This document shows positions 1-64,000 of a DNA stretch of 64,000 nucleotides, piece by piece. Origin of the DNA: Ulva prolifera (taxonomy: Eukaryota > Chlorophyta > Ulvophyceae > Ulvales > Ulvaceae). A model generated the notes under the pieces. It saw only the letters and a program-made list of their open reading frames with translations, had not been told where the DNA came from and ran no database searches. A program made the translations under genes and the position numbers. Location of the stretch: positions 4,432,430 through 4,496,429 of the forward strand of contig CM041204.1 in NCBI GenBank assembly GCA_023078555.1, written 5' to 3'. Numbering within the stretch: position 1 is the stretch's first letter; every line of letters starts with the position of its first letter.

Positions 1-775
1 TCAGTTGCCACAGCTAGCTATAGCGCTGTGCAGGGGACGTGTACAGTTCCTCGTGGTGCACAACGCATTCATCGTTTGCTGCTGCTGCGCTTACTGCTCA
101 AGATGTGCAAAGCCTCGTACTCGTGACGGATCTCGATCGCGAACAGTGCGCGGCGCTCCACAACGATCGATCGAATGGACCGTTGCATGCATGTGGTCGG
201 AGCCACGTCATCGGAATGCGCCACTGCAGCACTGTGTATCGAGACATCGCAGACTGTTGTAGCCGCAATTCGCGATGATTGGGCTGGAGAGCTTTTTGGA
301 TGGCCGCCTGTGCCGGACGAGGTGAGCTGAAAGAGGTGAGGCACGTTCAGATGACGCCTCCGACGTGTGGGGACGTGCCAAAACGTGCATAGCCGGGGGC
401 ACAGATGAGTACGCGTGTGTGCATGCATGCGTATGCGCCACTACACGCATGCGTGCGATGATCGCTGCAGCCATGGCGCGGGGTGCAGGCTGGCAGCTGC
501 GCGCAGGCGCGCTTGCCATATCGTATGCGGGCAAGAGGTCTTTAGCTGTGTCCCGCGACTCTGCAGGTGTTTGTAGCCGCCATATGTGCACTGCTATCGA
601 GCGCTGGCAATTGATGCCTTTGTCGGCAATCTCCAATCAGTGCCAGCAACACGCGAACTCGCGATTGGTTTTGTATATCCACTGCAGCGCTAGCTGAGAC
701 TGTGCCTGAATCACGTCCTTCTGCCGTGCATCAAACGCTGCGGTAGGTGCAAAATAGACAGGGTGAGCAGTCAAC

Positions 776-3700
776 ATGCTCTCCAAGTGGCTTGCAAGTC
801 TCATGCTCCTGGTGGCGCATATGGCCGTGGGGTTGTGCGATGAAGAAGAGTACGACCTGCTACTCCCTGTCGGTGCGCTGCTCTCCTGGGACAGAAACTG
901 GAGCGCTTGGGTCTGTAGCTAGCTTGCTTGAGCGCTGTAGATCTAGAGTAGCTCGAATTCCGCGGAGCTTATACCAGGCATATGGTGCCTCAGGCTGGGC
1001 CTGGAGGACCCGGTGCTACCGGACTGGCGCGGTTGCAGTGTTGCCGTGTGTGCTTGTTGCATCGGATGAGAGTCTTTTGTGATTTTCGTCTTCTCCCGTC
1101 CACTCTTCTGTAAAAACTGGTGCCTCAGGCTGTTCACGTCGCAATTGGCCATATGGTACAATGTTCCGGGTACGACGTGCGCGGTGTGCGCGACTGGCGG
1201 CCAGCACAGGTTTGCAGTGTATGCATCCATATCGACCGAGTGAGCATTTGTTATGAGCACAGGTTTACAGCGCACGGCGTCCTCATGTGCACATACGACC
1301 GCACCGCGCGGCATGACACACATGTTTACGCACGCACCCCCTAGCGCGAACGCATCCAAATATTTCAACGCATCACTGGGACCTCTTGCGAAACGGAAAT
1401 GTTCCCCCTGCTAGTCCGGCAGGATCGCGATCCTGACTTTCATCTCAGCGTCAAGCCTCCACAATGCCACGTGCGCTGCATGCAGACAGCGACAGCATCG
1501 CCCACTGCACGAATGCGCCTTGCGGTCTTTGCAGACGAGTGAATATACGCCCTTTCAATTGTGTATACGCCCGCTCGCGCGACGACAATGCAATTGCTGT
1601 TCTGGTGTAGCCAGCGCTGGCCACCACCCCATGGCTGCAGTGGCCACCGAGCCGCATGCGCACAGCAGACTTGCTCATCGAGGCCGATATCGATTTTCCT
1701 GACCACTGTCCCGGTGTCGCTAGACTGAGGAGTGGGCGCTGCTGTAGTCACCACGGTGTACACGGTGAGTGCGGTTGTTGTGTTCGTGTGTGTGTGAGTG
1801 TATGTTGATGTTGATGCGGATGAGATTCGGTTTCAGTGTATGTTTTCTCCCGTTCACTCTTTTGTAACCCCCACAGTGTACACTCGTGGCCGTGTGTGAC
1901 TCGGAGTGGCTGTTGATTCGGAACAGATCCTTTTGTTGTGTTTGCATGCCAAGTGTCTATGCCCGTTCACTCTTCTGTGACCACTGCCCCATGGCGGCTT
2001 GTAGCGCCATCCGTGACAGACATGATCATCGGACGACGGTCACTCGTCTGAAACGGCTGCAGCTCAGCACGTGTACCCATGCATGAGTGTGTCCAATTGA
2101 GTCACAGGCCTTCACAGCTGTGCCCAGGTCACATGTACAGGCCAGAGCGGCGGGCCCGACATGGAACACCCCTTGAAACCTTGCCATCTCGGCCACCTAT
2201 CGCTAGGCGCCATATCTCATGTCAGCCGTTGCCACCAGGCTGCTTGGCCGGCTCTGCCCAGCATGGCGTGCACACGAGATCGGTTCTAAGCAGAGTTGCA
2301 TAAATACGCGTATCTTTCGATTTCGATACGTCTAATACGCGTATTCCATTTCTAACGCACTTTATCAGCGTATGGTACGCGCGTACGTTTCGGACTTGAG
2401 CGTTTTGGAGAGCCTAGAACTATGCACTGTGGTGAACCCCTATCCACAAGGCCAAAGAACGTTTTGAACATCACTTGAATTGCACTGCTGTTGAGGAATA
2501 CACTTCTGCACTTGGTGGATGTATCACAATCACAAATTGCCAACATCCTGAAGATGTTTCGGATGTCTCTGAACAGGATTCTCAGAGTGATTGATGCTGC
2601 ATGTGGCCTGTGAATGGCCTCGTAAACATCACTCTGCACATGCCATAGCATGATGAACCTTAGTAACCTGATCATCTGATTGACTGCTAGTTCACTGTAC
2701 TGTTCTCTGCAATAGTGTTCCTAAGCACAGATGACATCGACCGTGGCGCTACCAAGTCTGGCCATCACCGGCGGAGGCAAGCCAGTGCTGTAGCCTATAC
2801 AGCGTACTTTTCAACCCCCCCTGATTGGAGCCAACATACCATACGCCTATTTTTGCTTATCGTACTTCATCACGAAACGTACTAATGAAACGCTGGTTCC
2901 AAGTGACTGCATGGCCTGCCAGTGTGCACGTGGTAAGGTGTATGTAACTCTGGATATACTTAGCCGCATCCTGGAGAGGACATCGAACACTCTGAATGGA
3001 CGGGACCACGTGCACGTGCCGAAGGGGTACCAATCTTGTGGTTGCAATTAATTGTGCCATGGGTGCCACGGCCGGCACATGTGCTGCAGCCCTGGCGTAT
3101 CCTGTTCCAAGTTTTGGACGAGAGGGGCTGCGTCGTACCACTGCAGGCGAGTAAGTCGGCCGCGATACTGCAGTATTAGTGTGTGGGTTGTCATGGGGCT
3201 CCAGGCTTGGGGGCTGCGCTCTCCTGCTCGGGTCGCTCGGCTGGCCAGTCTCGTCTTGCTCGGCTGTCTTGGGCATGCATGGGGGATGGTTTCGTGCGCG
3301 GCGGAGTTGGCTGTGTTTGTTGGCGCGTGCAGGTGGGGCTTCACGTGCTGGCAGGTGTGTGCGTTGACGCACAATTGGGGCGTTGCTGTTTCTGGGTGCG
3401 CCAGTGTGGGTGTGCTCGGTTCTGTATGCGCGGGGCGTCGCAGGGTCCCGTTGCTTCGTGCCAGGGTTGGGCGATTGCCTGTTCTGCGGGGGATGTCGAC
3501 TGTGGCTTGGGCGTGTTGTGCTGATTTAGCGACGCTGTTCTTGACCTGTTTGCCCCGGTCTGGCGGGCTGCCTCTTCGAGTATCGACGTGGTTCCAAAAT
3601 AATAACATGCATGAAAGCTGTGGCTTGGGAGTGCTGTGGTCCTGCCACTGTGCAGCATGCAGTGCCTGCGGTGCGCATATGCATGCTGCCCGCCGCCTCG

Positions 3701-6700
3701 TCCGCGTCCTTGCCGCACACGCGCATGCATATGGGTGTGGCTGCGGGGGGGCTGTGCTTGAGTGGCACGCCGGCCGATTAGGTCGGGCATGGTGTTGGGG
3801 GCGCCGCTGCTTCTCCAAGTGCAGAATCAACGCAGAATGTTGCAGATCGCGCTTGCTGTGGCTCGGGCGTGCGGTGTTGCAATTGGCTCCCTGGCACTGA
3901 GTCGCACGCTACTTTTGCAGTGCTACCTGTCTCCGGGCCCCAACTTGACCAGCATAACCTGCACGCACATGTGCTGCGTGTGGCTGGCTGCGTAGTGTGC
4001 GGTTCCCCTGGTTGTTGCTCGCGGTACTACCTGCCTTGCATACTTTGTCCTTGTAACACACGCACTCACGGTAGCGGTACATGCATGAGGGGCTCCTGTG
4101 TACCGCCAATCATGCATACCCTGCTTTACATATGACATAGTACCACATCAATCACGCCACAGGTTGAACAGTGCTGGTGCATCTGTCAAACCTGGGATTC
4201 AGGAATGTACGGCAAATATGCGTGGGTGCAGTGGCGTAGACGTTGCAGGGGCCCCCGTCGCAGCCGCACTTGCCAAGCAGACTGCGTGGGCCCCCGCGGC
4301 GGCGAGCTGCGGCACTCGCTTCATGCATATGTTCAAGGACACCGCAGGGTGGAAAGCGAGCCCCCCCCGGCAGCAGCGGCATGTGCGCCGGGCTGGCTAC
4401 CTCATGTGCTTGCATACGCAAGAGCCGCGCCCGCGCTTGCACTTTCTCGCACGTCGGGCCGGGGCCTCTGCTGGGGGGAATCTCTCGTGACAGCTTCTGC
4501 GCTGGACCGGTGAAACTGTCGCCTGCGTTCGAGCATGCTATCATCTAGGTCTCTCTTCCAAACGATGCTGATCAGTGGTGACGTGCAGGTGGCCCGAAGG
4601 AGATCGTCCCAGAGCGCGTCAAGCAAAGGCACCTCAAGACCGCTCTGGACTTCATGCTGTCTCTCGGTGGCCCTGTTTCCGGGAGGCTTACTCAGACGTT
4701 CATTCAGGGCATGATCCCGGCCATCCCCACTCAAGAGGAGGTCCCATGTGCGGCTCTTTGCATTGCTTGCTGTTCTGCTGCTGCAACCGAGCACCACGAG
4801 GTAATCTCCACCGCGGATAAGCAATGTCTGTGTGCCATCGAGTTCAGGCGTCTAATATTTAGGACAAGATTATCCCAGATAGCATTTATGAGGGGAGCCT
4901 GAGGTCACTCTTAACCTGCCTACTCTAGAATTGCAGCAGCGCTATGCGAAAACTTTACCTCCGCTTGTATATATATAGAATCACATCTTCACAACAAATC
5001 TGAGGCTTGCATGTTTGAACACATACGGTGAAAATGCAGATCTGGCGGCAAACGTTAGGGGCCAGATTGTCCCTCTGGGCTTGTACGACAACTTTGAGCG
5101 GTCGGTCGAGTACTTCTACATCATGCCCCGGATCATCCGCTTCCGCACGGCCATCGTCGGCAAAGTGAGCTGGTTCAACCTCCTCACCAGCCCCGACCCC
5201 GCTTCGGCGATCGTCGCCGACGGAGTCAAGCTCGAGCTGAGTGAAGCATTCGTTGACGGCAACACCGTGCGCCGCACCCACACGCCCTGCGCCCGCCTGC
5301 GCCTGCCTGCGCCCTGTACATGTGTACTGTATACAGTGCGGTGGGACGAGTCCACTGAAGAATATCACAACTGCATGCCAACAGTGGTGGACTTCTCTGC
5401 ATGCTTGCAGCGCAGCGCCATCTCTGACAAGGAGTAGGGGGGAAAGCGTGCGCTGTCCCTGTGGGCAGGGCGCCTGGGCCTGCCTGGTCGCGGCCCTCCG
5501 AGTCGTGGTGGCATGGACGTGTTTTGAGACTGCGGAGTCGATTGCCTCTGACTCATGTACCTGTGATGCGCCCTCCAGGGACCCTCAGGCGCAGTCGCGA
5601 CGCTCTCGTGTCCCATCTGGTCGTAGTTGACCGTGTGCGAGTGTGCGTTCTGTCCTTCCCTGGGGGTGACGAGGCCTGTTTGCGAGAGGCATGATATATC
5701 AGGAACAATTCATGCCAGCACATGAATCCTAGAGATTTGCCAGGCTCTGTGGCATGCGCCAGCTGCCATGCAGGTGTTTATGAGGCTGCACACCCCCACC
5801 GGCATGATTTACGGCGCGAACCGGAGCTTTGCGGGGCCGATCGAGGGGGAGCCGACGTTCAACTTTGCCGCAATCCTGTACATGGACCGCGACTCCAAGG
5901 TCTGCGGCTACAACATTCAGGTGCGTGATGGAGTGACCGTGGAATGGCCGTGCCAGGTGACGATGGAGAGCTCCGTTCGTGCTCATGTTGATACTGCTGA
6001 CCTTTTCCTCGGCAGCAAAGGTGCCAAGAGATCCTTTCCTGGGCAAGCTGACAAGCACACTTCACGCACCCAGGTGAGATCAGCGGCTATTCTCGTGGTG
6101 TTCAAATGCACGCTGGACATGCAGGCACCTCACTTTGGAGCGTTCAACCGGTTCATCGACCCGTTGCGCGACGGTGGCTTCCCGTCCCCGGAGGCGCTGG
6201 CCCTCGTGCCGGACTCCCCCTTCAAGCGCGCCTACCTGCCGAAGGAGGGCGTCACCACGTGGCTCGAGGAGATCTGCGACGTCGCGACCGGGGAGCTGTG
6301 CCTCCCAGTCGATGGCACAAAGTGCGCTTTGTTCTTGTTTGCATTGGTTTCCAAACACTGGTGAGAACTGCTTTGCGCTTTGCTATGATCATGACCCCTG
6401 CAACCACTACAAGAAACTTGACCTCCCCTAGAGTGCGTCTGGGGCGGTTTATAGAAGACGCTTGGGGCAGATCTGTGCCGTTGGGCGTTGCGCTTGGGGC
6501 ACATTAGGCCATGTATTGGGGCTAATGCTGGCCAAGGGCAAATGCTGTACGTGACCACAACTAGTTATCTACTTGTGCTGCTGTATCAGACAACTACAAC
6601 TACCACTTCGCCCATGCACTCTGTTGCCACATCTTCAGAAGATATGTTGTCATGGACCCAAATGCTACTGCCACCCCCACTACTGGTGGAATTGCTAGTA

Positions 6701-8438
6701 GTAGCACAATCACAGTCGATGCAGTGCTGACAATTGCCGGCGCTGTGCCGTTCGCATGCATGTGCCGTTCAAGGCCACAGGTGGCATGTGCACACGTTGC
6801 GCACACACAGCAGCTGTCTTGCCGCGCGGGTGTGATGGTATGTTCTGGCCAGAACACCCGGGTGTTGCTGGTTGCGTGGGTGCGCGGTTCCCCTGGTTGT
6901 TGCCCGCGGTGCTACCTGCCTTGCTTGCTTCGTCCTTGTAACACACAGCAGCTGTCTCGCGCCTCCCGCTACAGCCGGTGAAGCAGCATACAGCTGCAGC
7001 TGCCGCAGGATACGTTTGACGCAGCGTTTTGTCTTGTGGCGCTGCGGGTCATATTGTCGATCATCTAAACTTCGTTGACAGTTTGAAAACCTGTGCCGCG
7101 TGAGACTACGCTGTGGCGTTCAGGCCGGACTGCCCTGACTGGACAGCATGTGGTACCGTAAGAGAACTACACATGTACTGAGTGACGTGCGCACGGCACT
7201 AATCAAGGCAGGATCCCCGGTGCCGGGTGGCCTGCCATGATGATGATGCCTAGGTGTCACACGCGTGACACCTAGGCAGGCACCTGTATGCGGGTGTAAT
7301 GTCTTGCGTGCTAAGCAATACGCTGGCCGTGTCGCCCGACACACGTAATGTAACATTGTCCACCGCTCGCATCATGATGCAGGTACTATGCTGACAAGGC
7401 AGACTGCATGGAGAAGCTCGGCCAGAAGCGCATCGGAGGCTACGACGACATCGACGGCGACACCCTCACTTGCCGGGCGCTGCACCGCCTGCTGGTGCCG
7501 ACGCGGCCAGAGGGGCACTGCAAGCACCTCGCTCCCGACCTCTCGGAGGAGGAGGGCGGCGTCTGCATCGACCGCCTCAGCGAGGTGTACAACAAGCGCA
7601 CCCCAACGTGCGGCCCTCCCCCACAAAACTGATCGTGATCCCGAAGTTCTGATGACACTGATGGCGGTGCTCCTTACATGTAATCGGCAGTGTAGCTGTA
7701 CATGTATGTAGTTGCAGCTTACAAAACAGCGGTCGGCAGAAGACAAACACCAAAACCGAATCTCATCCGAATCAACAGCAACACAAATGATCACACTACA
7801 ACCACAGCCACACCTCGGTGCAGCTGTACATGTATATAGCTGCAGCTGTGTATGCGTGTGCTAGCTATAGTGGCTGCCAGTGTTGTATTCAACCAAGTTG
7901 AATGAGGCATGTGTGAGATAGGACCCCGCGAAGTGCGTAGCATCCTTATATTTTACCTCGGTAGATGCAAGGGTGCACATGTACATGCCTGCACTGCTGG
8001 GTGGCTGAGAAAGCGCATGAGAAGTTGTATGAGATTGAGAGGCGACCTGTGGGACACGCATGGCCGTGTGGCAGCTGCAGCATCAAGGACCCACACAAGC
8101 ACTCACGTGTCCCTGCGTGGTTTCTTGGTGTGCGTAGATGAGGATGTTGACAATTGAATGTAGATAGTTGTGTTGACAAACCCGATGCGTGGTGCTGCAG
8201 GTTCCAGTGCGGCTATGATGACGTTGGATACACAAACCCCATTGCTCCGGGAGGCATGGCGTATGTTAGTGGCGGCTACCCCGACACAGTCGCCGACTTC
8301 GCAACCACGGAGCCGGTCACTGTGCCTGGCCCGGTGTGCAAGGCGTCAGAGGCTGTGCGGAGGGAGGCCGGCAGCAGGCGCCGCACGTCCAGGTCCCGCT
8401 GGGGCAAGGCTTCTGGACCGGGAACACATGTACAATGA
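776..8438 (+). CDS. Unrecognised, probably secreted multi-exon protein, paralogue A
   Basis: I do not recognise this family. The first exon (776-910) starts at an ATG and encodes a 20-residue hydrophobic signal peptide (MLSKWLASLMLLVAHMAVGL) followed by acidic CDEEEYD. Later exons are about 4589-4800, 5040-5266, 5774-5920, 6074-6321, 7383-7607 and 8201-8438. The last two junctions have matching phases, for example AA|G across 6321/7383 and AC|G across 7607/8201. Recognisable blocks are TFIQGMIPAIP, YIMPRIIRFRTAIVGKVSWF, TPTGMIYGANRSFAGP, RYIDP-like FNRFIDPLRDGGFP, a Cys-rich block (DTLTCRALHRLLVP...GHCKHLAP...GGVCID) and FQCGYDDVGY...YVSGGYP. The phase of the 4589 exon implies a missing exon or another donor between exons 1 and 2. 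After PGPVC the C-terminus departs from paralogues B and C. The signal peptide and paired cysteines suggest an extracellular or vesicular protein; that is inference. Confidence 0.7.
1756..1883 (+). repeat. Intron-like insert with 8-bp direct repeats, present only in copy A
   Basis: Copy A holds a 120-bp period bounded by direct repeats GTGTACAC at 1756-1763 and 1876-1883. The insert starts GGTGAGTGCGG and ends CCCCACAG, so it looks like an intron with a good donor and acceptor. The matching place in copy B (around 10415) lacks it, although a few flanking bases also differ. Part of the insert (GATGAGATTCGGTTT and neighbours) reappears inverted at about 7740-7800 in the last intron of A. The target lies in what I read as an intron, so no coding effect is implied. 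Confidence 0.45.
2302..2852. mobile_element. Candidate 551-bp MITE-like element in copy A
   Basis: The stretch opens with AAATACGCGTAT. It closes with the inverted form carrying one mismatch in this copy; copy B has the perfect inverted form. Near the left end an additional AATACGCGTATT palindrome occurs, and the ends carry further TACG/CGTA-rich sequence. Target-site duplication is not convincing (TTGCAT against TTGCTT). There is no recognised transposase, although a 107-codon minus-strand frame fills the middle. It is present in both tandem copies, so it predates the duplication. It could also be just an AT/CG-rich island with fortuitous inverted ends. Confidence 0.35.
2940..3032 (-). mobile_element. 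Old SINE 3' fragment in copy A
   Basis: The minus strand reads GGTACCCCTTCGGCACGTGC, GTGGTCCCGTCCATTCAGAG, then TATATCCAGAGTTACATAC, matching the SINE body and the older-subfamily tail. An identical fragment lies in copy B, so it predates the tandem duplication. Confidence 0.6.
3960..4065 (+). repeat. Unclassified interspersed repeat, 3' end TTTGTCCTTGTAACACAC (copy A, first)
   Basis: It shares with 6863-6950 the string GCGGTTCCCCTGGTTGTTGC, then a CTACCTGCCTTGC block and the ending GTCCTTGTAACACAC. Similar but older 3' ends occur at about 29380-29475, 35985-36060, 53090-53160 and, inverted, at about 39778-39835. The shared 3' end with variable 5' extension is the pattern of a retroposed element. 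I cannot classify it. The duplicate in copy B is at about 12534-12639. Confidence 0.5.
6863..6950 (+). repeat. Unclassified interspersed repeat (copy A, second)
   Basis: Same family as 3960-4065: GGTTGCGTGGGTGCGCGGTT, CCCCTGGTTGTTGCCCGCGG, TGCTACCTGCCTTGC, CGTCCTTGTAACACAC. It lies in the intron between 6321 and 7383. The counterpart in copy B is at about 15545-15635, with TGTAAAACAC at its end. Confidence 0.5.
7247..7278. repeat. Perfect 14-bp inverted repeat (cruciform) in copy A
   Basis: TGCCTAGGTGTCAC and its exact complement flank a 4-nt centre ACGC. In copy B (around 15931-15967) the outer part of the left arm is replaced by AATTGGCTTGCA, leaving only nine paired bases on each side. 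It lies in the intron before the Cys-rich exon. Confidence 0.7.
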
Positions 8439-9437
8439 GAAGAACGAACCCGGTGTTTGCTTTAGTTGCATATCGTATGTATGTGCCGGCTTACAAGCGT
8501 CGTGCAGAGCATGCTGCTGTTCGCATGCTGTCCAGAGTTGTGGTCGGATTTACAGGGGACACTAGAGCATGTAAATGCTTTGCTAGTGGAGGGATATATA
8601 TGTGGTACCGAAATCGAGTCAAGACAGTCAGTTGCCACAGCTAGCTATAGCGCTGTGCAGGGGACGTGTACAGTTCCTCGAGGAGCTCGTGGTGCACAAC
8701 GCATTCATCGTTTGCTGCTGCTGCGCTTACTGCTCAAGATGTGCAAAGCCTCGTACTCGTGACGGATCTCGATCGCGAACAGTGCGCGGCGCTCCACAAC
8801 GATCGATCGAATGGACCGTTGCATGCATGTGGTCGGAGCCACGTCATCGGAATGCGCCACTGCAGCACTGTGTATCGAGACATCGCAGACTGTTGTAGCC
8901 GCAATTCGCGATGATTGGGCTGGAGAGCTTTTTGGATGGCCGCCTGTGCCGGACGAGGTGAGCTGAAAGAGGTGAGGCACGTTCAGATGACGCCTCCGAC
9001 GTGTGGGGACGTGCCAAAACGTGCATAGCCGGGGGCACAGATGAGTACGCGTGTGTGCATGCATGCGTATGCGCCACTACACGCATGCGTGCGATGATCG
9101 CTGCAGCCATGGCGCGGGGTGCAGGCTGGCAGCTGCGCGCAGGCGCGCTTGCCATATCGTATGCGGGCAAGAGGTCTTTAGCTGTGTCCCGCGACTCTGC
9201 AGGTGTTTGTAGCCGCCATATGTGCACTGCTATCGAGCGCTGGCAATTGATGCCTTTGTCGGCAATCTCCAATCAGTGCCAGCAACACGCGAACTCGCGA
9301 TTGATTTTTGTAAATCTGTTGTAAATAGTATTTTGTATATCCACTGCAGCGCTAGCTGAGACTGTGCCTGAATCACGTCCTTCTGCCGTGAATCAAACGC
9401 TGCGGTAGGTGCAAAATAGACAGGGTGAGCAGTCAAC

Positions 9438-12400
9438 ATGCTCTCCAAGTGGCTTGCAAGTCTCATGCTCCTGGTGGCGCATATGGCCGTGGGGTTGTGC
9501 GATGAAGAAGAGTACGACCTGCTACTCCCTGTCGGTGCGCTGCTCTCCTGGGACAGAAACTGGAGCGCTTGGGTCTGTAGCTAGCTTGCTTGAGCGCTGT
9601 AGATCTAGAGTAGCTCGAATTCCGCGGAGCTTATACCAGGCATATGGTGCCTCAGGCTGGGCCTGGAGGACCCGGTGCTACCGGACTGGCGCGGTTGCAG
9701 TGTTGCCGTGTGTGCTTGTTGCATCGGATGAGAGTCTTTTGTGATTTTCGTCTTCTCCCGTCCACTCTTCTGTAAAAACTGGTGCCTCAGGCTGTTCACG
9801 TCGCAATTGGCCATATGGTACAATGTTCCGGGTACGACGTGCGCGGTGTGCGCGACTGGCGACCAGCACAGGTTTGCAGTGTATGCATCCATATCGACCG
9901 ATTGAGCATTTGTTATGAGCACAGGTTTACAGCGCACGGCGTCCTCATGTGCACATACGACCGCACCGCGCGGCATGACACACATGTTTACGCACGCACC
10001 CCCTAGCGCGAACGCATCCAAATATTTCAACGCATCACTGGGACCTCTTGCGAAACGGAAATGTTCCCCCTGCTAGTCCGGCAGGATCGCGATCCTGACT
10101 TTCATCTCAGCGTCAAGCCTCCACAATGCCACGTGCGCTGCATGCAGACAGCGACAGCATCGCCCACTGCACGAATGCGCCTTGCGGTCTTTGCAGACGA
10201 GTGAATATACGCCCTTTCAATTGTGTATACGCCCGCTCGCGCGACGACAATGCAATTGCTGTTCTGGTGTAGCCAGCGCTGGCCACCCGGTGGCCACCCC
10301 ATGGCTGCAGTGGCCACCGAGCCGCATGCGCACAGCAGACTTGCTCATCGAGGCCGATATCGATTTTCCTGACCACTGTCCCGGGGTTCGTAGACTGAGG
10401 AGTGGGCGCTGCTGTAGTGTGGCCGCGTGTGTGAGTGGCTGTTGATTCGGAACAGATCCTTTTGTTGTGTTTGCATGCCAAGTGTCTATGCCCGTTCACT
10501 CTTCTGTGACCACTGCCCCATGGCGGCTTGTAGCGCCATCCGTGACAGACATGATCATCGGACGACGGCCACTCGTCTGAAACGGCTGCAGCTCAGCACG
10601 TGTACCCATGCATGAGTGTGTCCAATTGAGTCACAGGCCTTCACAGCTGTGCCCAGGTCACATGTACAGGCCAGAGCGGCGGGCCCGACATGGAACACCC
10701 CTTGAAACCTTGCCATCTCGGCCACCTATCGCTAGGCGCCATATCTCATGTCAGCCGTTGCCACCAGGCTGCTTGGCCGGCTCTGCCCAGCATGGCGTGC
10801 ACACGAGATCGGTTCTAAGCAGAGTTGCATAAATACGCGTATCTTTCGATTTCGATACGTCTAATACGCGTATTCCATTTCTAACGCACTTTATCAGCGT
10901 ATGGTACGCGCGTACGTTTCGGACTTGAGCGTTTTGGAGAGCCTAGAACTATGCACTGTGGTGAACCCCTATCCACAAGGCCAAAGAACGTTTTGAACAT
11001 CACTTGAATTGCACTGCTGTTGAGGAATACACTTCTGCACTTGGTGGATGTATCACAATCACAAATTGCCAACATCCTGAAGATGTTTCGGATGTCTCTG
11101 AACAGGATTCTCAGAGTGATTGATGCTGCATGTGGCCTGTGAATGGCCTCGTAAACATCACTCTGCACATGCCATAGCATGATGAACCTTAGTAACCTGA
11201 TCATCTGATTGACTGCTAGTTCACTGTACTGTTCTCTGCAATAGTGTTCCTAAGCACAGATGACATCGACCGTGGCGCTACCAAGTCTGGCCATCACCGG
11301 CGGAGGCAAGCCAGTGCTGTAGCCTATACAGCGTACTTTTCAACCCCCCCTGATTGGAGCCAACATACCATACGCGTATTTTTGCTTATCGTACTTCATC
11401 ACGAAACGTACTAATGAAACGCTGGTTCCAAGTGACTGCATGGCCTGCCAGTGTGCACGTGGTAAGGTGTATGTAACTCTGGATATACTTAGCCGCATCC
11501 TGGAGAGGACATCGAACACTCTGAATGGACGGGACCACGTGCACGTGCCGAAGGGGTACCAATCTTGTGGTTGCAATTAATTGTGCCATGGGTGCCACGG
11601 CCGGCACATGTGCTGCAGCCCTGGCGTAGCCTGTTCAGAAAACTTGGCCAAGTTTTGGACGACGGGGGCTGCGTCATACCACTACAGGTGAGTAAGTCGG
11701 CCGCGATGCTGCAGTATTAGTGTGTGGGTTGTCATGGGGCTCCAGGCTTGGGGGCTGCGCTCTCCTGCTCGGGTCGCTCGGCTGGCCAGTCTCATCGTGC
11801 TCGGCTGTCTCGGGCATGCATGGGGGATGCTCAGAAAGGCTTTCGTGCGCGGCGGAGTTGGCTGTGTTTGTTGGCGCGTGCAGGTGGGGCTTCACGTGCT
11901 GGCAGGTGTGTGCGTTGACGCACAATTGGGGCGTTGCTGTTTCTGGGTGCGCCAGTGTGGGTGTGCTCGGTTCTGTATGCGCGGGGCGTCGCAGGGTCCC
12001 GTTGCTTCGTGCCAGGGTTGGGCGATTGCCTGTTCTGCGGGGGATGTCGACTGTGGCTTGGGCGTGTTGTGCTGATTTAGCGACGCTGTTCTTGACCTGT
12101 TTGCCCTGTCTGCCGGGCTGCCTCTTCGAGTGTCGACGTAGTTCCATCATGAACACATGCATGATAGGTGTGGCTGGGGATCCGGAGTGCTGTGGTCCTG
12201 CCACTGTGCAGCATGCAGTGCCTGCGGTGCGCATGCATATGCATGCTGCCCGCCGCCTCGTCCGCATCCTTGCCGCACACGCGCATGGGTGTGGCTGCGG
12301 GGGGAGCTGTGCTTGAGTGGCGCGCCGGCCGATTTGGTCGGGCATGGTGTTGGGGGCGCCGCTGCTTTTCCAAGTGCAAAATCAACGCAGAATGTTGCAA

Positions 12401-15400
12401 ATATTTGATTAATCGATTAATCGTACTTGCTGTGGCTCGGGCGTGCGGTGTTGCAATTGGCTCCCTGGCACTGAGTCGCACGCTACTTTTGCAGTGCTAC
12501 CTGTCTCCGGGCCCCAACTTGACCAGCATAACCTGCACGCACATGTGCTGCGTGTGGCTGGCTGCGTAGTGTGCGGTTCCCCTGGTTGTTGCTCGCGGTA
12601 CTACCTGCCTTGCATACTTTGTCCTTGTAACACACGCACTCACGGTAGCGGTACATGCATGAGGGGCTCCTGTGTACCGCCAATCATGCATACCCTGCTT
12701 TACATATGACATAGTACCACATCAATCACGCCACAGGTTGAACAGTGCTGGTGCATCTGTCAAACCTGGGATTCAGGAATGTACGGCAAATATGCGTGGG
12801 TGCAGTGGCGTAGACGTTGCAGGGGCCCCCGTCGCAGCCGCACTTGCCAAGCAGACTGCGTGGGCCCCCGCGGCGGCGAGCTGCGGCACTCGCTTCATGC
12901 ATATGTTCAAGGACACCGCAGGGTGGAAAGCGAGCCCCCCCCGGCAGCAGCGGCATGTGCGCCGGGCTGGCTACCTCATGTGCTTGCATACGCAAGAGCC
13001 GCGCCCGCGCTTGCACTTTCTCGCACGTCGGGCCGGGGCCTCTGCTGGGGGGAATCTCTCGTGACAGCTTCTGCGCTGGACCGGTGAAACTGTCGCCTGC
13101 GTTCGAGCATGCTATCATCTAGGTCTCTCTTCCAAACGATGCTGATCAGTGGTGACGTGCAGGTGGCCCGAAGGAGATCGTCCCAGAGCGCGTCAAGCAA
13201 AGGCACCTCAAGACCGCTCTGGACTTCATGCTGTCTCTCGGTGGCCCTGTTTCCGGGAGGCTTACTCAGACGTTCATTCAGGGCATGATCCCGGCCATCC
13301 CCACTCAAGAGGAGGTCCCATGTGCGGCTCTTTGCATTGCTTGCTGTTCTGCTGCTGCAACCGAGCACCACGAGGTGATCTCCACCGCGGATAAGCAATG
13401 TCTGTGTGCCATCGAGTCCAGGCGTCTAATATTTAGGACAAGATTATCCCAGATAGCTATAGCATTCATGAGGGGAGCCTGAGGTCACTCTTAACCTGCC
13501 TACTCTAGAATTGCAGCAGCGCTGTGCGAAAACTTTACCTCCGCTTGTATATATATAGAATCACATCTTCACAACAAATCTGAGGCTTGCATGTTTGAAC
13601 ACATACGGTGAAAATGCAGATCTGGCGGCAAACGTTAGGGGCCAGATTGTCCCTCTGGGCTTGTACGACAACTTTGAGCGGTCGGTCGAGTACTTCTACA
13701 TCATGCCCCGGATCATCCGCTTCCGCACGGCCATCGTCGGCAAAGTGAGCTGGTTCAACCTCCTCACCAGCCCCGACCCCGCTTCGGCGATCGTCGCCGA
13801 CGGAGTCAAGCTCGAGCTGAGTGAAGCATTCGTTGACGGCAACACCGTGCGCCGCACCCACACGCCCTGCGCCCGCCTGCGCCTGCCTGCGCCCTGTGTA
13901 CTGTATACAGTGCGGTGGGACGAGTCCACTGAAGAATATCACAACTGCATGCCAACAGTGGTGGACTTCTCTGCATGCTTGCAGCGCAGCGCCATCTCTG
14001 ACAAGGAGTAGGGGGGAAAGCGTGCGCTGTCCCTGTGGGCAGGGCGCCTGGGCCTGCCTGGTCGCGGCCCTCCGAGTCGTGGTGGCATGGACGTGCTTTG
14101 AGACTGCGGAGTGGATTGCCTCTGACACATGTACCTGTGATGCGCCCTCCAGGGATCCTCAGGCGCAGTCGCGCCGCTCTCGTGTCCCATCTGGTCGTAG
14201 TTGACCGTGTGCGAGTGTGCGATCTATCCTTGCCTGGGGGTGACGAGGCCTGTTTGCGAGAGGCATGATGTATCAGGAACAATTCATGCCAGCACATGAA
14301 TCCTAGTAATTTGCCAGGCTCTGTGGCATGCGCCAGCTGCCATGCAGGTGTTTGTGAGGCTGCACACCCCCACCGGCTTGATTTACGGCGCGAACCGGAG
14401 CTTTGCGGGGCCGATCGAGGGGGAGCCGACGTTCAACTTTGCCGCAATCCTGTACATGGACCGCGACTCCAAGGTCTGCGGCTACAACATCCAGGTGCGT
14501 GATGGAGTGACCGTGGAATGGCCGTGCCAGGTGACGATGGAGAGCTCCGTTCGTGCTCATGTTGATACTGCTGACCTTTTCCTCGGCAGCAAAGGTGCCA
14601 AGAGATCCTTTTCCTGGGCAAGCTGAAAGGACAAGCACACTTCACGCACCCAGGTGGCATCGGTGGCTATTCTGGAGGTGTTCAGATGCACGCTGGGCAT
14701 GCAGGCACCTCACTTTGGAGCGTTCAACCGGTTCATCGACCCGTTGCGCGACGGTGGCTTCCCGACCCCGGAGGCGCTGGCCCTCGTGCCGGACTCCCCC
14801 TTCAAGCGAGCCTACCTGCCGAAGGAGGGCGTCACCACGTGGCTCGAGGAGATCTGCGACGTCGCGACCGGGGAGCTGTGCCTCCCAGTCGATGGCACAA
14901 AGTGCGCTTTGTTTTTTTTTTTTGCATTGGTTTTCGAACACTGGTGAGAATTGCTTTGCGCTCTGCTATGACCACTGCAACTACTTGTGCTGCTGTATCA
15001 AACGGCTATAACTACCACTTCGCCCATGCACTCTGGGTCCAATGGGTTGAGGACGGATTAAAAGCTACCCCCTCCGTTTCAGGAGGTCGTGGGTTCGATT
15101 CTGCGTGCGCTTTGGGGAATCGAAACGGCCGTACGTGACCACCTCGCTTAGCACAGGAGGAGGCCCTGTGAGTTGCGTACGGTCGTCTGAGGGGGGTTTC
15201 CAGGTGGTTTACCCCTTCGGCATATGTGGTCCCGTTAATTCGGAGTTGTCAATGTCCAATAGGATACGGCTCAGTAAATTTAGATTTACTTTACTTTACT
15301 TTACTCTGTTGCCACACATCTTCAGAATGTAGGTTGTCATGGACCCCAATGCTACTGCTACCCCCACTAGTGGTGGAATCGCTACTAGTACCACAATCAC

Positions 15401-16825
15401 AGCCGATGCAGTGCTGACAATCGCCGTCGCTGTGCCGTTCGCATGCATGTATCATTCAAGGCCACAGCCGCAAGTGGCATGTGCACACGTTGCGTACACA
15501 CAGCAGATGTCTCGCCGCGCGGGTGTGTTGGTCTGTTCTGGGTGTTGCTGGCTGCGTGGGTGTGCGGTTCCCCTGGTTGTTGCCCGCGGTGCTACCTGCC
15601 TTGCTTAAGCAATTGCTTCGTCCTTGTAAAACACAGCAGCTGTCTCGCGCCTCACGCTGCAGCCGGTGATACAGTTGCAGCTGACGCAGGATACTTTTTG
15701 CCGCAGCGTCTTGTCTTGTGGCACTTTGGGTCAGATGGTCGATCATCTAAACGTCATTGACAATTTGAAAACCTGTGCCGCGTGTGACTACGCTGTAGCG
15801 CTTCGGCCGGACTCCCCAGACTGGACAGCATGTGGTACCGTAAGGGAACTACACATGTACTGACTGGCATGCGCACGGCGCTAATCATGGCAGGCTCCCC
15901 GGTGCCGGGTGGCCTGCCATGATGATGATGCCAATTGGCTTGCAAGGTGTCACACGCGTGACACCTAGGCAGGCACCTGTATGCGGGTGTAATGTCTTGC
16001 GTGCTAAGCAATACGCTGGCCGTGTCGCCCGACACACGTAACGTGATATTGTCCGCCGCTCGCATGCAGGTACTATGCTGACAAGGCAGACTGCATGGAG
16101 AAGCTCGGCAAGAAGCGCATCGGAGGCTACGACGACATCGACGGCGACACCCTGACATGCCGGGCGCTGCACCGCCTGCTGGTGCCGACGCGGCCAGAGG
16201 GGCACTGCAAGCACCTCGCTCCCAACCTCTCGGAGGAGGAGGGCGGTGTCTGCATCGACCGCCTCAGCGAGGTGTACAACAAGCGCACCCCAACGTGCGG
16301 CCCCATACCCCCCCTCCCGCCCCCCAGCCCCCCCGCAAAAAAATGATTTAGATGGACTGATGGTACAGCTGTAGCTGTACAACGATGTGTGGTAGCAGTT
16401 GTTTGGGATGAGGCATGGGTGCGTCAGGGCGCCGCGAAGTGGCCGGCTCTGCTGTGGGCTGCAAGCGGGCACATGCATGCGCTCTACTTCACTGAGCATG
16501 AGCACAAGCCGGTTTACAAGCGATCGGCAGAGGCGCTAGGACTCCAGGCATGTTTGCGTGGCAGCTTCTGTGGACTAGGTTGCACCCACAAAATCACTCC
16601 CTTTCGAAAACCTGGATTCACGGCGAAGCAATGGACGTGTGGTGCTGCAGGTTCCAGTGCGGCTATGACGACGTGGGGTACACAAGGCCTGCCGCTGAGG
16701 GCGGGGGGGCGTATGTGAGTGGCGGCTACCCCTACACAGTCGCCGACTTTGCGACAACTGAAGCCGACACGGTGCCCGGGCCGGTGTGCGAGGAGTACCA
16801 GGGCATGGGGTTGTACGGCAAGTAG
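9438..16825 (+). CDS. Unrecognised, probably secreted multi-exon protein, paralogue B
   Basis: This is the tandem paralogue of the gene in copy A, with the same exon plan: 9438-9572 (signal peptide), 13163-13374, about 13620-13846, 14348-14494, 14654-14901, 16070-16294 and 16651-16825. Exon protein sequences are nearly identical to A, with changes such as VASVAILEVF for VRSAAILVVF and GKKRIGGY for GQKRIGGY. It ends CEEYQGMGLYGK and a TAG stop. Paralogue C shares the CEEYQGMGL ending, so this C-terminus looks ancestral and that of A derived. A SINE lies in the intron between 14901 and 16070, in the same direction as the gene, and a poly-T tract lies just downstream of the 14901 donor. No frame break is visible in the recognised exons. 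The function is unknown. Confidence 0.72.
10831..11381. mobile_element. Candidate 551-bp MITE-like element in copy B
   Basis: This is the counterpart of the element at 2302-2852, here with perfect 12-bp terminal inverted repeats (AAATACGCGTAT at 10831-10842, ATACGCGTATTT at 11370-11381). The interior is virtually identical to that of copy A. It has no identifiable coding function. Confidence 0.38.
11470..11562 (-). mobile_element. Old SINE 3' fragment in copy B
   Basis: Counterpart of the fragment at 2940-3032, with the same orientation and sequence. It lies next to the candidate inverted-repeat element ending at 11381. Confidence 0.6.
15035..15305 (+). mobile_element. tRNA-derived SINE, full length, insertion specific to copy B
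   Basis: The 5' end is tRNA-like. An A-box-like GGTCCAATGGGTTGAGG is followed by a CCTCC/GGAGG stem like the long variable arm of a type II tRNA, and then a B box GGTTCGATTCTG. A unique body follows, ending in TTTAC repeats (TTTACTTTACTTTACTTTAC). The empty site is visible in copy A at 6616-6624 (GCACTCTGTTG). In B, CTCTG occurs on both sides of the element, consistent with a short 5-6 bp target-site duplication. It lies in an intron of paralogue B in gene orientation. Near-identity with the copy at 52 kb indicates a young family. Pol III transcription and LINE-supplied reverse transcriptase are what is known for such elements; none of that machinery is in this window. Confidence 0.88.
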
Positions 16826-17244
16826 CTGGCGACCGGCGGCTTGGCGCAGGTAGCCACGGCGTGGGGATCGGCCCAGCCTGGCTGCAACAGATAAACACCG
16901 CATATGCATGTTTTACAGGAGGGACAAAAGTACATTATGAAGGGGGGCGGGCACATTGGACAGCAATTCGCATGATACAAGTGAACACATACGTATATAC
17001 TTGTGCTGCTATGAAGCTGTGCCTGCTTGGGATATGGGTGTGTGAACACAGAGTTTGTTGTCTCATGAAGTACGCACATAATTTCTGGTGATGCGACCTG
17101 TGCAACACGTCTCTCCGACATTCCTTGTAAACATTTACATATATCATCCCGCGGGCGGGTCAGTGGAAACTGTCGACCTGTTTGTCCTTGTTGCCATGGC
17201 TAGCCCATCAGTCGATACCTGGCTGTCACAACGAGGCTCGATGC
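16826..17244. other. Convergent intergenic region
   Basis: This 419-bp stretch lies between the stop of paralogue B (plus) and the stop of DRP5B (minus). I see no gene, repeat or RNA in it. Both 3' ends, including their polyadenylation sites, must fall here. Confidence 0.6.
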
Positions 17245-20200
17245 TCAACAAGCTGCAGCGGTCACAGCAGGTCCCTTGCGCAGCAGGCTCTTGATCTCTC
17301 CGAAAGTCGTCTTCAAGCGCTGCATGTTCTGCATTTCAACGTTCAGCAGCTTCTGCTTGTCCTCTAGCTGCTCCCGGATCTGCACATCACAATCACCATA
17401 TGCCCAGGCAAAACCTCCTGGCCCACATTGGGCTGCTCGCCCGTGCTGTCTGCCCCAGCATCTCATGGAGTGACAATCTACAGCAGTCTCATCATCTGCA
17501 GGCGTGTTCACAAGCCTGGCAGAGCTCAACCAGGGGCAATGAAACATCTGCAGGCCGCAGCTGCTGCCAGCATGAGCCCGATGCTGTGAGCCTGCCAGAT
17601 GTAGCTGCTTCATGCAGCTGCATGAGCAGGTGTGAACTAGAGGCATGCGAGAGCGTGGACGGCTGTGTACCTCTTCGGTGTCGAACAAGCCACTGAGATC
17701 TTCCTGGTCCAGGCACTTCTGCAGGTGCTCCGAGAGGCCCTCCTGCAGCTGCTGGAGCAGCTTGTAGTTGAACTTCCTGACAGTGTCCCCGATGAAGCCC
17801 TTCCTGATGCTGACGAACAAGCTCTCGGTCAGCTCAGGCACGGCCTCCTGGACCACCTGCCCCCGGGGCTGGCTGAGAAGCGGGCTGATGTGACGCCGCA
17901 GGAAGCTGGTCAGGACCTCGCGGGCGTTATATTGATTTGCATTAATTGCACTGTCCACCTCCTACATCAGCACATTTCCGGTTTCCCCATGCCCCAATCA
18001 AACAGTAGTGCCTTGCTTGGGTGCGATGTGGCGCCGTCTTCCAGCCCACAGCGCAGACAGTCTGGACGGGCGAGCTTGCAAGCTGATATTGACGCTGCTG
18101 CTGCTGATGCATGTACGAACATTCGCATGGGTGACATTTGAACAGTGTAGGCACAGGCTTCAAGTTGCACGAACAGCCTCGCCGCTCGGCGGAGTCCACA
18201 TGAGTTCGCACAATCGCAGAGATTCCTTGGGGCACAGGCACAGACACTCGGAAACAGGAGTGTGATGTCATTGCCCGGGTACAAGTGCCAAAGGAGCTCA
18301 ACGGCACGCACGTGGTCGTTCACGTTGCAGCGCACGGCCTCCCGCAACGCGGAATCGCTGTCGCTGAGGGTCACAAAGTGAGTCCGTGACTTGAGGTCGT
18401 CCAGGGCAGACGTCCTGGCCTCTGCTTCTCGGTCGTCCAGGAACTGGGTGTAGTGCCCCTGGATGCAGTCCAGGATGCTCCCGTCCATCGCCTGGAGCGC
18501 CGGATCCCCTGCAGAGGCTGACCCCGCCTCCGTCTTTTTCAGGCCCAGCGTCTGGGCATGGTGGGCCCCGTCTCGCGACTGTTCACTTCGTCAAACACAT
18601 GTGCAGCCGTCGTGGCTTGTTCAGAGTAAAGTAAAGTAAATCTGAATTTACTGAGCCGTATCCTATTGGACATTGACAACTCCGAGTTAACGGGACCACA
18701 TATGCCGAAGAGTCCCAATATGCCGAACAGTCCCAATGCAGGACTTCTGCTGCCCACCTCTTGCGACCAGGGATCCAGCATCTGCAAGGGTCTGAGCTGG
18801 CAGCAGAGCATTGCGGGCACCCCTAGTAACAGTCATATAGTCACTGACAAGGTGCATATGGTGATGCATCACACCAGTCATGTTCATAATCTCATTGGCG
18901 TCGCTGGTGTCTCGGGTGCATGCTGTCCGTGAGATCTGCAGAGTACACTGTAGCTGAAGCGCAGGCTGCTCGATGTTGTAAGCAAGGTCTACACCTGATG
19001 AGATCTGATAGACGTCAGCAGCAGTCGGGTCAAAGGCAGGAGCAATGGTGGAGCAAGGAGCACCTGATGAACCTGGAGCCGAAATCAGCGTGCGGCTCAG
19101 CTGCATCACACGGGCCAGCACGTGCTTCACCCGCAGCCCGAGCTGCTGCAGCAGCGGCTCAAACGCCCGTTCCGCCTTGTCTGCAGCCAGCTGAGCTGCC
19201 ACGGACGTGATGTTTGGGGCGTCGGTGCGGCTCCCCAGGCCGCACTTGTTGTCCATCTCAGCTCCGGAGATCGTCGGGCACTTGGTTTGGCTCACAAACT
19301 CCCTGCATGACAGGAAGCAAAGCAGTTTCGGCCTCAAGGCCAAGCTCAATACTGCTGGGTTGTCATTCTGGCCAACATGTTGAAGGTGCTTGTGACATGT
19401 GCATGCGATCATTGTCATTGAACTGACACATATTGTCACAGCTGCAGACAGAGTGAATTAAAGTGATACTGCGAACACAGCTGCAGATTCAGTGTTGATG
19501 TGTCAAACAGCCACCAGCATCAGTTGCAACATGCCTCAGGTCAGCAGCTGCACGATGCCCTCGCGGACAGCTGTGCTGACGACAGATGACCTGGTCAAGG
19601 AGCTCACCGGAACTCGTCCAGGACTCGGAAGTACTGTGCCCCTCCATACAGCTGCCGGTCTCCAAACTTCTCATGCACGTGGTGCTCCCATTCAACCTCA
19701 AGCTCAAACCCGGGTGTGCATGCCAGCTGGCCCTCTGCCTCCCACTCCTGCTGCAGTGTCTGGCCGCAGTTGGCATCGTGTGGGAGGCATGCGTCCCCGC
19801 TGAGCAGCTTTGCGATCTCCTTCTGAACAGCCAGGAGAACGCTGCGCACGTGGTCCTGCACAGCGCAGCGGTGGGTGAGCCATACAGCCTGGCATCGTAC
19901 CACGTACCAAGGTCACCGGTGGACATCTGTGCCTGTGGTAATTACCACAAGACGTTTTAACAAGACGTTGCCACAAGCTTGGCTCCCTTAAGGGAACCGA
20001 TGCCATCATGTTCTTTGATGCGAACGAGAACACACACTCTGGCCTCTCAATCAATCATTGCAGTCATTGCCATTGGCGACACCTCAGAGGACCGGTGGAA
20101 AACCGGTAAGGAAAGCAAAGTGGAGTAAAGCAACATGGAGTGCACTTAGCCACGACCACCAGTAACACTGTTTACGCAGCGAGTATTTATGAACCCCAGG

Positions 20201-23200
20201 GTATCTCGGATGGACACAGATAGCGGGCGCCATGAGGGCCCAGATATCCATGGGGAGGAGGAGGTTCAGGCACACCTTCACTTCACTCTCGCCCAGCCTC
20301 TTCTGAGCAGCCTCCACAGCTTCCTGTTCTCGCTTCTGCAGGTGCGGGCACTGGCTGAGTGGCTGCAATGGCTAAGCTAAACAACTACAAGACAGCACAG
20401 GACGGCCAGACTGCCCGGGTGCATGTGGTGACCGGCGCGGAGTCAGAGTGCATGCACTGTTGTCTACGATGCATATGGTTTCTGGCTCAAGGGAACCACC
20501 CACCGACAGGGAGGCAGGTGAGAAGCACTGCACGGGCACGCTTGCAAAGCCCTGAATTGGATCATCACTCGGTCTGAGCTATACAGAGACTCGGACTACC
20601 TAAAGCCGGGCCTCAGACACCTGACCTGTAGGCGGTGCATGGATGCTTGGCATACAACACTGCAGTGTCTGCATACGATGCTCGAGCGTGACATTGCAAG
20701 ATCAAGATTGCCTGCACGGGCTGGACGGAATTTCGATCTGAATGCCACAGGCCTGCATGCCCCGTCGAATTCAACTGTGACAATCAACAGAGTGGCAAGA
20801 GATGGTGCTTGCGAAGTGAATGCCCTAACGGTAGGCATCTTGCAGACACGACGTGTCCGTTTGCACAGCGAACGACACAAGTTGGCAGCAGCGCACCACA
20901 CGGGACGTCTGAGCATTCACAAATCTCGTGATGGGGTCGATGTGCTCCTTGTAGCGCTGCAGCAACTCAGTTTCCAGAAACTTGCGGAGGTTTGAGACGC
21001 CGATGTGGCACCGCTCGTCAGGGCGGAGCGCTCTCCGCAGCTTTAGACTCACGCTGTGCTGGTCTTGTTTCTCTTGCTGCTTGACCATCCTGTCAAACTC
21101 CTCATCGCTGCATGCAATAAGGTTACTTATGCCAGGATGGGCGATCAGGATTCTGAGCTGTGTGAGGCCTGTAGGTTGATTTCGCGCAAGAGCAGTGTCT
21201 GGGAGCAGACCACACAGAGAAATGCAAATTCACGATGTAGTATATTTGCCAAGGCGCTGTAGTGCTGTATCACAGTCGCTCCAGTATCCACGGGTAATAC
21301 AACGTTCAAAACTGCAGCAGAAGTCATGCTAGGCCGGGCTGCAGTGCTGTACACCTGGACAGCCGGCTCGATGACCATCGCTGCGGCACATCAAGTAAAG
21401 TACATGCTGCCAACATATGAATGCATGTCCACCTGACGCCTGACCACAAAGCATGGCATGCTTTCTGTGGCCAATGGTTGGCCATCTGCAGCTTGGATCA
21501 GGGATGGATCACAGAACATTGTGTGACATCACATCTTTGCCCCAACTCCTCAGACACCCGCACATGGATCTCGGAGCCCCACCGGCAAGGCACCAGGCAA
21601 GTCCCAAACAGATCGATTTGAGGCGTCTGCGGCGCGCCGGCTCTGAAGCTGGAAGTCCAGCAGGAACGTTTAGTGCACTTAGGACTGGTGAGAGTCGCAC
21701 GATGCAAACGTGCTCTCCTCATCATCTCCAACACGGCCCGATGGCACTGAGGTGAAGAATGGCCCGCCTCCCAGCATGGAGCTGCTCGACACCTGCTCCT
21801 TGGTTGGGTGTAGAAAAGCCTCCACATCAGCACTGGTCGCAAACTGACTGATCCGTGAGTCGAACTTTGTTGACACCAGCACTGTGCGCTCTGTGTGGGG
21901 GTCAATCTGCACACACAGATTTTCAGAGCACTGCAGGGGTCTGGCCTGTTTGGATGCTTGCTTCTGACAACACCGCAGCAAAAGAACAAAGCCAGCTGGC
22001 ACTTGGGGAGGCAGTGACGACTGCACACATGCCACTGCACAAGATGGAACGGGGCACACATCAAGCACGATGAGGCGGGTGGTTGCGTTGACCCAGTCAC
22101 TGTTGTCTTCTAGACACAGGTTGATGGACTCTGGCTGTGAGATCTTCTCACGAACAATTTCCTCCACCTGCCTCGACGCCTGCTTCAGATCCTCGTTGTC
22201 ACTCGAGTCTGGAATCGACATGAGGCCTGCAACGGCATGTGGTTCACAGTAACCACGACACCTCCGTGCATGCTGGTACGGCTTGCATCCTGGACCTGGC
22301 TGTGCGGAGGGTTGGAAGCAATGCTGCACTGCAGCTTGAGCTGAAAGCCTTGATTGCAGGCAATTGTGAACGGCGTTGTCACGGTTCCACTAACCTGATC
22401 AGACTATTTGCTGATGAGCCAGGGAGCGAGTGGGCAGTGCAGGTGAGGTGCCATTGGCACCACCAGCCACACACAAAACAGGACCTACGTCAGTTCAAGT
22501 GAATGACAACACCCAGGCACACTTTCACAGCTTGGAAGGACTGCTGAGCATCTAGGGAGTTCTTGCTGTGGCGTGAAGCGTGGCACAGATCCAGTGTCCG
22601 AAAACTGAACCAGATGCAGTTTATGTCTGATACAGCTGCGATCTGTGAAGTGGTCGTCGCAGCTTGACCATGCAGCAGCACAGCATACAGAACCGCAAGG
22701 CTACTGTAGTGCAGCCGTGTCAAGCTGGACCGCGCCTGGAGTATCGATGATTGTCAAGTTCGGACAGAGCTTGTACCGAATTTGAACAATGATGTCTGTG
22801 CGGTCAAACCGATTTTCGTCTCCGAGACGGACATTCTCTGACTCGATGTAGGCCTTCAGGTCCTCCAGTGTCTTCTGCTGATCCCCTTCTGGGAGCGCAA
22901 GAGAGCACTCTGGAGTGTCAGCATCCGCATCAAAGACCATCTCAATTTTGACTGGCCTCCTGGTCTTCGTGCCGCCGCCAACATGGTTGAACTGGAAGCC
23001 CATCAGTGCCTCGATCAGGGCTGCACGAGCACCGCGAGTCACTCAACTTCAGAGATGTTGGGCCCTGCTCGGTGAAGCGCAATGCACATGAATCAGTTGA
23101 AGCATCTGTAGCATCGATGCAGCTTCGAATGCATGGACACTGACAGGACGACCAGGTGTGTATTCGCAACCCCGTCAGAGCTGCTATTTTGGCGCAGTGA

Positions 23201-23558
23201 CACTAGATTTTATGCATCAAGTCAAAGCTTCCCAGACATCTCATCTCGGTACTGAACACCTTGGTCACTTCACAGCATGCAGCATTCACAGGTGCAGGTA
23301 GGCTCCTCGACGGCATGTCAGCAGTATCGTCACCCTGGGCACACTACTCGCACAGAGCCAAGCCTGTCGAGGAAGTGGACACTCACCGGACTTGCCATCG
23401 GTTTGATGACCAACAACGGTGACCACTGGCGCAGCAATCGGGATCTCGGTCTTCTGAGCTACACGATGCAGCTCACTGTACGCTGCGTACAGCTTTTCCT
23501 GGTTCCGCATGTCGACGGCCTCCCAGGCGGCCGAGCCCTGACGACTTCTGGAGCGCAT
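17245..23558 (-). CDS. DRP5B: ARC5/DRP5B-type dynamin, plastid (and peroxisome) division
   Basis: Exons on the minus strand are about 23558-23387, 23020-~22741, 22226-22060, 21906-21710, 21107-~20905, 20335-20276, 19855-19608, 19302-~19090, 18508-~18300, 17961-17671 and 17379-17245 (TGA). They give roughly 720 residues, against 777 for Arabidopsis ARC5. The G1 P-loop is GHQTDGKS, split by the first intron. Then come EALMGFQFNHVGGGTKTRRP, CPNLTIIDTPG (G3), CLEDNSDW, TVLVSTKFDSR (TKxD, G4), FFTSVPSGRVG, and the middle-domain QLYGGAQYFRVLDEFR. The C-terminal effector helix ends LLRKGPAVTAAAC. These motifs match ARC5 almost word for word. The family forms a GTPase collar on the cytosolic face of the dividing plastid. 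Phases agree at the junctions checked (for example AC|C at 21710/21107 and CG|G at 19608/19302). The second intron may use a GC donor. Exon 6 is only 60 bp. The start could lie further upstream. Confidence 0.93.
18625..18711 (-). mobile_element. 5'-truncated SINE in a DRP5B intron
   Basis: Read on the minus strand this is the last 87 bases of the SINE: CTTCGGCATATGTGGTCCCG through AATTCGGAGTTGTCAATG-like sequence to TTTACTTTACTTTACT. It lies between DRP5B exons, in the same orientation as the gene. The first bases are followed by a short local duplication of ATGCCGAASAGTCCCAA. The 5' truncation is typical of reverse-transcription insertion. Confidence 0.8.
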
Positions 23559-25765
23559 GGGGTGTACCTGGGCCGCGATGCCAGTCAGTGTCGAGGTGAG
23601 GGTGCTGGCCAGGAATGATCAGTCGATGTGAGACCGAAAGCTGTTATTCTTGCGTTCGACACGATCGCTAGATTGTGAGACCAGATTCGTGGTGCGCGCG
23701 CTGGGGCGATGATAGTGCAGCCGTGCAGCAACGAATCCACACGCTTTCTTTATATATCGTCACTACCGCTGCATCGTCCAGGCTTTCACGGGGCCGCCGC
23801 ACGAAAGTAGAGCACCGAGAAGCGTCACACCTGTGCGGAGACAAAATATGATGACCGGATGACACTTGTCGACGCCTCCGGGAGACATATGTCACCAGAT
23901 CATAACCTTAAGAATTCTGTCTCCTCAACGATGCGAATGTGTCCACTGTGAAGAATCCTCCACCCTGATATGCACACGCACAGACCACGCCTCCCACAGC
24001 TGCCCGGCCATGTGGCCAGAGTGGCAAGCCACCCCTCGGTGCCTGCACGGCATCACCTCCCATGGACGTTCGCCATCTGGTCATTGCACTGTTCCTGGCG
24101 CATGGAGCGATCGCTTGCTGCTCAGCCTTGTGTGAGGTATGTCGATGCCGGAACAGCCGCGATCAGACCCAGTGAGGGCTTTCGTAGAGGTGCACCCGTG
24201 CGGCGGTGGCCGTGCGAGTGTATCTCACGGGGTCAAGAGCTGCGCCCCTCGCGAAAGTGTGGGCCCGGCGAAGACCAGCAGGTGCCGAGTTTCGCCGCCT
24301 CATACGAGGCTGCGGCGAGGATGTGTTTGGGTGTAGATGCATGCGGGACACGGAGTTAGTCTGCTTCAGGGTGCTGCTGAGTGGCTTTGGTGCCTGGAGA
24401 TGTTCTGCTCCAGATGACAGATGCGGGGTAAAGAGAAGTAAATCTGGATCTAGTGAGCCGTACCCTGTAGAGGAACTGAGCAACTCCGAATGAACAGGAC
24501 TGCATCCCGATGGTGCGGCTTGGCGTGGAGTGTCCCTGTGCGGTTGCTTCAGTGCCACCTGGATCTGCAACGACACCCTCATACCACACAGACCATGTGG
24601 AAGCCTGCGAAGAACTGCCGATGTCCAAGCTCTAGATAGAGTCACGAATTGTGTGTGCGGAACTTTCATCGAGGCAGGCAGGTGCGGGGCGAGGGCGGCG
24701 GCGCGGTTGCAGGAGCTCTCTCCGCGAGATGGCATCTGTGTTCTGGTGAGAGTGCATTGTTGCCAGTGGTCGCGAACGGAGCGCAGTCATGCGAGAATTG
24801 ACGGAAACACTAGTATCACCTCGCCCTGTGCCTTGTTTCCACCCATGTACACATGAGAATATGGACCAGGGAGGGTCAAGGCAGCGGTACTCGTGCATCC
24901 TGCTTTTGCGCGCCATCAGGGACTGCAGATACAGCACTACAGGGGCTGGTCAGTGTGAAGCAGCCAAGCGCTTGTTGCGTTGCTTCGCTCAGATCACCCA
25001 CCACAGCTAGCAAAACTATGATGATCAGCTGGAGATGAGAGTTAAGACAGGATGTGGGACACGAATGCCCCTGGTGTGCAAGGGTTCAGACAACAGCCGA
25101 TGGCGAAGTGGCTGAGAAGGTGTTTGCAAGGTGGTGTTGTATGATATAGGCCAGGCAAGGCGTATACAAAAGCTGAACTGTGGAGCCTGATAGGATAGTT
25201 CCTCCCGGCTGGCTGCTATCATGCACAATCCCAAGTTGCTGTACCAGACAATCCACTAGCACTGTTCATTTTGCTTCTGTACAGCCGCAATTCAACTTAC
25301 ATCGTGCAGTGTTAAAGCTCTAAACAAGATCACTCTTGGATTTCAATTCTGGATTTCCCTTGATCAATGCTGTCAGCACTGACTGGCAGACACTCCATTC
25401 ATATATTCGGTCAATTTTTGGTGAGATTGACCAAAGATATACACAGCAACACGTTCTCAGGCAGCAGCTCAGGCGCGCCTGTTTCACACAGATCTGGCAA
25501 CTCACCTGCAGGCTGCCGCCATCGAGAGGTGTCCTCGCTGCCTTGCAAGATGCTGCTCCACTCACCATCACCCGACCCTTCTGCAGCAGGTGTCTGTCCC
25601 CAAGAGGTGAAGTTGGACTTCAGGCCCTGTGATTCCTCCAACATGGGCCCGCTTGTCGTCTTGCTGCAGCTCCTGTCTGATCTGCACCTTGCCAGACAAG
25701 TCACTGAGGATGATTGTTATTTTTTTATTGACAAGTGCTGAGGATGAAGCTGGGGCAAGCATTTA
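23559..25765. other. Upstream region of DRP5B, no gene recognised
   Basis: It contains the degenerate SINE fragment (24427-24515). Frames of up to 190 codons on both strands show no recognisable protein or consistent splice structure. The DRP5B promoter and any 5' untranslated exon should lie at the left end. Confidence 0.5.
24427..24515 (-). mobile_element. Degenerate SINE 3' fragment
   Basis: The minus strand matches the SINE 3' region with many changes (TTCGGAGTTGCTCAGTTCC, GGTACGGCTCACTAGATCC, then a decayed TTTAC tail). It lies upstream of the DRP5B gene. Confidence 0.6.
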
Positions 25766-26600
25766 GCACCACGCACCCGGTGGTTGCATGGACTCAGTCA
25801 CTGTCGTCTGCCAACACAGGTTGGTGGTCTTGAGTAGACGTTCTACTGAACGGCCTCCCCCACCTGACCAGATGCCTGGCTCACAGTCATCGTTTCTCGT
25901 TCGAGATGGGCATTGCTCCTGCACAAGCGGCACCTGAAGTGAGTTCACTGCAAGTATCTCGAGACATACAAGAACATCGTGGAATAGCATCAAAAGTTGT
26001 GGGTCTGGCATCACAGCATCAGGCGCTGCATGCTGAATGCTTGTGTCTGGTCCAGAAGCGTGGATATCAGCGATACAGAAGCCAAACAGTACTGCGACAT
26101 TCGGAACTGCAGTGTCTTGGCACAAGGCTAGGTCATGTTGCGATCGAGGGCAGCGGAGTTGTGGAAGTGTGCCCGATTTTGTGATGCATCAGCAGCCATT
26201 CCTGCATCTACACTGTCTGTGACATTTCGGTAGCGTGCCGCACCTGACATGTATCACCTGATGGGCAGGAGCTTGTTGCGCTACGATTTTTATAGGCTCA
26301 AAGTGCCCAGCACCTCCGCGCCAAACATGAGCAGACTTGACTTGGCCCTTCAAACCTGTTGGCATCATCTCTGTGTCGAAGTACGCTGGGGCGAGGACGC
26401 ACTGCGGAGCCGCAGCAGCTGCGTTGAGAACCATTTCGATTGCAGCGGGCCTTGTGGTCTTGGTGCCTCCGGCAGGTGTTGTTGAGAGGAAAGCCCGTCA
26501 GAGCCTCAACACCGGCTGCACACACCATCGATTGAGGTTTCGAGATGCTGCGCCTCGCAAAAGAGAAGCAGTACAACATGCTCCATGGTGACACGATCAA
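25766..26600 (-). pseudogene. Decayed duplicate of DRP5B exons 2-3
   Basis: Minus-strand 26530-26300 resembles DRP5B exon 2: VEALTGFPLNN for IEALMGFQFNH, then the HQDHKARCNRN region where the real gene has TKTRRPVKIEM, with frame lost. Minus-strand 25910-25766 resembles exon 3 at the DNA level, around the sequences coding QVEEIVREKISQ and DNSDWVNATTR. Order and orientation match the gene, with the copy lying just upstream of it. No copy of exon 1 or of exons 4-11 was found. It carries several frame breaks and is clearly not coding. The duplication must be much older than the copy A/B event. Confidence 0.72.
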
Positions 26601-29600
26601 TCAATGAACAGGCTCGCCTTTCTATAGAGGACCAGTGCATGCGTCCCGGAACATGCGAATCAGACTCGGCGTCACATCAATACCGGATGCTTGCAAATTT
26701 GATGTTTACAAAGGCTTGTACTGCTGTGCAAATCACGGGACGAAAGTTGACCTGGTGCAGATTCACTGGACTCAGGATCATTCTGTCTATGCAAACAGGC
26801 ATGACATCGCTACATGTTTGTTGGGCAGATTACATACGAAGGCAGGAGCGATGTCTGGGATGTTGGGGCAGACGGATGTGCAGGATGCCAGGAAGAGCAG
26901 GTACCTGATTCACCAAAAAAATTCATGCCCACCACTGGGATGTTGGGCGCATCAACAGGATGCCGGGGCTTCTGACTTATCTGGTGCAATTAGCTGTGTG
27001 CTGCATACTTCTTTCGCGTGCACTCGGTTCCACTCTTCGCGTGCGACTGGCTGCTTGCGCTTCCCGGGTTGCACATCCATGTATTTCCAGCTTGAGCATC
27101 TCAGGCGCGGCTACGCCTGATGATCGTCGATAGGTGCAATGAACACCACCGCAATGTGGCAGGAAATCAACGCAGCTCAAACAGGGCCTTCGTCGACCGG
27201 GCGCGATGTGCCGCCCGAAACACCCCGATCCTACAACATTGTGCACCACGTTACGATTGGGATGCAATGCATGTTGCTTCACGGGCACCCCCACTTGCTC
27301 CCTGGATTGCATGACACTTCGGAACGGTTGAAATGCAGTGTAAGTGCACAATCTGTAACCGCAACTGTGAAACCAAAAACTAACCATATCATATGTACTC
27401 AACAGTTCATTATATGCTGTCTGGAGGATCTGCGTAGACTTTGGCGCACAAGATGTCCACAGTCACAAGGTACACCGGCCGAGGCAGGCAGCACCGACAG
27501 GAAAGCACGTCCGCACAGCAGAATCAACGCGATTCCAGCTCAGAACTCCTGAAACTCACAAAAGTACAGCCGCAGAAGCACTGCAAGTCCTCGACGTCGT
27601 ACATTACCTGTAGCCACTTCGAAGCAGGTTTGGGTTGGTCGCGAAGTGGCAGCTGCACCTTTCCCCGCGCACTCCCCCACGCACCCCAGTCTACAGCTTC
27701 ACAAACGCACGCACGCGACCACGGGCGGGCGTTCATCCCAGCTCGCGGAGGGAGCCCGCGCAACCGCGGCCCGCGTGCGCAGCTGCATGGGGGAGGGCCC
27801 TCGCGGCAGCATGGCTCACAACGCTCCCTGACCCTGTGACTAGTCTGTCCGACATGGAGCATTGTGTGTACACTCAGCTGGGGCTCGGGGACGCCATCCT
27901 GCCGCGCCTCAGTGATGACAGCGACCATCCCTGTGGGTGCAGCGGAGAAGCAGGCACCCACTCCCCAGTCTGCTCCTCCCTATGCCGCCCGACACAACCT
28001 GCGTGTCGAGATGTGGCGCCACGTCACCGCGCGCTGCTGCATCACCTCGGCGGTAGACCCGCACTTGAACAGGCTCCCCAAGGGCCTTGGCCGTGGCCTC
28101 TCGGCCCTCCTCATGGCGGCTCGCACGTCACCCTCCGCCACTTCCTCACCCGCCCGAGCCTCAGCCGTGCCCGCAACCCCTCATGGCGCCTAGGATTTGC
28201 CCCCCCCCCCCCCCTCCCCCCCCTCTCCCATGCAGCCGCCGCCATGCTCTGTGCGGCTGTGCTCAGTGCCGCCGTGCTCGACACGTGGGCACCTGTAGCC
28301 ACCCTCGCTGTGCACACCACGGCGGTCCCTAGCAGCCCTCATGTGCAGCAGCCCAGCCCAGTCCCCCGGCCCCCCTGCAGAGGCTATGCATGCCTCGGAC
28401 GCGCCCGCAACCCTTCTTTGCGCCAAGGCTCCATCTCCCAGCACCTACGCGGCTGCTGCCACGTCCTCGAACGATGCCGAGATGGCGTGCGTTCCCACTC
28501 TGGCTTTGCCCGGCGCACAGCGCGGCAGCATGCTTGCGTTCTTCCCAGGCGCGCAGGTGGTCGGCGACGCATGCATCACACATCCGCTGGCGGGTTCGAA
28601 CGTCCGTGCCGTGCCGTGGCGCTGCGCTGCGCTGCGCTGCGCGACGGCGCCGCTGCGGAGGCAGCTGACTGGCGCAAGCGCGACCAACACGGCCGCGCTC
28701 GGGTCGGGGCATCCACCCTGGTCCCGCTGCCGCATGAGACGTGTGGCCGCATCGGCCCCGCAGCGTTTGAGGCCCTCAACAGGCTTGCTGATATGGCTGC
28801 AGGGGCGGGCGCTGTCTCCAGACGTCACGGTCAGTTCCTCGCGAACGCTATGCACAACAGTGCCGCGGTGCTCTGCCGCGGTGTGGCTCGGCAGGTTCAC
28901 GCAGCTGCCCCGCTGATGGCATGCTTTGCAGGCACGGCAGTTTCGACGAGACTGGCGGTCGCGCGCGCTGACCTCTCGCCGCTCACTGGCCGTGCAGCCT
29001 GAGCGGCGGGCCGCCTGAGGCATCCCCGCCCTCCCTCCTCCTGCTGGCCTTTGGGTACGGGCGTGGCTCCTTTGCCCGCCGCCGCGCGTCGGCTTCGTCG
29101 CAATTGCCGTCCTCGCCTCACACCGGTGGAGGATTGCGGGGGAGGGGAATGGTGTGGGGGTCTGGGGAGGGGGTTACAGCCGCGGGCGGTGGCGTGGCTC
29201 TGTGTGAGGGCCCAGGGCGGTGCGTGGCCGAGGCGTGCGGGTCAGCGGTGAGGGTATGACGGCGTAGGGGGCGGTGAGAATTCGTGTGGGTGCGTGAACG
29301 CGTGCTGGGGTGATGTGGGTGACTGCTAGGCTGTGCTGAAGAGCCATGGTCGAGCTCGACATGGGCTGGCATCCGCTATCCCTGGTTGCATTGGCGAGCC
29401 TGTGCATTGCCCTGGCGGTGGTACCGGCCTCTTTGTCCGGCGACTTTGTCCTTGTAGCACACACGCACGTGCACGCACACTCGCTGCCCCCCTGATGGCG
29501 CCTCATGGACGCACTCGAAGGCCAGAGACCTGCCCCATGTAGAGACGGCACAGCCTGCCGAGCGCAATCTTGACGCCACCTCAGCTCCGACGGGTGCAAC

Positions 29601-29937
29601 CTCCCCGGCCCCGATCATCGAATCCCCGCTCAGCTGGAGTACTTGAGCCACCTTTTCATATCTGAGATGTGCGAACTGCAGGTGGTCAAACTCCTGAGCG
29701 AAGGGTGGAGTCGCCATCGGCAAAACGACATAATCATGCATACATACATACAGAAGAGATGTAAAGTGTGAGAGAAAATGTTTCTCATGCCGTACGTGCT
29801 GCTCCCGCATCGTCTTTGTCAGCCATTTGTGACGCAACATTCATAGATGTGGTGCGTGCGCTACCTCAAACAACATGGAACGTGCTGCCTAACTGCAGCC
29901 GCTTTGACTTTACAGACCACATGTTGTTGCTAGCTAA
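26601..29937. other. Gene-poor stretch with GC-rich low-complexity DNA
   Basis: From about 27.65 to 29.3 kb the DNA is very GC-rich, with a poly-C tract near 28200 and partial internal duplication (CGTGCCCGCAACCC near 28169 and CGCGCCCGCAACCC near 28399). A 455-codon plus-strand frame (27635-29002) and long antisense frames cover the same bases. This is what a GC-rich, stop-poor region gives, and I do not call a gene. Short open stretches at 26635-27100 and 27139-27350 (plus) and 29376-29720 (minus, MATPPFAQEFDHLQFAHLRY) could be exons but have no recognised homologue. An old interspersed repeat lies at 29380-29475. Confidence 0.45.
29380..29475 (+). repeat. Unclassified interspersed repeat, older copy
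   Basis: GCCCTGGCGGTGGTACCGGCC and GACTTTGTCCTTGTAGCACA match the 3' end of the family at 3960-4065, and match the copy at 35985-36060 most closely. Confidence 0.4.
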
Positions 29938-30734
29938 TCAGTCACAGCGGGCCTGTAACTCCTGTGGCAGGTTTTGGTGCATGTCTAGAATCTGTCGATA
30001 CCGAAAGCAACATGTAGTGTGATCAAGCAACATGCCCGTCGCCTGCATGAAACTATAGATCATGGTCGGCCCGACAAATTTGAAGCCCCTTTTCTTCAGG
30101 TTCTTGGAAATCTCGGTTGCTAAAGGTGTTGTTGTGGGGACGTCCGCCATAGCCCTGCATTGAACAGCTGCTGCAGGCTGGAGCCCTCGGCTGTAGACGT
30201 GTCGCAATGCAAAATCACAAGGATGGTGAGACAAAGCGCACTCCCATGAATTCACCACTGGGCGGCCATCTGGTAGCAGACTCCAGAAAAATGAAACCAG
30301 CGAGCCATGCTCTTTCTGAATTTCCAACACAAGCTGTGCGTTGGTGATTGCGCTCAAAATTTTCCCCCTGTGCTTCACGATTCCAGAGTCCTCTTGCAAC
30401 AGTCTCTCGACATCCTCGTCGCCCTGCAGGCGTGACTGGCGATGTTATCACTGAGCTTCCAAGAAAATGTTCGCAGTGTATATTCCACACCGTTCAAGTG
30501 CAACTCAGCGTTCAAACCAGAGGCCCACTTGTCTGAATATGCATATGCAGGGCCTCATGGGCACACCATAGCAGCGATCGCTGGAATGTCATAGTTCTTG
30601 AAAGCAATTGCGTATGCTTTCCGTTTTGCCAGAATTGTTGCCCAGGAAAGTCCGCACTGTGCTCCGTCTAGCACCAGGTGTTCCATCAACAGCCTGTCAC
30701 TCTGGCAAGGCACTCCCCATTCCTCATCGTGGTA
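29938..30734 (-). CDS. tag: DNA-3-methyladenine glycosylase I (Tag family), 5' end not found
   Basis: Three minus-strand exons: 30734-30567, 30423-30242 and 30154-29938 (TGA). Exon one opens at an acceptor and encodes YHDEEWGVPCQSDRLLMEHL and GAQCGLSWATILAKR. Exon two encodes the helical GDEDVERLLQEDSGIVKHRGKI segment and PDGRPVVNSW. Exon three encodes PLATEISKNLKKRGFKFVGP, TMIYSFMQATGMLLDHTTC. The phase GA|G matches across 30242/30154. Tag enzymes excise 3-methyladenine and bind one zinc through Cys4, His17, His175 and Cys179. The His of YHDEEWG and the His/Cys of DHTTCC are present; the N-terminal Cys must lie in an upstream exon that I could not find. The family is mainly bacterial but is known in plants and algae. 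With introns and eukaryotic flanks this is a nuclear gene, not contamination. Confidence 0.88.
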
Positions 30735-32574
30735 CTGCACAGGGACACACCATAGTCACGAGACAGCCGCAGTCGCTCGCAGCACAGGCAACTGCTTCCG
30801 GTCAGCTGACACAGAGTGCGGCTGTGTGCATGTACAGCATCCTGATCGAATGCAGAGTGAGTCTTCGCTGCACACTGACTCGGTGGTTTGAGTGGGAAAG
30901 GTATGTGTGAATGCCACGGGTGCAGGCAGTGGTGATGCAAAAGCAGCTACTCTGCAATCGAGTTTACTCCCCACCTGTCATCAACAGCTGATGTGGCCTG
31001 CTCTGGGTGGCTTACAGAGGACGCGCGGGCGGCAGCAGGAACAGCGGCAGTTTGTTATCAGCATGGCCATGGTGTGGCACTACGTGGCTGTGGCCATGCT
31101 CTGCCTGCGGAACACCCCCCTGCGGTACAGGCGGATTGGCAACCGGTGCGAGGCGTCCTGGCTGCCATGCAGTGTGCAACCAGGTGATCTGTCTCGCTGC
31201 AGCCGGCCGTTCCTGTCGGTATCTGTTGCAATTGCACGGTCTGGGCGGCATGAGTGGTCAGGCTGTTCGTGAGCACCATGGACGCAGGCAGCTGTGAGCT
31301 CTCGTAGCTTGTGCGTTCTAGGAGGGCGGGCATGTACGGGGAGTCACGTGTGAACTCTACATCCGCTTGATTGCGAAGTCCTTGCATGATTCCTCTTCGT
31401 GGCTGTGCATGGGGGTGCTACGGGGATTTCGGTGATCACTGCGGCACCTACGGCGGCAGAATTAGCTAATTCGCCTAGGCGGGCGGGGGACGGGCTGTGC
31501 TCGCCACTGCGCACAATATTCTGCAGAGCATGCTTTGTGGCATGGTGATGGTGCACACCTGCGGGTGTCCTGTGTTGCTGCCACCCTGGGGTTGCTGAGG
31601 CCGATGCTACAGTGGACATGGCAAGACGCCCGATTGACAGTTCGTATCATTCTGTGTCGGTCATGTCGTAAGTGAACGGTGTGAGGCCGCTGCCTGTCCC
31701 AGACCGATCGTTCGGTCAATCGGGCTCCGGGATCACAACAAAGCATTTGAACGCATTTCCTGCGTGTGCGGATACGCTATCAGAATGAACTCCTGTTCGC
31801 CGTCCCTGCGACGTGACACGTGTATCAGCATGGCAGGGTCTCATGGAAGGTCGCGGGCATCACACCTTGACATATTCGGCGGTGTTTGAACCCATGTACG
31901 CCCATTTGCACCTGCACGTCAAACACATGATCTTCAGAGAGAGATCATGCTGCACGTGCAACAGCCCCGGTGGAATGTGCGATGCCAGCTACACAAAGTA
32001 CGCTGAGTCACTCGATACTACGTGAATGATACGTGTGTGCACGACACAACCGAGATCGACCTTAACCTCATGCTCTTGTCTGCCTGATCAGGCACGTCGA
32101 TGTTTTTGTCTGCTTCCGGAGGTCCATCTTTGCGAATGCCGAGCTTCCGCCCGGCCTGCACACAGGTTGCGGACTGTTTTCAAGTACGCACTGAGACACA
32201 TGCGACCAGGCGAAACCATCAACACACTTGCACTGACAATTTGGAAGTCGTCTTTGCCGGAGAAGAAGACATGGATCTGCGAGTGGCCACCATGATTGCG
32301 GGAGCGCAGCACGCACAGCGCATGTACAAATACATTCTTCACTTGATGCACAATACAGCCCACGCAGTTGTTCAAATTTTCAATGCTCTGTATCATCTAC
32401 CAATCACATTCCCGCAAGAAATTCGGATTGAAGAGATTCGTTGCAATAGGAAGTGCAAGCTAGGCCACCTGCGCCACAACGTGAACGCAAGAGTGCGTCG
32501 GCTGGGCAAGGCACCAGAGCTTGGGGGTACACACCGGTCATACACCTGCCACCAGAATCATCGAGCTCTGCCAC
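30735..32574. other. Region upstream of the Tag gene, nothing identified
   Basis: The missing first exon of Tag, with its zinc-binding Cys, should be in the right part of this stretch or the beginning of it on the minus strand. Open frames here (for example 31058-31387 minus, 32100-32642 plus) were not recognised. Confidence 0.4.
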
Positions 32575-33602
32575 CTACTCTTGACCGACGGGGTTGTCAG
32601 AGCTTATGGGGATGTCTGCAGACATGTCTGCATGCCAGCTGAATCGCACCCCGGGCACCCCGCGGCGGCCTTTTCTGTCCCAGCAGACACAATTCTGTTC
32701 AAGCGGGTTGTCTACAACTGGAGCAGCTACAGCAGCCGGAGCTGAACTTGTCCTGCCCTGACCAGAGGCAACTAACCAGCCCTGAGTCAAGGGCAGGCGC
32801 AGACCTCTCGAAGAGAGACCACCATTGACTAGAACGCCACTCATTTACGTTACTTTACTTTACTCATACCCACAGGTGCTGTGGTGCCTTGGTTGGAGAC
32901 GAGAAGGCCGAGACTGAGAGGATCTGCAGTGTCCATGGCCGGCACATCTGTAGCATCGGCGGCAGCTTCACCATTACGGCCTTCAAATTGAACATGCCAA
33001 TTGAACAGGCCAAGCATGTCGCCTCCTCCACCTTGGCCACCTGTGAATGGGCTGTCCCCCGGCACACTAGCACGTGCTGACGTAGTGGCGTCAGGAAACA
33101 CTGTCGCGCCCTGCGCCAAACAGCAAGCAACGCTGTGGGCCATCCACAGAGATCCGCGTTGGCGCCGAGGCTCCAGGCTGCGGCGCCAGTGGCGGCCGGC
33201 GGGTGGGGCTCGGAGCAGCGCACTTTCTGCATCTCTCATGGCTTACGAAATAGACGTTGTTGTCGCGTCGTGGCTCCACGTGTACACTCCATTGTGTTGC
33301 AGGTTGAGAACATTTACTGCATGCTGCAGGAAAAAATGCTGCAGCGATCATCAGGGTGGCATCCCGAGCTGCCCATCCACCTCCTGATGCGCCCACTCTG
33401 GCACGTCGCCAATCTCGGCAGTAGCCAGCAGCTGCACCTGTGCCCAGCCTCCCTCGGTGTAGCCAAGCACATAAACTTCCTCCCCTCCATTCACAGTCAA
33501 GTTTCCCTCCTGCATCGCCAAGACTACATCCACAATCACGCCCAACGGCACGTGCACGTGTACATGCTCCTCCTCTTCTGCCCCAAACATACTGATGTGG
33601 TC
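32575..33602 (-). CDS. Unidentified protein with SH3-like segment (partial model)
   Basis: The best-supported exon is 33602-33381 (minus), 74 codons, phase 0 at both ends, with acceptor GACACAG and donor GTGGAT. It encodes NLTVNGGEEVYVLGYTEGGW and AQVQLLATAEIGDVPEW, which has the spacing of an SH3 fold (ELxxxxGdxVxVLxxxxGWxxVxL...G.VP). Likely further exons are about 33100-32874 (GDSPFTGGQGGGGDMLGLFN, then WHVQFEGRNGEA, donor GTGGGT) and about 32825-32680 (GGLSSRGLRLPLTQGWLVAS). Neither the start nor the stop is placed. The Gly/Ser/Ala-rich flanks with an SH3-like module suggest an adaptor-type protein, but I recognise no family. The SINE tail remnant lies in the intron after 32874. Confidence 0.45.
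32849..32864 (+). repeat. SINE tail remnant (TTTAC repeats)
   Basis: TTACTTTACTTTACT alone, without a recognisable SINE body. It lies directly downstream of a predicted donor (GTGGGT at 32868-32873, minus strand) of the SH3-like gene. Confidence 0.4.
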
Positions 33603-33941
33603 CTGTGTCGCAGGTGGCACCAGAAAAGCAGGCACATATGTAAGATTATCCTGAACTTCAAACTCGCGAGTTTCATGAGCTCTGTTACAAGGATAAAGCC
33701 TAGGCTGAAAGTCGAGTTCTCAAATTCTGAGTTCTCAAATTCTGATCAGTACGTGCTGCTCTCTATTCCACTCTGCCGTGAGTACATACTCCACCAGGCC
33801 AGCAATCATCAGATGGGCACGACACAGGCACTGTGCCGGTAGGCATGCGCGCAGCTCGCGTCGAGTCGCACGATTGCCAGGACACATAGCAAAAGCATGG
33901 CTGTATGGTGTGGCACACAGCCTCACTGTCGCCGCTTGCAG

Positions 33942-34679
33942 GTACTATGCTGACAAGGCAGACTGCATGTGGCAGCTCGGCCAGAAGCGGGTTGGTGGCT
34001 ACAAGGACATCGACGCCGACACACTGACATGCCGGGCGCTGCACCGCCTGCTGGTGCCGATGCGGCCAGAGGGGCACTGCAAGCACCTCGCTCCCAACCT
34101 CTCGGAGGAGGAGGGGGGCGTCTGCATCGACAGTGCCAGTGCGGCTCACAACAAGCGGGCTCGGAGGTGTGCCCCTTGCATGGCAAAGATGCAAAACATG
34201 TACTAGTATTGCAATTACAGTGATGGAGTCGGCGTCTTGGTGCGGAGGGACCTGTGTGGGACGTGGCCCAATGAGCCCGACCGCTGTTGGTCGCAAGCCC
34301 TTGACACTTGCAAGGAGCAACAGCATGCTCGCCACTGCCAGGCTGAGCACGAGCGGATGTCGGTGTTTATAAGAGGAATCGGTCGGGGGGTGGGGCATGG
34401 GGGGTCGGTGTGGTGCGTTTGTGCTGCACCTCCAACGTGCCAATGGGGGGTACTCGAGTTTGCGTACCTGCATTTCAGCGTCCATGCAAACATGCGGGCT
34501 CGTGGTGCTGCAGTTTCCAGTGCGGCTACGATGATGTTGGATACACAAGCCCGATCGCTGAGGGCGGGCGGGCGTATGTGAGCGGCGGCTACCCCTACAC
34601 AGTCGCCGACTTTGCGACCACGGAGCGCGACACCGTCCCCGGCCCGGTCTGCGAGGAGTATCAAGGCATGGGGCTGTAA
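33942..34679 (+). pseudogene. Orphan terminal two exons of the duplicated secreted-protein family (copy C)
   Basis: Exon 33942-34166 encodes YYADKADCMWQLGQKRVGGY..., homologous to the sixth recognised exon of paralogues A and B. Exon 34514-34679 encodes FQCGYDDVGYTSPIAEGG...CEEYQGMGL and a TAA stop. Both exons are open, flanked by AG and GT, and their phases agree (AG|T across the intron). None of the upstream exons (signal peptide, FNRFIDPLRDGGFP block and so on) is found within several kilobases on either strand. This is therefore a 3' fragment copied to a new place, or the surviving end of a third gene. It differs from A and B by clear amino-acid changes, so it is older than the A/B duplication. 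The open frames would also allow it to be the tail of a fusion gene with an unidentified 5' part. Confidence 0.7.
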
Positions 34680-35279
34680 GGAAACCGAACGGCGGCAGGC
34701 GGTTAGGTGATACAAACCTGCTGGTGCGGGGGGCGCTGCACTGCACCGCCGTGGGTGCGGCACGTCATGGCACTTCATGCCGACTGTGTTTGGGTGAGGT
34801 CTGTACGTCCTCTGTGGTTATGGCAGGTGCCGGAGTGATCGTGTTGCCTGGGCTCCGTTGCGTCTGTACATTGCAGTGGCGGCCAGCACAATACCAATTG
34901 CAAGAAGGATCGCCGGGGTGATGTGGCAGTCAAGACATACTCATTGCCATCACATATACGCAGCAGGCATCTCTACATATTCACTGACATTGTAACTTGT
35001 GTTCCGCACTTGGTGTGTCCGTGATCTAGTAGAGTAGAGTGTGGGGCAGCAACTGGAGCGGATCTGCATGATATCGCGATCGTCTACAGCCTCATGCTCC
35101 GCTCACCTCCATGCCAGACAGTTTCAGACTCGATGCGACCCTTCGTCCACGCTCAGATTCTATGAGCATCAGCTGTGGTAAGGGTGTGTCTGGTCTCTAT
35201 TGTGCTGGGTTCTTGACTGTCGGACCTGCAGCTGCCCCACTGACTTTGTGCTGGTTGCGCATTCACTGTGACCGTCAGG

Positions 35280-35410
35280 TGTGGCAAGGAAGCACTGCGG
35301 AGCCTCAGACGCTTCACTGCAGTCCACTTTGGCTGCGTTCAGCCTTTCGTGGTCAGTGTCCACGGCGCAAGTCGAGCTGAAAGCTCATCAGAGCCTCCAT
35401 CTTCAGGGGC
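35280..35410 (-). pseudogene. Possible second DRP5B exon-2 fragment
   Basis: GCACTGCGGAGCC and the following CATCAGAGCCTCCAT region align loosely with the pseudogene at 26300-26530 and hence with DRP5B exon 2. The match is short and gapped, so chance similarity cannot be excluded by eye. Confidence 0.25.
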
Positions 35411-35726
35411 TTCAACGACACGAGCTACTGCCAAAAACTGTCCCTGGCCGTTTCCAGCAAGGCAAGTATTTCGAGCTGCGTAGTACAAGATGTGGAATCG
35501 TCATGATGTTGTTTCCGGCACGCAGACGTGTACCACATCAGATGCTGCTGTGAACTCTGATGTGTGCAGCAGCTGGCCTAGGACGTGGCTTGCGGCAATT
35601 TGGCTGCCATCCTTTCAACATGGTCCTGTTCTGTATAAGCAAAATGATCCTTCAATATGATCTATGGACGCAATACCCGTGGCTGGATGAGCATCCTTTG
35701 GGACGCACAGGCCCGGATCACAATGA

Positions 35727-36060
35727 ATGGTGGTGCTGGGTGGCGGCTTAATTGTTCCGTGCGGGATGCTCGCCGTGGCTTCGGTGTGCGCCGTTGTTGC
35801 TGTTGCGTTGTTTAGTGTTACGCGATGGACCTGCGGTGCTACTGGCGTACGCGTCCTCGCCTTTGGACTGTTTCTACACACACTTGCTTGGGCGCTGTGT
35901 GCAGGTGCTTGCAGAGACTGGGCGCTAGCGCAGCTGTGTTCGGCGTGGGTGCCGCTCTCCCGGCGTGCGTGTGTTGGGCTGTTGCTTTCCTTGCTCATCG
36001 CCCTGGCGGTGCTACCGGCCACTCCGGCTTTGTACATGTCCTTGTGACACACACTTGCTT
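35727..36060 (+). repeat. Unclassified interspersed repeat, longer GT-rich copy
   Basis: It ends GCCCTGGCGGTGCTACCGGCC ... ATGTCCTTGTGACACACAC, the family 3' end. The preceding GT-rich 250 bases resemble in composition and scattered words the GT-rich stretch before the copy A repeat (3180-3900). An open frame of 106 codons rich in Ala, Val, Cys and Leu runs through it (35727-36047). I take this as a by-product of GT-richness and not as a gene. Confidence 0.4.
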
Positions 36061-36220
36061 CGGATGTGCACACAGGTGCACCGGACATGCATGGTGCCAT
36101 CGAGACAGCTTGGCATGTAGGAGTAGACCCAGCTAGCATGCATGTCCAGATAGTGCAGCTACACAATCGGCCCTTCAAACCAAAATACGGCAGAGCATGA
36201 CTGATTACGATATTGTATGA

Positions 36221-37222
36221 TTACATCGTGATTAATACAGGTAGCCGTGCATATGCATATGCAGCGTGACCGCATGCATGCGAGCTGGTTTGAATTGATC
36301 CAGCATTCGAGCGCGCTGTACGACTTTCGGAATGCAGCTGCCGACAGATGAGGCATTCGCAGAGGCCCCGCAAGCAACTCTCGCCTGACGGCTGCTTATC
36401 AGCCTCGGATTGCCAGTACAGGTGGACGCTCAGCGCATACATACGGCAGCACTTGACGCAGATTGTAGCGGTCTCTTGGCATGCCTCACTGCTATTGCTG
36501 ATCAAGAACCTCCAGTCATTCACAACGCCACAGAGTAGCTCTTTTTGTCCTATAGAGCTGTGACACTATGCTGTCAGTCGCAACCGAGGGGATGTGGTGC
36601 TTGAGCAACCCAGCCGGGATCGCCAAAGCGGCCATTCGATCAACTCGCAGCTCCAGAACGTCCATATGTCGGCATGATATACTTACTGGAGCACGTTCGA
36701 CCTCAAAAGCCGCCTGGTATGCTCTGATTCTATGTGGCATGCCACCTTCAGCCCTGCCGATTCAGCTCCACACAGACAATAGCTCGCATGCAAGAGTCTA
36801 CCTTGTATCAGGCGCTACAGGCGATTTATGTATTGCTGCAGCCATGTTTTGTGCCTTCGGATTAAGTGGGACTGTGTATTTTTTGAACGGGTCGTATCAC
36901 AGAAACGGGATGACTGCTGCGAGCTCTTTAGCGGAAGCCTGATCAGTCCAGGCACGCCTAGCATCGGCATGTTGAATGATATATTGTCACTGAGAGATGT
37001 CGCCCCCGAACAGTGGCGTCGACGTAGTCGACGCCACTGCTGCCTTTTGACTATCACATGCGATGTCCTACCTCTATAGGACGCGCACGCATTTGACTCG
37101 ATGAGAACAGCGCGTACATAGTTTCTGTCCATTTGAATTCTGTCCTGTATGATCCGCAGAGTTGAGCGGGCCACGTTCAGCTCCGGCATGGTGTTCACAG
37201 TGGCCATTCTGAAGCCCCGCAT
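36221..37222 (-). CDS. Tentative multi-exon gene, unrecognised
   Basis: Minus-strand segments look coding and have splice-like edges. About 37207-37098 encodes MATVNTMPELNVARSTLRII then QDRIQMDRNYVRAVLIESN, followed by GTGCGC. About 36982 onward, after a CTCTCAG acceptor, encodes DNISFNMPMLGVPGLIRLPL. About 36700-36670 encodes AAFEVERAP before a strong GTAAGTAT donor. About 36663-36540 encodes MDVLELRVDRMAALAIPAGL. About 36523-36221 encodes a Cys-rich tail with CLRGLCECLICR. Junction phases were not all reconciled and no homology is recognised, so the model is low confidence. A perfect 29-nt hairpin (37011-37039) lies in its first presumed intron. Confidence 0.3.
37011..37039. repeat. Perfect hairpin, 13-bp arms
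   Basis: CAGTGGCGTCGAC, loop GTA, then the exact complement GTCGACGCCACTG. No T-tract follows, so it does not look like a bacterial-type terminator. It sits in presumed intron DNA. Confidence 0.7.
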
Positions 37223-37985
37223 GTGATCATGAATTCAAATCACCACGATCTGATGGACTTTCTGACACTATTAGTAGAGTCGCTACTCAGATCTACACAG
37301 CATCATTGCTTTTGGCTCGCGTAACAACGTTGTCGAGTACACCTGGTGGTATGCAGCAGTTCCGCAACCTCTACAAGTATCACCGTCGCGACGATAGAGC
37401 AGCCGATCGAGCGAATCAAGACATGGTGGTTCTGGTCATTGTCAGCTCTGTGCGCTGGTGGCATCTGCGGTCTGGGGCTTGCGGTCTGGGCCAGTTTCAG
37501 CGGAAAGGCTCTCCTGCATCAAGTTGGCCTTCAAGCATCGTATATCTGTTCTCTTGGTGTCATTTTATGGCGCATGGCGGAAGTTTTTCACAATCGGATT
37601 TCAAACGCCATGACAGGTGCGCTTGTAATGCTGACTCTTGTGAAGGTCTGGAAGGTCTGCGTCACTCCCTGCACAGCAACCCAGGGTCCTCGAAGAAATT
37701 TGAACCATGGCACGTCATGTAAGCTACGTGAAGGCATTCGCACCCATCCCTCTTCTGTTTCTGGTCCATGATGTATGGTGCCCCGTACACCTGGAGTATG
37801 ATGCTGGACCAAACCCAGACCAGTCGTGCCAGACCATGAGGACGAAACAAGCAACGCCGTGCATTTCAAGATTGAACTGCATGTGAGGTTCAGCTCCGAA
37901 CTGCATCTATAGATGAACACCCATCAGCACACCTGGCTTGCAGCCAAGTGCAATCCTGTGACCGGGTGTGTGCGCTGCACTGCAG
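37223..37985. other. Region 5' of the coiled-coil gene
   Basis: A plus-strand open stretch at about 37420-37640 encodes two hydrophobic segments (WWFWSLSALCAGGICGLGLA, then SYICSLGVILWRMAEVFHN) that could be a membrane-protein exon. No splice partner or homologue was identified. The first exon of the coiled-coil gene may also be here. Confidence 0.3.
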
Positions 37986-40900
37986 AGATCAACGACCTCG
38001 CTGGACTGAATGATGAGCAAGGCCGGCAGCTGCGCATCACAGTTGCATCGCTGAGGCAGCAGCTGGGGTTTGAACGCCAGCAGCGAACCTGCACGTCGAA
38101 GGAGATTGCGGAGCTGCGCTCTCACTCCTCCACATCATCCCGGGCTGGACAAGCGCTGCAGCAGCAGGTGCGCATCCCTACGTCCCTGATGGCCTCTCTG
38201 ACACCATGTGAACAGCTGTAGTGGAGTCCCACTTCCACTAGCTTCCTGGGTCTGGTCATTTTGAATTTGAGTATTTTGCCTGAGCTTGTGTGCGCAGCTG
38301 CACGAACTTCAGACAAGTATGATCACCTGATTGTGAGGAATCTCAGGGATCTCAGGGAGAACATGAGTTTGGAAATGTCCATCTGCTGCAGATTGCACGA
38401 CTCAAGCGCGAACGGGAGAACCTGGAGTCGAAGAGCCAGCACACCATCGCCACACTGCAGCAGAAGCTCAAGGAGGCCAAGGCGAAGCTCTCACAGCAGC
38501 AGGCAGAGGCGGCGGCAGCTGCGGCCGCGGCCACGGCTGCTGCAGCTGAGCCCACGGCCCGGGCTGCAGAGCTCCAGGAGCAGGCGGCCGCCCTGCAGGC
38601 TCAGCTCGACACCTCCGCAGCAAGCGCCCGCGAGACAGCTGCTGCAGCAGCGGCAGCAGAGGCGTCCCGGGACGATGCGTGCCGGCGTGCCGCAGCTGCT
38701 GAGACTGCAGCCGACGAGCTGCAGCAGCAGCTGGTGGCAGCTGTTGCAGAGAAGGAGGAGGGCTTGGAGGCGGCGCAGAGGAGCAGCGATGCTGCAGCCA
38801 AGGCGGCGCAGGATCTGCGACAGGAGCTGGAGAGCGTCCGCGAAGACGGCAGGGCGCTGCAGCTGCAGGTTGAGGGCATTGCGGGGCTGGAGGCGAAGCT
38901 GGAGGCGGCGGAGACGGGCCGTGAGGATGCTGTAGCTCAGGTCGCTGCCCTGCAAGGTACAGCACCACTGCTAGCTCTCTTGGTTTTCAATCACGGCAGT
39001 CGCCTGTGTTTGCGCTCTGCTACCGCGTGTTTGGTGGTCACAGAGTCGGCATTCATATTCACCGCATAGCTTTGGCTGCTCTGAGTGCGATGTAAAGGCT
39101 CTGACAACACGCAGACGTGCATGCGTGTGGTCAGCACTGGGCTGTCTTTCTGGTCCTGACGAGAGGCAGGGCTTGCAGACGAGATCGCTGCAGCGAGGCA
39201 GCAGGCGTCCGCTGAGCTGCTGCAGCTGCGCTCGGACATCGAGGCCGCCGGGGAGGCCATGAGCGCCAGCCAGGCACAGCAAGCTGCGTTTGAGACAAAG
39301 ATGGTGGACCTCTCTGAGCAGGCACAGGCCGCCGAGGCAGCCACAGAGCGCCTGACACACGAGCTTCAAGCCGCCGAGGCCCAGAGCAACACACACGCCG
39401 CCCGAGTCGATGCGCTGGAGGCACAGCTGCGCTCGGAGACAGCAGCTGCGGAGAGGGAGGTGTCCAGCCTCGAGAGCCGGTTGGAGACGTCGCAGGCGGA
39501 GGCGGCGGAGACGGGGCAGCGGCTGCTGAGCGTCGAGGGGGCAATGCGCGTCGCCGAGGCAGGCCGGAAGGTGACCGCCGACGCCGCGGAGGCGCTGCGG
39601 GAGGAGGTTCGGGCGGCGGAGGATGCCGGGGCGGCCCTCGGGCGGACTGCCGGCCTTCTGCTGCTGGCTATGCAGGCGACTGAGCGCCGGCTCGCTGCGT
39701 CTGAGGTGCGCTGCGTGAGACTGCTTGTATCTGTGTGTGGCTGTGCGATGATTCAGTGTGCTGGTGTATGTTGTGTTGCAAGGAAAAGGTCGGGTAGGCG
39801 GGTAGCACCGCTGGAAGCACGCAAAAGAACAGGCACACCAGGTGCGAGGTGTTGTGTTGATCTGCGTTGTTTGCAATGCCTGGCAGCATGCCTCGGTGCT
39901 GTGCCATCCACCCGCCCGAGCTCTTGTCGCTTGTTGTTTCTTGTACCTGTGCATGGCTGGTTTCGGGGCTCTGCCAGTGTCACGGCCGCTGCTACCGGTG
40001 GTTGCTGTGCAGGCTAGCTGAGGGCAGCCTGCCTCAGGCTCTCTCGAGCTATCGGGTCCCGTGCCCCTGCTTGAGTGTTGACACCGGTGGCATGGGTGTA
40101 GGATCATGCAGCAGCTCTGAGCAAGAGGCTGGAGGCGACTGATGCTCACCTGGCGGCCATACACGATGCAGTGTCATCACAGGATGATGCTGAGGCGACG
40201 TCGGATGTTGTGGCGGGTGACGATGTGGTGGAGGCGGTGGTGCGGATGCAAGGTGACCTGCAGGAGCTCGTGCATGCTCGGGCTGACCTCTGCTGCAAGG
40301 TGGAATCGCTGCAGGAGCGCTGTGCTCAGCTCGGCGCCACGAACGAGGAGCTCAAGTGCGTCTCCCCACAGCACTCATGGGCACAGCAGGCCCAGTGAGG
40401 TCAGACTCCCCAAAAGTCACACGGCATTCATGACTCTCGATTCTGAGGCGATCGGTGGCGAGTTCAAGGTGCACTCTGCAGGCTGACCAACCAGGGCTTG
40501 CTGTTTGATGCGGACTCGCATGGCGCCCTCATCATGGAGCTCAAGAACAAGCTTGCAGCCATCCCCGAGGGTGGCAGTGACTCGGCGAACGCAGCTGTGG
40601 CTCAGTGGCTGGGGGGCATCCGGCCTGCTTTGGACGAGGCGGTTGAAGACATCCAAGAGAAGAAGGCCTTCCTGGTGATCTTTGTCGCACACTCTTCCTG
40701 CATCATCCTGCGGCTGTGCATGCCCAGTCTGGGCATGAATGGGGCTCGTAAAATCACACTTCTACAGAATATTGTAGTTGGCTAGTATTGCTGATGCCCA
40801 GCCTCACAAGCCGCATGCTATCACACGCCTGTTTCCCCACGTTAGCACTTCCATCGACAATGGCTCTGGCCGCACCCCGCAAGCATGTGGTCCAATCATA

Positions 40901-43900
40901 CACACGGCTAGCAAGCCGCACACCAGCATCTGCACATCACCGCACCCCTGCACCATGTGCAGGAGCACGCGGCGCAGCTGTGCGAGACGCTCAAGTCCGA
41001 CGTCAGCACGCTGCGCCAGCTCAGCGAGGACACCCTGACCGACCTCGACCCCGCCGTCACGGCGGCCCTCGCCGGCGCCGTGCAGGAGCAGGAGGTGATG
41101 CGCGCCGAGCTCGAGGCCGCGCGCCGCGCGCATGACGCCGCGGCCGTGTCCGCGAACGCGGCGATCGCCGCGGCCGACGGCGCGCGCGCGGCCGCCGCCG
41201 ACGAGGCGGCGGCCGCCGCCGCACGGCTGGAGGAGGCGCGCGCGGAGCTTGCGGCTGTGGAGGGCGAGCGGGCGCAGCTGCGGGAGGAGCTGCAGGAGCA
41301 GTACGACCCTGCCTGCTGTGCGAGCAGCTGACGGCTCCTTGAATCTCCTTCAATGTGCATCTCAGCGAGCTCCAAAGGCACAGGCCGTCGCATGGCAGCA
41401 CCGTCAGCGTGTCCGCCGCTCCCCGGCCGTGCTGCAGAATGCTTTCAGGCAAGGGGCTGGGCGCCCATCGCCTACAAGCCGGGTATAAGCGGATAGTGAG
41501 TGCATCTCGCGTGCAGGATTGAGCGCGGGGAGGCGCGTGTGGCCGCGCTGCAGGTGGACGTGGAGGCTGCAGAGGCACATGGCGAGGAGGCGGTGGCGCG
41601 GGCGCGCGCCGACGCGGCCGCGGCGCGCGCCCAGCTCGCCTCGCTGCAGGACGCATTCGACACGCTGGACACGATGCGCGTGCAGCTGCAGCAGCAGCTC
41701 GAGCTGTCGCAGGAGCAACTGGGCCTGGAGCGGGGCCGCGTCGGGGACCTCGAGGTGCCCCCTGACCCCTCACTCTGGCAGAATTTGTTATCATAAATGG
41801 CACCTCGCCTGGTGTGCTGGGGGCGGCTGCATCGTTCTGCCGTTCCCATCCTCCAATTTCACGAGATGCAGTCACTGGCCCGCGGATTCGGCGTGTGGCA
41901 GGGTTGCAACGGACGAGACGGCGGCAGCGATCAGCATGCATATGAGAGCGCAGGCTGGAGTTCACAGCGCCGGGCTCGTCTCAATGTAGTGCTTAGCCGC
42001 CCACGCCCCACCGAGGTAGCACCTGCACGCCATGCCATCCATCCCACCACACAGGGCACCCTCCGTCGGCTCAGGCTGCACCGTGACGCGACCGCAGCGG
42101 CCTGGTGCCTCCACCGTGCATAGCTGGCAGCGCGCCCCACGTGCAGGGGCACGTATATCACCCCTCCCCTTGCAGCAGATTCCCGACACTGCCACAGCAC
42201 CGCTGCGACAGTAGCCCTCCCCCTCCTCACTGTCCATGTGCGCGACGCGCCGGGTGCTGCAGGACGAGCTGTCGCGGGTTCGCCGAGAGGCCAACGCGGC
42301 GGCGGCGGAGCTGCTGGAGCCGGGCATCGACGGCCTCGTCGCGAAGCTGCAGGAGGCCGAGGCCCTCAACGGCAGCCTGCGGCGCGAGCTGCGCGCCGGG
42401 GACGGCGGCGACGCCGCGGTCAACCCGAAGGCCGCGGCGCGGCTGCGGGCCGAGGTGGAGCACGTCAAGGCGCTCAACGGGAACCTGCGTGCGGAGAACA
42501 TGGCCCTGAAGAGTGATGTGCATGTGCGCCCCCCCTCCACCGGCCCACATGGTGCTGCGCAGTTGTGCAGTTGCGGGTGCATGAGGGGCTCCGGCATGGC
42601 TGCGGCCTTGGCGCTGGATGCGTGCATGCATGCGTCAACATCCCCCCCTGGTAGTGCACCATCACACAGCGGCATGCCGAGCGAGGGCCTGAAGCAGCTG
42701 ACATGCGCGCGTGTGTGTGCAGCATTCCGCTGTGACGCAAGACCAGCTGCGCGGCGACGCGGCGCGCCTGCTGCGGCAGCTGGAAGACGCCCGCACGGCC
42801 CAGGCGGCCGCGTCGTCGGATGCCGCCACGGCGGCGCAGCCGCAGCAGGCGCGCGCGGCCGCCGCGGAGGCCGACGCGGCCCAGCAGCGCGCGGTGAAGC
42901 AGGCCGTGGAGGCGATTGCGCAGAGGCTGCGGGAGAGCGGCACCGCGGCGGACTCGGCGGACGTCGTGCGGGCGCAGGCCGAGCGCATCCTCAACCAGTC
43001 CCAGACGGTGCGGCTCCCAGGCTTGCTATGCATGCGCTGACACGCCAGTGCAGATGGGCGGCAGTGCAGCGAAGTGCGTCGATCTACCTGAGTGATGTTC
43101 TGAGAGGTATCTGCTCGTATCTCTGTCAGCAGTCGTGCTGAACAAGGTGTGTGCGGCACTGATGCATGTGAGAGTTTGTAGTCACCAATGGTATTCTCGG
43201 ATGTCTGCGGTTTTAGGACTGATGGCGTCAATGTGAATGGGGTGGCGATTCCTCACGTGTGCGGCCGGCCAAGCTCCGACGGCGCGGCCACTCTGCCACC
43301 CGGGAGATGGCCTGCACTTAGTGTCGTTGCATGCAGCGCTCGCCAGCTCAAACGATCTCGCTTCACTTCAGTGTTCCCCACTGCATCGCTGTCTGAGCTG
43401 AGCTGTTCATCACCGCGGCCATGACGGGGGTGACGGCTGCTGCAGATTGAGGACCTGAACGGCCTGCTGAGCAAGCGGCAGCGCGACGCGCGGCGCATGC
43501 GCGCACAGCTCGACGGCATCGCCCGCATGCCCGAGCGCGGCATGACGCTGCCGCAGCTCGCCGCAAAGGCCGCGCTCGCCGACTGCCTGCAGCAGCAGCT
43601 CGACGCCGCCGTCGCGCGCAACGAGGCTCTGCAGCGCGACCTGCAGGCGGCGGAACCGAAGGGCGGCGTCAGCGGCCGCGCGCGCCGCCGGCTGCAGACG
43701 CTCGCGGCTGCTTTCGGGGTGCGCAACCCCCCCCCCCCCCGCGCACCGCCGCCGACGTGTGGACTGTGCATGCCGTGTGTATGGCCGTGTTGCGTGCTGC
43801 CGATGCATGCCGTGCAATGATGAGGGAGAAAAACCAGTTGACATTTGTCTCTCTTGCCATTGGAAGGCATAGCACCACAGCATACTACCAGGCGCCGAAA

Positions 43901-44322
43901 CCCAAAGCGCTGATCCGCAGATGCATGGCAGATGTACTCTGACAGGCGCGACTGTGAACGAGCCGCGACCCGCGTGGCACCGGCTCAATGTGGCAGGTTT
44001 GGATTGGAGTGGCTTCGATTTCATAAAGGCAGCGCCGGGAATAAAGGCCCCGGGGTGCCTGAGCAGTGAGTGCCCTGGAGTCGTAGCCATGTAACAGCCA
44101 TGGCTTGTGCAGATGGGAAATCTTTTCGGGGACTCGGTTGCTCCCAGCAAGGGCAAGGGCGGCGAAGGAGCTGCAGCACGCGATCAAGAGGCCGCGGTGG
44201 ATGCGGAGGCGCAGATGCGGCGCCAGAGTGGCGTGGAGATCGATCTGCAGAGCGGCGCAGTCTCTGCGTGCGCCGCGGTGACCTCTGAGCGACTGCACCG
44301 CTGCCACACCACATTCTTGTAG
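37986..44322 (+). CDS. Long Ala/Glu/Gln-rich coiled-coil protein
   Basis: Exons on the plus strand are 37986-38167, 38392-38956, 39170-39705, about 40113-40355, 40482-40674, 40963-41300, 41517-41754, 42263-42517, 42723-43007, 43446-43718 and 44113-44322 (TAG). Phases agree at almost every junction (for example G|GG at 38956/39170, AA|G at 40355/40482, CA|G at 41300/41517). The exception is the exon beginning near 40113, whose 5' edge is unsettled. The product is about 1100 residues, nearly all heptad-rich helix: IARLKRERENLESKSQHTIA, then long Ala/Glu/Gln stretches and LEEARAELAAVEGERAQLRE. The last exon is different: MGNLFGDSVAPSKGKGGEGA, then QMRRQSGVEIDL and a short tail. The first exon is not fixed; 37986 starts at an acceptor in phase 1. 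The architecture is that of a structural or tethering protein (golgin, basal-body or cytoskeletal type). Sequence alone does not decide which. Confidence 0.82.
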
Positions 44323-45313
44323 ATACTATGAAAGCCTGTGCATAGATGAGTGCCAGCACCAGTAGAGCCGAACGTTCATGGAAGTGCGGACCCGCCGTCC
44401 GTTGCCTGTGTAGGCACAATTGGGGTTTGGAAGTGATAGGTATTTATTTCGTTGCTTGAGGTTGGTGGCGATGTTTTTCCGTGTAATGGCAGATGCCTGT
44501 GAAAGCTGCATATGACAGCCTGGAAGAGGAAAATTCGTGGTCTGAGATCCATGGAAATCAAGATACAGACCAGCTGACGGCATTTGTCTGTGATGTGTTT
44601 CGCTGCCAGGCAGAGCCTGTGTTCAGCATGAGCACACGAGAATAATATGTGCGGCTGGCTCACTGCACGGCCTCGTAAGTATGCCAGGAATGTTTGACCT
44701 CCACAGATGCTACGGTCGTCCACCAATTGTGAATTCCAGGTTCCAATTGCAGATGGGAGACCCCAAGGGAAAACCCTGGCGAGGTCGCCAATAATCAGCA
44801 CCACCAACGCTGGCGTACAGACCACTCCGACCCAGGCGGATCCCTAGAGACAGATGATGTACAGCCATCGGTGCAACCCTCGGTATACAAGCCAGTGCCC
44901 ACGAATTCACAACGCAGCCACAGCGGCACCTCATGAACTGCTCACGCTTCCATCAGCCACCAGGAGCACATGGCGACCACAATGCAAATCTGATCCACAC
45001 ACTACACTCACATGATCACAGCAGCTTTGAAGCTTGGCCGTTATGTCACACTCAGCTCAATCAAACCAGGCCAAGCGTCGGCTGAGTCCATCGCTCCCAC
45101 ATCCTATCTATCAAGAAAGCCCTCTCCCGCAGCCGTGCATAGCTTGTCACCCGACACGCGCCGTTTGACCTCGCCACAGGCAGCATCGGAGCCCGAGCAT
45201 GGCGTGCGGAGCGCCTACACCATGACATGCCCACCACATGACCCAGACCACTGCATTGGACCCCACCGAATGCAGGTATGCAGCTCAGGGACCCTTGCCG
45301 CCTTGCCGACGCC
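44323..45313. other. Convergent intergenic region
   Basis: It lies between the coiled-coil gene stop (plus) and the transaldolase-like stop (minus). I see no gene or repeat. Confidence 0.5.
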
Positions 45314-47172
45314 TTACTCGCGCGCGACCACGACGCTCGAGAGCAGCTCCTCAACACGCCCCACCGCCTCGCAGTCCGCCTCGATCCTCTTCACGAGCAG
45401 CTCCACGCCCGCCATGCCCATCGCCGCCTCCAGCGCGGCCGCCGACGTCGGCGCCTCCAGCTCCGGCAGGTCCGCGGCCGCAACGGCGTCCGCGGAGAGC
45501 GCCGGCACCGCAGCCGGGCCGTCCTCGGCTGCCGCCCCGGCCGCCGACAGGCCATCGTTGTACCCCGCGAGCGTCGCCTGCGCCTCCAGCGAGGTGGACA
45601 CGGAGTCCGGGATGATGAGGTAGTCGATGCCGGAGAGCGCGAGCGCCTCGGCGGCGGTGCGGAGGCCCATCGCGAGGACGCGGGTGCGGCCGCCGGCGCG
45701 CTGCGCGAGCGCGTGCGCGGCGGCCGCGGTGCGCACGCCCATGTTGATGTCCCCCGCGCCGCCGGCGTCCTGGCGGGGGCCCTGCAGCCACCGACACACC
45801 TCAGCCCACATGTGGCCACAGCTTGCGTGCGATGCCGCACGGACGTGCGCACAGCGAAAGGGGTGGCAGTAGTCAGCGCTCACCAGCCTCGGTAAGGGCG
45901 AAGGGTTGCTGCCCATGCGCAATCTGGTGCGCAAATTTGACTGGAGGCCTTGTCAACCTCACACACACGATCTGTCCAGATGCTGATGGAATCACTTCGG
46001 GATGGCAAGAGACATGCCAGCGATGGCAAGAGACATGTCAGCGATCGCAATCGGAGGATTGGGACAGGTTGTTATGATGTGTGCACGCTCGTAGGAGCAT
46101 TGGGACAGGTTGTTATGATGTGTGATGGTAGTGGCGAGGCGTGGGGGACGGTTGGCCATGGGGTCGCACGTGGGGGTCTCTGATCGCTCCTGGGTTGCGG
46201 TCATACCAGAGGTTGATGTGGCAGACGTTGACGACCATTACCGCAACGCCGCTGTCGACTGCAAAGGCTGCCTGGGGTAGGCTGTACACGCCGTTGACCT
46301 CACAGTCGATGCCAGACTTCTGCAGCGACTGAGCTGCTTGGATGCCGGCAAACGTGGCTGGAAGCTGTATGAGGATACGATCGGAGCCCAGGCCTTGCTC
46401 AGCACATGTGGATGCAAGGAGTGAAGCCTGCTTGACCATCGCGTCTGCAAATGCCACCGGATGTTGCTTGCTCTGGGAAGGGCATGTTTGCGCTGGTGTC
46501 AACATGAAGTACCGCAGGCAAGGTAAGATGGACAGAAAGGGTGACTGCGAGGTGCAGGACAGTGCTGCACGTTGGAGAAACCATGCAGTTCGAGCGGGAG
46601 TGCTCATCCTCGTGTTTCAACAGGTCGGTAGTTCGGCGCACCAGCGTCGTCTGCTAGGCGAGGGTCCACTTCGAGAGCGATCCGACCAGCGATGCTATCT
46701 TGCAGCATGACAGCGACGTTCGTGATAGCACCGGAAATCGCTGCGCTCTTATCGCCTGGGCTATCTGCCGCTGCTTTTGCAACGCCTTTCTCGATTGCGT
46801 TCTGCACAAGTTGGTCTGCATACTTGCGGTGCTGCCGGAATCGCCGCTTTAGCCCTTCCTTGACCAGGGTAACATGCATGCTGAGCAGTGACGCACCGCA
46901 AATTCATAGAATGCAGATGTGTTGGCCAAGATGTGGCTCATGAGAGCAACGTTCACCACGGCAGCGTCGGTCGTTGCATTGCCGGTCATCTTCTCGGGCG
47001 ACAACGTGCTGTCCAGCAGCACTGTAGTGTACTGCTTGAGGTCTTGTAGCACATTAGATCCTGTCTTGTTCGACGGTGTGCTGACAGCGAACACCCTGGG
47101 TTGCTTTCGGAGAGTGGAAGCATGGCGACGGAGGGGTGCGCGAACGCAGCGCGATGCCGCTATCGATGACAT
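45314..47172 (-). CDS. Transaldolase homologue, probably organellar, predicted catalytically inactive
   Basis: Exons on the minus strand are 47172-46897, 46831-46642, 46444-46170 and 45781-45314 (TAA), with consistent phases and about 402 residues. The N-terminus (MSSIAASRCVRAPLRRHAST, then LRKQPRVFAVST) looks like a plastid or mitochondrial transit peptide. Homology to class I transaldolase starts at LQDLKQYTTVLLDST and runs through ALEVDPRLADDADAMVKQ, RILIQLPATFAGIQAAQSL and the GIDYLIIPDS segment. Against E. coli TalB the alignment is gapless around the active site. The Schiff-base Lys132 (ILIK) is Gln here (codon CAG), Asn154 is Glu, Thr156 is Asn, Ser176 is Val and Arg181 is His. Asp17 and Glu96 equivalents remain. 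Transaldolase transfers dihydroxyacetone units in the pentose-phosphate pathway through that lysine, so this protein should not work as a normal transaldolase. The frame is open and well spliced, so it is kept for some other role. Confidence 0.85.
46005..46130 (+). repeat. Two short tandem duplications in a transaldolase-like intron
   Basis: GGCAAGAGACATGYCAGCGAT occurs twice in a row (about 46006-46047), followed by two copies of ATTGGGACAGGTTGTTATGA (about 46058 and 46099). Both pairs lie in the intron between 46170 and 45781. Confidence 0.7.
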
Positions 47173-47622
47173 GTTCCAATATATTTTGATGTAATCGAGA
47201 TCTCAGTTGTTCTTTAGAACAGCGCACGCAGTGTTTCACACAAACGGATAACGCGATTCTGCTTTGCAGGTATGGGGGCGAGCAATCACCAAACGCCAGG
47301 ACGATAACAGCCGGATGTGGACGGCGAAATGGCCCTAAGACATAGTTCGTATACTGCATTGCGGTTGGCATAGCCTTTAAGGCATTGAATAGTTGTGAGT
47401 GTAGTTACACGTGGATGTGACAGATCATGGCTGCCCCTTCGCCACTAGCAGGCATGCATGTAAAGAATCTGGCAGCATGCAAACGTGATTCGGGAAGGAT
47501 GCATTGGAAGGAACACCACCGTGTATTGCGCTATGATCCGTCAATGTTCCTTTTCACAGATACATGCATACGTCGAGGGCACAGCATCAGGGTGCTGTCT
47601 TGGCCTTGTGCATGCATGACTG

Positions 47623-50600
47623 TCATTCTACTGCACAGGTGATTTTGTGTATGTCGACTTGCGATGGCAGGTGCCATTCCACGGTTTTCGACACACATGC
47701 CTCACCAAGTAATCCGAAGGTGTACTGCAAGGGCTCACCAAGTGAGCAACACTCAGACTTGAGCGCAGTCATTCCCTTGACACATGTGTAAGAAGCTCGC
47801 GTGCACAGGAAAACGGAGACTGGAGTTTGCTTTTCAAAGCTGGACATCTGCATAAACATGACTTCTAAACTATCCGTGGACAGAAGTCACTGTCTACACG
47901 TCAGCTGCACACAGCACTGTGAAAAGTCCCCTTCTGATGCTCCATTGACCTGGCAGCACAGAAAGAGACTGCCCAGACTGCTCACTAGTTCACCGTTACG
48001 ACCTACAATATTGTTAAACTGGGACCTTGGCACAAGGTACTTCAGAATATAATAGGCAGCAGCAAAGATGCTGTTGGCAGCTGTGAGCTCCTTGAAGCAA
48101 GGTTGACTTGGTACCCCTGCATGGCCAGCTGGCATGAGCAGACAATCTCCTGATGCCACAACACGCACATGACCCTGGAGTTTCGTGACAACCTGTCATT
48201 CAACACTGTCCACGTTTTGAGACAATTGCAGCAGGGCGCCCTATGGCGACAGCTCGTGTCACATAGTAAATCAGCGCAGAATGACATGAGACGCCATAGA
48301 AACAGCAGTTCTGAGGCAATCCTACCCAGAGAACGCTATGTACATTTCTGGGCTGAAACGGATGCACTCCCAACTGCATGCGGCAGTTGAATGGCACCCA
48401 TGTGGCCAGCAGACCGCACCAGTTTTGACAGCAAGGGCTCAGCGTCCTGCATGACAGCCTGCACAGGCCGCCCAAACGTGTCCTCCTGCTGCAGGCGGGC
48501 GATCAACAGCTGCGCGGTCTCTGGTTTCAGAGAATTGATCTGAGCCAACCGCCGCAGCAGGCGGGCCGCGGTCAGGGCACCGATGCGATTCGGGGGTTGC
48601 CGACAAAGGCCCATCTGCACAGCAGCTCAACAGTGATGACGGTCCGGCAGATACCTGACGAAGCAGTCAGTACAGATGTGGGTGCTGTCACGGCTACTCT
48701 TACAGCGAGCTGATCAGCGGCATGTCTGTTCCACATTCAGACGATTTCACATCCTGCCTGTGTACACTTTCAGCATCATGAACAGTGCATGCACACACCA
48801 TCTGATCCAACCGAAGGCTGGATTTGCCACTCATATCAGCAGTCTGCCTATGAGCTGCACTATCACAATCGGCTTGTGCTGAATCACTCACACGCATGCA
48901 CGCACACGCATCGCTCTGCCGGCCCTGCAGACATCGGCTGAGAGCAGCTGCCCCCATCAGCACTGCCTCGATTCGTCTGCAGAGGGCCGTTGCATATGCA
49001 AATGCCTTGAACCACTGCCAGGCGCCTCTTGAGTCACGCACTGGCAGCTTCAGGCATCAGTATAACAGACGGGTCAGGGCAGGAGGGGGTGTGGCTACAA
49101 GGGTATCACCTGGACATGGGAGAGCAGCTGTGTCCGGTTCTTGAGCTGCTGGTTGTGCACAGCCTCGACCACCGTCCGGCATTGCTTTGCATCGAGCAGC
49201 ATGCAGTTCTGTATGAGGTAGTCAACCTGCAGGCGCCCAGCATTGACATCTATGAGCCCAACTGCAAGGCTGAGCTGCGAGGCTGGCCAACAGGAGACCG
49301 CTAGCAAAATCCCACTGGCCCGAGCAGGTCACAGCGCTTCAGCAAAGCAGCACCGCCAATGCTTCCGCATATGAACGCGAATGCTTAGACAAAATAACAG
49401 TGGTGCAGACGGCTGCGCATAAGACAAGTTTAACCAGTGCGCCAGGTAGCAAGCAGGCACGACCGACAGTGCATATACATTGGCATGTGCCATCAACGCA
49501 ATAACTGCTACCATTTGACGCGGGAAATACATGGCCATACAAACAAAACCTGGCATTGACATAAAACTACTGCTACCTGATTGCATGGACTGCCTCAGTC
49601 GAAAACACCCACGGCACCGGAGGCACTGCGCCGCGCAGTGTGTGGCAGGGTGTGTGCAAGCACCCAACTGATGCTTGCTGATCAGCACAGCAATGGCATG
49701 GCAAAGCGAAGTGGCACATGCTCCCGACCGGTCTCCCAGCAGGCTCAGCTGCTGAGAATTTGTGACAAACATCAAAACTGAGGAGGTATGTGCAGGACTG
49801 CTACTGGAAGGAAATCGGAAGCGGAGGCGCACCATGCGGTCTGTCATCTTGCCTTGGCGAATGCCCAGCTGCATGCAGTTGTACAGGAGATTGCAGACAG
49901 AGAGCGGGTTCAGCTCGCCGACGTCCAGAGAGAGGAAGGCTCTTGACAGAGCACGCGTGAGCTTGGGATTTATAAAGCGCATGGAGCGGTATGCGCGGGC
50001 AATCTGCGCCACCTCCAGCATCTTGAACGCCTTTGCATCACCTCGCACCCTGCATGCATTATCCGATCGCCACAAATCTCATGTTGACGCGATGGATTCA
50101 GAATCAGCATTGAGATCCCAGGTGCATTCGCTCTAGCATGAACCACATGTGTGGCAGAAGGCTGTATTGGCAAACATCGCAATGGCAATTCACCATGGAC
50201 AGGTAACTGCGAGGGGATGTGTCACAGTGCAGGAGGGGGAACATGAGATGCAATGGTGACCTGGGCAGGACTCTGCATTACACATGCGGTTGGTGAAACA
50301 GATGAACTGTTCACTCTATAGTAGACTGTCACATGAGCACAATGAGGACTCACAGCTAGTGGCGTGCGGCAATTCGCTGCATCTCCTGACAGTCAGGCTG
50401 TGGGAGAGCTACAGCGGCAAGAATGGTTGGGTAGATCGGCCTCACAGCGTTATGTAGATGCGATGTCATTTTAGAGTACATTCTGTGTTGGTGGTGCATG
50501 CATGCGAGAGGACAGGCACCCACCTGTCAGAAATCTCCTGCGCAGCTGCAGCAAGGAGAACCTTGTCTGCTGCACGCAAGAGCGTCAGATTGAAGATGAC

Positions 50601-50849
50601 ATTTGCCACACTTCTGTTCGTCATGTATTTCAGCGAATTCTTTGCTTCTTGCAGCAGCTCCTTCTGGAGCACCTTGATGTCTGAACTGGGATTTTTCACA
50701 TCAGGAACCAGCTGCCGCATGCTATGCAGCACTGCTCCTAATTCTGTTGAACTCCGCCCGATCTCTCGGCTCCGTGCCTGCAAGCTGCAGATCTTTCGGA
50801 ACAAGCAGCCAGAGCCAGCCTGCGCATGTACATCTAATTGAAGCAGCAT
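47623..50849 (-). CDS. Helical-repeat protein resembling FASTK/heptatricopeptide organellar RNA proteins
   Basis: Exons on the minus strand are about 50849-50524, 50049-49833, 49274-49110, 48614-48398, 48116-47950 and 47775-47623 (TGA). Phases agree across the junctions checked (AG|G at 50524/50049, G|GG at 48398/48116, in frame at 47950/47775). Each exon is alpha-helical. The characteristic segment LKYMTNRSVANVIFNLTLLR resembles the 'm-s-xxxlaNxxwalakLg' repeat of FAST-kinase-like, RAP and heptatricopeptide proteins. KAFKMLEVAQIARAYRSMRF and LNPLSVCNLLYNCMQLGIRQ repeat the style. Later exons carry LLRRLAQINSLKPETAQLLI and ANSIFAAAYYILKYLVPRSQ. Members of these families are known to act in plastid or mitochondrial RNA processing. 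I see no certain RAP domain at the C-terminus and the start exon may be incomplete, so the family call is tentative while the gene is well supported. Confidence 0.6.
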
Positions 50850-53399
50850 TTACGAGGCGATCACCGTCAGCGTAAACGGACCGCTATGCAAAAATCTTTT
50901 TCTGTCGTGCAAAGAGCGACGCGCTCCAAAAATCGACGGTTTGCACGACGGTCTATCGCTTGTGTCGTAACCGCCCCAGAGCTTGCACTAGGTCCATCCG
51001 CCACGTCTGACCCGGGTGCAGGAATTCCTGATGAAGTCTCAGCTACTGCACGGAGCCTGTGGTTTGGCGTCTGTACTGTATCCAGCACCCGCGCGAGGCA
51101 GGGACGCTGTGTGTGGTTCACGGCAGGTTCGACGACTCGAGCCAGGCATGGACCGGTTTGCGGACGCCTGCAAACATATTTAAATGAATTGTACAGATCA
51201 AAGTCCAATGTGACGAACCCGGGGTAGTGCATGCCCTGCGTCTCGAGCGCAAACCTCACCAATGCGCCCGTGGTTTACCACCGTTCCGGACAACCAAAAC
51301 TCAAATTCGCAGGCATTTCGCAGACAAGCGCATGTGCGCGTTGTACAGAACATTGAAGGGCTTCTCTGCATTCGCCCCGCAAACTGCGGAATGCACGAAG
51401 CAATACTCGGGGCGCAATCATCGCCGAGGGGATTCGGAAAGCTGCGCACATCCGACATCTCCCAGGTGCTCTCACCCCAGCGGCAGCCATCAGTGTCGAT
51501 TTCAGAGTGCTTGAGAATTGTATGCCTGGTAATTGCGACCGGAGTGACCAATTTCTGACTCTTGCGATGACTTGGGCAAATCGCTACAATCACGACCTCA
51601 TGTGGGCGACTTTTGGAAGAAATGCAGGCTTACCAATGCACGTTGGGTATGTTTGCTGCAATTGGCCATGCTCTGATCAGTTTTACTGCGCCATGTGGCC
51701 GCAAAGTACTGCTGACCAAGGGTCAGCCCGATCGATATCGTTGATATGATGCATGCATGCGTCCATACGTTAGCCACATGTGGCACCGCCCTCGTCCGTG
51801 TGGCTCAGACGGCTCCGCAGCTCCCTGGGTGCACTGTGGCCGTGCATGCCATATACCTGCTTGTATCGATTGCTTACGATTCCTGCGAACCGAGCTCAGT
51901 GACGGATCAATTATAAGTAACTGACGTGTCACAGTGCCCATTAATGCAGCCAATTGACTGCCTGCATGCCTGACTCTGTGTGTATGCAGCAACAACACAA
52001 CTGGGTCCAATGGGCTGAGGACGGATTAAAAGCTACCCCCTCCGTTTCAGGAGGTCGTGGGTTCGATTCTGCGTGCGCTTTGGGGAATCGAAACGGCCGC
52101 ACGTGACCACCTCGCTTAGCACAGGAGGAGGCCCTGTGAGTTGCGTACGGTCGTCTGAGGGGGGGGGGGGGGGGGGTTTCCAGGTGGTTTACCCCTTCGG
52201 CATATGTGGTCCCGTTAATTCGGAGTTGTCAATGTCCAATAGGATACGGCTCAGTAAATTTAGATTTACTTTACTTTACTTTACTAGTGCCAGCAAAGAG
52301 GCACAGCTCAACAATCTTCCGAGAAACTACTCAGCCGAGTCCCTCATGAGCCATGTGGCAGACACATCACATGCTATCACGTTCGCAAGCATAATCTCTG
52401 CTGATTGAAACAGCAAAGTAGTGCGAATCACATGTCGCCAAGCCACGTTCCAGGCTTGAGTATGGTGAGATGCACAACCGCCGTGATCTTCTGTCCCAGG
52501 GCGCTGATTTTAAATGCAACTGTGATCCGGCTGCGCCATGGACTAGGCGCTGGGCAGCTACATCTGTGTCAATGCAAGCTCACAGCGACGCAGGCTGGTG
52601 CTACAAGACAGCAGGCGGTGCACATTGCCCAACCATGCAGGAATCCTCCTGTGCTGAAGAGTTGGCTGTCAGCATGGGTGAGTTGTAACTCACTGGGATT
52701 GAATTCGGCATGGCATGTGGATACGCTGGTGTACCTGGCCATGGTGGCGGTGCTGAAGAGGCAGCCAGCGTATGCCTGGCAGGACGGCTGTTCATATATT
52801 GACGGGGCATTCACAAGTAGTCAAAAAGTATGGTAACACGGCAGGCCATGCATGTCCGCACGGCACGAGGAAATAAATCCCGCCAATGTGTGTGGATCAA
52901 CAATCTGACCAAGTACAGCGCTAGGATAGCTTTTTGAATATATTTTATAGCAAAAAGTCCCCCTCATCACAACATTTATGCACCCCCCCACCCCAGCTGC
53001 TCCTCATCACCCTCCCCCCAACCCGCATCTCCACATGCCTCCCCCCATCCGCGCACTGGCCACAAATCTCACACACCCATTACGTGCGCGTTCTTGCGCG
53101 GCATGCTCTTCCTGAGGTGCTTCCTGCTTCCACGGCCTTGTCCTTGTGCCACACACTGTAATTCCCGTCAGCGTCACCCAAGCCCACGTGAGGCGCATCC
53201 CGCAACAGAGAGGAAACAAGACTCCGCCACCCTAGGCAGCCCCCATCTGGTGCCCACTTAATGTTGGGTGCGTGGCGCAGCTTGCACCAGAGCAGACAAA
53301 TGTTGCAGGCGCCACAACAGCCCCAAACGAGCATAGCCCACACGAGCAATAGAGCACACTTACATGCCCAATCCCCAGCCGCCACAGCGTCCCGCACAG
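50850..53399. other. Intergenic region with a SINE, no gene recognised
   Basis: Open frames of up to 131 codons overlap on both strands at 50.87-51.75 kb, including a minus-strand frame with a short internal echo (GPCLARVVEPAVNHTQ, then RPCLARVLDT). I could not decide whether they are upstream exons of the helical-repeat gene. The SINE occupies 52002-52285, and an old interspersed-repeat 3' end lies at about 53090-53160. Confidence 0.4.
52002..52285 (+). mobile_element. tRNA-derived SINE, full length
   Basis: This is nearly identical to the copy at 15035-15305 over the tRNA-like head, body and TTTAC tail. The main difference is an expanded run of about 18 G residues at about 52159-52176, where the other copy has six. 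It sits between the helical-repeat gene and TSG101. No clear target-site duplication was found beyond ACT. Confidence 0.88.
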
Positions 53400-53506
53400 G
53401 GGCTGTGTACAGCGTCGTGAAGAACTACCCGCGGTCCAAGCTGGAATGGCACTGCAAGCATATGCATGGTGTCATTCACCGAAAACTCCGCTGCACCCTC
53501 ACACAC
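53400..53506 (+). CDS. Isolated exon of an unrecognised plus-strand gene
   Basis: An open stretch between a CGCACAG acceptor and a strong GTAAGATAC donor encodes AVYSVVKNYPRSKLEWHCKH then MHGVIHRKLRCTLTH (phase 1 start). Composition and sharp splice sites suggest a real exon. I could not chain other exons to it between the SINE at 52 kb and TSG101, nor recognise the protein. Confidence 0.35.
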
Positions 53507-54030
53507 GTAAGATACGTACAAGCAAGCTTGTCACACGCTGATCTCACAGAATGCTCGCCGCCTTCCAGACCAAACCCCTCTGCTCACAGGGTAGGCCACA
53601 CCAGACTGGACCACAGTTTCAGAGCGTACATTGCTAAAAGAGGACACCAGGACTGGCGATCAAATTGCAATGCTTTCGCTACTCATGAGCTCGATTTGAC
53701 CATGTGAACGCCTGCTGCCGATGATGGGCATGCCTGCACTGGCGTTGTGCATCGATAGGCAGTGGCCACTTCACCAGTCACAACTCCAATGTGCAACAGC
53801 TGCATATCGCATTCTCCATACTGATGCTGCATCAAGATCCAGGGTGGTCAGGCAATACATTGGAGTTTTTGGGAGCTCGAAACGCAATTTCATCATGAGT
53901 CAAACAATCTCTAGAAACTGCAACGAATGTCTACTTAGATGTGGTAATGGTATGAATCATCTTGTCCTGCTGAGAAAAATAGAACACATCCCCCGTCCCT
54001 ATCTGCCTTGCACAGTCAGTGTGCTGTGCA

Positions 54031-55810
54031 TCAAGGTGTACTGTATGTGGCAGTGTGCCGCCAGTTGTCCCCTTGCGGCATCATCACGCCTGCTTGCATT
54101 TGATCAATATACCCAGGTGACCCTGCCGCTTGCAAAGCAACTGCCTTTTGGTGCTGCTGAGCCTGCAGCTTATTCCCCAACAGGCGTGCACGGAACTGCG
54201 CCTCTGCAAGCTCACGGCACACTTTTATGTACACCTCAGGAGAAATGCTCCTGGCCTTCAGGCTGTCAGAAAGGACCTCTACTGAATCCTCAATTGCCAT
54301 GTCTTCCGCCTGCAACAGCCAGTCAGTGCGTCTGCACACATGATTTGGGAATTCTGCGTCATGCAAAACAGCAGAAGAGCAACAGCGGCGGCCTGTACAT
54401 GCTGAGGCCCACATGACATGTGGTACACACCTGTGCGGAGAGAGCATGCTCACACAGGGAGTCAGCCGGCACAATGGCTGTGCTGGGTGTGAATTCAGAG
54501 GGCAGGGCCGCTGATCTAGGCTCCTGCTCCTGCAGCCAAGACCTCAGGGCCGCATTGGTGGAGGACAGCGCAGTCACATTGCGCTCCATAACCCGCAGCT
54601 CAGCCTTCTTCTCCGCACAGGCATTCGCAATGACCTGCATTGATAGTACAAGCCTGGTGGGATTGGTCGGGCGCTGCATGACCAACAGTGGAGAAAAAAC
54701 ACGGGGTGACAAGCACATCTGCAACTAAGCATTTGACGTACACAGGCATTAATCAGGGGAAGTGTCTGGCAGACGGCAGTACCATGGCGCCAACCCTTCT
54801 TCAGGCCCAACAGCAGAGTAGATATGTGCCGTTACACAGGCTGACATCCAGGCATGGCACACATGCTGAAGCAAAGATGACTGCATAGATGCACCCGAAT
54901 GCACAGTGCATTTGGAGCGCGCCCTGTTGGCCAGCTCACACAGCGCAGGCAGGTGGGGCCCCACCTTGCGGTTCTCCTCAAGCTTGGTTCGCTGCCCCAG
55001 AGCTTCAGCAGTCTTCTGCTGAATCTCAGGCTCGCTCTGCTGCAGCGATGCCAGCAGCCGCTTCGTGAGCGCTTCCATGGCAGTCCGTCGAAACGCTGCC
55101 GACCTCCGGGCTTTGGCAGCCTCAGCACTGGTGCCTGGATTTGGAGGTGGTTGAGGCTGACCCTGCGGCATGGGAGGAGGGCCGCCAGGGTAACCCACTG
55201 CGCCACCAACTGGATAAGCTGGGGGGGTAGGCGGCGGCCTTGTGGCAGGAGTGGAGCCATAGAGGCCTGAGTCTGGGGAAGGGTATGTGGGTTGTGCGGA
55301 CGCGATGTATGGGTTGTGGGCTGGTGGGTAATGTGATCTTCCAGCACTTGCCGTAGTGGGATATGTCGGATACAATGTATTGGGCTCCGCTGGCAGAGTA
55401 GGGGACGGCGCGGGATTGCGCAGCGGGTTTGGGAAGTACGACCCGTCAGAAGTGGTGTAGGGATCGCTGACGGGCGGGGTTGACGGACCTTGGGGCCGAT
55501 GGTTGTCGCCGTAGTACGTTGGGGTGGAGTTCCGGCTGATGGCAGCTGGAGTCTCTGCCACAGGCCGAGTATACACTGGGCTTTGCTCACCAAAGTTTGT
55601 CGACATCTCGGCCAACAACCCATCTAGCTTGGAGCTGGGGAAACTCCAGGATACCACCGCAGGGGTGTTGATCATCCCGGAGGCGACATCCACAAACGGA
55701 TGAGTGGGAGCAAGGCACATTGTTGCTGTTGGACGCACATAGGGAGCTGGAGACTCGATCGGGAAGTTAGGAGGGAGGAACACCTCGATAGGGATGTTGA
55801 ATTTTCCATT
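54031..55810 (-). CDS. VPS23: ESCRT-I subunit TSG101/VPS23, first exon(s) not found
   Basis: Exons on the minus strand are 55810-54965, 54634-54431 and 54309-54031 (TGA). The large exon starts inside the UEV (ubiquitin E2 variant) domain: NGKFNIPIEVFLPPNFPIES, then PYVRPTATMCLAPTHPFVD and WSFPSSKLDGLLAEM. A Pro/Tyr/Ser-rich linker (YPVGGAVGYPGGPPPMPQGQ) follows, and then the start of the coiled coil (AFRRTAMEALTKRLLASLQQ). The middle exon continues the coil (AEKKAELRVMERNVTALSST). The last exon has the steadiness box: AEDMAIEDSVEVLSDSLKAR then ISPEVYIKVCRELAEAQFRA. In ESCRT-I the UEV domain binds ubiquitinated cargo and the steadiness box holds VPS28 and VPS37, for multivesicular-body sorting and membrane scission. 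The UEV N-terminal helix and first strands should lie upstream in 55.9-56.9 kb, but I could not define them. Confidence 0.9.
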
Positions 55811-57682
55811 CTGCACAAGCAACGCCCAGGGTGTGTGGGTGCTGCAACCCACATGGTTCTGACGAACGCAAGGCGGATCATGAGAGGTGCGAGGACATCA
55901 GGGAAGTAGTAATCACAAAAATTATTTTCATCTAATGTCTTGCACTTACAACTACCATGCATGAGGCAGTCCAGCCGTGGTCAGCTCCAAATTCAGGACA
56001 GGCCACTTCATCATGTCTGTCACTACCAGATCTGGCTTGTTGGTATGCGGAACAGCATACTGAAGACCAATGGCTTGACAAACGTGATTTAACGGTGCTC
56101 CACAGGCGCGGGCATACAGGAAGCCCTGAAGACAGATGTGTTTCACATTTGACATATGTGTGTTGACATCAAAGCCTGCCCGGTTGACGAGTGACTGAGA
56201 AGGAGATACTATCACGGACGAACTCAACTGGACACAAAGAGGCGATAATGGGGGCCCCGGTCTACATATTGGGTATCCACTTATCGAAAAGCACTGCAGC
56301 ATACCTTGTGCAGTATCGGGATGGTGCCTTCCAGAGCATAAATTCTTTGGTTCCTGCAATCGTGGCAGTCTCATTTCAGATAATTCTCCATTATGCATTA
56401 CAGTCAGGTGGAAGGCACCGTGTCGTCGGTGCTGGCTCCGTGTACATCCGCACGTACGCCGGAATGTACGAACACACCTATTGCCCTGATAATCGACTTC
56501 CTTCAACTTCAGGTTGCCGAATCGTGGATCCTGCAATGCATTGCATGATCGCGATTCAGACATTGTCGAAATTGCACGGTGCCGGTGTGAGGAGGCCCAC
56601 ACATGTCAACTCGCCATTAGCTAATCAACAAATTCGCGAACATGCGCTCCACGGCAGCTTCAGCAACATATGTACAGCAATTTGCGATTGCAAACGGGCT
56701 GCTGTACCTCGTGTGCTTCCAGAAGCTGCTGTTTCAGTGAGTATTTATTGTCCTCCGAATAAGCAAGTCCTGAAGGCCCTCCTCGAGTCAAGCTGGACTC
56801 TAGCTCAGACCTAAATGAATGATTACCGTCTGTATTCGTTGGGAATGGAAACATGATGGCCCAAGACAGAGATAAAGATTGGCTGTCACTCGCGAGGAGG
56901 CATCACATAACTGGACTTGCACACGCCCTCCCAGTCGTTAGCGCGCTGCTATCTGTACCTGTCAGTCCACTCACATGATACCCAGACATCAGGCCAGCGC
57001 ACCACGACGCACGAGGTCTGCCCACCCGCGGAGCCAAGTCACCGACTGTGGCTGTGGTGGTCCAGGCCTCAATCTTGAGCCGCGCCCTTACGCCACGACC
57101 GGGCTGCAGCGCTTAGTAGACAACACACGAGCACCTCTCACTTCATATGACTCTGAAATTGTTGAATGATAAGGCACAGCCGTCGAGGAACTCACGACGT
57201 ACACAGGATTTAGACGGCCATTCACCGGATAAACGTTTCAGATGCATGCCCATGTCAGGTAGCGAATGCACACCGGGTGTGTCACGTAGTGTAACTTTAT
57301 TGGCGGGCTAGTAGAGGCTGCATCAATGGCTCATTCAAGCCAACATGCAGTCATGGCTCATGCGATCGCACATAAATGCTTGGATCACACTCAAGTCCAA
57401 CTAGTGCACCGGCCTGGAGGTTGTGCACATGCTTGAGCTAATGTCAGAATATGCAGCTCATATCGATACCGCTCTCAAAGCACCTCTGTCGCTTACAATG
57501 CACTAAGACATGCAGATCTCAGCATGGCTACACACAGCAAGTGAGGCTGTATCTGACTGTCTGGCGAACATGTGCCACGCTTGCTTACATATGGTGCTGC
57601 AGGGCTGCTCAGCCTAGCCGTGCCTTTCTGCCTGCAAGCGATGCTCCACGGCGCTCCCTATTCCACTCCCGTCACAGTGCCA
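55811..57682. other. Region upstream of TSG101, first exons not resolved
   Basis: The UEV N-terminal exon(s) should be here on the minus strand. Candidate edges are a GTAAGT donor just below 55950 and small open stretches near 56.0-56.8 kb, none convincing. Nothing was recognised from 56.9 to 57.68 kb. Confidence 0.35.
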
Positions 57683-60600
57683 TCAGCGCAGAGCATCTGA
57701 GCAACGCTGGTTGGAAACAGATCCGCAAACACTACTCTGCCGGCTTCCTCCTGTGCTCCGATGGTCGTTCGAATCATGTGAGCAGTCCCGCATGCTGCGG
57801 AGTGGCTGGATCACCAGCGCACCTGGCCCTGATCCAGATGCCGATGCCACTGAACGAGGCTGCATGACTGCTGGGGAACCTTCTCTGTCTGTGCGGTCAT
57901 CCATGCTGCCTCGGGGGTACATGATGCATCGCCCTGGAGTACTACCGCGTTGCACATCAGAGTTCTTAGCATGAGATGAAGGGCCCGAATGCGGAGGGGG
58001 GAGCCCAAGGATGCCCGAACGGTGCGCAGCATCCTCGTCAGGGCTGTCTCCAGCAGGATTGTCGGCAGGTGTCAGAAATGAGAACAAGGTGCCTGCACAT
58101 GCCACGCCACCATCAATATCACCAAATAGATCTACATGCGGTTAAGGAAATGTTACAGTCCAGCATGACCCAATCGATGCAATCTCCGTGCTGCCCCGGA
58201 CATCACTTTTACAACTGCAAATGGCAGGTGCAAAGCATTCGTCCGCTTCAACCCTGGGAACTTGGTGAAGTTGATATCAGATCAGAGATTGAATTCTATG
58301 GCAGCGTGTTGCAAGAGGAGTGGTTCCGGATCCCATTGCATCCTCCCCATACAATGGCTAGTATGTGACACCCATGGTCTTCTGGGCTTAGGGTGGAGTT
58401 TGCTACCGACACCGACAGGTGGGGCAGTCTGCACACCTGCACCGATTGCAGTGCAGATGTGGCAGACCCCAAAGCAAGAACAGAACGCACTCTGGGAGGT
58501 GTGGTGGCCCACTGAAGGAGCACTCTGAATGGGGAAGCGGCCTGCAACAGACACCGACCTACGGACACGTGTATCGGTGCTGGCGGACATGGGGGTTCTC
58601 AGGTCACATGAGGTCCCTCCGGGTGTCACTGCTGCGCCGTGAAGAAGGTCGCAGGCAGCAGTGACTTCGGCACGCCGTGGCGAAGAGGATGCGCTGCTTC
58701 TGCTCCCGTGTGCCTGCTCCTGGACACGTTGCAGTGGGTGGCTCTGCACAGATGCCGCATGCGCAACACCACCTGCACAAAAAGCATAATGATCTAACAT
58801 GATTCTGTTCCACAGCTGGCTGTAAACATGCAATGGATGCTTGGTAGACGCCAGTCGTCCATGGCAGGTGCATGGAATGCGCAACAAGCAAGTCGCGAAA
58901 GCAATAAAACCTTGATGACAACATCGCAGTGTGCTTGCCCTCAGAATTCTAGACCGGCAGATAACATGGATACTGAGGGCGCTCACCGACCTGCCCGTCA
59001 GTGACTGAACAATGGCTGTGCTACTTCCCAAAATCAAAGGGATCACCCCCACAACATTGACATGGCAGACTCGATGCCCGTACGGCTTGACAGGTTCATT
59101 CTGAATGCCGGCATACCCGATGTAGAAGCTGCCATGTATTCCTCAGCATTGCTGTCTGAGTGTACCAAGCGGCTCCGGATGGAGTCAGATGACTCCAATG
59201 CTCGAAACGCAGCATCTCGAACAGATGCAGCCCCGGTGCCTCCATCGCATGACATACCATCAGCTTCATCTGAAAGAGCACCCATGTCTGCATTGACATG
59301 ACCTGAGACCTGCAGCAGGGCACCGTTTGAGACAGTCAAAGCAGCAATACTGACGGCACACCATATCTCCACGAGATACAAGGTGGCAGAGACAGTGGTC
59401 GATGTAACTGCTTTTGAACCTGCTTGTCTTGAAGACTCATAACACTCGTGTCTTTGTCACGCAGTGACATCAAACAACACGACCAGTTCAGTGGAGGAAT
59501 GAAACACGCTTTGCATGGCATTGCAGCTGCCATAGTATCATTCTTACGCTTGTGCAGCTCTCGATTCAGAGCTCCTTGGGGGCAACAGGCAGCTTCAGAC
59601 AATTGCTTGTAGAATCAGCACTGTGATGACGAGGCTACTAGCATGCTATTGGTCTGCATATATTTAAAAGCAACATCGATGTGCATGTCAACATGGCCAG
59701 CTGAAACTAAAATTGACATAGCAACACATACTGCCTTGCATAGACCGTACCTTCACTGCATAGCATTTGGGGGTTTGCCCAGGTGATGCTTCAGCCATCC
59801 TCATGGGCTGAAAGCAGTCATGGGATCGCGGCACGTCAGCCTCAATTGAAACACGCTTGCAGTGGCCATGGGCGGGTGCAGGACCAAAATTGCAGAGCTC
59901 CGTTGGGAGACCATGTCCAACCGATGGGTGGCGGGGCGTATGCCCAGGAGAGGCGTTGGCATCCCGTATCGGCTCAAACTGATCGTGGCCCGGTTCCGAT
60001 TTGAACGTCACATGTATGGGCGACGCCACTGCAGCATCCATTGAGGGCCGTGGGGTGTGGCCAGGCGAGGCGTTCCTGGCCGCGAGTGGGTGAAAGTGGT
60101 CATGAGATGGAGACGCAACAAATGTCACATGTTCAGGCTGCTGTTGGAGCGGTGGGGACAAGTGACTTTGTTTGTGTTCCGCCACGCCATTTTGGACCGG
60201 GAGAGGGCTGTCTGGGCCACGCCCGACCGGGGACACGGGGATGGCACACGCTGCTGACAGCGCAGCAAAGCCGGGTGTATGCCCAGGGGAGCGCTGGCCG
60301 GCATGCATTGGAGCAAAGGCATCATGGCCAGGCTCGGCCACAATGCGAACATCTGGCATTGCTTTCATGGGGGAGTCGCTACTTTGGCGTGGGGTATGGC
60401 CAGGCGATCGGCTGGGCCAGGACACTGGATTGAACTCATCATGGCCGGGGCCACTGACCACGACCACGTGCATCTGGTCAGTATGTGAAGCGTCATCGGA
60501 TAGTGCAGCAGGTGCCATTGCCACCAGGGACGCTGCGCCTGCATCTGTCACATAAGGGGGGATGGTGCCAGAGCCGGCAGCAGTGTCAGCATCCGAAGGC

Positions 60601-63600
60601 GGCACATCGCCAAGTGCACTGCCTGCTACAGACCGCACGGGCGTACAGCCTGGTGACGCAACCCGTGAGCGAAGCGGGTTGAACTGGTCATGGCCTGCGG
60701 CTGCTAGAGGGCTGACTCGAACAGTCGGGAGTCGGCCCTGGCCATGAGCGTGTGGAGTCCCGCCTGGGGAGGCAGTGCCAGACTTCAAGGGAGCAAAGTT
60801 ATCATGGCCGGGGCAGCTGTGCATGCGGACACGTGCCCCAGGCGCGCCGCCGACGATTGGTGTGCAGCCAGGTGACCTGTCCAGGCAGCGCATTGTGCAA
60901 GAGCTGTCTGCAGTCACATGCTCGACAGCAGAGCCCTGCAAAGTGCGCACATATCAAACAATCACCAACGATGATAACATAATTAGCAAACATCTGATGC
61001 AAACACCGGAAATTACGCTTCTCAGCGCGCTGCCAAGCCCAAGTTTGCGACACCAGCTGCAAAGCGTACCGTGTCACAGCCGTTCTGGAAAGACACAGAA
61101 CGATCGTGTGGGCGCAGTGTGTCTGTCCTTTGTGTATCGCCTTCGTGCATCGGAGCGGTGCCATCTCTATGATACAGTACCCCATGATTAGCATGTGGAG
61201 TTGGCGGCACAGGCTGAGCATACACACGGGGCGACACTGCATTGATTGTTACCTGCACAACTGACAGGGATGTGAATGGAACACCATACAATTCTTCGAT
61301 GTTGTATGATTTTACCTCTGGCGACATACTTCAGCCACATTCATGCTTCTGCAAAGGTGGCTTGCAGGATGGGCGTACCGCATGTGGGGCTATATTTGCG
61401 GGGCCCCGGCTCGATGCACTAGCTTGTCTTGCAACTGGGGAGCGAGGCGACAGAGGAGGGTTCAGGACTCCTTTACTCGGATGTGGGGTGGCAGGAGGTG
61501 GCACATCGTATGTGTTCGGATCCGCGTACTTGTCAAAGTGCACGCGGACCGCCTCATCATCATCCTCTATGCATGCCGGATCCAACGGGATCCGCGGCTG
61601 CTCAATCATGCTGTTGTTCCGGGACGGCGCAGATGGCATTGATGGGGACAGGTGCTTTTGGAAACTGCTAGAAGCACGCAACCGCATGCCCCCTGAATCA
61701 CCACGTGAGCCAGTGTTCTCTGCACCAGATGTGCCTGCAGTCCATGCAGGTTGAGCATAGCTCCACACCTGTGAAAGCGGTGCAGCAGAGAGATTCTGTG
61801 TGCTCTGGGCCACGGCTACCAAGCTGGCGCTGCAGCACTCTGTGATGACTGCGTCGGGTGGGAGCGCACTCAAAGATGTATCAGCAGCCATTCGCCTCAA
61901 AATTGTGACTGTGGCGGACGCTCCCTTGTCCTGCTGAACTTGTTGCCGTGCACACTGTGCAGCCATCCCTGCAAGCATGAGTCACGAAATATTCACCGAG
62001 GCCCACCAAGATTATGTCTCGATGATTCATCGCCATATCAGGCTGTTCACAGCCTCAACGCAACGAAACGTATAAAATCATGTTGCCAGTGAAGCCTGAC
62101 GCTTCATTGCTGTAGCATGTAATGCTTGGGCATGCTCGCCAGAACCTTTGATGTACACACAAGCAGTCGCAGAGTCAGACGCGACATGCTTTGAAGACAA
62201 CGGACATGGAGGCTACACCTGGTAAGGTTGTTCCTTCAGCGCTCTTTGATACACTTTGAACAGAGTCGGTGGCACGTTGCACTGCCGTTGCAGCCTGGGC
62301 GCCTGCTTGCCTCAAGCAGTTCATCAGTGCCTCCTCTTCCATGTGCTGCTGACTGGATGAAGCACTCCCCCTGCACATGTTGCACTGTCTGTTATGACAC
62401 ACAGCGGTGCTCCTTGAGGAATGAATCTGGCGACACAGACAACTTGAGAGCCCACGGGGTAGCATGATATGGGCGCAGACAACAGTCGTGGCGGCAAGAA
62501 ATTGAAGACACCCCCAACAATGCATACTAGAAAGGTAGTGGGCCCACACTTCTTCTGCCACCCTGTTGGGCGATCATGCTGGTACGACGACGTAGCACAA
62601 TCGGCACGACAATATGCAGTCCGCAGAGCAGCTTCGTAGGCAAGGGCGACTTTGCTTTCTTCCAACTCCAGCCATAGGCGCCGATTCTCCCCCATCAGCG
62701 AGGACCTATCTTGCAGCAACTGCTTGATCTGCATGCTTCAACAAAATCATTCCTCTTACACTCGATGTGCTAATTTATTTTCCTGTGCCTAGCTACTTCG
62801 ATCGCAGTCACGTGTGGCCACCATGTATGCATCTGATCGAGGGCTGACCTCTTGCTGACCTTTTGCTGAACATTTTGCTTGCAACAAACATGCAACAAAC
62901 ATTTTGATTCGATTCTGCGTGCGCTTTGGGGAATTGAAACAGCCGTGCGTGACCAACTCGCTGAGCACAGGAGGAGGATCTGTGAGTTGCATACGGATGT
63001 CTGAGGGGGATTTCCAGGTGGGTTAACCCTTCCGCATGGGGTGCCATTCATTCGGAGATGACAATGTACTCTTCAGGTCATGGCGACGTATATCCAGAGT
63101 TACTTTGCTTGACAATTTGAATCAAAAAATGCGATGCGGAACAGCAGAAGGCGCGCATCAAGCGGTCTCCTCACCGCGCAAATTTTTGAGTTGAGAGCTG
63201 GCAACAGGTCGGGCCAGGTTTTAGACAGGTGATAGGTCATAAATGCAATCAGAGGAAGAGCCAGAATAAAAGCTCGAAATGAGCGCTATTCGACCATGCA
63301 GACTTTGTATCTCGAATTCTGGAGTGCACCTTGTGGTGAACATGGCGTCCATGAATTGCAGAGCAATCCCAGACACATGTGCACAAACAGCCTCAGCACA
63401 TGATCAACATACCTGATCTGTAATCACATACGATGGCGCGCTTGCGAGAGAGTCGATTCCTTGGAGAGCTGCCAATGCTTGAGCTTGCTGCTGTGCCACC
63501 ACATTAGCTCTTGCAAGGGCGTTTCGTTCGTTTTCGAGGTCATTCAGCCGCAAACGCAGTTTCTCCGCTTGCTCCATGCCTTCTGTTTGAGACAAAGCAG

Positions 63601-63985
63601 AGCTTGTTCGCAGTGCTTCAAGTTGCACCTCGAGAACTGCACGATCCTGCAGAATGCAAGTGAAACTGCCCGTCCTGCTTGGTGAACCACAAAGACTAGG
63701 ACTCGGCTCGGATGGCAATTTCAATGCAGCACACAGTCCTCAATTGAACCGAGGCAGAGCACAGCGGCGGGAGAATTGTAAAGGTTCTTATGACTTGTGA
63801 GCGACCTGACACGCTGATGTTGCCGTAGTCAAATAAGGCTGTACCTGAAGAGCTGCATCTAGGCGGTGTTTGAGACTGTTAATTTCTTTTCCTGACGCAA
63901 TGCGCAGCTCTCGCAATTCTTTGCACATCTGAGATTCCCTCTCTTGCAAAGCGGCGACGTGAAAAGCAGCTTGGCCCTCCAACAC
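57683..63985 (-). CDS. Coiled-coil, Ser/Pro-rich protein with seven GHDxFxP/SPGxTP repeats (5' end outside window)
   Basis: Minus-strand exons run from the right edge. About 63985-63845 (QAAFHVAALQERESQMCKEL) and 63660-63415 (EQAEKLRLRLNDLENERNAL) are coiled coil. About 62730-62570 (KQLLQDRSSLMGENRRLWLE) is coiled coil too. About 62372-62218 (QQHMEEEALMNCLRQAGAQA) follows. 61968-61331 and about 61255-61069 are Ser/Pro-rich, with a second repeat. 60935-59751 is one 395-codon exon with the seven repeats. 59310-59053, about 58773-58517 and 58093-57683 (TGA) are Ser-rich tails such as RRSVSVAGRF. The coiled-coil N-terminus and long disordered tail, dense in SP and TP sites, suggest a scaffold regulated by proline-directed kinases; this is inference. 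I recognise no family. A diverged antisense SINE lies in one intron. Joins between the smaller exons are approximate. Confidence 0.72.
59769..60809 (-). repeat. Seven 19-residue protein repeats, consensus GHDxFxPxxxxxxSPGxTP
   Basis: Repeats lie on the minus strand at 60809-60753, 60695-60639, 60446-60390, 60329-60273, 60107-60051, 59990-59934 and 59825-59769, each exactly 57 bp with no gaps. Examples: GHDNFAPLKSGTASPGGTP, GHDAFAPMHAGQRSPGHTP, GHDQFEPIRDANASPGHTP. Two copies have Ser for the first Gly (SHD). An upstream beta-like VxV/VxF dipeptide pattern (for example HVTFVASP, HVTFKSEP, DVRIVAEP) precedes most copies by about six residues. An eighth half-copy, SPGCTP, is at exon residues 21-26. 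Linkers of about 19 to 64 residues separate the copies. The regular length despite variable linkers points to a selected motif and not to recent tandem slippage. Confidence 0.92.
61177..61510 (-). repeat. Two copies of a second motif, YxxPxPxTPHxxxGVL
   Basis: YDVPPPATPHPSKGVL (61510-61463) and YAQPVPPTPHANHGVL (about 61222-61175) are in neighbouring exons of the same gene, gapless over 16 residues. Both contain a TP site followed by His. Confidence 0.7.
62907..63110 (+). mobile_element. Diverged SINE copy lacking the 5' head
   Basis: It begins near the B box (GATTCGATTCTGCGTGCGC) and follows the SINE body with many substitutions. It ends TATATCCAGAGTTACTTTGC instead of a clean TTTAC tail. 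It lies in an intron of the minus-strand repeat-bearing gene, in antisense orientation. Together with the 2.9-kb and 11.5-kb copies, which share the TATATCCAGAGTTAC ending, it defines an older subfamily. Confidence 0.75.
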
Positions 63986-64000
63986 ATTTTGAGAGGCTAG

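Follow-up and report, generated by a model that had tools for sequence, protein, structure and literature searches.

The 64,000-nucleotide window analysed here (Ulva prolifera contig CM041204.1, positions 4,432,430 to 4,496,429) contains a minus-strand gene whose exon at 60935-59732 carries a repeated 19-residue unit. Our partial model of this gene comprises ten phase-consistent exons that encode 1,224 residues up to the stop codon:

Exon a, 63845..64000, minus strand: helix-rich; borders GTGCAG/GTTGCG and CTTCAG/GTACAG; phase 0.
Exon b, 63413..63646, minus strand: helix-rich, with a coiled-coil-like composition; borders CTGCAG/GATCGT and GATCAG/GTATGT; phase 0.
Exon c, 62562..62728, minus strand: helix-rich; weak donor (GTGGCA); phase-consistent.
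Exon d, 62219..62370, minus strand: part of the phase-checked model.
Exon e, 61379..61968, minus strand: carries RVHF and a PPPATPHP stretch.
Exon f, 61070..61252, minus strand: carries RSVSF and PPTPH.
Exon g, 59732..60935, minus strand: the repeat exon, 401 codons plus one base, with seven full copies and a half copy.
Exon h, 59117..59302, minus strand: start of the Ser-rich tail; borders TCTCAG/GTCATG and CATCGG/GTATGC; phase-consistent.
Exon j, 58437..58772, minus strand: Ser-rich tail; putative, its donor picked from 13 in-frame options.
Last exon, 57683..58131, minus strand: putative; ends ...NQRCSDALR, then stop.

The original prediction placed all seven copies in one exon, and the splice borders (GT-AG; TTGCAG/GGCTCT and AAGGCA/GTATGT) agree, with phase kept at both ends and consistent with both neighbours; the full copies share a single frame of the open reading frame 59688-60953. 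Genome sequence upstream of the window places the start of exon a at 64018 in window coordinates, 18 bases past the edge. We found no exons upstream of exon a, and the true N-terminus lies upstream of the partial model. The output of an automatic gene finder trained on proline-rich sequence was implausible upstream of exon e, a string of small exons, and the phase-checked exons took its place there. If the exon h donor were unused, the frame would end at 59043. The predicted Ser-rich tail is present, serine accounting for 54 of its 323 residues. An N-terminal coiled coil had also been proposed; the exons between 64018 and 62562 have a fitting composition, their 192 residues including 2 Pro and 6 Gly, yet they were not significant in a crude heptad test, 27.5% of 200 shuffles scoring as well.

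Each copy is a gapless 19-residue unit of the form [GS]HDxFxP(6)SPGxTP:

Copy 1, 60753..60809, minus strand: GHDNFAPLKSGTASPGGTP, preceded by RVRM.
Copy 2, 60639..60695, minus strand: GHDQFNPLRSRVASPGCTP, preceded by VRV at -9.
Copy 3, 60390..60446, minus strand: GHDEFNPVSWPSRSPGHTP, preceded by HVVVV.
Copy 4, 60273..60329, minus strand: GHDAFAPMHAGQRSPGHTP, preceded by DVRIV.
Copy 5, 60051..60107, minus strand: SHDHFHPLAARNASPGHTP, preceded by HVTF.
Copy 6, 59934..59990, minus strand: GHDQFEPIRDANASPGHTP, preceded by HVTF.
Copy 7, 59769..59825, minus strand: SHDCFQPMRMAEASPGQTP, preceded by VSI at -9.
Eighth half copy, 60858..60875, minus strand: SPGCTP, without HDxFxP; profile score 7.3 bits.

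The array had been placed at 59769-60809, which is exact, running from the first G of copy 1 (60809) to the final P of copy 7 (59769); its description as seven gapless copies of equal length, with a set of kept residues, likewise stands, as H, D, F, P, S, P, G, T and P are invariant in 7/7. Across the window's six frames, [GS]HD.F.P matches seven times and SPG.TP eight times, always in the frame of the repeat. The half copy outscores the best of 500 shuffled decoys (4.7 bits), 33 of which gave a reportable score. Successive copies are 38, 83, 39, 74, 39 and 55 residues apart, and the doublet spacing (38, 39, 39) has a post hoc P of about 0.04 under random placement. Stretches in exons e and f (VRVHF...PATPHP and VTIN...PPTPH) suggest degenerate extra copies by eye and went unreported by the profile search.

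The exon is much more self-similar than shuffled sequence. Pairs of 19-residue windows sharing at least nine identities number 227 in the exon, against a mean of 0.35 and a maximum of 10 in 300 shuffles, and from the composition of the exon itself 4.5e-08 matches to the nine fixed residues would be expected. Between copies, the invariant columns are 100% identical at codon positions 1 and 2 and 40% identical at position 3, and at fourfold sites 38 of 105 pairs agree (0.362, compared with 0.263 expected). Nine invariant columns alongside drifted third positions argue that the copies are old and have been kept by purifying selection, with third positions apparently most of the way to background; because a single genome is involved, this constraint is read from paralogous units, not orthologues. 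The same pattern led us to reject recent or neutral expansion. Such a functionless array, which we consider extremely improbable, would fit the occurrence of the repeat in just one gene of one genome, but recent or neutral duplication would leave the opposite of the pattern seen, which is invariance at the protein level with drifted third positions.

A short V-x-V/F element had been noted before most copies. In the broader form [VI]x[VIMFL] it precedes 7/7, starting at -7 in five copies and at -9 in two; the background is 1.6-3.0% per site, and these offsets were picked after looking. At codon positions 1 and 2, identity is 40% for columns -10 to -4, compared with 34% for the variable columns within the motif. 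Low residue-level identity at -10 to -4 counts against this element.

The original prediction knew of no family with this signature, and no strong match to a known domain emerged from Pfam, the PDB, GTDB or viral contigs. Against Pfam-A (24,736 models), the repeat exon and tail matched no family at E up to 10, and the front part of the model gave two matches far below cut-off (best E 1.9). At E up to 10, eight chains came up among PDB sequences (best 0.089), with the full motif in none of the five alignments listed. Scans that reach close relatives only gave nine pattern matches in GTDB contigs, none confirmed, and no match in viral contigs. Within the Ulva genome, the exon protein matched only itself, and the TPH stretch of exon e matched itself and one other place at E 2.45. 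A doubled consensus unit recovered five places in the repeat exon and two weak matches at C9:1484735-1484989 (E 0.55 and 1.14), a place that proved to be a tandem repeat of another kind. In that search the copy 7 stretch scored just E 0.57, and a lone unit equally diverged elsewhere in the genome would therefore escape notice. SPGxTP, SPGHTP, SPxxTP and GHDxF are unmentioned in the open-access literature searched, where only SPxxSP turned up.

AlphaFold gave a mean pLDDT of 34.1 for the repeat exon; a single unit, aligned with the six sister copies, scored 66.5 and had no secondary structure. On whether the motif and its preceding VxF form a small fold, no confident fold emerged. Four short low-confidence strands appear in the exon model, two of them at the VxV that precedes copies 1 and 7. 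The repeat segment is probably disordered, with the proviso that AlphaFold without homologues is weak evidence.

In all 8/8 units (the seven copies and the half copy), the S-P and T-P sites are exactly four residues apart. Consecutive S/T-P neighbours less than 15 residues apart number 16 in the model; eight of them are at spacing 4, and no other spacing is seen more than twice. S/TP density per 100 residues is 5.7 in the repeat exon versus 0, 1.9 and 2.2 in the other three parts. The S-x-x-x-T register of a primed GSK3 site is matched in 8/8 units, the consensus being permissive. As given in PMC12027387, this consensus is (S/T)xxx(S/T) with priming at +4, and yeast SxxxpS/pTP peptides are read as Cdk1-primed; PMC8786283 has GSK3 modify the position four residues before a primed site, which produces doubly phosphorylated ligands. 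The i,i+4 spacing suggests proline-directed priming followed by GSK3, a route absent from the original prediction, as much as it does control of the CDK or MAPK type.

That CDK- or MAPK-type control had been the original attribution, and the docking motifs do not bear it out. A MAPK D-site has one or more basic residues shortly before phi-x-phi. The phi-x-phi is present in 7/7 copies, but K/R falls within six residues before it in 4/7 by eye and 3/7 by regular expression, near the chance level (2 to 3 expected; about 2.5/7 given 29 K+R in 401 residues), and we discount a D-site. The MAPK DEF motif, F-x-F/Y-P, has no match in the 1,224-residue model. Cks1 docks on [FILPVWY]-x-T-P and is rejected because residue -2 of T is G in 8/8 units. 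Strict PP1 RVxF sites, [RK].?[VI][^P][FW], occur in 0/7 units, with HVTF in 2/7; the two strict sites outside the repeats (RVHF in exon e, RSVSF in exon f) are a number reached by 5.5% of 2,000 shuffles. The FBW7/Cdc4 diphosphodegron pattern has a hydrophobic residue or Pro before the first phosphosite and a second site at +4; the +4 spacing is present in 8/8 units, and the hydrophobic residue or Pro within three positions before the first site in 3/8. We know of no kinase consensus that includes HD, F, P or the G of SPG.

We propose, with a probability of roughly one-half, that the exon is the disordered, multivalent part of a scaffold-like protein, built on one linear motif that combines docking with a predicted two-step phospho-switch. 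The motif would span about 27-28 residues, [VI]x(phi)...[GS]HDxFxP(phi)xxxx[AR]SPGxTP, displayed seven times with one remnant. Most likely, VxV and HDxFxP(phi) would act as an extended strand and an anchor that dock on one folded partner, and SPGxTP as the switch. A proline-directed kinase of the CDK, MAPK or DYRK type would phosphorylate TP, and a GSK3-type kinase would then phosphorylate SP, four residues upstream. Two-step phosphorylation could therefore turn binding at seven sites on or off in a graded way. The docking, phosphorylation, kinases, partner and scaffold role in this proposal are what we infer. Against it, GSK3 has a very loose consensus, CDK or MAPK could act on both sites unaided, and the residues that most set the unit apart (HD, F, P and the G of SPG) are not known to belong to any kinase consensus.

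Those residues also fit a constitutive binding epitope, in which the whole unit, SPGxTP included, would be a turn-and-strand peptide for one partner, with S and T serving as contacts or turn formers. The invariance of S and T is shared by HD, F, P and the G of SPG, and no copy has S and T exchanged, although proline-directed kinases in general accept both. We regard this as possible, if a minority expectation. Against it, P follows both S and T in 8/8 units at fixed spacing, an arrangement that a turn would not by itself have to impose. A Sic1-like multivalent array of phosphodegrons, recognised by an FBW7/Cdc4-type WD40 protein once doubly phosphorylated at i and i+4, would account for many copies in one chain and for phosphoacceptors four apart, as in the cyclin E LLpTPPQpSG and KLF10 pTPPYpSP examples of PMC8786283. 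The first acceptor in both those examples is T and in the Ulva unit S, the residue class before the first phosphosite is right in just three units, and HDxFxP is left without a role, all of which makes a degron array improbable.

A phosphatase-anchoring scaffold, in which VxF would recruit PP1, or a PxIxIT-like element calcineurin, to reverse nearby SP/TP phosphorylation, draws on HVTF before copies 5 and 6 and on the strict sites in exons e and f. We find it quite improbable: VxF occurs in only 2/7 copies, neither with a basic residue, the strict sites are within reach of shuffling, and PxIxIT also appears in 2/7. That the array is an ulvophyte-specific pyrenoid linker, condensing Rubisco in the manner of EPYC1 or CsLinker, is a remote prospect. 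Like those linkers, the Ulva array is algal, probably disordered and spaced out, but its motif is unrelated and helices are absent from both AlphaFold models, each of low confidence. EPYC1 is strongly basic and has helices as its repeated elements, and linkers are expected to have a basic pI, whereas the repeat exon is near-neutral (pI 6.9); the SP/TP pairs would have no place, and a long helix-rich segment precedes the repeats. In its favour, the copy spacings of 38-83 fall within the 20-120 residue criterion for linkers, and CsLinker is able to demix the Rubisco of Ulva mutabilis, though with lower efficiency (PMC11570498).

The proposed phospho-switched docking array would share its logic, but no common descent, with the APC repeats and the MELT arrays of KNL1. 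The APC 20-amino-acid repeats bind beta-catenin in animals and are phosphorylated within the repeats. Their motif, FxVExTPxCFSR, differs from the Ulva unit, leaving an analogy only, and the Ulva partial model, its N-terminus missing, has no Armadillo domain. Like the Ulva units, the APC repeats number seven, are about 20 residues long and lie centrally in a large protein with N-terminal self-association, and a reference title within the same source concerns GSK3 phosphorylation regulating APC (PMC7766042). KNL1/Spc105 MELT arrays similarly hold many diverging copies of a short phospho-motif in an unstructured phosphodomain, and their copy number tunes the signal (PMC7292645). MELT-like [MVILF][DE][ILVMFY][ST] has no match in the Ulva model, but plant KNL1 is said in PMC12526889 to be without a conserved MELT motif, so this test alone is weak in an alga. 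The model, again missing its N-terminus, has no Pfam match to Spc7 or to the C-terminal coiled coil and RWD, and a genome-wide Spc7 search was silent, as were all 14 controls. The KNL1 coiled coil follows the MELT array, whereas the helix-rich part of the Ulva protein comes before its array. GSK3-primed S/T-P-x-x-S/T-P sites, single or few per protein, are known in c-Myc, tau and others; they share the two proline-directed acceptors exactly four apart, but in Ulva the pair is joined to a fixed HDxFxP and repeated. SF3B1 and CDC5L have TP-rich repeats, strings of TPGHTP-like proline-directed sites, which the Ulva units may resemble; no HEAT or Myb family is among the model's Pfam matches.

More speculatively, and on balance we think it unlikely, the array could be a new, perhaps ulvophyte-specific phospho-docking module in which a beta-augmentation strand and an HDxFxP anchor are combined with an SP/TP switch primed for GSK3. 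Its doublets (38, 39, 39) would let a dimeric partner be gripped cooperatively when both sites are phosphorylated, much as animals use APC repeats. Checkpoints, destruction complexes and condensates depend on multivalent arrays of short motifs under phospho-regulation, of which the well-studied examples are largely from animals and yeast. In a green seaweed, a sharply defined invariant unit would offer a clean handle on the partner and on primed GSK3 switching in algae. If confined to Ulva, it would be a lineage-specific curiosity; if common to ulvophytes, it would be a signalling scaffold not previously seen.

The seven copies of the 19-residue unit lie in an open reading frame on the minus strand (59688-60953) as matches to the pattern [GS]HD.F.P.{6}SPG.TP, and neither half of this motif occurs elsewhere in the six frames of the whole 64-kb window. 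The original prediction had placed the array at 59769-60809, and its terminal letters coincide with both ends of that interval. Given nine fixed residues, 4.5e-08 matches would be expected by chance in the repeat exon, which also contains 227 pairs of 19-residue windows sharing at least nine identities, compared with a mean of 0.35 and a maximum of 10 in 300 shuffles. The array exceeds chance. Nine columns are invariant in 7/7 copies, and, among copies inside this one gene rather than between species, their codons are 100% identical at positions 1 and 2 and 40% identical at position 3. At fourfold sites in these columns, 38 of 105 pairs agree (36.2%, versus 26.3% expected from the exon). Because the copies are old, with silent sites largely randomized and zero replacements at the nine positions, these patterns argue for selection on the protein. 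Judged from its sequence, the array is a real, old and constrained motif.

The array belongs to a partial gene model of ten GT-AG exons, with phase kept, that extends from 64018 (18 bases past the window) as far as a stop at 57683, encoding 1,224 residues. Exon c has a weak donor, the exon j donor is one pick among 13 in-frame options, and the model would end at a stop at 59043 if the exon h donor is unused. The gene start lies outside the window, and the first exon could not be fixed in 20 kb of upstream sequence.

Parts of the gene model, minus strand, in order
Helix-rich part (first): 192 residues; 0 S/TP sites
Spacer (second): 308 residues; 6 S/TP sites
Repeat exon (third; 59732-60935): 401 residues; 23 S/TP sites; pI 6.9; 14 aromatic residues
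Ser-rich tail (last): 323 residues, 54 of them Ser; 7 S/TP sites

The Ser count bears out the predicted Ser-rich tail. For the predicted N-terminal coiled coil, the composition of the helix-rich part is coiled-coil-like, but its heptad contrast falls within the shuffle range.

Several other loci surround this gene. Directly downstream, 54752-55894 on the minus strand encodes a UEV domain (PF05743, E 2.7e-14) and, after it, a Pro-rich stretch, which marks a TSG101/VPS23-like gene. Upstream, also on the minus strand, is a Bestrophin-like exon (L004:794-1168; PF25539, E 1e-19). A long reading frame at L004:8505-9374, minus strand, encodes W-rich helical repeats; it matches no Pfam family at E up to 0.01 and is reminiscent of Sfi1-type centrin-binding repeats. 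Upstream of exon a, two similar low-complexity frames, GRPPPPP...RRTGKT..KRGTPEP, face opposite ways (L003:2100-2600, minus; L003:7100-7700, plus) and are probably a dispersed repeat. A 164-nt dispersed repeat, possibly a short transposable element, occurs at 15033-15196 and 52001-52164 (99% identity) and, at 65%, within the intron that separates exon b from exon c (62847-63010). Positions 1-17300 hold a tandem duplication of ~8.6 kb, in which pieces within 50-7616 recur 8.5-8.7 kb downstream, with two-copy pieces listed at 90-100% identity and a third partial relative at 33936-34707.

The real unit exceeds 19 residues in length. A V-x-V/F element had been noticed ahead of most copies; as [VI]x[VIMFL] it precedes 7/7, at offset -9 for copies 2 and 7 and at -7 for the other five. 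The background is 1.6-3.0% per site, and the offsets were picked post hoc. Position -7 is V in six copies and I in the remaining one. Because columns -10 to -4, with 40% identity at codon positions 1 and 2, hardly rise above the variable columns within the motif (34%), and the offsets are post hoc, the element is kept as a pattern rather than as a sequence. The residue following HDxFxP is hydrophobic in every copy (L, L, V, M, L, I, M), with A or R just ahead of SPG. Early in the repeat exon, an eighth unit keeps SPGCTP without HDxFxP and scores 7.3 bits, versus 4.7 for the best of 500 shuffled decoys. Copy starts are spaced by 38, 83, 39, 74, 39 and 55 residues, which suggests doublets (P about 0.04, post hoc), and, once the invariant columns are set aside, doublet partners are mutually closest or joint closest, sharing 7, 8 and 10 of 31 residues. 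On the same strand, VRVHF...PPPATPHP in exon e (61424-61576) and VTIN...PPTPH in exon f (61181-61252) resemble remote relatives of the unit; the unit profile reports neither.

AlphaFold2 yields a mean pLDDT of 34.1 for the repeat exon alone, and 66.5 for a single unit given in an alignment with the other six, a model that shows no secondary structure. The exon model contains four short, low-confidence strands, two covering the VxV elements that precede copies 1 and 7. Neither model supports the idea that the motif and its VxF form a self-folding small domain, a weak test since the input held no real homologues. Because short invariant residues recur between free linkers in a chain that has no confident fold, we favor a linear motif with a single folded binding partner.

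In 8/8 units, four residues separate the SP position from the TP position, and this spacing accounts for 8/16 consecutive S/T-P neighbors less than 15 residues apart in the gene model. PMC12027387 gives the GSK3 consensus as (S/T)xxx(S/T), where priming falls on the second residue, and reads yeast SxxxpS/pTP peptides as Cdk1-primed; PMC8786283 describes doubly phosphorylated ligands produced by GSK3 through such priming. Because a spacing of four is the GSK3 register, we favor a primed GSK3 switch. From copies and spacing seen directly, we infer phosphorylation, kinases, a partner and a scaffold role: each unit would dock on one folded partner, a proline-directed kinase would phosphorylate TP as the priming step, and GSK3 would then phosphorylate SP, switching seven docking sites.

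The array's logic comes close to that of APC, with its seven 20-residue repeats (PMC7766042), and to that of the MELT arrays of KNL1/Spc105 (PMC7292645). In contrast, the array here carries a different motif, and the gene model has no MELT match and no Pfam domain; membership in either family is thus unsupported. A genome search for Spc7, run without a positive control, was silent. The repeats did not show the MAPK D-site, DEF, PP1 RVxF or Cks1 features for which they were tested, and as a pyrenoid linker they failed on both helix content and pI. Compared with an FBW7-type diphosphodegron, 8/8 units have the +4 spacing, and 3/8 carry a hydrophobic or Pro residue in the three positions ahead of the first phosphosite. 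Outside the repeats, there are two strict RVxF sites (RVHF, RSVSF), a number reached by 5.5% of shuffles and not significant.

Searches of Pfam, PDB sequences, GTDB contigs and viral contigs revealed no relatives. No second gene was found in the organism's own genome (88.9 Mb, 44 contigs; the window is C9:4432430-4496429), in a search that a lone unit diverged like copy 7 (itself E 0.57) would escape. When two plastocyanin exons of this genome are joined, their best PDB match is chain 7pcy (E 1.9e-59), ahead of 1iuz and 2plt; 7pcy comes from Enteromorpha (Ulva) prolifera and 1iuz from Ulva pertusa, and we regard the organism as an Ulva near U. prolifera. The motif is likely undescribed, a conclusion short of proof because the searched collections include no ulvophyte or other algal proteomes. 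Not yet the discovery of a new system, the array is probably a fresh variant of an already known type.
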